Origin: Bacteroidaceae bacterium
GTDB taxonomy: Bacteria; Bacteroidota; Bacteroidia; Bacteroidales; Bacteroidaceae
NCBI GenBank assembly: GCA_017546785.1
Contig: JAFYRW010000014.1
Span: 1-33,434, forward strand
Length of the DNA stretch: 33,434 nucleotides
Direction: 5' to 3'
Part shown: in pieces, positions 1 to 33,434 of the stretch
Layout: each line of letters starts with the position of its first letter
How positions within the stretch are numbered: position 1 is the stretch's first letter
Translations under genes and position numbers: made by a program
The notes under the pieces: generated by a model
Databases searched by the model: none
Told to the model about the DNA's origin: nothing
Seen by the model: the letters and a program-made list of their open reading frames with translations, nothing else

Positions 1-1
1 A

Positions 2-229
2 GACGGAGAAGTATATACTAATACGATTGAGTGTTTTTGGGGATTATTGAAACGAGGATTATTAGGAATCTATCATAGAACTTCAAGAAAACACTTACAG
101 ATGTACATTGACGAATTTGTTTTTAGATACAATACGAGAACTATAAATGATTTGGAAAGGTTTGGTATATTATTATCAAATATGACCAATAGATTGAAAT
201 ATAAGGACTTGATTGGTTCTTTGATATAA
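2..229 (+). CDS. ISXO2-like (IS1595 family) transposase, C-terminal fragment
   Basis: The reading frame enters from before the window and ends with TAA at 227-229, giving about 75 residues. It contains the family's C-terminal block: a tract reading TNTIECFWGLLKRG, then a GIYHRTS segment, then YIDEFVFRYNTR. This is the end of the DDE-type catalytic domain of IS1595/ISXO2-like transposases, which move the element by cutting and joining DNA. The tail after FRYNTR (about 30 residues with a RFG/LLSN segment) has the usual family length, so the 3' end looks natural and not truncated. The 5' part and the left terminal repeat lie outside the window, so I cannot tell whether the element is intact. Confidence 0.85.
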   Translation, partial: DGEVYTNTIECFWGLLKRGLLGIYHRTSRKHLQMYIDEFVFRYNTRTINDLERFGILLSNMTNRLKYKDLIGSLI

Positions 230-250
230 TGTTACCTTTATAAATAAAAA

Positions 251-273
251 TAGAGTATCCGGCGGATACTCTA
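251..273 (-). terminator. Hairpin terminator (minus strand)
   Basis: TAGAGTATCCG (251-261) pairs with CGGATACTCTA (263-273). Read on the minus strand, the stem is followed by TTTTTATTTA, a typical intrinsic terminator tail. It would end a short minus-strand transcript covering the 271-351 ORF. Confidence 0.55.
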
Positions 274-351
274 TCGGAGATTCATCTCGGTCCACAAACC
301 TCTTGTAACTTTAAGGTGAGACCGAGAATAAGATTCTGTTTCATTATCCAC
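271..351 (-). CDS. Candidate 26-codon small ORF (low confidence)
   Basis: On the minus strand an AGGAGG-like Shine-Dalgarno (358-363) sits 6 nt before a GTG (351-349). The frame runs 26 codons to TAG at 273-271 and is followed at once by a hairpin and T-run. The predicted peptide is short, polar and has no recognisable domain. A strong Shine-Dalgarno is unusual for Bacteroidota, so this may instead be part of a structured small RNA or IS end. I report it only because start signal, ORF and terminator are in register. Confidence 0.25.
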   Translation of the reverse strand: MDNETESYSRSHLKVTRGLWTEMNLR

Positions 352-435
352 AGAATACCTCCTTTTCTTAAATTAAATTGTCTCATACTCGTATGATTTT
401 ATTTAACCCACAAAAGTGGTGAGACAAAGGTAACA

Positions 436-465
436 TTAAAGTCCTAGAAAACTCTAGGACTTTAA
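436..465 (+). terminator. Intrinsic terminator downstream of the transposase
   Basis: A perfect 13-bp stem (436-448 with 453-465), loop AAAC, is followed by TTTTTT at about 466-471. It lies just outside the 13-bp inverted repeats and would stop plus-strand readthrough from the transposase. Confidence 0.75.
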
Positions 466-550
466 TTTTTTATATACTTTTGTTATGATTATAAGAAAAG
501 TGTATTACTGTAAAGTAATATATAATTACCTAAATAAAATAGGTTGAAAG

Positions 551-578
551 GCGCGGCGGTTCGAAAGAGCTGCCGCGC
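551..578 (+). terminator. GC-rich intrinsic terminator
   Basis: GCGCGGC (551-557) pairs with GCCGCGC (572-578), followed by a T-rich tail. No gene is visible immediately upstream on the plus strand: 466-550 is A/T-rich and empty. It may be a remnant of what was here before the IS arrived. Confidence 0.7.
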
Positions 579-602
579 TTTTTGTTTGTGCAGGGTGGAT
601 AT

Positions 603-643
603 AATAAAATCTCCGTTGTATTATTTACAACGGAGATTTTATT
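603..643. terminator. Terminator of the S41 protease operon
   Basis: An 18-bp perfect stem (603-620 with 626-643) has loop TTATT. It lies 13 bp past the minus-strand stop codon of the protease gene (656) and has A/T tracts on both sides, so it can act in both directions. Confidence 0.8.
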
Positions 644-655
644 GTCGTAATCCGA

Positions 656-2269
656 TTACTCTACTACTGCTACGGGAAAGGATTCTCCCTTCTCGAGAAT
701 CTCTATTGCTCTCTTTACTGTAGGGTCGAATGTGTTTATGTATTTCGTATGTTCGAGCATTCCTTGAATATTGTATATTATATTCGAGTATATTGACTGC
801 TCAATTCTTTTTTTGGATTTTTGTATCTGCCAATAGGTGGGCTTTATGCCTTTTGCCTCGGCGTATGCAATGAATTCCTCCAAAAGATTCTGCTTTTTAA
901 GATACTCCAACATTGGCTCGTATGTCTTGAATGCTGATAGTGTGGGACGGTTGTTGTTGCTATAGGCAAAAGTGTATTGTCTGATGAGGCCTTTTGTTAC
1001 TACCTGCGTGAAATATGATGTAATGTCGGTCGTGTCGCTCGATACAAAAATGTCGGGCATAATGCCTCCGCCGCCGTATACGGTGCGTCCCATCTGTGTC
1101 TTGTAGATTAACGAGTCGTTCTGATGTATGCTGTCCTGCGAGAAGAATTCTCCTCTCTCGTAACGGTGCGCAATGTCCATTGCATACTCCTCGTCCTCTC
1201 CTTTGGTGTATGGCTTTTGTATGCAGCGTCCCGACGGGGTGTGGTAACGTGCGATTGTCAACCGTACCGCGGAGCCGTCGTTGAACTCAAAAGGCTGCTG
1301 GACAAGGCCTATGCCAAAGGTGCGTCGGCCGATGATTGTTCCGCGGTCGTTGTCCTGTACCGTTCCTGCAAGAATCTCGCTTGCCGATGCTGATGTCTCG
1401 TCGGTGAGTATCACGAGTGGCATCTGCTGGAAATTGCCGTATCCGTTGGCGCGCTCTATCAGACGCTCCTGATGTACTCCCTCGGTGTAGACGATAATGT
1501 CATCCTTGCCCAGAAATTCATTGGCTATTTGCAGGGCAACGCCCAAATATCCGCCACCATTGCCGCGTACGTCTATTATTACTCCTTCGCACTCTTTCTG
1601 TAACAGCTTGACCATTGCTATTATGAATTCCGAGAAAGTGTTCTCGGCGAAGCGCTCAATCATAATGTAGCCCCAGCGGTTGTCTATGGTGTAATAGACC
1701 TCTATGCTCTCTAGAGGGATGTCGCCGCGGGTAATGTCGAAATGTAGAAGATTGTCGCTTCCGTAGCGTTTGATGCCCAATTTTACATTAGTTCCTTTGG
1801 GTCCTTTGAGTTTGCTCATCGCTGCTTCGTTGGTGCAGGGCTCACCCACAAAAAGAGTGTCGTTTACTGTTATCAGAAGGTCGCCGGCAAGCAATCCTAC
1901 CTGCTCCGACGGGCCGCCGCGTATTACGTCGGTAATGTGCAGTGTATCCTGCTCAATGACGAAGCGTACGCCTATTCCGCTGAAACTGCTCTTAAGATCG
2001 GCGTTTGTTGCTTCGAGGTCTTTGGCGGGGATATATGTGCTGTGAGGGTCAAGGTCGGCAAGAATCTTGGGCATTGCAGTCTCTATTATCTCGTCCATAC
2101 TTATAGAATCGACATAATTCATATGGACAAGCTGCATAAGTTCATCAACCTTACTTGCGCCGTTGTACTTTAGTGCCGACTTTACCGCTTTGTCGTATGT
2201 CATATATACGCCAATTATGATACCGGCGAATATGCAGAGTACCATTATGGCGGGAGAATATCTTTTCAT
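656..2269 (-). CDS. S41 family C-terminal processing peptidase, catalytic Lys replaced
   Basis: This 537-residue protein is a Ctp/Prc-type periplasmic protease with a signal anchor at residues 5-24, a PDZ domain at about 90-170 (GIGVRF, GLLAGD) and the S41 core at about 195-350. The nucleophile motif SASASE is at 293-298, with Ser295 the probable nucleophile. The family's general-base lysine lies in TFGKG, about 25 residues later; here the segment reads RRTFGIGLVQ with Ile320 (codon ATA at 1312-1310). By sequence it may therefore be inactive, unless another residue substitutes. It is the last gene of a four-gene operon, 18 nt after the dCMP deaminase gene, and is followed by a strong terminator. 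The fold assignment is firm; activity is uncertain. Confidence 0.93.
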   Translation of the reverse strand: MKRYSPAIMVLCIFAGIIIGVYMTYDKAVKSALKYNGASKVDELMQLVHMNYVDSISMDEIIETAMPKILADLDPHSTYIPAKDLEATNADLKSSFSGIGVRFVIEQDTLHITDVIRGGPSEQVGLLAGDLLITVNDTLFVGEPCTNEAAMSKLKGPKGTNVKLGIKRYGSDNLLHFDITRGDIPLESIEVYYTIDNRWGYIMIERFAENTFSEFIIAMVKLLQKECEGVIIDVRGNGGGYLGVALQIANEFLGKDDIIVYTEGVHQERLIERANGYGNFQQMPLVILTDETSASASEILAGTVQDNDRGTIIGRRTFGIGLVQQPFEFNDGSAVRLTIARYHTPSGRCIQKPYTKGEDEEYAMDIAHRYERGEFFSQDSIHQNDSLIYKTQMGRTVYGGGGIMPDIFVSSDTTDITSYFTQVVTKGLIRQYTFAYSNNNRPTLSAFKTYEPMLEYLKKQNLLEEFIAYAEAKGIKPTYWQIQKSKKRIEQSIYSNIIYNIQGMLEHTKYINTFDPTVKRAIEILEKGESFPVAVVE

Positions 2270-2287
2270 CTCTTCTCTTTTAGGTTC

Positions 2288-2713
2288 TTACTCCTCTTCT
2301 TTTAGATAAAGTGTTTCTACGCCTGCTCTTTTTAGTAGATCGACACCGTCGGCAACGTGATACTCCTCGGAGTATACCACGCGCTTTATTCCTGCCTGAA
2401 TAATGAGCTTGGCACACTCGATGCAGGGTGATGTGGTTACGTAGAGTGTAGCTCCCTCGCTGTTGTTGCCCGAGCGTGCTATTTTTGTTATTGCGTTGGC
2501 TTCGGCGTGTAGTACGTAGGGCTTTGTGAGGCCTTGTTCATTCTCGCATATATTCTCGAATCCCGAGGGGGTTCCGTTGTATCCGTCGGAGATTATCATC
2601 TTATCCTTTACGATAAGCGCTCCTACCTGACGTCTTTGGCAATATGAATTCTCGGCCCATATTTTAGCCATTCTTATATAACGTGAATCGAGGTCGTGTT
2701 GTTTCTTGTCCAT
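2288..2713 (-). CDS. Deoxycytidylate (dCMP) deaminase
   Basis: This 141-residue zinc-dependent deaminase converts dCMP to dUMP for thymidylate synthesis in the cytoplasm. The zinc and catalytic motifs are complete: HAEAN (His69, Glu71) and PCIEC (Cys97, Cys100). The substrate-side GYNGTPSG segment at about 44-51 is typical of ComEB/dCMP deaminases. The frame is open further upstream, but the ATG at 2713 gives the usual family length and lies 2 nt after the stop of the preceding lipoprotein gene. The longer reading would cover most of that gene. This is tight operon coupling. Confidence 0.93.
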   Translation of the reverse strand: MDKKQHDLDSRYIRMAKIWAENSYCQRRQVGALIVKDKMIISDGYNGTPSGFENICENEQGLTKPYVLHAEANAITKIARSGNNSEGATLYVTTSPCIECAKLIIQAGIKRVVYSEEYHVADGVDLLKRAGVETLYLKEEE

Positions 2714-2715
2714 AA

Positions 2716-3165
2716 TTATCTGCTGTGAAATTGAATGTATGTATTGTTTGACTGTTTCAATAAAAGATAGGTTGTTGTGCCGTCGTAAGAGTTTGCCTTC
2801 TCTAAAAATTTCTTTATCTTTATTGCGGTGGTGTCGCCTGTTATGCTTCCCTCGCTTACTCTTACATTGTTGCAATGGAATGAGCGGCTGTCGTTGTTGC
2901 CGTTGGCCTCCCAATTGCCCGATATTACTGCGCCTTTGGGTGTTGTGGCGGTGAATGATGATGTATAGAAACGCATTGTGTATATTCCCGATGGCGGCGT
3001 CTTTACGTTGTTGTCGCTAAAGAGCGCAACTTTCCAATTGGGGCCGAGAAATATGGCATCAAGGTCATCGGAATTGTTGCACGATGCTGTTGCCAACAGT
3101 GCCGATACAATAGCAATGCCTGTGATTATTCTCTTTGGTACCTTATTATATAATAGTTTTTTCAT
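2716..3165 (-). CDS. DUF4847-type lipoprotein
   Basis: This 149-residue protein has a lipoprotein signal (basic start, hydrophobic 13-25, lipobox TASC with Cys29). After it comes a small beta-rich domain with a GPNWKV start and a YLLLKQ near the end, resembling the lipocalin-like DUF4847 family of Bacteroidota. The role is unknown; it should be exported and lipid-anchored in the envelope. It lies 8 nt after the M3 peptidase gene and 2 nt before the dCMP deaminase gene, so it is translated in the middle of the operon. The family name is from memory and moderately sure; the lipoprotein call is firm. Confidence 0.8.
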   Translation of the reverse strand: MKKLLYNKVPKRIITGIAIVSALLATASCNNSDDLDAIFLGPNWKVALFSDNNVKTPPSGIYTMRFYTSSFTATTPKGAVISGNWEANGNNDSRSFHCNNVRVSEGSITGDTTAIKIKKFLEKANSYDGTTTYLLLKQSNNTYIQFHSR

Positions 3166-3173
3166 TTCGTGTT

Positions 3174-5231
3174 TTATTTTATTCCGTCGCGTGTTAGTAG
3201 TGCGTCAATCTGTGGTGCACGTCCTCTGAAGCGAAGGTAAAGCTCCATAGGATGCTCAGTGTCGCCGCGCGAGAGGATATTCTCGCGGAACGATTGTGCC
3301 ACCTTCATATTTGTTACTCCTTGCTCCTTGAATAGCGAATATGCGTCGGCGTCGAGCATTTCGGCCCATTTGTAGCTGTAGTATCCTGCCGCGTATCCTC
3401 CCGACATTATGTGGCTGAACTGCGGGGTTATTCCTGTGTCTGCCGGTTGCTCCATAAGTTTTAATGCAGCCTTTGCCTTATGCTCGTATGTCAGAATGTC
3501 TCCCTCGAACGGGGTGCTTCTGTTGTGCCACGCTTGGTCGATGAGTCCCAACGATACTTGACGTATGCATTGGTAGGCCGAAAGGAAATTGCGTGAATTG
3601 CGTATCTTGTCGAGTAGCTCCTGAGGTATTGTCTCGCCTGTCTTATAGTGGAAGGCAAAGGCTTTCAGAAATTCCTCCTCGACAATGAAATTCTCCATAA
3701 TCTGTGATGGCATTTCTACAAAGTCCCATAATACATTGGGGCTGCATTGGCTGGCGTATGTTACATTCGAGAGTATGCCGTGCAGGCAGTGTCCGAATTC
3801 GTGCATAAGGGTATTTACCTCGTCGAATGTGAGCAGGGTGGGCTGTCCGGGCAGTGGTTTGCGATAGTTCGTCGATAGTGTCACGTGCGGGCGATGGTTC
3901 TTGCCGCTCTTGTCTATATATTGCAGGCGCAGAGAGTCCATCCAAGCTCCGCCGTGCTTTCCTTTTCGTGCGTAAAAATCGCAATATAGCAGTGCAAGAT
4001 GCGTGCCGTCATAGTCGAGTACCTCCCATACTTTTACGTCGGGGTTATATGCGGGAATATAGTGCAACAGCTTGAATGTTATGCCGTAGAGGCGTGTCGC
4101 AAGATAGAATGCTCCGTATATTGCCTGGTCGAGATTAAAATAGGGGCGTATCATTTCATCGCTAAGGTCGAACTTCTTCTCCTTCAATTTTTCGCTGTAA
4201 TATGCGAAGTCCCACGCCATAAAATCGAATTCATCGCCTTCGTACTCTTTTGCAGTGGCAATGACCTCTTCAACGTCGCTTTTTGCGGTGGGAAGATAGG
4301 CCCACGTAAGCTTGCCGAGCATAGAAAATACTGCGTCGGTATTTTGTGCCATACGTTCGGCGAGTACATATTCGCTGTATGTGCTGTAGCCCAGCAGGCG
4401 GGCATATTCGAGGCGGGTGTTTACAATCTCCTTTACAATTTCCTTGTTGTCGTATGCATTGCCTTTTGAACCTAATGTGTTGTATGCAATGTACATACGC
4501 TTGCGAAGCTCGCGGTTGCGGCAGAATGTCATAAAGGGAATGTAGCTCGGGCGGTGCAGAGTGAAAATCCATCCTCCCATATTGCGCTCTTTGGCTGCCG
4601 ATGCAGCGCTTTCGACAAGGTCGTCGGGCATTCCCTTAAGGTCGCTCTTGTCGGTTATATGAAGGGAATATTCGTCAGTATCTTTTACCAGATTCTCCTG
4701 AAATTTTAGCGAGAGTGATGTGAGCTTGTGGCTCAGGATGCGGTATTTCTCTCTGTCCTCTCCTTGTAGGCTTGCTCCAGAACGCGTAAACGACGTATAT
4801 GTATCGCGCAGCAGACGCATCTGCTCGCCGTTGAGGCTGCTGTAATCTCCTTTGTATACTGTCTCGATGCGCTCGAAAAGGGCTCTGTTCAGTGTTATAT
4901 TGTTGCGGTGCTCGGTGTACAGTGACTGTATCTCCTCCTCGACTTTCAGAATCTCGTCGTAGCTATGTGCGTTTACCAATGCTTCGAATGCGCACAAGAT
5001 GTTTGTGAGCATCTCTCCGGCGCGTTCGTAAGCCTCTATGGTGTTTTCGAAGGTTGGCGCTTCGCTGTTCTTGCATATATTCTCTATTGTCTCCGATTCA
5101 ATTCTTATGGCCTCTTTCAGCGCCGGTACAAAATGCGATAATGTTATGCGGTCGTAGGGCACAGCGTCGAATGGTGTGCCGTATGGGTTGCATAATGGAT
5201 TCTCTTTTATTGAAATGCTATTTTCGCTCAT
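3174..5231 (-). CDS. dcp: M3 family metallopeptidase (peptidyl-dipeptidase Dcp type)
   Basis: This 685-residue M3 zinc metallopeptidase has the active-site HEFGH at residues 477-481 (TLMHEFGHCLHG). The third zinc ligand region is in the downstream LWDFVEMPSQIMEN segment, the usual M3 arrangement. The mostly helical N-terminal half (about 1-240) matches the family's lid domain. Length fits Dcp/oligopeptidase A enzymes, which trim peptides in the cytoplasm or periplasm. There is no clear signal peptide with the ATG at 5231, so it is probably cytoplasmic here. It is the first gene of the operon and has a -7 box upstream. Confidence 0.92.
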   Translation of the reverse strand: MSENSISIKENPLCNPYGTPFDAVPYDRITLSHFVPALKEAIRIESETIENICKNSEAPTFENTIEAYERAGEMLTNILCAFEALVNAHSYDEILKVEEEIQSLYTEHRNNITLNRALFERIETVYKGDYSSLNGEQMRLLRDTYTSFTRSGASLQGEDREKYRILSHKLTSLSLKFQENLVKDTDEYSLHITDKSDLKGMPDDLVESAASAAKERNMGGWIFTLHRPSYIPFMTFCRNRELRKRMYIAYNTLGSKGNAYDNKEIVKEIVNTRLEYARLLGYSTYSEYVLAERMAQNTDAVFSMLGKLTWAYLPTAKSDVEEVIATAKEYEGDEFDFMAWDFAYYSEKLKEKKFDLSDEMIRPYFNLDQAIYGAFYLATRLYGITFKLLHYIPAYNPDVKVWEVLDYDGTHLALLYCDFYARKGKHGGAWMDSLRLQYIDKSGKNHRPHVTLSTNYRKPLPGQPTLLTFDEVNTLMHEFGHCLHGILSNVTYASQCSPNVLWDFVEMPSQIMENFIVEEEFLKAFAFHYKTGETIPQELLDKIRNSRNFLSAYQCIRQVSLGLIDQAWHNRSTPFEGDILTYEHKAKAALKLMEQPADTGITPQFSHIMSGGYAAGYYSYKWAEMLDADAYSLFKEQGVTNMKVAQSFRENILSRGDTEHPMELYLRFRGRAPQIDALLTRDGIK

Positions 5232-5300
5232 AATTGTATCTTAATAAATGTCTTGACCATTTGTTGGGTGATATTGTCCCAATATTGGAAGATTGTTCTG

Positions 5301-5308
5301 CAAATATA
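5301..5308 (-). promoter_or_regulatory. -7 box of the dcp operon promoter
   Basis: On the minus strand this reads TATATTTG, matching the Bacteroidota -7 consensus TAnnTTTG, about 70 nt upstream of the dcp start. A -33 box is not obvious. The remainder of 5232-5579 (348 bp, divergent) holds only this and the ileS promoter. Confidence 0.5.
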
Positions 5309-5442
5309 ACAATTATGGCAGTTTTTTTATTATAGGAAATAAAAATATTTTATTACATAATATTGTGTGCTTGCGTCGTGTGGCGTTTCTCTGTTTGTTT
5401 GCTTTTTGCTGAAAATATCGATGATTAGCTTTTGTTTTTCTA

Positions 5443-5473
5443 TTGCTTTTTCAGATTTTTTTAGGTAACTTTG
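5443..5473 (+). promoter_or_regulatory. ileS promoter (Bacteroidota -33/-7)
   Basis: TAACTTTG at 5466-5473 matches the -7 consensus TAnnTTTG. A TTG at 5443-5445, 20 nt upstream, fits the -33 box. It leaves a leader of about 110 nt before ileS. I see no T-box-like structure in the leader. Confidence 0.55.
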
Positions 5474-5588
5474 CGCGATTATATAGAATAATGTCCTGTT
5501 GGGGCTATTATTTGGTACTTTAATTGTTAAGTTAAATTTTTTGCTGCTCGAATTGCTCAATTAAAACAATTGTTGCTCTTTGACGGCA

Positions 5589-8500
5589 ATGAAAGATTTT
5601 CAATATAAAATGAAGAAAAAATTTCCGGTTTACAGCCAATTGAATCTGCCTCAGTTGAATAATGAGGTGCTAAAAGAGTGGGATGATAATGACGTGTTTT
5701 TGAAAAGTATGACAGAGCGCGAGGGTGCACCTTCGTTCGTCTTTTTCGAGGGTCCTCCCTCGGCTAACGGAATGCCTGGTATTCACCACGTGATGGCTCG
5801 TAGTATAAAAGACGTATTCTGTCGTTTCAAGACAATGAAGGGCTTTCAGGTTAAGCGTAAGGCCGGTTGGGATACTCACGGTCTTCCTGTTGAGCTTGGG
5901 GTAGAGAAGAAGCTCAATATCACAAAAGAGGATATCGGCAAGAAGATTACGGTGGACGACTATAACAGAAACTGCCGCGAGGAGGTGATGAAATATACAA
6001 AGGAATGGACCGACCTTACCCGCAGAATGGGTTATTGGGTGGATCTTGATAATCCCTATATTACATACGAGAATAGCTATATTGAGTCTCTGTGGTGGTT
6101 GCTTAAACAATCGTACAACAAAGGATTGCTCTATAAAGGATATACTATTCAGCCCTATTCGCCCGCTGCCGGTACAGGATTGAGCTCTCACGAGCTTAAC
6201 CAGCCCGGATGCTACCGCGATGTTAAGGATACGACAGCTGTGGCTCAGTTCCGTATGCTCGATCCTAAGGCTGAAATGGCTGATTGGGGTACTCCATATT
6301 TTATTGCCTGGACAACAACTCCCTGGACTTTGCCCTCGAATACAGCACTTTGTGTTGGTCCCAAAATAGACTATGTAGCTGTTCAGACTTACAATGCCTA
6401 TACTGCCGAGCCTGTGACTGTAGTGCTTGCAAAGGCTTTGCTTGCAGCGCATTTTAATCCTGCTGGCGCCGAGCTTCCTCTCGACTCTTACAACGCAGGA
6501 GATAAGGTTATCCCCTATAAGATTGTTGGCGAGTACAAAGGTAGCGACCTTGTTGGAATGCGCTATGAGCAGCTTTTCCCTTGGGTAAAGCCTGTCGCTA
6601 AGGAGGGTGACAAGATTGTTGAGGCTTCGGCCGATGCTTTCCGTGTAATTCCCGGAGATTATGTTACAACAGAGGACGGTACAGGTATTGTACACATTGC
6701 GCCCACTTTTGGTGCGGATGATGCTTTTGTTGCAAAGGCAGCAGGCATTCCTTCGCTCTTTATGGTCAATAAGAAGGGTGAGACTCGTCCTATGGTCGAT
6801 TTTCAGGGACGTTTCTGGACTGTCGATGAACTTGACGAGGAGTTTGTCGCAAATTGCGTGAATGTTGAGTTGTATTCTCAGTTTGCCGGTGCTTATGTGA
6901 AGAATGCATACGATCCTCAATATACAGTTGATGGCCGTTACGACGAGAAGGCTGCATCAAAGGCCGAGACTCTCGACGTTGCTCTCTGTATGGTTCTTAA
7001 GCAGCAGAATAAGGTCTTTAAGATAGAGAAACACGTTCACAATTATCCTCACTGCTGGCGTACAGACAAGCCCGTGCTTTACTATCCGCTCGACAGCTGG
7101 TTCGTTCGCGCTTCGGAAATGAAGGAGCGTATGTCGGAGCTTAATAAGACAATCACTTGGAAGCCTGAATCTACAGGAACAGGCCGCTTCGGTAAATGGC
7201 TCGAGAATCTGAACGACTGGAATCTTAGCCGTAGCCGCTATTGGGGTACTCCTCTGCCTATTTGGATCAGCGAGGATGGCGAGCAGAAGTGCATTGGCTC
7301 TATAGCTGAGCTTTACGACGAGATTGAGAAGGCTGTTGCTGTCGGTATAATGACAAGCAACCCCTATAAGGATAAGGGCTTTGTTCCTGGTGACTACAGC
7401 AAGGAGAATTACGATAAGATAGACCTTCACCGTCCTTATGTTGATGATATTAAACTGGTATCTTCGACCGGTAAGCCTATGAAGCGCGAGCTTGACCTCA
7501 TTGACGTTTGGTTCGACTCGGGTGCAATGCCTTATGCACAGATTCACTATCCTTTTGAGAATAAGGAGATTCTTGATAATCGCACGGTATATCCCGCCGA
7601 CTTTATCGCCGAGGGTGTCGATCAGACTCGCGGTTGGTTCTACACATTGCACGCAATTGCTACAATGGTATTTGACAGCGTAGCTTATAAGACTGTAATA
7701 TCCAACGGTCTTGTGCTTGATAAGAATGGCGACAAGATGTCCAAGCGCTTGGGTAATGCGGTCGATCCTTTTGAGACTATCGACAAATACGGTAGCGACG
7801 CATTGCGTTGGTATATGATTACAAACTCTGCTCCGTGGGATAACCTGCGTTTCAATGAGGAGGGTGTAAAAGAGGTTACACGTTCGTTCTTCGGCAAACT
7901 CTATCAGACATACAGCTTCTTTACAATGTATGCCAATGTCGATGGATTCTCTTTTGCCGAGGCTGAGCTTCCTTTGAATGAGCGTCCCGAGCTTGACCGT
8001 TGGATACTGTCGGAGCTTAACTCTTTGGTCAAGAACGTAAATGCTTGCTTGAATGACTACGAGCCTACAAAGGCTGGTCGTTTGATTCAGGATTTTGTGA
8101 TAGATAATGTCAGCAACTGGTTCGTTCGTCTGAGCCGTAAACGTTTCTGGGGTTCAGAAATGAGCACCGATAAATTGTCGGCTTATCAGACACTTTATAC
8201 CTGCTTGGAGACGGTGGCTCGTTTGATGGCTCCTATTGCTCCTTTCTATGCAGAGCGTCTGTACAGCGACCTTACATCGGTAACCGGCCGTGGCGAGGCT
8301 TCGTCGGTGCATCTTGCTAAATATCCCGAGTGCAACGAGGCTTATGTGGACACCGAGCTTGAGTACCGTATGCAGTTGGCACAGCAGATATCATCGATGG
8401 TGCTTGCACTGCGTAAGAAAGAGCAGATTATTGTTCGTCAGCCTTTGCAGAAGATTGCTGTTCCTACAGCAGACGAGGTGATGAAGGCCCGCATCGAAGC

Positions 8501-9092
8501 TGTCAAGCAACTTATCTTGAGCGAGGTTAATGTCAAGGAGCTTGAGTTTGTCGATGGCGACGGTATTTTGGTCAAGAATATCAAATGTAATTTCCGTACA
8601 TTGGGTAAAAAATTCGGAAAATTGATGAAGAGCGTGAATGTGGCTGTTACCGGAATGTCTCAGGAGCAGATTACCGAGCTTGAGAAGAACGGCTCTATAA
8701 CATTGATGGTCGAGGGCACAGAGGCGCTCATCGAACTTGCTGATGTTGAGATATTCAGCGAGGATGTTCCCGGTTGGACTGTTGCCAATGAGGGTGCTTT
8801 GACCGTAGCGCTCGACGTTGAGGTTACCGAGGAGTTGCGTCGCGAGGGTATTGCCCGTGAGATTATAAAACGTATACAAGGTATGCGTAAGGAATGCGGA
8901 CTCGATATTACCGACAGAATCGTTGTTACTGTGTCGTCGAACGAGGCAAGCAACGAGGCTGTGAATCAGTTTGCCGAGTATATCGGTAATCAGGTTCTTG
9001 CTGAGTCTGTTGCTGTATGCGATACAGTAGAGAATGGTCAAGAGGTTGATCTTGATGGCATTGTATTGTCGATAGCAATAGCAAAAGTGTAA
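5589..9092 (+). CDS. ileS: Isoleucyl-tRNA synthetase
   Basis: This class I aminoacyl-tRNA synthetase of 1167 residues charges tRNA-Ile in the cytoplasm. The HIGH-type motif is in PPSANGMPGIHH (GIHH, about residues 64-67), the connective editing domain contains GTGIVHIAPTFG, and KMSKR is at about 716-720. The anticodon-binding domain follows. PPSANGMPGIHH and the long C-terminus are typical of the eukaryote-like IleS class found in Bacteroidota; that class is known for low mupirocin sensitivity, which I infer only by family. Start: ATG 5589 is chosen; an in-frame TTG (5580) and ATG 5610 (MKKKFPVYSQ) are alternatives, and 5610 also fits family N-termini. It leads a five-gene operon. Confidence 0.97.
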   Translation: MKDFQYKMKKKFPVYSQLNLPQLNNEVLKEWDDNDVFLKSMTEREGAPSFVFFEGPPSANGMPGIHHVMARSIKDVFCRFKTMKGFQVKRKAGWDTHGLPVELGVEKKLNITKEDIGKKITVDDYNRNCREEVMKYTKEWTDLTRRMGYWVDLDNPYITYENSYIESLWWLLKQSYNKGLLYKGYTIQPYSPAAGTGLSSHELNQPGCYRDVKDTTAVAQFRMLDPKAEMADWGTPYFIAWTTTPWTLPSNTALCVGPKIDYVAVQTYNAYTAEPVTVVLAKALLAAHFNPAGAELPLDSYNAGDKVIPYKIVGEYKGSDLVGMRYEQLFPWVKPVAKEGDKIVEASADAFRVIPGDYVTTEDGTGIVHIAPTFGADDAFVAKAAGIPSLFMVNKKGETRPMVDFQGRFWTVDELDEEFVANCVNVELYSQFAGAYVKNAYDPQYTVDGRYDEKAASKAETLDVALCMVLKQQNKVFKIEKHVHNYPHCWRTDKPVLYYPLDSWFVRASEMKERMSELNKTITWKPESTGTGRFGKWLENLNDWNLSRSRYWGTPLPIWISEDGEQKCIGSIAELYDEIEKAVAVGIMTSNPYKDKGFVPGDYSKENYDKIDLHRPYVDDIKLVSSTGKPMKRELDLIDVWFDSGAMPYAQIHYPFENKEILDNRTVYPADFIAEGVDQTRGWFYTLHAIATMVFDSVAYKTVISNGLVLDKNGDKMSKRLGNAVDPFETIDKYGSDALRWYMITNSAPWDNLRFNEEGVKEVTRSFFGKLYQTYSFFTMYANVDGFSFAEAELPLNERPELDRWILSELNSLVKNVNACLNDYEPTKAGRLIQDFVIDNVSNWFVRLSRKRFWGSEMSTDKLSAYQTLYTCLETVARLMAPIAPFYAERLYSDLTSVTGRGEASSVHLAKYPECNEAYVDTELEYRMQLAQQISSMVLALRKKEQIIVRQPLQKIAVPTADEVMKARIEAVKQLILSEVNVKELEFVDGDGILVKNIKCNFRTLGKKFGKLMKSVNVAVTGMSQEQITELEKNGSITLMVEGTEALIELADVEIFSEDVPGWTVANEGALTVALDVEVTEELRREGIAREIIKRIQGMRKECGLDITDRIVVTVSSNEASNEAVNQFAEYIGNQVLAESVAVCDTVENGQEVDLDGIVLSIAIAKV

Positions 9093-9139
9093 AAACGAAA
9101 CAAAATAAAATACTAACTAACCTTTTAAATTTTAAACTT

Positions 9140-9514
9140 ATGGCAGAGAAGAGTCGTTATACTGATGAGGAACTTGAGGAGTTTCGCGCAGTAATTATGC
9201 AGAAACTCGAGCTTGCAAAGAGTAACTATAATGATATAATGCGAGCATTGCGTCACGAGGACGGTAATGATGTAGCTGATACCTCACCTACATATAAAGG
9301 TCTTGAGGATGGTAGCGATGCTGCGTGGCTCGAGGAGCAGATGCAGTTGGCACAGCGTCAGGCAAAGTTTATTCAGGGACTTCAGGGTGCACTCGTGCGA
9401 ATAGAGAATAAGACTTATGGAATTTGTCGTGAGACAGGTAAGCTTATCTCTAAAGAGCGTCTTATGGCTGTTCCTCACGCTACTTTGAGTATTGAAGCTA
9501 AGAAAAATCGCTAA
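9140..9514 (+). CDS. TraR/DksA family protein, zinc finger degenerate
   Basis: This 124-residue protein has a helical N-terminal coiled-coil region (about 8-80) and a C-terminal segment YGICRETGKLISKERL followed by VPHATLSIEAK, the DksA/TraR signature. Only one cysteine of the usual four-Cys zinc finger remains, which is common for Bacteroidota members as far as I know. Family members bind the RNA polymerase secondary channel and modulate transcription, for example with ppGpp; that role here is inferred. It is 47 nt after ileS and 2 nt before lspA, a conserved-looking order in this phylum. Confidence 0.9.
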   Translation: MAEKSRYTDEELEEFRAVIMQKLELAKSNYNDIMRALRHEDGNDVADTSPTYKGLEDGSDAAWLEEQMQLAQRQAKFIQGLQGALVRIENKTYGICRETGKLISKERLMAVPHATLSIEAKKNR

Positions 9515-9516
9515 GA

Positions 9517-10128
9517 ATGGGTAAATCTCTGAAATTTCGCGCGATATTGGTAACATTGATAGTTGTTGCCGCTGTTTTGATAGACCAAATAATCAAGGTG
9601 GCGGTGAAACTATCTATGTATATGCACGAGAGTATTCCCGTTTTTGGAGATTGGTTCTCGATAACATTTACCGAGAATCCCGGAATGGCTTTTGGTATGG
9701 AATTATTTGACAAGCTATTCCTGACGACCTTCCGTATTTTTGCGGTGATATTTCTGATATATTATTTGTACAGGATTGTGCGTAGCAACAAATTCCCCGT
9801 GGGATATGTTGTGTGCATTGCTCTTGTGCTTGCCGGTGCTGCCGGTAATATCATAGATTGTGTTTTCTATGGTGAGATATTCTCGGAAAGTACATACTAC
9901 AATGTGTCCTCTCTTACCTCTTGGGGCGAAGGATACGGAGAGCTTTTTTATGGAAAGGTTGTCGATATGTTTTATTTTCCGCTTTTTGTGTGGCCCGATT
10001 GGCTTCCTTTGATTGGTGGAGAGATATTCTTTAGCCCTATCTTTAATTTTGCCGATGCTTGTGTGAGCTGTAGCGTAATTACGTTGATGCTGTTCTATAG
10101 CAAATATGTGAGTATGCAATTTCGCTGA
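9517..10128 (+). CDS. lspA: Lipoprotein signal peptidase (signal peptidase II)
   Basis: This 203-residue inner-membrane aspartyl protease removes signal peptides from prolipoproteins. Four hydrophobic segments are visible (about 9-29, 68-86, 95-113, 172-195). The catalytic aspartates lie in NIID (Asp114) and FNFAD (Asp180). Compared with proteobacterial LspA (about 165 residues) it has an extra periplasmic loop at about 120-168, typical of Bacteroidota. The start at 9517 is 2 nt after the DksA-like stop. Several lipoproteins in this window, including the next gene, would be its substrates. Confidence 0.95.
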   Translation: MGKSLKFRAILVTLIVVAAVLIDQIIKVAVKLSMYMHESIPVFGDWFSITFTENPGMAFGMELFDKLFLTTFRIFAVIFLIYYLYRIVRSNKFPVGYVVCIALVLAGAAGNIIDCVFYGEIFSESTYYNVSSLTSWGEGYGELFYGKVVDMFYFPLFVWPDWLPLIGGEIFFSPIFNFADACVSCSVITLMLFYSKYVSMQFR

Positions 10129-10130
10129 AT

Positions 10131-10907
10131 ATGAGTAAAAAAGCCATTATATATCTTTTTACGCTTCTCCTTGTGCTTATGTGTGTAAGTTGCGAGGTGA
10201 GGCGTCCTAAGGGTATCATTGCTCCCGAGGTGCTGGAGGCTATCCTCTACGATTATCATCTGGCGCAGATAATGGCTAACGATGCTTCGGGACTGCAATA
10301 CAAGAAAAAGCTGTATGCCGAATATGTGTTCAAGAAACACGGCTGCACTCAGGCCGAATTTGATTCTTCGATGGTGTGGTATGCTCGTAATCCTAAGCAT
10401 ATGTACGATGTATATGCTTCGTTGTGCAACCGTATCGATGCCGAGCTTGCAATGATGGAGCAGGAGGAGCTTGTGGCAGCTTCTCTTACGGCTATACCAG
10501 TGGAGGGTGATACTGTTGATTTGTGGAATGGTATACGCATAGAATTGCTTTCGGCTACTCCCTACAAGAATAAACTGTATTTTGAATGTGATGCCGACAG
10601 TACCTTTGTAACCGGAGATAGTATTGTGCTGTCGATGAATTCCCGCTTTATTGCCTGCGACAGCACAGTTACACCGCAGGCTTATATGGCAATGCTTCTC
10701 GAGTATGAGGATAGTACATCGGTGAGCAATGGCTACAATGTGGTTGATGGAGCGCATACTCTTACCTTTAACCGTGATTCTGAGCGTGCCATCAAGAGCA
10801 TTCGTGCTTTTGTCTATTATACCGATGATGACTCGCTGTGTAGCTCGCGACTGCTGTTGGGAAATATTAAATTACTTCGTATTCATCCGCCTAAAAAAGA
10901 AAAGTGA
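10131..10907 (+). CDS. DUF4296 domain lipoprotein
   Basis: This 258-residue protein begins with a lipoprotein-type signal (hydrophobic 6-17, Cys21 in CVSC) and continues with a helical region containing APEVLEAILYDYHLAQIMAND, the hallmark of DUF4296 in Bacteroidota. The C-terminal half (from about residue 125) is strand-rich. Its function is unknown; it should be lipid-anchored in the envelope. It starts 2 nt after lspA and its TGA overlaps the next ATG by one base, so it is translationally coupled on both sides. Confidence 0.85.
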   Translation: MSKKAIIYLFTLLLVLMCVSCEVRRPKGIIAPEVLEAILYDYHLAQIMANDASGLQYKKKLYAEYVFKKHGCTQAEFDSSMVWYARNPKHMYDVYASLCNRIDAELAMMEQEELVAASLTAIPVEGDTVDLWNGIRIELLSATPYKNKLYFECDADSTFVTGDSIVLSMNSRFIACDSTVTPQAYMAMLLEYEDSTSVSNGYNVVDGAHTLTFNRDSERAIKSIRAFVYYTDDDSLCSSRLLLGNIKLLRIHPPKKEK

Positions 10908-11194
10908 TGCTTTATCTAACAAGAAATCTTTATACAGAGAGTGATAAACCCTGTGTGATGTATGTGGTTCAGGTTTATCAGGGTAGAGTGGAGTCCTATT
11001 ATCCTTTTGATTGTGAGCGTCAGTCGATGAAGCTTGTGAATGCAATCCTTTTGTCGGTCGATGATTCTCTCGATGGCTGTGCTGATGTAGCAGCGCATTT
11101 CCCCCCATCGCATCCTCTGCCAGCAAAGGCTGCCCTTTATGCTTACGAACTTGTCGATGGTGAAGAGGGAATCTCTTTGAAGATGCTTCTGTGA
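10907..11194 (+). CDS. Small conserved-type protein of unknown function
   Basis: This 95-residue protein is not recognised. It has no signal peptide or transmembrane segment and looks like a single small mixed alpha/beta domain, with strands near MYVVQVYQGRVESYYPF and a C-terminal AALYAYELVDGEEGISLKML. The ATG at 10907 overlaps the upstream TGA by one base; an in-frame GTG at 10904 is less likely. It is the last gene of the ileS operon and converges with the methyltransferase gene, with only 5 bp between the two stop codons. Confidence 0.75.
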   Translation: MLYLTRNLYTESDKPCVMYVVQVYQGRVESYYPFDCERQSMKLVNAILLSVDDSLDGCADVAAHFPPSHPLPAKAALYAYELVDGEEGISLKMLL

Positions 11195-11199
11195 TTGTT

Positions 11200-11955
11200 C
11201 TATTTTCTTCGGCGGAATTCGGCGCAGACAATGGCCGTTGCCGTTGATACATTGAGCGATTCTGATGTTGGACGTCCTATAGGGTAATTGGGGATAAACA
11301 ACTTCTGATTTACGCTCTCGGCGCATTTTGCTCCTATGCCGTTTCCTTCGTTGCCCATCACAATTACTCCGTTGGAGCTTAACTCTTTATCGTAAATATT
11401 CTCTCCGTCGAGGAAAGTACCGTATATCGGTGCTTTTCCATTGAGTGACGATAGAAATTCTGGTAGGTCTACATAGTGTAGCTTTACTCGTCCTATTGCG
11501 CCCATTGTCGATTGTACGCTCTTTGGATTGTAAATGTCGGCTGTGTTGTGAGAGCAAAAGATATTCTCAATGCCGAACCAGTCGGCAATGCGTACTATGG
11601 TACCGAGATTGCCGGGGTCCTGTACGTCATCCAATGCCAAGCATAATTCGCTTTCGGCTACCGAAGCATCGGTGCTTCCGTCGTATTGTCTGAAGAGTCC
11701 TAATACCCCTTGTGGAGCGCGCAGGAAACTCGCTTTCTGCAGCTCTTCCTCGCTTACAGTAATAATCTCGGCATTTGTCTTTAATTTGTTTTCGGACAGC
11801 CATTTATCGGTTGCTATAATCTTTTCGCAAACAATGCCAGAGTTAATAATGTCGCCCACGCATTTTCCTCCTTCGGCAACGAATAGGCCTGTGTCGCGAC
11901 GGTATTTTTTTATGTCGAGTGAACGTATGAGTTTCAATAAAGATTTACTTATCAT
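11200..11955 (-). CDS. TrmH/SpoU family RNA 2'-O-methyltransferase
   Basis: This 251-residue SPOUT-class enzyme transfers methyl from S-adenosylmethionine to a ribose 2'-OH in rRNA or tRNA. It has an N-terminal substrate-binding domain (about 1-95) and the knotted catalytic domain with all three motifs: DDVQDPGNLGTIVR (about 109-122), GNEGNGI (about 196-202) and IPNYPIGRPTSESLNVSTATAI near the C-terminus. The exact nucleotide target cannot be read from sequence. It is divergent from the TamL-like gene and shares the 149-bp intergenic promoter region with it. Confidence 0.93.
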   Translation of the reverse strand: MISKSLLKLIRSLDIKKYRRDTGLFVAEGGKCVGDIINSGIVCEKIIATDKWLSENKLKTNAEIITVSEEELQKASFLRAPQGVLGLFRQYDGSTDASVAESELCLALDDVQDPGNLGTIVRIADWFGIENIFCSHNTADIYNPKSVQSTMGAIGRVKLHYVDLPEFLSSLNGKAPIYGTFLDGENIYDKELSSNGVIVMGNEGNGIGAKCAESVNQKLFIPNYPIGRPTSESLNVSTATAIVCAEFRRRK

Positions 11956-11986
11956 AAATATCTTGTATATTGGCGTTAAAGTGTTG

Positions 11987-11994
11987 CAAAACTA
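11987..11994 (-). promoter_or_regulatory. -7 box of the SpoU methyltransferase gene
   Basis: On the minus strand this reads TAGTTTTG, a TAnnTTTG match, 32 nt upstream of the start at 11955. No clear -33 element is visible. Confidence 0.4.
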
Positions 11995-12017
11995 CCTTAA
12001 ATCTTTTAGGAATTTAG

Positions 12018-12025
12018 TATATTTG
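12018..12025 (+). promoter_or_regulatory. -7 box of the TamL-like gene
   Basis: TATATTTG fits the TAnnTTTG consensus, about 80 nt upstream of the start at 12105. The -33 element is not clear. Confidence 0.45.
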
Positions 12026-12104
12026 CGAAATATTTTTTCATAAAATGGGCTATATACATAGTGCTCTGTGTTAATGCCTTTATTATAAGAGAAATAGTTG
12101 GGGA

Positions 12105-14402
12105 ATGATACATAAACGCGCTATATACATATTGTGCTCTTTGCTATTGTTGGCATCGTGCTCAGTCTCGAAATTTATACCCGAGAATGAGTACCTTCTC
12201 AACGATGTAAAGGTTATATCTCATAGCCCCGAGAGAACAGCCCAGAAGGCAAGGTCATATTTACGTCAGTTGCCTAATTCAAAATGGTTCAGCCTTGTTA
12301 AATTGCCAATGTATACCTATGCTCTGTCGGGCAAGGATACTACATTGTGGGTGAACCGTTTCCTGCAGAAATTGGGTGAGGCTCCCGTGATATATAGCGA
12401 GGAGCTTGCCAAACTTACACGAATGAATATAGAGCAGATGCTGCGTAACGACGGATATTTGCACGCTACCGTTGATATTGGACGCGAGTATCGAAAGAAC
12501 CGTCGATTGAATTCTATATACTATCTGCACGAGAGGGAACGCTATACAATATCAAGCGTGACGCTTGAGACAAAAGACAGCGTTGTTGCCGATATTATAA
12601 AATCCGATTCCGTGTCGTCGCACCTGCGCGAGGGTATGCCTTTCAGCTTGGATAAATTGGAGGAGGAGCGACAGAGGATAACCTCTCTGCTCAAAGAGAA
12701 TGGCTATTATCGTTTCCAAAAGGAGTATATAACATATATTGCCGATACAGCGCATCACTCCACAAATATAAATATCAAGATGAATATTGCCTTGCAACAG
12801 TCGCCCGACGAGGAACTGACACCGCACAAGGTTTATCATCTTAATAAGATTGCCTTTGTATCGGGGGCTGGCCTCAGACTATCCGATGAGGTGCTTAGCG
12901 AATGCGATACTGTTCCTTTTGGCGAATTTACCATCCTTAACCGTAATAAACCATTCATTCGCAATAAGACGCTTGTGAATAACAACTATATATTGCCGGG
13001 AGAGATTTATCGTCAGAGCAATTTTGACCGTACATACAATTCTTTTGCGCAATTGAAGGCTATTAGGCACACTACATTGCGTATGGTGGAGCACCCCGAT
13101 ACGTCGTTGCTCGACTGCTATATAATGTTTGAGCGCAACAAGCGTCGTGCGGTGACTTTTGAATTGGAGGGAACAAATACCTCGGGTGATTTTGGCGCGG
13201 CAACATCTGTTACATTTGCCGATAAGAACCTGTTTATGGGGTCCGAAATGCTTTCTCTCAAACTCTTTGCGGCCTACGAGGCTATTTCGAATCTCAGCGG
13301 ATATTCGGGAAATAAATATTTTGAGTATGGAGCGGAATTGAGCCTGCGTCTGCCCGGTGGAATATTCTCGGATCTTTTGCCTTTGGACAAGAATCTGTTA
13401 AGGTCGAACACACAATTCTCGCTTAAGTTCAATTCACAGGAGCGTCCCGAATTTGAACGCCGACTCTTGTCGGGAGCGTGGAGTTATAATTGGAGTCGTT
13501 CGGAGCAGTCGTCGCACAAAGTGGACATTCTCGATCTTAACTACATTTATGTACCCTGGATTGCCGATACTTTTAAGAAAGAGTATCTCGACAGTATCTC
13601 AAATAGAAACTCAATCCTGAAATACAACTACGAGAATTTGCTGATAACAAAGCTCGGATACTCTTATTCGTATACCTCGGCAAAATTGGGAGCAAAGAGA
13701 ACCGACCGTATGATTTTCTCGTTGCGTACCAATATTGAGTGCTCGGGTAATCTTTTGTACGGAATAAATTCTCTTGTCGGTGGTAAGACAAACGAGGATG
13801 GGCAGTATCTGTTTATGAATATTGCATACGCCCAGTATGTTAAAGGAGACGTCGATTTTACCACGAATGTAAATATAGACCACAGGAACTCTTTTGTGTT
13901 TCATTTGGGATTAGGCGTTGCTTATCCTTATGGAAACTCAACAATTCTTCCTTTCGAAAAGAGATATTTCTCGGGTGGTGCTAACAGTATGCGCGGTTGG
14001 TCGGTTCGAACATTGGGACCTGGTAGCTTCCGCAGCAGCGACAGAGGCATTGATTTTATAAACCAGTCGGGAGACCTAAAATTTGACTGTAATATAGAGT
14101 ATCGTTCACACCTCTTCTGGAAATTACATTCAGCAGTGTTTGTGGATGCAGGAAATATATGGACTATCCGCTATTATAAGGAACAGCCAGGCGGACAGTT
14201 CGATATTAAACGATTCTATAAGGATATTGCTCTCTCGTATGGATTGGGAGTGCGCCTCGATTTTTCACTCTTCGTGTTCCGCCTCGATGCGGCAATGAAG
14301 GCCATAAATCCGGCATATAGTGGAAAATTGAAATATCCGATTATTAACCCCAACTTTGGAAGGGACTTTGCACTGCACTTTGCAATTGGTTATCCCTTCT
14401 GA
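12105..14402 (+). CDS. TamL-like Omp85 outer membrane lipoprotein (BamA/TamA family)
   Basis: This 765-residue Omp85 protein has a lipoprotein signal (hydrophobic 7-16, lipobox LASC, Cys19), unlike TamA of proteobacteria. The lipidated form matches the Bacteroidota variant called TamL. POTRA-like repeats cover about 25-330. The C-terminal 16-stranded barrel region (about 380-765) contains the GGANSMRGW loop motif (family RGF-type lid-lock) and ends with Phe (AIGYPF), the outer membrane insertion signal. Such proteins help insert or translocate outer membrane proteins together with an inner-membrane TamB; no tamB is in this window. Confidence 0.92.
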   Translation: MIHKRAIYILCSLLLLASCSVSKFIPENEYLLNDVKVISHSPERTAQKARSYLRQLPNSKWFSLVKLPMYTYALSGKDTTLWVNRFLQKLGEAPVIYSEELAKLTRMNIEQMLRNDGYLHATVDIGREYRKNRRLNSIYYLHERERYTISSVTLETKDSVVADIIKSDSVSSHLREGMPFSLDKLEEERQRITSLLKENGYYRFQKEYITYIADTAHHSTNINIKMNIALQQSPDEELTPHKVYHLNKIAFVSGAGLRLSDEVLSECDTVPFGEFTILNRNKPFIRNKTLVNNNYILPGEIYRQSNFDRTYNSFAQLKAIRHTTLRMVEHPDTSLLDCYIMFERNKRRAVTFELEGTNTSGDFGAATSVTFADKNLFMGSEMLSLKLFAAYEAISNLSGYSGNKYFEYGAELSLRLPGGIFSDLLPLDKNLLRSNTQFSLKFNSQERPEFERRLLSGAWSYNWSRSEQSSHKVDILDLNYIYVPWIADTFKKEYLDSISNRNSILKYNYENLLITKLGYSYSYTSAKLGAKRTDRMIFSLRTNIECSGNLLYGINSLVGGKTNEDGQYLFMNIAYAQYVKGDVDFTTNVNIDHRNSFVFHLGLGVAYPYGNSTILPFEKRYFSGGANSMRGWSVRTLGPGSFRSSDRGIDFINQSGDLKFDCNIEYRSHLFWKLHSAVFVDAGNIWTIRYYKEQPGGQFDIKRFYKDIALSYGLGVRLDFSLFVFRLDAAMKAINPAYSGKLKYPIINPNFGRDFALHFAIGYPF

Positions 14403-14440
14403 TGTTGCATAGCATTGGCTAAGATAAAAAAATATATAAT

Positions 14441-15247
14441 ATGGAAATTCGCTTTATGAGTATCGGTAGCGGAAGCTGCGGCAACTGCTACTATCTTGGG
14501 GTGGATGACTACGGTATTCTGATAGATGCCGGAATCCCCTCTAAGACAATTCGAACCGCACTGAAAAGGGAGGGCATACCCTTTGAGAGTATTTGTGCTA
14601 TATTTGTTACACACGATCACGCCGATCATATAAAATCGCTTGGCGTGTTGTCGGCAAAGGCCAATATTCCCGTTTATGCTACACGAGAGGTTCACAAAGG
14701 TATAAATAACAACTATTGCATAAGCAAGCCGATAGACCCGATGTATGTGCGATACGTTGAGAAGGAGGAAAAGACAACTTTCAGAGCCTTTGAGATTACA
14801 CCTTTCGAGGTTCCTCACGATGGAACGGACAATGTCGGATATTTTATAGAGGTTGGCGACAAGAGATTCTGTATCGCAACCGACCTTGGTGCAATAACCG
14901 ATACTGTTGCCTATTATGTCGATCAGGCACACTATCTTGTAATTGAGTCGAACTATGAGGAGCAGATGCTAGCTATGGGACGCTATCCTCAATTCCTTAA
15001 AGACCGTGTGGCCGGTCCTACAGGACATTTGAGCAACCAGACAACAGCGCGTTATATAGCTTCGCATCTTAACGAGCATCTGAAATATATATGGCTGTGT
15101 CATTTGAGCGAGGAGAATAATCACCCCGAGCTTGCATATAAGACAATGCAGATGGAACTTGGACAGTATGGTATCATCGCAGGCAAGGATGTTATGCTGA
15201 CTGTGCTTAAACGTGCGACACCATCGGAACTTTTCCGTTTGGGCTAA
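14441..15247 (+). CDS. MBL-fold metallo-hydrolase, YycJ/WalJ type
   Basis: This 268-residue cytoplasmic metallo-beta-lactamase-fold protein has the metal motif THDHADH (His58, His60, Asp62, His63). Further ligand motifs are PHDGTDNVGY (about 125-134), ATDLG (about 147-151) and a C-terminal HLSEENN. The N-terminal GSGSCGNCY is typical of the YycJ/WalJ group, whose members are thought to be DNA exonucleases acting in repair; the assignment here is by similarity of motifs. It starts 38 nt after the TamL-like gene and precedes tyrS, so all three may form one transcription unit. Confidence 0.92.
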   Translation: MEIRFMSIGSGSCGNCYYLGVDDYGILIDAGIPSKTIRTALKREGIPFESICAIFVTHDHADHIKSLGVLSAKANIPVYATREVHKGINNNYCISKPIDPMYVRYVEKEEKTTFRAFEITPFEVPHDGTDNVGYFIEVGDKRFCIATDLGAITDTVAYYVDQAHYLVIESNYEEQMLAMGRYPQFLKDRVAGPTGHLSNQTTARYIASHLNEHLKYIWLCHLSEENNHPELAYKTMQMELGQYGIIAGKDVMLTVLKRATPSELFRLG

Positions 15248-15297
15248 ATGTCGTTCTCGAGAATTTAATTAGAAAATAAGATAAAGAATAAAAATAT

Positions 15298-16599
15298 ATG
15301 AGTATGAATTTTGTACAAGAGTTAAAATGGCGTGGTATGATTCAGGATATGACGCCGGGAACAGAGGAGCAGTTGCAGAAAGAGATGACTACTGCTTATT
15401 TAGGTATTGACCCTACAGCCGATTCATTGCACATTGGTCACCTTGTAGGAGTAATGATGTTGCGTCATTTTCAGCGTTCGGGCCACAAGCCTATTGCACT
15501 TATCGGTGGTGCTACCGGTATGATTGGCGACCCTTCGGGAAAATCTAAAGAGCGTGTGCTTATCGACGAAGAGCGCTTGCGCCACAATCAGGAGGCGTTG
15601 CGTAATCAGTTGGCACGTTTTCTAGACTTTGACAGCGATGCTCCCAATGCTGCTGTCCTTGTGAACAACTACGACTGGATGAAGGAATTCTCGTTCCTCG
15701 ATTTTATCCGTAACGTGGGTAAGATGATTACTGTGAACTATATGATGTCAAAGGATTCTGTTAAGCGCCGTTTGTCGGGCGAAGCAGGAACCGATGGTAT
15801 GTCGTTCACCGAGTTTACTTATCAGTTGTTGCAGGGTTACGACTATGTTCATCTTAACGAGACTCACGGTTGTAAATTGCAGCTTGGCGGTGCCGATCAG
15901 TGGGGTAATATCACCACAGGAACAGAGATGATACGTAAAATGTCGGGTAACGAGGTATTTGCACTCACCTGTCCTTTGATTACAAAGGCCGACGGTAAGA
16001 AGTTCGGTAAGACAGAGCAGGGTAATATATGGCTCGATAAACGCTATACATCACCCTATCGTTTCTATCAATTCTGGCTTAATGTGAGCGACGAGGATGC
16101 TGATCGTTACATCAAGATATTTACCTCTATCTGCAAAGAAGATATTGATGCTTTGCTTGCAGAGCACGCTCAGGCTCCCCATTTGCGTCTGTTGCAGAAA
16201 CGTTTGGCTCAGGAAGTTACCGTTCTTGTTCACGGCGAGGAGGAGTATAACAAGGCTGTTGAGGCTTCTAATATCCTCTTTGGTAATGCAACATCAGACG
16301 CTTTGCGTTCGCTCGACGAGGATACATTGCTTGCTGTGTTCGACGGAGTGCCTACATTCGAGGTATCACGCGATGTTTTTGCCGATGGCGTAAAGGCTGT
16401 TGATCTTACTACAGAGTGCGCGGCGATATTCGCATCAAAAGGCGAGATGCGTAAATTGGTACAGGGCGGTGGCGTTTCTGTAAATAAGGAGAAATTGGCT
16501 GCTTTTGACCAACTTATCGGTACCGATAGCCTGCTTAACGATAAATATATACTCGTTCAGAAGGGTAAGAAGAACTATTATCTTATTGTTGTAAGATAA
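15298..16599 (+). CDS. tyrS: Tyrosyl-tRNA synthetase
   Basis: This 433-residue class I synthetase charges tRNA-Tyr. HIGH is exact (His45-His48), the KMSKS-type motif is KFGKT at 235-239, and [10 protein letters not shown] is the tyrosine-pocket signature. A C-terminal S4-type RNA-binding segment covers about 365-433 ([10 protein letters not shown]). ATG 15298 and ATG 15304 are both possible starts. It is followed by a perfect inverted-repeat terminator shared with the converging lyase gene. Confidence 0.97.
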
Positions 16600-16619
16600 A
16601 TAGTGGATAGCCCCCAATA

Positions 16620-16658
16620 AAAAGATAGGACCTTCGAATTTCGAAGGTCCTATCTTTT
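16620..16658. terminator. Bidirectional terminator between tyrS and the lyase gene
   Basis: A 19-bp perfect stem (16620-16638 with 16640-16658) has A-run on the left and T-run on the right. It serves both converging genes. Confidence 0.9.
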
Positions 16659-16678
16659 TGTATATTGTTGTCAATATA

Positions 16679-18130
16679 TTATAGACTGTCGCCAAAATCC
16701 TCGCGGAATTTTGCTGCCAATTTCTCCTGCCAATCGCCAATAGGAGCGAGACGGCCAAAGAAGAAGCGCAATGTGCTGGGCTCTTCAACCCATTTCAATC
16801 CACCGATGAGGTGACGGTTGTCGTAAACCCATTTTACGCGGTCGGCACAATATTTAATCTGCGAGAGTGTGAATACACGACGGGGACAAGCAAGGCGTAC
16901 AAGCTCCATTTCCGAGAAATGCTCGCTGCCATCGGGGTCGCGCTGCTCCGACAATGTTCCGCGCTCCATTCCTCGTATACCGCCGGCAATGTATAGTGCT
17001 ACAGCAAGAGAGCCTGCGGGGAACTGACTCTGCGGCATATCTTTGAGGAATTCCATTGCGTTGATGTGTGCACCAAGACCTCCGGCGGGGAGAATCATAG
17101 GTACTCCGTAAGCGTCAAGCTCTTTTACAAGATGCTCGATGAACATAGGACCCTGACAGATTACCTCCTCGTCCAATGTCTCCAAAAGTCCTACTGCCAT
17201 AGCCTCCATAGAACGAACCTCCATACCTCCGTAGGTGAGGAATCCTTCGTAAAGAGGAATGAATTCCTTCATCTTAATAATGAGCTTCTCGTTGTTCGAG
17301 ATGATGGCTCCACCGCGTGCAAAGCCCAATTTGCGGCTCGAGAAGTAGATAAGGTCCATATTCTCGCTGATGGTGCGCATAATATCGCGTATGCTCATAT
17401 CTTTGCACGCCTCTTCGCGAGTCTTAATAAAGTAGAGGTTGTCCTGCAACAACGATGCGTCGAGTACACAAAGAATGCCATTCTTTTTACATACTGCGGC
17501 TACCTGTAACATATTCTCCATTGACAAAGGCTGTCCGCCGATGAGGTTTGTTCCTGCCTCGATACGTACGAAAGGTACGTGGTCGGCACCAACCTCCTCG
17601 ATAAGTTTCTCGAGTGCGGGAATATCGAAATTACCTTTGAAAGGCTCGTCGCTCTGAGGAACAAGACCTTTTGAGGTGATTAGCTCAACAACCGAACCGC
17701 CTTTGCGTGTGATGTGTGCTTTTGTTGTTGTAAAGTGGAAGTTCATAGGCACAACGTCACCGGGTTTTACGAATGCCTCGGCGAGAATGTTCTCACAAGC
17801 ACGACCCTGATGGGCGGGAAGGAAATAATCGGTGCCAAAGACTTCTTTTAGGACTTTCATCAAACGGTTGCAGGTCTCTGAACCGGCATAAGAGTCGTCG
17901 GCCTGAAACATTGCTGCTACCTGATTGTCGGACATTGCGTTTACACCAGAGTCGGTGAGCATATCCATATATACGTCTCTGTTCTGTAGAAGGAATGTGT
18001 TGTTTCCTGCTTCGTTTATCTTTTTGACACGCTCCTCGACAGTGGGGAGGCTGAGTTTCTGTACAACACGTACTTTGTGCATTTCGAGAGGCACCTGTTC
18101 TTCGCTTTTGTAGAATTTAATTGTAGCCAT
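16679..18130 (-). CDS. Tryptophanase / tyrosine phenol-lyase family beta-eliminating lyase
   Basis: This 483-residue PLP enzyme aligns over its full length with TnaA/Tpl, which cleave Trp or Tyr to indole or phenol plus pyruvate and ammonia. Visible marks are LTDSG (59-62), HQGRACEN (107-114), FKGNFD, GGQPLSM, the PLP aspartate Asp224 and the PLP lysine Lys267 in SSRKLG. Specificity is unclear: residues 388-391 read MERG, as in Tpl (Arg381 of the Citrobacter enzyme), where TnaA has VEIG or CEIG. However, the DATR/DSAR segment reads DASL, so an Arg near the cofactor is lost. It may act on another aromatic or thiol amino acid. It is a single gene with its own promoter and terminator. Confidence 0.85.
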   Translation of the reverse strand: MATIKFYKSEEQVPLEMHKVRVVQKLSLPTVEERVKKINEAGNNTFLLQNRDVYMDMLTDSGVNAMSDNQVAAMFQADDSYAGSETCNRLMKVLKEVFGTDYFLPAHQGRACENILAEAFVKPGDVVPMNFHFTTTKAHITRKGGSVVELITSKGLVPQSDEPFKGNFDIPALEKLIEEVGADHVPFVRIEAGTNLIGGQPLSMENMLQVAAVCKKNGILCVLDASLLQDNLYFIKTREEACKDMSIRDIMRTISENMDLIYFSSRKLGFARGGAIISNNEKLIIKMKEFIPLYEGFLTYGGMEVRSMEAMAVGLLETLDEEVICQGPMFIEHLVKELDAYGVPMILPAGGLGAHINAMEFLKDMPQSQFPAGSLAVALYIAGGIRGMERGTLSEQRDPDGSEHFSEMELVRLACPRRVFTLSQIKYCADRVKWVYDNRHLIGGLKWVEEPSTLRFFFGRLAPIGDWQEKLAAKFREDFGDSL

Positions 18131-18233
18131 TTTATTGCTTTTTTATTTGTTCATTTTTGTTGGAAATAGGCGTTTACAAACACTGTTTTCAACTACTTTT
18201 TGTTGTAAATGTCTATTTTGATTATATCGCTTG

Positions 18234-18264
18234 CAAAAATGTGCTAATTTTACAATATATGCAA
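18234..18264 (-). promoter_or_regulatory. Candidate promoter of the lyase gene
   Basis: On the minus strand CATTTTTG (18241-18234) is one base from TAnnTTTG, and a TTG (18264-18262) lies 20 nt upstream as a -33 box. The leader would be about 100 nt. The rest of 18131-18338 shows only A/T-rich sequence. Confidence 0.35.
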
Positions 18265-18338
18265 TTAAAAACTGACTTTTTTTAAATTGTTTTATTAAAA
18301 ATGCTATCTTGATGTCATTTTGTTATATCTTAAACATA

Positions 18339-18381
18339 GTTATTACCCCGGCGGAATATAAAATTCCGGCGGGGTAATAAC
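18339..18381. terminator. Large hairpin at the left end of the phage-type cluster
   Basis: GTTATTACCCCGGCGGAAT (18339-18357) pairs with 18363-18381 over 19 positions with one mismatch; the loop is 5 nt. It sits 17 bp beyond the terL stop codon and so probably terminates the minus arm. It lacks a long T-run, and I saw no second copy at the other end of the cluster that would make it an attachment site. Confidence 0.6.
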
Positions 18382-18398
18382 GCTATCTATTATGAAAC

Positions 18399-20414
18399 TT
18401 AAAAACTGGCCTCGCTTATTATTCTTCTTTTTTCGCGGCAGCGGTGGTCTTTGCTGTATTTGTAGGGTAGAGGATGGTTGTAACACACCCATACGAGTAT
18501 TGCTGTTGCCATTACCCTGTCGTCGTGGTTACCCTCTATCGCTCCCATTTCCTTGCCATTCTCCTTAATCTCGTAAAGGTCGAGCTCATAGGTCGTCTCT
18601 ATGCAACGTTCAATATATAGCTCGTCGCGTAGCGCTTTTATGAGAAAGTTTATGACCATCGGCTTTGTCGATGAATTAGTGTGGAATCCCCAACGACGCG
18701 GTCGCCCCTGTCGTATCTCTTGCTGGGAGGTGCGGCAGTAGAGATTGCTATAGTGTCCGGCTATTTCGTTGAGTATATATTCGAAATTGTCGCCCTCGGT
18801 GCCTTCGGTCTCCAGTGTGTTCGATTCAATGATCAATAGGGCATTGTCGTAGGCTCTGGCAATCTCTAGAGCCTTCCAAGCGAGCTTGTCGTGCTCAATG
18901 TGCCCGTGCCAACAGGCTGCAATCTCGGGGACTCCTCCGTCGAGCATTGCCAAGCGGTCGGCTACTACTATGCAGGAGTAGTCGGCCTTGTCCGAAACTC
19001 CACCAACGTCCACGCTCACAATATAACGGTCGCGCAGATGCTGCTCGCAGTCGGGCATCAACCACACCCATAATGAATTTTCGTTGCAATTTTCTCCCGG
19101 CGCTGCCGCCACGAACCGTCTGTTGCCCTCTCTCTTCTTTTTGTCGTCGCTATCGTATTCTGCAATAATGTCCCCTTTAAAAGGCGGGGGAATACAGCCG
19201 CTGCGCATATTGTTTACATAGGATACACGGAATACACGGCGGCCGCTACTCTGGAATGCCTCGTTGGCCGTCGATGGAAACTCGGAAAAGAGACGCCACT
19301 CGTCGGGAAGCTCGCGGCGTTTGTCGCGATACCACGCTATTGCCTCGAGTGTGGCGCCTAATTTAAAGAGCTCCTTCTCGTAGTCGTCCATAGTGTCGAT
19401 GAAATTCGCGTAGTCCGCTTTTTCAATATGCTTGCTGTATAGGTCTATGCTGTACCACGGTATAAATACCGGAGTAAAATTATTGCGTCCTTCCACTGCG
19501 TCAATCCAAGTTCGGTGAAAGAAATTGCCTACGCCTTTTGCGGTGGACTCCAAAATCTTCATTGTATAGGGGCCGCTTGCAATGGAACCGAATATCGACT
19601 GCACAAGATCCTCGGGCTTTTTGCCGGCTGTTGCTTTCCACAGGCCTACCTCGGTAAGATGGGCCATACTGATATCTTCGCTTCGCAACGAATCGGGCTT
19701 TTGAGACGAGCCTAACGAGTAGCGGCTGTTGCTCAAGCTGATGACTCTTGTCTTTTGCGCTCCCTGATAGGGCGTCGTTGTAATCTTCTTGCCGTTGGTA
19801 GCCCACAAAGGGTAGTTGTTTATTACCTTTGACAACATACCCGACACTATCGATGATTGTTTCTCAATGTCTCCACATATTACACTGTTCCAATTTCGTT
19901 TGTGTACCAATTGTATCCATAGCATATATAATTGTGTAAGGGTACTGCCGCCCCATTGCCGCGCCTTACATAATATAATATCTATTGGAGAGTTCTTTAG
20001 ACGCAGACTCTCCAATGCCTTAAGGTAGTAGCGTTGCGGACGGTTGAGTGTGAACGGAATGTCGCGTCCTTTGCCCTTGTCCGATATTATTGCAACGCTT
20101 TTTGCCCAATATTCAAAGTCGTGCAGTATGCGTGTACGACAAAATTTCAACCATAGTGCAACAATATCCCTTTGTGTAGCTTCCTTGCCGTTAATGTCGT
20201 GTAGGAACCCTTTTGCCCCTTTCTTTGTGAGCTTGCCAATAAAATCAATCTCGAGCATAGTCTCAGGAAGGTTCATACTCTGTAGCGGAAAGCCTTCTAT
20301 CTCAACCCTTCTACGGGCGAGGCTCGTTGAGCCTTCGCCTGTGATAGGGCTATAGGGTGCCGATATCTCTTTCAGACGTGCCTCGTTTGTTCTTATTATC
20401 TCACTTTTGTCCAC
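18399..20414 (-). CDS. terL: Terminase large subunit
   Basis: This 671-residue protein has the two-domain TerL layout that drives DNA into capsids and cuts it. The ATPase part (about 115-400) has a P-loop-type segment KARQWGGST (150-158), a Walker B-like strand with Glu255 (HLTEVG) and the coupling motif ESTAKG (289-294). The RNase H-like nuclease (about 460-645) shows Asp469 in VSVDVGG, Glu530 in LLIIESN and Asp631/Asp632 in GNHDDRV, a complete acidic set. The P-loop has Gly where classic GK[ST] has Lys, as in several TerL groups with a KxRQ start. It is the last gene of the minus arm, 2 nt after the preceding gene. All catalytic residues being intact argues against decay. Confidence 0.9.
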   Translation of the reverse strand: MDKSEIIRTNEARLKEISAPYSPITGEGSTSLARRRVEIEGFPLQSMNLPETMLEIDFIGKLTKKGAKGFLHDINGKEATQRDIVALWLKFCRTRILHDFEYWAKSVAIISDKGKGRDIPFTLNRPQRYYLKALESLRLKNSPIDIILCKARQWGGSTLTQLYMLWIQLVHKRNWNSVICGDIEKQSSIVSGMLSKVINNYPLWATNGKKITTTPYQGAQKTRVISLSNSRYSLGSSQKPDSLRSEDISMAHLTEVGLWKATAGKKPEDLVQSIFGSIASGPYTMKILESTAKGVGNFFHRTWIDAVEGRNNFTPVFIPWYSIDLYSKHIEKADYANFIDTMDDYEKELFKLGATLEAIAWYRDKRRELPDEWRLFSEFPSTANEAFQSSGRRVFRVSYVNNMRSGCIPPPFKGDIIAEYDSDDKKKREGNRRFVAAAPGENCNENSLWVWLMPDCEQHLRDRYIVSVDVGGVSDKADYSCIVVADRLAMLDGGVPEIAACWHGHIEHDKLAWKALEIARAYDNALLIIESNTLETEGTEGDNFEYILNEIAGHYSNLYCRTSQQEIRQGRPRRWGFHTNSSTKPMVINFLIKALRDELYIERCIETTYELDLYEIKENGKEMGAIEGNHDDRVMATAILVWVCYNHPLPYKYSKDHRCREKRRIISEASF

Positions 20415-20416
20415 GC

Positions 20417-20893
20417 TTAGATACCGGCCAAATTGGTGGGGCGGCGTCGCACCTTTTTATGATTGTAAAACATTGCCAACACCTCTTTGACACTGCTTGT
20501 CCATTGAATGTGTTTGTATTCGTAGCCCTGCGATAATGCAGGCTGTCGTAGGCTGAGCCACTGCATAGTGAGCTCGTTTACCAGATAATCGTTTATTCGT
20601 TGCTGTAGCAGAGGAAGCAACTCTTCTCTTTGCTCGTCTGCGTCGGCAAAGGTTAGAGATATATAATCCTCCTCGACACTATATTTAACCGATGAGAAGC
20701 GCAGTGCCACGCTTGTCATAATTTCGTTTATGGCACGGCGCAGAATCATTTCAAAAAGTTCCTCTTCGTCCTTTGATGTTTCTATGGTGTCGGCGTCAAT
20801 CTCTTTGCGTTTTATGGCCTCGCCCATATAGAACATCTTAAGATGTACCTCGTGCTGCAGTTTTTTGCGGTTGATTATAATGTTGTAATCCAT
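20417..20893 (-). CDS. Small particle-cluster protein, paralog A
   Basis: This 158-residue protein is not recognised as a named family. It starts with a strand (YNIIINRKK), then a helix with MGEAIKR, an acidic DEEELFEMI helix, a strand (YISLTFAD), long helices and a basic tail (KKVRRRP). The same plan occurs in the neighbouring gene (20896-21384) and in 29717-30139, so the three appear to be diverged copies. The ATG at 20893 gives an N-terminus that aligns with the paralogs; the frame is open upstream but that part overlaps the preceding gene. Position between paralog B and terL suggests a head, neck or packaging role. Confidence 0.75.
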   Translation of the reverse strand: MDYNIIINRKKLQHEVHLKMFYMGEAIKRKEIDADTIETSKDEEELFEMILRRAINEIMTSVALRFSSVKYSVEEDYISLTFADADEQREELLPLLQQRINDYLVNELTMQWLSLRQPALSQGYEYKHIQWTSSVKEVLAMFYNHKKVRRRPTNLAGI

Positions 20894-20895
20894 AA

Positions 20896-21384
20896 TCAGA
20901 TTTTTATTAGCTTGTCGTATGAACTTGAATCTTCCATTGTGGGACGTTTGCGTATCGACAGCAATTCCCTTAGATGATAGAGTGTTTTCTGCGCTTCGCC
21001 CGATGCAATATTTGCTTCGTCGGGCTTGTGCTGAGACAACCACAATTGCAGTGTGTGCATAATAGAGAAATATTCTATTGTTGATTCGAGCAGCGACACT
21101 GTCTCGGTGGGGAAATTGTGCGGTACTGCAATTGTAAAAAGAGTATCGCTGCCTTGATGCATCCTGCAGCTTGGCAGTAGCTGTGAAAGTAATTTTGCAG
21201 CTTCGCAGAGTGCGGCTTTTATGTGGTCGTTCAACTGCTCGTCATCGTCGTCTCCTGCTTGCATTGCAGCAGCCAATGTCTCGGGATAACCAATCTGCTT
21301 GCGTGCTTCGCCTGTGTAGTAGCAATGTGTCTTTATGCGTTCAAGCACAGACTGCTTGTTAAATTTAATCTCGATAGTTGTCAT
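20896..21384 (-). CDS. Small particle-cluster protein, paralog B
   Basis: This 162-residue protein is not recognised. It starts with a strand (TIEIKFNKQ) followed by YYTGEARKQ, an acidic DDDDEQLNDHI stretch, strands near TLFTIAVPHNF, a helix ending in LQLWLSQ and a basic RKRP near the C-terminus. This matches paralog C (29717-30139) position by position in the second half (P-x-N-F/W, WL, RK-x-P) and paralog A more weakly. It is 2 nt upstream of paralog A in the terL arm. Its role is unknown and probably structural. Confidence 0.75.
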   Translation of the reverse strand: MTTIEIKFNKQSVLERIKTHCYYTGEARKQIGYPETLAAAMQAGDDDDEQLNDHIKAALCEAAKLLSQLLPSCRMHQGSDTLFTIAVPHNFPTETVSLLESTIEYFSIMHTLQLWLSQHKPDEANIASGEAQKTLYHLRELLSIRKRPTMEDSSSYDKLIKI

Positions 21385-21450
21385 TGCGTTCTTTGTTTGT
21401 GTGGCAAAATTATATAGACATTCTCTCTATAAGGTTGTAGAAATGATATT

Positions 21451-21867
21451 TCAGGCAAATGCTCTCCTGCGTTCACGGATAGAGCGGTAGAGCAGTCCCT
21501 TGAATGTCCCTTCGTCTATGTAGAACGAAGGGGCAGGCTCTTCGAGTATACTCTCGAGGATGGTATAGTTGCAACATTGCTCCTTTATTCTTTTAAGGTA
21601 TCGTGCGTATATCTCCTTGTACATTGCCACCCTGTTGCTGTTTTTTATAGGCAATCTCTTTTTGCGTGCGAGCAACGAAATGAAACGTCGTGTATTCTCG
21701 AAGCTGACATAGAAACGCGGTGCCGATGATTTTACCGCCTCTTTTATTACCTCTCCCAAACTAATATTGGGATTGTCCTTGCGCATTCTTGTCAATGTGT
21801 CGAAAAAGGCCTCAATAACAGCCTGCTTGCGCATCTCACTAATCTTTCTCTCTTCAATTTTTGACAT
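21451..21867 (-). CDS. Small basic protein with an internal repeat (first gene of the terL arm)
   Basis: This 138-residue, Arg/Lys-rich, helical protein is not recognised. It contains two copies of one unit: SSAPRFYVSFENTRRF at 47-62 and EPAPSFYIDEGTFKGL at 110-125, each followed by a basic helix (ARKKR, RERRR). The APxFY[VI] core suggests a duplicated nucleic-acid- or protein-binding module. As the basic first gene of an arm ending in terL it could be a small-terminase-like DNA-recognition protein, or a regulator of the cluster; both are inference. It starts 14 bp from a TAnnTTTG promoter box. Confidence 0.7.
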   Translation of the reverse strand: MSKIEERKISEMRKQAVIEAFFDTLTRMRKDNPNISLGEVIKEAVKSSAPRFYVSFENTRRFISLLARKKRLPIKNSNRVAMYKEIYARYLKRIKEQCCNYTILESILEEPAPSFYIDEGTFKGLLYRSIRERRRAFA

Positions 21868-21876
21868 AATTTTTTT

Positions 21877-21916
21877 ACCACAAAAATATAGCCAAAAATG
21901 GCTAAAAGTTGGTGGT
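21877..21916. promoter_or_regulatory. Dyad at the divergent cluster promoter (candidate operator)
   Basis: TAGCCA (21889-21894) and TGGCTA (21899-21904) form a perfect dyad around AAAA. An outer pair ACCAC (21877-21881) and GTGGT (21912-21916) encloses it. The inner dyad touches the terL-arm -7 box and lies in the -7/-33 spacer, a typical place for a repressor or activator to bind. Confidence 0.45.
21881..21888 (-). promoter_or_regulatory. -7 box of the terL arm
   Basis: On the minus strand this reads TATTTTTG, matching TAnnTTTG, 14 nt upstream of the start at 21867, which implies a very short leader. Confidence 0.45.
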
Positions 21917-22035
21917 TTTATAAAAAAGTTTTCAACACTTTTCTTACCTCTTTTATATATACTGCGGTGGTGGAAGACTTTTTTTCAATCTCTGCGAAAT
22001 AATAAATCTGCAACCTCGCCGCCCGTTGTTGCCCC

Positions 22036-22065
22036 CATCTTTGCCGACGAAAAAAATATACAACA
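22036..22065 (+). promoter_or_regulatory. -7-like box and leader of the capsid arm
   Basis: CATCTTTG (22036-22043) differs from TAnnTTTG by one base. The following leader, TTTGCCGACGAAA then A-rich to the ATG at 22066, closely resembles that of the SGNH hydrolase gene (31122-31149). Confidence 0.35.
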
Positions 22066-22851
22066 ATGGAGAAGAATTTGAAAAATTATGAACCGTCGGA
22101 TGTTGAGGCTGCACAGGCTCAGCCTAACGAAATTCCGCAAGAGAGTATGAACAATGTGCAGACAGCCTCCTATGCCGAATTTGAAAAGGAGTTACAGCAA
22201 TTGCTTGGCAAGGATTTTAGACTCGATGATGAGATGTCGCAGGATATGCTCATTATGCACATAAAGAAGAACAAGGAGCAGAGTGAACAGCTTGCCGAGG
22301 CATTGGAGCGCGACCCTCGTTTAGCTCAGATGCTTGTCGATGTCATTGATGGGAAAAGAAGCGCGCACGCCTCTATGGCACGCTATTTTGGCCGCTCGAT
22401 GATGGAGCTTGACGAGTCGAGCCCAGAATTCGAGGAGATGATGATTGCCGATGAGGAGCGTCGCGATGAAATGTATCGTCTGGTAGAGAGTCGTCGCGAG
22501 TATGAGAGTAATCTCGAGGCGAGTCGCCCGATAATAGAGCAATTCTGTAGTGAGAAGGGCTACGAGCCTGCCGATTTTATGGAAATGGTGTGGGAAAAGG
22601 TTGTCTTTCCTGTTCTTTCGGGAAAATACTCCTATGAGGTATGTACAGCGCTCGACCACTCACTCACTTATGAGCAGGATGTAGAGGATGCTTTTGCAGC
22701 CGGAGATATTAAGGGGCGCAATACGAATATCCAACGAATGAAAGGCGATATTGGCGACGGCCTGCCAAAGGGACTGCAAAGTGCTGCTCCTGTCGATAAT
22801 ATAAAGAGACGCAAAGGCAACAGCCTCATAGAAGCGGCTCTAAAAGCATAA
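22066..22851 (+). CDS. Probable capsid scaffolding protein
   Basis: This 261-residue, highly acidic and predominantly helical protein has no catalytic motif. Acidic stretches such as LDDEMSQD, SPEFEEMMIADEERRDE and VEDAFAAGD alternate with helices. The C-terminal end turns basic (IKRRKGN), as in scaffolds whose tail contacts the coat protein. It lies 37 nt upstream of the major capsid gene, the standard place for a scaffold. The assignment rests on composition and position, not on a recognised domain. No protease motif is visible, so it is not a protease-scaffold fusion. Confidence 0.65.
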   Translation: MEKNLKNYEPSDVEAAQAQPNEIPQESMNNVQTASYAEFEKELQQLLGKDFRLDDEMSQDMLIMHIKKNKEQSEQLAEALERDPRLAQMLVDVIDGKRSAHASMARYFGRSMMELDESSPEFEEMMIADEERRDEMYRLVESRREYESNLEASRPIIEQFCSEKGYEPADFMEMVWEKVVFPVLSGKYSYEVCTALDHSLTYEQDVEDAFAAGDIKGRNTNIQRMKGDIGDGLPKGLQSAAPVDNIKRRKGNSLIEAALKA

Positions 22852-22888
22852 ATAACTTTTTACTAATCAATAAATTATTATTTTTTTT

Positions 22889-24517
22889 ATGAAGAGATTT
22901 TTGAATTTTTTGAAAGAGAATCCAATGTTTGTTTTTCTTTCGTTGGTGTCTGTTGCCCTTTACTTCTTGTCGGGCGATGAGTGTGGTCTAATGTTGGCTA
23001 CGGTGTCGGTGGTAAGCCCCGGATATCCTCGTGCATCGCGAGGCATTGCCGGTCTTCCTGCGCACGGAAACGGTAGTGCAACAACCGTTTCTAATGCCTC
23101 GGAATTGAGTGATGATCTTATTGAGGCTGATATTGATCAGGAGATAATAAAGATTGCAAGCGACGAGAGTGTAATAGATACCATCAAGCGTCGTGTGGAC
23201 CGACAGGTAAGAGTGCACTCTTTCGAGGTTAATCACTATATGATTGACGAGAAACGCTCAAAGGCCTACACTAATGCAACCTATACGGGCATTAAGGCTA
23301 CACGCGCCGAGATTCCCTTCTCGACAACAGGAGAGAGAAAAATCTTTCAGGAGTATTTCACCGCAATATGTAAGGGAGTGAACGGTTACGACCCCACCGG
23401 TCAGATAGAGCTTCCCGGAGTAGACCTTATGCTCTTCTTCGTTGGTAAAAACAGCACTACCGAGGCTCCTATTGCAATGGCGGTGAACGGCCCCAAAGTA
23501 AATGCGACAGACGATTATTGCGTTGTTCCTACTATCCCTTCGGGTACAGAGGTTATTCTTCTTTCATCGGCGGCGTATGAGACACAGAAGTTTATTGCGC
23601 CTAGCACAGTAGTTCCTGTTCCCGAGCGTGTCTATCTGCAGAAACAGCTATGCAACAATATTGTCAGCGACTATTTCAAGGCGCAGAAAAAGAAATTGGA
23701 GTTCAGCGAGGCACAGATTGCCGAGGCTGTCGTTCGTCAGTTCCGTCTCGAGAGCTGCCGTACAGCGTGGGTAGGACAGCCCGGAAAGTTTAAGGTACAG
23801 GCTATGGATGCAGCTATGGGCTATCAGTGGGATTACTTCTCAAAGGGCTTACGCTGGCAGTTTAAACGTCAGTATGACCTCTCTTCTACAATCACTTTCG
23901 CTGATCTTTTGAACCTGTCAATGGTTAAATTTACAGGATATAATTGCACCAAGAGAGCAGTGTGGTTGTTGGGTAGACAGCTTTTGAATGATATTCAGAA
24001 GATTGACATTACACTACATAAGAATATCTCTATGGGCGGCGGCAGTGTGTTCGGTCTTAAATGTACAAAGATTCAGACTGTATTTGGTGAGATTAACCTT
24101 GTACACGATCCTACACTCGATGCTCTCGGATATTCCAATTGCGGAGGACTTATCGACGAGAATGGTCTTGTGCGCTACTATATGAAGAACGAGGATTCAA
24201 ATACAGAGAATGTCGAGGGCGAGGAGGCTAAGCGTCAGGTGGTAATGACAATAGACTGTCTCTGTCTCAAAGGCTACAGCCATATTTGGGTGAACGGTGC
24301 TGCAGAGAAGAGCGATATTCCCGGAGCGTCGCGTGTGACAAGCTCAGCAACATTGCCCGAGTCTCCAAATACTAACGACGTTGTGGTGCTTACCGCCGAT
24401 GTTAATCGTATTGTGGACGGCGAGAGTCAATTGTGGTTCCCTGCCGGCAGTGTGGTTACATACACCGGAAATACTTGGGTAGAGTATACAGGAGAGATTC
24501 TTACTGTTGGTGAGTAA
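22889..24517 (+). CDS. Major capsid protein (HK97-fold type) with hydrophobic N-terminus
   Basis: This 542-residue protein has the hallmarks of a Bacteroidota-phage coat protein: a long N-arm helix region (about 70-110), an E-loop-like stretch, and a late P-domain strand set reading KIQTVFGEINLVHDPTLDALGY and GGLID (about 392-425). A Ser/Thr-rich C-terminal extension (about 470-542) forms an extra beta domain. Residues 12-28 (PMFVFLSLVSVALYFLS) are membrane-like, which is odd for a coat protein; ATG 22991 (Met35) would remove it, but the upstream context of 22889 (A/T-rich, 37 nt spacing) is better. The N-terminal part could be cleaved on maturation, though no protease is encoded here. Confidence 0.8.
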   Translation: MKRFLNFLKENPMFVFLSLVSVALYFLSGDECGLMLATVSVVSPGYPRASRGIAGLPAHGNGSATTVSNASELSDDLIEADIDQEIIKIASDESVIDTIKRRVDRQVRVHSFEVNHYMIDEKRSKAYTNATYTGIKATRAEIPFSTTGERKIFQEYFTAICKGVNGYDPTGQIELPGVDLMLFFVGKNSTTEAPIAMAVNGPKVNATDDYCVVPTIPSGTEVILLSSAAYETQKFIAPSTVVPVPERVYLQKQLCNNIVSDYFKAQKKKLEFSEAQIAEAVVRQFRLESCRTAWVGQPGKFKVQAMDAAMGYQWDYFSKGLRWQFKRQYDLSSTITFADLLNLSMVKFTGYNCTKRAVWLLGRQLLNDIQKIDITLHKNISMGGGSVFGLKCTKIQTVFGEINLVHDPTLDALGYSNCGGLIDENGLVRYYMKNEDSNTENVEGEEAKRQVVMTIDCLCLKGYSHIWVNGAAEKSDIPGASRVTSSATLPESPNTNDVVVLTADVNRIVDGESQLWFPAGSVVTYTGNTWVEYTGEILTVGE

Positions 24518-24534
24518 AAGTGAATTTATTAACG

Positions 24535-24561
24535 GTTGGTGCGCCTCAATGGCGCACCAAC
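24535..24561 (+). terminator. Hairpin after the capsid gene
   Basis: GTTGGTGCGCC (24535-24545) pairs perfectly with 24551-24561, loop TCAAT, followed by A-rich sequence, not a T-run. It may be a partial terminator or RNA-stability element that lowers expression of downstream genes relative to capsid. Confidence 0.6.
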
Positions 24562-24574
24562 AAAAACAAAAGCT

Positions 24575-24994
24575 ATGAAGAAAATAATAACATACGAGAT
24601 TTACGGACAGGTAGAGCGCAGCAGCTATTTTAGAGTAGGAAAGGCGCTTATGAGAGTGGAATTTAAGGGAGGTTCAATAAATTCGGCAGGCCTTGTTCCT
24701 GCAACCTTTGTTACGGACAATTCTTTGTTGCAGAATGCAATAGAGGCCAGCGATGCTTTCCGCTCGGGACAGATAAAGCGTGGAAAGGTTGATGTTCTTC
24801 CTGAATCTTCGGATACGATTCCAAGCAATGAGGAGGGCAAAAAGAAATCTTTCCCTGACGTTACAAATATGCAGCAGGCGCGTGCATTGCTTATGGCCGA
24901 GCCTTATTCTCTTTCGCTGTCCGACCTACAGACAAAGGCTGCGATAAAGAAAAAGACCGAGGAGTGCGGAGTAATCTTCCCTAATTGGCTATGA
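24575..24994 (+). CDS. Small capsid-adjacent protein
   Basis: This 139-residue protein has an N-terminal beta domain (ITYEIYGQVERSSYFRVG, then RVEFKGG) and a C-terminal three-helix segment (NMQQARALLMAEPYSLSLSDLQTKAAIKKKTEECGVIFPNWL), linked by a charged, flexible stretch. The C-terminal segment recalls small peptide-binding or SAP-like helical domains. I do not recognise a named family; the gene right after the coat protein often encodes a head-decoration or head-fibre protein. ATG 24575 follows the hairpin; the stop overlaps the next start by 4 bases (ATGA). Confidence 0.75.
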   Translation: MKKIITYEIYGQVERSSYFRVGKALMRVEFKGGSINSAGLVPATFVTDNSLLQNAIEASDAFRSGQIKRGKVDVLPESSDTIPSNEEGKKKSFPDVTNMQQARALLMAEPYSLSLSDLQTKAAIKKKTEECGVIFPNWL

Positions 24995-25644
24995 TAACTC
25001 ATAATGAATTAAAAGCAAAGGTTCGTCTGTTGTTGAACGAGGAGGATGGTGGGGAGGTCGTAACTCTTCTTTCCGACGATACTCGTAATATTGACGATTA
25101 TATAGAGTCGTTGCTTCCCGAGGCTGTCCTGTTTGTTCAGAAGAGTAGCCGGGTGGGAGGAGTTAATCCAAAAAGCTCAATTATAGGAGACAGAGGAATA
25201 ACCGTTGCTGAGGATGGTAGCGGTTATTTTAAACTGCCTAATGATTTTGTACGCCTTATATCATTCGCGATGAGAGGCTGGGAACGTCCCTGCAACAAAA
25301 TATATCCTGCCGATAGTGTGGTTGCTATGGCGCAAAGGAATAAATATACGAGGGCAGGGTGGAGCAAGCCTGTCTGTGTCGAGGGATTCGACAAAGAGGC
25401 TGCCCGTGTCATCTATTTCTACTCTTTGCCACCCGACACAGAGCCTTTTATCGAAGAACTGGTATATGATACGGTATATGTCCCTACCGATGGGCTGCGT
25501 TGTGACGACCGCCATCTTATAGAGGCTGTGGCCTATCAATGTGCGGCATTGCTCTATAATGTATTTGAAAAGCGCGATACAGCGTCGCTCTTCTTCTCAA
25601 TGGCGGCAGCGCTGTGCAATGGTAGCGAACCTAATAAAAAATAA
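24991..25644 (+). CDS. Putative head-tail adaptor (neck) protein
   Basis: This 217-residue protein starts with a helical segment (about 3-55), continues with GYFKLPNDFVRLISFAMRGWERP (about 74-96) and a strand-rich centre, and ends in helices (RHLIEAVAYQCAALLYN). The LPxDFxRL motif followed by GW is typical of adaptor/tail-tubular-A-like proteins in podoviruses and crAss-like phages, which sit under the portal ring. The assignment is by motif and position. It is translationally coupled to the preceding gene and 5 nt upstream of the next. A portal that it would bind is not found in the window. Confidence 0.6.
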   Translation: MITHNELKAKVRLLLNEEDGGEVVTLLSDDTRNIDDYIESLLPEAVLFVQKSSRVGGVNPKSSIIGDRGITVAEDGSGYFKLPNDFVRLISFAMRGWERPCNKIYPADSVVAMAQRNKYTRAGWSKPVCVEGFDKEAARVIYFYSLPPDTEPFIEELVYDTVYVPTDGLRCDDRHLIEAVAYQCAALLYNVFEKRDTASLFFSMAAALCNGSEPNKK

Positions 25645-25649
25645 TTATT

Positions 25650-25946
25650 ATGGCTATTCAAAAATTGAATATTGTAAAAAACGGGTATTTATGGGAAACT
25701 CAACCTTTTAAATGCTCCGGTGGTGATATTCGTGTAAGAGTGCATAAGGAGGGGCTATATCCAGTTGAGGTTCTTGTGAGTATAGATGGCGAGGAGGAGT
25801 ATCTGCGTCACGAAGATTTTGGACTCGATGAGTATAAATGTGAGATAACAATAGAGGGCGCAATGCCCGGACAATTTGTAAAATTCTCATCGCGCAGTGA
25901 GATTACTCTTTTAAAAATTCTCGAAAATAGTTTCTCTAATGGATAA
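25650..25946 (+). CDS. Small beta-rich phage-type protein
   Basis: This 98-residue protein alternates short strands throughout (IRVRVHKEG, VEVLVSIDGEEEY, CEITIEGAMPGQFVKFSS), as expected for a small beta-sandwich. There is no signal or membrane segment. The family is not recognised; proteins of this type lie among neck and tail genes of Bacteroidota phages. It overlaps the next gene by 8 bases, so it belongs to the same operon. Confidence 0.65.
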   Translation: MAIQKLNIVKNGYLWETQPFKCSGGDIRVRVHKEGLYPVEVLVSIDGEEEYLRHEDFGLDEYKCEITIEGAMPGQFVKFSSRSEITLLKILENSFSNG

Positions 25947-26409
25947 TGTGAGGCTTTTTGTAGCATCGTTATTCGCAAATTTAGCACTGCTGCTCTGTCC
26001 CATAAAGAATGATATTTTTGGTCTTATATTATTGTTCGTACTGAATTTTGTCATAGGACTTTTTGCCGACCTTAGCAATGGCAGGGAGTGGAGCTTTAAA
26101 AAGGCCTTCAGACTTTTTAGGGACGCAGCAGTCTATTTTGTGATGGTCTCCTCGATATATCTTTTGGGGCATCTGAAAGGTGAAGAGGGTGTTGCCGTGC
26201 AGTGTGTCTCCTTTATGATATATGTTGCAATATATTTTTACGGAACGAATATACTGCGCAACGCCCGTATGATTACCCAATATGGCAGCACACTCTTTCG
26301 TATCCTCGACTTTCTGTATTATGTGTTCAGCCTGCGCATAGTAGAGCGTTTCGATTATCTCAAAGGTTATGTGGGTGAGTATGAAAAGAGGGATAAGAAT
26401 TGTCTGTAG
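25939..26409 (+). CDS. Putative holin
   Basis: This 156-residue integral membrane protein has four hydrophobic segments (about 5-21, 26-46, 69-85, 94-113) and a charged C-terminal tail. Size, topology and the short charged loop after the second segment resemble phage_holin_4-type holins, which permeabilise the inner membrane at the end of infection. It overlaps the spanin-like gene by 29 bases, and this pairing supports the lysis role. No endolysin gene is next to it. A membrane protein of another kind cannot be excluded. Confidence 0.65.
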   Translation: MDNVRLFVASLFANLALLLCPIKNDIFGLILLFVLNFVIGLFADLSNGREWSFKKAFRLFRDAAVYFVMVSSIYLLGHLKGEEGVAVQCVSFMIYVAIYFYGTNILRNARMITQYGSTLFRILDFLYYVFSLRIVERFDYLKGYVGEYEKRDKNCL

Positions 26410-26794
26410 TCTGCTGCTTGCACTCTGTCTGTACTCTTGTGTTACGCAACATTCGGGATTGACGCATAATTCCCTGCAGTATATAGAACGTCATTTTCGC
26501 GATAGTATTGCTGTGTACGACAGCGTGTTTATAAAAGAGACTCCTGATACGGTCTACGAGATAAGACGCAGTATACTCTTTCGCGATAGGGTGCGTGTCG
26601 ATACTATCTTTGTAACCGATACTCTCTATCGCGAACAGAAAATATCGGAGTCTCTATTGGATAGTACCGTTAAAGGCAATGGAGGAGGCAGACTTTTAGG
26701 ACTGTTTGTAGCGTTGTTCGTAGCGCTTGTTCTATGGAGATGCGGCATTTTTGACTTAGTGTCGCATATAGTTAAAATGTTTATAAAATCTTAG
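26381..26794 (+). CDS. Putative unimolecular spanin (u-spanin-like)
   Basis: This 137-residue protein has a lipoprotein signal (hydrophobic 7-17, LYSC, Cys20), a periplasmic region built of repeated short strands (about 45-90: DSIAVYDSVFIKE, DTVYEIRRS, RVDTIFVTDTLYRE), a Gly-rich linker and one C-terminal transmembrane segment (about 104-123). A lipid anchor in the outer membrane plus a C-terminal inner-membrane segment is the defining plan of u-spanins, which fuse the two membranes to complete lysis. It follows and overlaps the holin-like gene. ATG 26381 is chosen because it begins the signal peptide; an upstream in-frame start adds four residues. Confidence 0.65.
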   Translation: MKRGIRIVCSLLLALCLYSCVTQHSGLTHNSLQYIERHFRDSIAVYDSVFIKETPDTVYEIRRSILFRDRVRVDTIFVTDTLYREQKISESLLDSTVKGNGGGRLLGLFVALFVALVLWRCGIFDLVSHIVKMFIKS

Positions 26795-26817
26795 TCTTTT
26801 GATAATACGAAAATAGT

Positions 26818-29712
26818 ATGCAAAAGTGTTTCTCTTTTCGAGGTATAGTAAGAAATACGGATAATTTGTTGGCTCGCGAAGGTGAATGTATGGAGCTTGT
26901 GAATATGAGAGTGAACAACGGCTCGTTGCAACCGGTTGCTCTTCCCGATGTGTTTGCCTCGTTTCAGCAGAGGTATACTGCTGTGTATATTCACTCAATA
27001 GCCAATGTCTATTTTTTTATAACAGAGGGTGATGCTCGCGTGCATCTGTACGACAATGATTTCAGGCCACTCTCTACCGCACTGATGATCAGCGGCTCTC
27101 CTCTGCTGTCGCTCGATGCTATAGGCATTCTTCGTGTGGAGTTTGTGGGAAATATTGCCTGCCTGTTTACTGCTGAAAAATTGCTTTATGCAATATATGA
27201 TGCGGGACGCTACAAATGGCTGGGCGAAGCTCCTGCGATACCAAAGCTCTCTTTTACGACAAAGTCCATTGCTCACGAAATAAACACCGACAATGAATAT
27301 TACCCAACGTCGTTGAACAGTAGTATAAGCCCCGAAACACGATGGGAGAATTGTTCTAAAGGTTATTTCGATGAGGCTCTCTCAAAATTGAATACTCAGG
27401 GATATTTTGTCGATAGGGCACTATTTCGCTATGCTTTCAGACTTTTTGACGGTAGCTATATATGTGCCTCGCCAATATATTATGTCGAGGATAAGAATGA
27501 GGTTGATGGACTCTATCGCGACAGGGGGAATTTTTACTCCCATTCACTGTCTGCTACCCCGGGTACAAGCAACGCAAGTAAATATTCTGTTAAGGTACAA
27601 GGCTTTAAGCCGGAATTTCTCTTTGATGGGCTTAATATAGCATCGTGGGAGAATATAATAGTGTCGTTGGATGTTTTTACCTCTGGCTCTATTCTTGGTC
27701 ACAAGGTGCTGAATAGCAGTGAGGTGCTCTCTTCGCGCGGTGATAATGTCTATACATCGTCGTCGGTTGGGTACGAGCGTTACGCCTTTAAGCCATACTC
27801 CGAAATATGGAGAGAGGTTGCAGAATGTTCAATATTTTATAAAGTAGCCGAATATAAGCTCGACGGTTCACTGTCGGATTACGAGTCTGATGTCTCGGCG
27901 GTAGCATTGTCGCAGTGTGACACTATGCCACTCGATTGCGGCAGCCTGCGAATGGTGAGTGCCGACTACAGTTACGTGTTTAACGGTCGTCTGCATCTGG
28001 CAGCTTTGCGCGAGAAACATTATAGCGGATATGGCAGCGATTGCTTCCTGCCGGCATCGTTGAGTGCTAAAAGTACAAGTGCAAAGGTGTACACCGAACT
28101 AAAGACAGAGAGCGGTAGCGTTGTCGTAAAGAAGGTGCATAATAATTTCCTGTTGGGAGAATCATCGGGCAATTACTATATTACTCCCTTTGTGCTTTAT
28201 CCCGATTCGCGAGCAAGAAGTATGACTTTTGTTATTTTCCTTAACTCAAAATATTATAGGAAAACATTCAATCTTACTCCGCATAAGATGCTCGACGCTT
28301 CCTATTATCTCAATTGTAAGGTGGGTAATCTCTCACTCTCTGTTGATATTTCGGGAAGCTCGGCTACTGCGGTGCGTATCCTCTCGCAAGATAATGTTTA
28401 CTCTTTCTTTGCTTACGAAAAGGGGGAATACAAGCTTGTATACTCCGACACTACCGGATGGATGTATGGCGACAGATGCTTTGCCGCTCCCGGAGCAACG
28501 GCTGCCAACAGCAGTTATCCTACAATATTTTGGCAGGGAGAGGTAAAGAACGGAGACGTTACAATAGTGAAGATTGTACAATCGCAGTCCGACGACCCTA
28601 TCGGTGCCTTGTGCGATATTGCAGTGGATTCAACCTGGGAGATACTCGATAGCGAGCCGCTGATTGAGGAGAATAATATAAGTGATGTCCGTTCGAATGT
28701 GATGCGTGTATCGTCGGTCGATAATCCTTTTTCGTTTCCTGTGGCACAAACGTATAAGCCTTCGAACGGTACAATTTATGCATTATGTAGCAATACTGTG
28801 GCATTGTCGCAGGGGCAATTCGGTCAGCATCCGCTTTATCTCTTTTGTAGTGACGGAATTTGGGTAATGTCTGTCGATACGTCGGGAACGGTAGCTTATA
28901 CTGCTGCTTATCCTCTGTCGCGCGAGGTTTGCAACAATCCTTCGTCGGTGCGTGGCATAGATTCGGGTGTAGTATTTATATCGGATAAAGGGCTTATGCT
29001 CGTACAGGGTAGCAATGTCCGCAATCTGTCGGCGGCAATGCTGTCGGAGCATAATTCGATGAAAGATATTGCCTCCGGTGCCATTTTTAAGAAAATATCG
29101 GCAATAGCCTCTCTCGACAATATGTTTGTCAATGATAACTTTCTGATCTATTTGTCGGGAGCGCTGTTGGGATATAATTATCTGCGCAACGAAATTGTTG
29201 TAACCAATAAGGGCTATTCTTATAGCTACATTTTTTCGTTGGAGAGCGGAGAGTGGTACAAAATATCCATTACATTCGATTTTATAGGAAAAAGTTATCC
29301 CTATTTTCTTGGATTGACTCTTGAGAATGGAGTAAGCAGCCTGTATAGGTTCTATGACAAGAGAGAGGCCGATACTCCGGTACTGCTCTTTTCGCGCCCT
29401 CTGCTGTGGGGAGGAAAATTCTTCAAGCGTGTGCTGCAGTCGATGCTGCACGCGGTAATAAAGCAGGCAAAGGGCAATAATCTCTTTAATGGCCTTGCCT
29501 GCTATCTGCTTTGCAGCAACGATGGGGTGAATTATAAACTCGTCACCGGAAGCGAGATTCGCGAGGAACATAATGATATTCATTTTCCCTATATGCCTAC
29601 GGCTTCTCATCGTTACTTTGTGATTGCTCTTGTGGGTAATTTATCGACAACAAGCAAGATAACCGCGGTAGAAATGTTTGTCGATTCAGCGTGGAACAAT
29701 AGAATAAGATAA
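26818..29712 (+). CDS. Large tail-nozzle / beta-propeller-like protein
   Basis: This 964-residue soluble protein has no signal peptide and is rich in short strands throughout. The N-terminus (FRGIVRNTDNLLAREGECMELVNMRVNNGSLQP) and the later block with YALCSNTVALSQGQFGQHPLYLFCSDGIWVM, then VFISDKGLMLV, are typical of tail-nozzle or stabilisation-like propeller proteins of Bacteroidota podo-like and crAss-like phages (functional analogues of T7 gp12). It is the largest gene in the cluster and fully open, which argues against decay. There is no fibre-like collagen repeat or receptor domain that I can recognise. It starts 23 nt after the spanin-like gene. Confidence 0.7.
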   Translation: MQKCFSFRGIVRNTDNLLAREGECMELVNMRVNNGSLQPVALPDVFASFQQRYTAVYIHSIANVYFFITEGDARVHLYDNDFRPLSTALMISGSPLLSLDAIGILRVEFVGNIACLFTAEKLLYAIYDAGRYKWLGEAPAIPKLSFTTKSIAHEINTDNEYYPTSLNSSISPETRWENCSKGYFDEALSKLNTQGYFVDRALFRYAFRLFDGSYICASPIYYVEDKNEVDGLYRDRGNFYSHSLSATPGTSNASKYSVKVQGFKPEFLFDGLNIASWENIIVSLDVFTSGSILGHKVLNSSEVLSSRGDNVYTSSSVGYERYAFKPYSEIWREVAECSIFYKVAEYKLDGSLSDYESDVSAVALSQCDTMPLDCGSLRMVSADYSYVFNGRLHLAALREKHYSGYGSDCFLPASLSAKSTSAKVYTELKTESGSVVVKKVHNNFLLGESSGNYYITPFVLYPDSRARSMTFVIFLNSKYYRKTFNLTPHKMLDASYYLNCKVGNLSLSVDISGSSATAVRILSQDNVYSFFAYEKGEYKLVYSDTTGWMYGDRCFAAPGATAANSSYPTIFWQGEVKNGDVTIVKIVQSQSDDPIGALCDIAVDSTWEILDSEPLIEENNISDVRSNVMRVSSVDNPFSFPVAQTYKPSNGTIYALCSNTVALSQGQFGQHPLYLFCSDGIWVMSVDTSGTVAYTAAYPLSREVCNNPSSVRGIDSGVVFISDKGLMLVQGSNVRNLSAAMLSEHNSMKDIASGAIFKKISAIASLDNMFVNDNFLIYLSGALLGYNYLRNEIVVTNKGYSYSYIFSLESGEWYKISITFDFIGKSYPYFLGLTLENGVSSLYRFYDKREADTPVLLFSRPLLWGGKFFKRVLQSMLHAVIKQAKGNNLFNGLACYLLCSNDGVNYKLVTGSEIREEHNDIHFPYMPTASHRYFVIALVGNLSTTSKITAVEMFVDSAWNNRIR

Positions 29713-29716
29713 AAGT

Positions 29717-30139
29717 ATGGAAATTATAATTGATAAGAGTGAGTGCATAGAGAATTTGCACAATCAGTCGGCCCATCTTGCCGTAAAGCTGTCGGCGCCC
29801 GAATATATAGCATCGACCGACGAGGATAGAGAGAGGATTATGCCTCTGCTGTCAGCCTCCTTTCTTGAATTGCATCAATTGCTGTCGCCTTATGCCGAAC
29901 TATCGGACGGGGAGCAAAATGTCTGTTATAAATTGTCAATGCCCAAGAATTGGAAGGATTGTCAGTATACGGCTCTTGATGAACTTTGCCGTGAATATGT
30001 GAAACAGACTTTTTTTGCTCGCTGGCTTGATTTTGTGAAAGCCGACAGTGCTGCTTTCTATCGGACATTGAACCAGAATATAGCAATGGCTGTAAAGCAT
30101 ATTCTTGCATTGAGAAAAAAGCCTGTAAGGACAAAATGA
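29717..30139 (+). CDS. Small particle-cluster protein, paralog C
   Basis: This 140-residue protein starts with MEIIIDKSE and has an acidic helix (STDEDRERIMPLL), a strand (VCYKLSMPKNW), helices with ARWLDF and a basic end (ALRKKPVRTK). It shares this layout with paralogs A and B of the terL arm, most clearly with B: P-x-N-[FW], a WL pair, and RK[RK]P near the C-terminus. It is the last gene of the capsid arm, 4 nt after the nozzle-like gene and just before a terminator. Presence at both ends of the cluster suggests that it contacts a shared structural partner. Confidence 0.7.
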   Translation: MEIIIDKSECIENLHNQSAHLAVKLSAPEYIASTDEDRERIMPLLSASFLELHQLLSPYAELSDGEQNVCYKLSMPKNWKDCQYTALDELCREYVKQTFFARWLDFVKADSAAFYRTLNQNIAMAVKHILALRKKPVRTK

Positions 30140-30170
30140 ATAAAGCAGCGGAGTATTCTGCTGCTTTATT
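30139..30170. terminator. Bidirectional terminator at the right end of the cluster
   Basis: AATAAAGCAGC (30139-30149) pairs perfectly with GCTGCTTTATT (30160-30170), with a 10-nt loop. It separates the converging capsid arm and LytTR regulator gene. Confidence 0.85.
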
Positions 30171-30171
30171 G

Positions 30172-30975
30172 TTATATCAGCTTTGTGATTGCATCCTGAT
30201 ATTTTCGTGAAATGGGTATTGTGTCGCAATTCGGCTGGTTGAGCTCTGCGACAATTATTCCTGCGCTGTTTTTGTGTATTATCTTTATATAGGCGGGGTT
30301 TATAAAATAGGACCTATGGCAACGCACAAGCCCGTGCTTTGTTAGAGTATCCTCGAGGGCTTTCATCGATGAACGCAATGTGAATTTCTTGTTTTTCTCC
30401 TTGTCTATATAATATATATGAACATAATTCTCCTCTGATTTTATGAATATTACAGCCTCGCGTGCTATGACAAAGCGTAGCTTCTTATATTCGTCGTAAA
30501 AACGTATGAGTGAATTCTCGTCAGGAGTGTTGTCAATTTGTCTCTCTTTGGAAAGAATCTCATATTTCATCCAAATAAACACATAAGGGTATATGAGTGT
30601 CGTAACGGTGAGTATGATGGCTCTTCCCGCTACCTCAAAGAACGACACCGCCTCTCTAAGCATCAGTGTAATATATAGCGATGAAAAGAGGGCTACAATA
30701 ATCATTTCGGCAAAGCACCACGCGAAATATACCTGTGTCGAGATTCTCTTTTTACGGTCGATAATGTACAGGCCTCCTCTGGTGAGAAAGGTCGATACCA
30801 ATACAATGCAAAAAAGGATTGTTGCATTAAAGGTAAAGCCCGCGTGCTCCATATTAAGGAGCGTGTATATGTTGTATGGCTTGTAGAAAATTACGAAAAA
30901 GAGAAAAAACAAAGAGATTGTCATTGTGTGGATGACAACAGAAACTCCTTTTGTTATTTTGTTGTACGCACTCAT
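30172..30975 (-). CDS. Membrane-anchored LytTR-type transcription regulator
   Basis: This 267-residue protein has four membrane segments (about 10-33, 46-70, 80-105, 113-138) followed by a LytTR DNA-binding domain (about 165-267), with EENYVHIYY, LRSSMKALED and LVRCHRSYFINPAYI as family marks. LytTR domains bind paired short repeats in promoter DNA. There is no histidine kinase or receiver domain, so any signal is sensed by the membrane part itself or a partner. ATG 30975 (MSAYNK) is chosen over an upstream start that would overlap the promoter box. It converges with the particle cluster and is divergent from the SGNH hydrolase; control of either is possible but unproven. Confidence 0.88.
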   Translation of the reverse strand: MSAYNKITKGVSVVIHTMTISLFFLFFVIFYKPYNIYTLLNMEHAGFTFNATILFCIVLVSTFLTRGGLYIIDRKKRISTQVYFAWCFAEMIIVALFSSLYITLMLREAVSFFEVAGRAIILTVTTLIYPYVFIWMKYEILSKERQIDNTPDENSLIRFYDEYKKLRFVIAREAVIFIKSEENYVHIYYIDKEKNKKFTLRSSMKALEDTLTKHGLVRCHRSYFINPAYIKIIHKNSAGIIVAELNQPNCDTIPISRKYQDAITKLI

Positions 30976-30997
30976 AATTGTACCTTTTTTGTTGGGA

Positions 30998-31005
30998 CAA
31001 ATGTA
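30998..31005 (-). promoter_or_regulatory. -7 box of the LytTR gene
   Basis: On the minus strand this reads TACATTTG, a TAnnTTTG match, 23 nt upstream of the start at 30975. Confidence 0.45.
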
Positions 31006-31035
31006 AATAAAAAATGTCAAACGTCACTGAAATTT

Positions 31036-31075
31036 GCGTTTAATCCCTAAATAATGGACTTTTTTAACTAAACGC
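31036..31075. promoter_or_regulatory. GCGTTTA/TAAACGC inverted pair between divergent genes
   Basis: GCGTTTA (31036-31042) and TAAACGC (31069-31075) are inverted copies with starts 33 bp apart, about three helical turns, in the shared LytTR/SGNH promoter region. It is a candidate binding site, possibly for autoregulation. Confidence 0.3.
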
Positions 31076-31117
31076 TTGTCCCGGTAACTCTTTTTTCTCT
31101 GTGGTTGCCGGCGGTTG

Positions 31118-31125
31118 TAATTTTG
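31118..31125 (+). promoter_or_regulatory. -7 box of the SGNH hydrolase gene
   Basis: TAATTTTG matches TAnnTTTG, 24 nt upstream of the ATG at 31150. The -33 region is only T-rich. Confidence 0.45.
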
Positions 31126-31149
31126 CCGCCGAAACAAAAAATATAACAG

Positions 31150-31848
31150 ATGAAAAAAGTAAATATTGCAGCGCTTGGCGACTCTTTGACAAAAGGAGTG
31201 GTATTAAACAGCGAAAATAAGTATTCTATACTGAAAGGTTCATTTATCGATATTGTTGCCGACAAGCTCAATCTTTGTATCAAGAATTATGCAAAGTTCG
31301 GCTGTACGATAGGATTCGGGCATAATGTGATAGACCGTCACTCTTCAGATATTTCGGCGTCCGATATTACCTTTCTTGAATTTGGTGGCAATGATTGTGA
31401 TTTTGACTGGAAAATGATTGCCGACGACCCCGCATCGGAACATACTCCAAAAACAATTCTCGATTCTTTTAAGAATCAGTTCCTGTTGCTCGTTGAGAGA
31501 GTGCGTGAGCTTGGCTCTAAGCCTGTGATACTGTCGCTACCTCCTATTGATTCCGATGCTTATTTCTCTTTTATCAGCCGTTTTATGAACGACGAACAAA
31601 AGGCCAATGTGGTAAAATGGCTCGGCGGTGATATAAATATCATCACTCGCTGGCACGAGACATATAACAGGGCATTGTTCGAAATATCGGCATCGACAAA
31701 CACCCTAATAATAGATATTACTACTCCTTTTGAGAATTACAACGGAGATATTATGTCGCTTATGTGCAGCGACGGAATACATCCTAATCCTCAGGGACAC
31801 AAATTGATTGCAAACTCAATAATGGGCGTTAGCGGCGTATTCTGCTAA
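31150..31848 (+). CDS. SGNH/GDSL-family hydrolase
   Basis: This 232-residue enzyme has the catalytic blocks of the SGNH fold: GDSLTKG at 10-16 (Ser12), GGND at about 75-78 and DGIHPNPQGH near the C-terminus (Asp and His of the triad). Such enzymes are esterases, lipases or acyl/acetyl-hydrolases; the substrate is not readable. There is no signal peptide, so it is probably cytoplasmic, which is less usual for polysaccharide esterases. It is divergent from the LytTR gene and precedes an acyl-CoA ligase-like gene, so lipid or acyl-group turnover is plausible. Confidence 0.88.
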   Translation: MKKVNIAALGDSLTKGVVLNSENKYSILKGSFIDIVADKLNLCIKNYAKFGCTIGFGHNVIDRHSSDISASDITFLEFGGNDCDFDWKMIADDPASEHTPKTILDSFKNQFLLLVERVRELGSKPVILSLPPIDSDAYFSFISRFMNDEQKANVVKWLGGDINIITRWHETYNRALFEISASTNTLIIDITTPFENYNGDIMSLMCSDGIHPNPQGHKLIANSIMGVSGVFC

Positions 31849-31854
31849 TCTTTT

Positions 31855-31872
31855 TTACAAAGTTTTTTGTAA
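31855..31872 (+). terminator. Weak hairpin after the SGNH gene
   Basis: TTACAAA (31855-31861) pairs with TTTGTAA (31866-31872), followed by an A/T-rich tail. It is a likely weak terminator in the 77-bp gap before the next gene. Confidence 0.45.
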
Positions 31873-31925
31873 TATTTTTATTTGTAAATACTTTTTATTA
31901 TCTTGCGAATCTATATTCAACTATT

Positions 31926-33434
31926 ATGATTCAAATTTATAAACGTATGCAAAAAATGCGCGAGAAGTATATTGATACTATCGCGAAATTGTATGGTTAT
32001 GCAACAACTGTCTATTCAAAGAGAACCTATACACAGTGGTACGATACAAAGGAAGGCAGTTATACTTACGCCTCTTTCAAGAATGAGTGTGATGCTCTTT
32101 CTAAAAAACTGACGCAGTATGGCATAGGCAGCGGTGATAAAGTCGCAATTTTCTCTCAGAGTATGCCTAATTGGTCTGTCGCTTTTTTCTCGACAGTTGC
32201 TTTTGGCCGAATATCTATCCCTATTTTGCCCGATAGCTCGGAAAATGAGGTGACGAATATTATAAACCACTCCGAGAGCAAAGTTATTTTTGTATCGAAA
32301 AGACTCGTGGGCAGAATCGCACCCGAGATAATGGATAAGATGACTTTAGTCATTGAATTGGATACTTTCGATGTAATAAAATCGGATGATGAGAAGTTTA
32401 CGTGTGATGGTCGTACGTCGAATCCTACTCCCGATGATATTGCGACAATCATATATACGTCGGGAACAACTGGCAGCGCCAAAGGAGTGGTGCTCAGCCA
32501 TCGTAATCTTACCTCTAATGTGATAACCTGCTATCACTCTTGTAAAAGAACCGAAAAGGATCGTTGGCTCTCTATCTTGCCAATGGCTCATACATTGGAA
32601 ATGACTCTTGGTATGCTCTATCCTATGTACACCGGTTCTACGGTCTATTATCTGCCTAAGCCTCCTGTTGCGTCGTTGCTTCTTAAGGCTATGAAGGTTG
32701 TTAAGCCTACAACAATGCTCACCGTGCCGATGATTATAGAAAAGGTCTATAAGGGCAGTGTGTTGCCGACAATAGCAAAAAGCCGCACTCTAAGGTGGAT
32801 GAATGTGCATATGAACAAGCTTATGTGCCGAATTATAGGAATGAAACTTAAAAAGACTTTTGGAGGACGTATAACATTCTATGGCATCGGTGGCGCGAAA
32901 CTCGATCCCGAGGTTGAGAGCTTCCTGCTGAAAGCGCGTTTCCCCTATGCTATAGGCTATGGATTGACCGAAACATCGCCGTTGCTCGGCTACGCAATGG
33001 ATGGATGGAGAGCTGTGGGCTCTTTGGGTTATCCTGTATACAATGTAAAACTCAAACTTTACAATGTAAATCCCGAAACAGGCGAGGGAGAGATTGTGGC
33101 AAAAGGACCTAATGTAATGTTGGGTTATTATAAGGACCCTAAACGTACAAAGAGTGTCTTTACCGAGGATGGTTGGTTCCGTACAAGCGATATTGCTGTA
33201 CAGGATGCTAAAGGTCGCTTCTATATAAAAGGACGAAACAGCAATATGATTCTTGGTCCGTCGGGCGAAAATATCTATCCCGAGGAGATTGAGAATGTGT
33301 TGAACAACGTAGAGGGTGTAAGCGAATCTATTGTCGTTGAACGCAATGGTCGCCTTGTGGCTCTTGTTGCTCCTATTGAGAATTTTATTGAATGGAACAA
33401 CGAGAGTGAGGATAAAATTTACGAAAGTATCGAT
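31926..33434 (+). CDS. Long-chain acyl-CoA ligase-like AMP-forming enzyme (3' end outside window)
   Basis: The visible 503 residues belong to the ANL adenylating superfamily, which activates a carboxylate with ATP and joins it to CoA. The A3 P-loop TSGTTGSAKG is at 178-187, followed by a GYGLTETSP motif (about 345), TSDIA (A7) and GRFYIKGRNSNMI followed by GENIYPEEIE (A8). The order and the N-terminal domain resemble long-chain fatty acyl-CoA synthetases. The frame is open to the last base of the window, so the C-terminal end is missing. ATG 31926 is preceded by an A/T-rich leader; ATG 31947 is an alternative start. Confidence 0.92.
   Translation, partial: MIQIYKRMQKMREKYIDTIAKLYGYATTVYSKRTYTQWYDTKEGSYTYASFKNECDALSKKLTQYGIGSGDKVAIFSQSMPNWSVAFFSTVAFGRISIPILPDSSENEVTNIINHSESKVIFVSKRLVGRIAPEIMDKMTLVIELDTFDVIKSDDEKFTCDGRTSNPTPDDIATIIYTSGTTGSAKGVVLSHRNLTSNVITCYHSCKRTEKDRWLSILPMAHTLEMTLGMLYPMYTGSTVYYLPKPPVASLLLKAMKVVKPTTMLTVPMIIEKVYKGSVLPTIAKSRTLRWMNVHMNKLMCRIIGMKLKKTFGGRITFYGIGGAKLDPEVESFLLKARFPYAIGYGLTETSPLLGYAMDGWRAVGSLGYPVYNVKLKLYNVNPETGEGEIVAKGPNVMLGYYKDPKRTKSVFTEDGWFRTSDIAVQDAKGRFYIKGRNSNMILGPSGENIYPEEIENVLNNVEGVSESIVVERNGRLVALVAPIENFIEWNNESEDKIYESID

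Follow-up and report, generated by a model that had tools for sequence, protein, structure and literature searches.

The gene cluster at positions 18399..30139 of a 33,434-nt window (the whole stretch of DNA analysed; Bacteroidaceae bacterium, GCA_017546785.1, contig JAFYRW010000014.1) is probably the main locus of a gene transfer agent (GTA) that arose by domestication of a short-tailed phage, in which this cluster (block A) would provide the packaging, head, nozzle and lysis functions and a second locus of the same genome (block B) would supply the rest. The cluster is real and intact. As an earlier reading of the window from its letters (the sequence-only reading) had described, the listed open reading frames (ORFs) are uninterrupted and form two divergent arms flanked by host-type genes, tyrS and a beta-eliminating lyase on one side and LytTR and GDSL genes on the other. 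That reading proposed a possible domesticated or GTA-like system kept by selection, and genus-wide presence, low dN/dS and trees following a host gene now support retention by selection, with a function that is probably GTA-like.

Gene content of the two blocks

The genes of block A were compared with Pfam and PHROGs families, with the Bacteroides phage BS-TP4 (PQ571277), with a phage-like region on contig C6 of the window genome, and with the 41 capsid loci of a named scan, several of which end at contig boundaries, which bears on the per-gene counts below. All of these loci belong to Bacteroidaceae or Bacteroidales MAGs and, where the animal is given, it is a ruminant.

18399..20414, minus strand: terminase large subunit TerL, 671 aa (phrog_2, E 1e-20; 42% to BS-TP4 gp7)
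20417..21043, minus strand: o208, small protein of the TerL arm (match in 32/41 named loci; weak similarity to a C6 ORF)
20896..21384, minus strand: o162, phrog_19255 family (E 7e-6; 33/41 named loci)
21451..21867, minus strand: o138, first gene of the TerL arm (phrog_27246, E 9e-11; 36/41 named loci)
22066..22851, plus strand: scaffold-like protein, 261 aa (role by position; 40/41 named loci)
22889..24517, plus strand: major capsid protein, 542 aa (SU10_MCP, E 0.005, below the Pfam cut-off; 24% to BS-TP4 gp11)
24536..24994, plus strand: o152, head-region protein (41/41 named loci)
24985..25644, plus strand: o219, adaptor-like by position (phrog_22135, function unknown, E 1e-15; resembles BS-TP4 gp13; 41/41 named loci)
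25650..25946, plus strand: o98 (31/41 named loci)
25939..26409, plus strand: holin-like membrane protein, 156 aa (Phage_holin_4_1, E 2e-4; its 21.8 bits fall just short of the 22.2 required)
26369..26794, plus strand: o141, unimolecular-spanin-like (lipoprotein-type start, C-terminal membrane stretch; 34/41 named loci)
26818..29712, plus strand: tail nozzle, 964 aa (by predicted fold)
29717..30139, plus strand: o140, phrog_19255 family like o162 (E 2e-8; 22/41 named loci)
C11:13861-15873 (block B): P22-type portal (PF16510 P22_portal, E 1e-37)

The acidic residues of TerL had already been described as complete, and the motif residues are invariant in 41 aligned sequences, the C6 copy included; by our motif assignment, they lie in ARQWGGST (Walker A-like), in TE within the Walker B region and at the D, E and DD positions of the nuclease. 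As called, o208 overlaps o162, and its true start is probably internal to the called ORF because its relatives measure only 158-166 aa; DUF1233, a family of putative excisionases, also matched it below threshold (E 0.093; 12.8 bits, the cut-off being 22). The model of o138, a candidate and as yet unproven small terminase, is all-helical (pLDDT 76) and without a PDB match at E<=0.001. The scaffold-like protein resembles BS-TP4 gp10 and a C6 ORF, both of which precede the capsid gene, and tblastn with the capsid found three Bacteroides phages, each with a single matching gene. Additionally, the 964-aa protein is predicted to fold as a podovirus nozzle, as the sequence-only reading had guessed, o141 appears spanin-like by our reading of its sequence, and in 5 of the 22 loci with an o140 match, the gene matched is actually o162.

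A scan of 19 window ORFs against Pfam and PHROGs gave no integrase, repressor, replication gene or portal at the cut-off. This bears out what had been remarked of the first three, while the remark on the portal held for the ORFs scanned but not for the genome, where a portal is present at the second locus. Integration and replication genes were recognised in neither block (19 window and 10 C11 proteins scanned), nor was any integrase, repressor, replication gene or endolysin of the BS-TP4 type in blocks A and B. The proposed search of the genome for missing parts recovered the portal, on contig C11, and left the endolysin missing, the BS-TP4 amidase giving only a weak match (E 0.0014) in a 392-aa frame. 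Direct repeats of at least 16 nt within positions 16,500-33,434 amounted to one imperfect 17-nt pair. A temperate phage or intact prophage of the BS-TP4 type would carry its portal and endolysin together with integrase, repressor and replication genes in a single uninterrupted unit, which is not what was found. To judge from its genes, the set has what a DNA-packaging, DNA-injecting particle would need, save an identified endolysin and a proven small terminase.

With the BS-TP4 portal as query, two places were detected in the window genome, the C6 region and contig C11, on which block B consists, in order, of genes for products of ~200 aa and ~145-175 aa, an LPD23-bearing giant of 1482 aa and the portal, with ligA next. 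The start of the ~200-aa product (GALGLY..VKG) looks like that of a podovirus ejection protein. The giant protein measures 1118-1887 aa in 11 genomes, while its C6 and BS-TP4 counterparts reach 3905 and 5391 aa, respectively. LPD23 is the sole domain above the Pfam cut-off in the copy of the window genome, whereas the phage giants carry LPD38, LPD14 and LPD23 (C6) or LPD38, helicase, ddrB-ParB and pyrophosphatase domains (BS-TP4). We infer that the short giant may reflect a loss of injected helper domains.

Capsid and portal share a contig in eleven genomes, 12-35 kb apart in ten and ~103 kb apart in G035, the latter span exceeding the 64-68 kb of related phages, in a comparison with phage length and not head size. 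Besides the window genome, nine genomes with long contigs have the two blocks on a single contig, separated by anything from a few ORFs to about a dozen; ten inter-block proteins were scanned, giving six ATP synthase subunits, one S24-type repressor and three without a Pfam hit. The closest capsid relative is G020 (91%), whose blocks lie at ~219-231 kb of a 268-kb contig and at 224-231 kb of a 257-kb contig; these positions within long contigs show that blocks A and B occupy separate loci and were not simply parted by a contig break.

Further scattering was observed in other genomes. TerL lies on another contig than the capsid in G004, where it is missing from the stretch beside the capsid, and the nozzle-type gene and the capsid are on different contigs in G001, G003, G014, G028 and G035, with host-looking ORFs around the nozzle-type gene in G003 and G035. 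The displaced nozzle-type genes are 50% identical to each other (G003/G035) and 29-32% to that of the window; since they are no closer to it than the C6 phage copy is, they may be replacements rather than moved originals. Intact, constrained genes lying apart would be expected of a set that serves the cell, but not of one that has to travel as a unit. The presence of particle genes without recognised replication genes could also be due to a phage satellite or helper-dependent element moving itself; however, an element in several pieces cannot travel as one, and the separate loci (as in G035, with its distant capsid and portal and its nozzle-type gene on another contig), together with the host-like descent described below, render such an element very improbable.

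Distribution, selection and descent

The genus sample comprised 44 genomes, one per species, of an uncultivated Bacteroidaceae genus of gut bacteria known from ruminants. The genus-type capsid was detected in 42 of them, a count that leaves out G039 (matches of 38% and 26%, prophage-type), the genus-type TerL in 42 (the G039 match reaching 44% only), the nozzle-type gene in 42 and the portal in 41, compared with 41 for the host control tyrS; some copies, tyrS included, are fragments at contig ends. All four genes are present in each of the 11 near-complete genomes (completeness of 90% or more, contamination of 5% or less), and none of the 44 lacks the set altogether: of the four genes, G015 (63% complete) shows the portal alone, and G039 has only portal and nozzle of the genus-type set, its capsid and TerL being prophage-type. 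The holin was found in 38 genomes, in four of which the match is weak (29-34%) and away from the capsid, and is absent in 6. Internal stops affect four copies among the four large genes of the 44 genomes (the capsid of G036, the TerL of G040 and the portals of G042 and G002), for which MAG errors are possible. In a family scan of 399 genomes, 50 matched the capsid, 34 from the window's own genus and 16 of at most 365 others, the latter at 23-39% identity. Restriction to a single strain, which the sequence-only reading had named as grounds for abandoning its proposal, is therefore replaced by presence in essentially the whole genus. On the other hand, the tyrS/lyase and LytTR flanks, taken in that reading to mark the site, do not define the conserved site: within the stretch covered at each of the 41 named capsid loci, the lyase was found in 2 and tyrS in none.

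The proposed per-gene dN/dS comparison, performed by the Nei-Gojobori method with our own script, gave values of 0.012-0.061 for capsid, portal and TerL, far below 1. In the pair G023/G041, the values were 0.012 for capsid, 0.020 for portal, 0.031 for holin, 0.036 for scaffold, 0.061 for TerL, 0.128 for nozzle and 0.166 for the giant, with 0.047 for host ligA; in the pair G024/L062, they were 0.032 for TerL, 0.025 for capsid and 0.078 for nozzle. Values for short genes carry more noise, and some exceed these: o98 reached 0.395 (its ORF being over-long), o162 0.249 (0.485 in a distant pair) and o141 0.232. Nozzle (36-55% identical to the window copy) and giant (32-46%) are the fastest diverging of the large genes.

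Trees were built from 41 capsid, 41 TerL, 39 portal and 38 tyrS sequences, tyrS being the one host gene used. Mantel correlations with tyrS were 0.904 for capsid, 0.806 for TerL and 0.725 for portal (n=35 each), while the best of 999 permutations reached 0.314, and 15/32, 16/32 and 14/32 splits, respectively, were in common with the tyrS tree, against a maximum of 2 in 200 shuffles. Roughly half of the splits are unshared, so exchange or weak resolution remains; the window capsid groups with that of G020, which tyrS separates from it.

These data bear on two further explanations. A recently trimmed or decaying prophage would agree with the C6 phage relative in the same genome, itself with a split nozzle gene, but it is refuted by fixation in essentially all species of the genus and congruence with the host gene, with dN/dS far below 1; the patchy presence, relaxed selection and broken genes of a decaying prophage were not the pattern found, and we give this origin almost no credence. 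Repeated infection of the genus by one prevalent phage lineage, instead of vertical descent, could account for the prophage-type copies in the genus (G000:C6 and G039:C128) and for the half of the splits that disagree with tyrS. However, the overall congruence with tyrS, the position of ligA, which in 19 of 30 loci follows the portal within ~1.5 kb, and the fact that no relative was recovered in pattern-limited IMG/VR scans make it hardly tenable.

The GTA reading and its main rival

Six features characterise a GTA (PMC9662315): particle proteins derived from a caudoviricete; packaging of mostly random host DNA; full endogenization, often at multiple loci; a genome too large for one particle; mostly vertical inheritance with host co-diversification; and delivery of DNA to other cells. 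Three of these features are found here, namely caudoviricete-derived particle proteins (TerL, P22-type portal, capsid and nozzle), full endogenization at multiple loci (blocks A and B apart, TerL displaced in G004) and vertical inheritance with host co-diversification (Mantel r 0.73-0.90 with one host gene; genus-wide presence). The set is, as far as sequence can tell, GTA-like and a candidate member of this class, to which it fits because of its scattered loci, its short giant protein and the fact that no integration or replication genes were recognised. Counted against the GTA reading are the missing endolysin, the holin absent or weak in some genomes, the copies with internal stops, the incomplete genus-type sets of G015 and G039, the chance that displaced nozzle-type genes are replacements, and the half of the splits that are unshared.

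If the set is a GTA, blocks A and B would both be switched on in some cells, possibly under the control of an HTH+S24 repressor, and scaffold, capsid and portal would form proheads, which TerL, with its ATPase and nuclease residues intact, would fill with host DNA, presumably at random. Adaptor, nozzle and ejection proteins would then complete the short tail, holin and spanin would release the particles by their putative lysis roles, and the released particles would inject their DNA into related cells.

The main rival is a domesticated, vertically kept DNA-packaging particle selected for a role other than transfer, such as the killing performed by PBSX, which packages host DNA and kills rivals but is not known to transduce. 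Such a particle would look alike in sequence and draws on the same genomic evidence as the GTA reading, and the divergence of nozzle and giant, fastest among the large genes, would be expected if recognition diversifies. However, the kept portal and ejection-type operon and the intact TerL suggest that DNA delivery is still selected, and a killing particle is accordingly regarded as an unlikely, though serious, explanation.

Under the GTA reading, the set suggests virus-like particles moving the bacteria's own DNA between cells. A genus-wide particle system would, if true, represent a cell-controlled route of DNA exchange in one of the gut's main groups, and an independent domestication built on a short-tailed phage would help in asking which parts are indispensable and which can be lost. 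The set gives marker genes for finding more such systems, and the GTA reading predicts DNase-protected chromosomal DNA of the genus in ruminant gut viromes.

Related phages, other families and known GTAs

The closest sequences outside the set lie in the C6 phage-like region (~15-65 kb; G000:C6), with identities to the set of 74% for capsid, 62% for TerL and 58% for portal. This region differs from the set in its far longer giant, its nozzle gene in two pieces and its replication-type ORFs, recognised by similarity to BS-TP4, whose counterparts are annotated as replication initiation and PAPS reductase. No integrase was recognised in the C6 stretch read (by reading, with a family search of the giant protein only), and no second capsid or TerL of the C6 kind was found among the other 43 genus genomes. 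The C6 region implies that phages near the ancestor still infect the genus. The temperate-type Bacteroides phages BS-TP4, BKO1-TP3 and BF1-TP2 are more distant (TerL 40-42%, capsid 24-25% to the set). BS-TP4 shares the divergent TerL and scaffold-capsid layout, the portal, a nozzle-type gene and a giant polyvalent protein, but its single 64-kb record also has an integrase, a repressor, replication genes and an endolysin annotated, and its giant is larger.

Capsid matches were obtained in 32 of 393 genomes of the order, 25 of which belong to six genera, each from a different family other than that of the window, and 40 stretches around capsid matches from the order, family and genus scans were compared. 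A related scaffold-capsid cluster adjoins fumarase in 13 genomes, from five genera of five other families, the fumarase being identified by Pfam in the one member scanned and by reciprocal best hits in the rest. The scaffold-fumarase gap is 195-384 b in 11 genomes and 3.5 kb in G615, with a 203-b overlap as called in G436, and no window-type TerL match occurs in the 13 stretches. In the sixth genus (g51), the cluster lies near ligA in four stretches. In the capsid tree, the six genera form one group apart from the window genus, with phage and prophage-type sequences between (including two further g51 copies), and this grouping suggests a possible separate domestication. Of seven pairs compared in that group, six gave a capsid dN/dS of 0.020-0.064 and one, whose ORF calls are over-long, gave 0.256. 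It is conceivable, as a tentative proposal, that podovirus-type phages were domesticated at least twice in Bacteroidales, giving the scattered GTA of the window genus and an older fumarase-site cluster predating the split of five families, and that GTAs are an old and widespread trait of the order.

Functional GTA hosts named in PMC9662315 are alphaproteobacteria, a sulfate reducer, a methanogen and a spirochete, and no paper on a Bacteroidota GTA was found in the PMC open literature. A 2026 virome study (PMC12946183) attributes GTA-like packaging to Oscillospiraceae and Ruminococcaceae, and reports lateral transduction for Bacteroides. The alphaproteobacterial type I GTAs (RcGTA, Rhodogtaviriformidae), compared here by their description in PMC9662315, resemble the window set as a phage-derived particle set with several loci and vertical inheritance; they differ in belonging to another phylum, and the window set has short-tailed (P22/crAss-like) parts. 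The Bartonella and Brachyspira GTAs (Bartogtaviriformidae and Brachygtaviriformidae), likewise compared by description in PMC9662315, differ in their phyla and in having experimental transfer data; they resemble the window set in co-diversifying with their hosts and in a TerL clade apart from those of phages.

Capsid clusters and housekeeping neighbours

In 13 genomes from five Bacteroidales families other than that of the window, a fumarase gene was found adjoining a scaffold-capsid cluster (stretches L277, L282-L284, L286, L288-L293, L295 and L296). No match to the window-type TerL, the terminase large subunit, was found within these 13 stretches, and the fumarase-site cluster is probably a second, older domesticated capsid cluster.

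Other housekeeping genes were also observed near particle genes. In g51, a genus from another Bacteroidales family, ligA lies near the capsid cluster (stretches L275, L276, L298 and L299), and in the window genus the portal gene is located within about 1.5 kb of ligA at 19 of 30 loci; this proximity could reflect either coincidence or an old shared site. Additionally, several genomes carry a particle gene, varying in kind, close to tyrS.

Window 15298-16599: tyrS

TerL adjoins tyrS in G019, a nozzle-type gene is found about 3 kb from it in G001, and the portal is separated from it by 7-8 kb in G033 and G035.

Giant-protein and phage-like sequences

L079:4519-5850: ORF of 443 aa, upstream of block B (the portal locus of the window genome)
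G000:C6, about 15000-64900: phage-like region of the window genome (stretches L006, L005 and L081)

The 443-aa ORF, whose LPD23 match was below threshold (E 0.0038), is perhaps a further relic of the giant protein. The C6 region encodes a polyvalent protein of 3905 aa together with replication-type ORFs, and carries a nozzle gene split into two parts. In the public record of the related Bacteroides phage BS-TP4 (PQ571277), the terminase gene (L003:20340-22436) is labelled "tail spike protein".

A candidate regulator

L112:14328-14954: protein with HTH and S24 peptidase domains

This protein was matched at E<=1e-50 in 41 of the 44 window-genus genomes, its gene being frequently positioned between the ATP synthase genes and block A, the particle cluster of the window. 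It is possibly a regulator, and by reading it appears LexA/CI-like.
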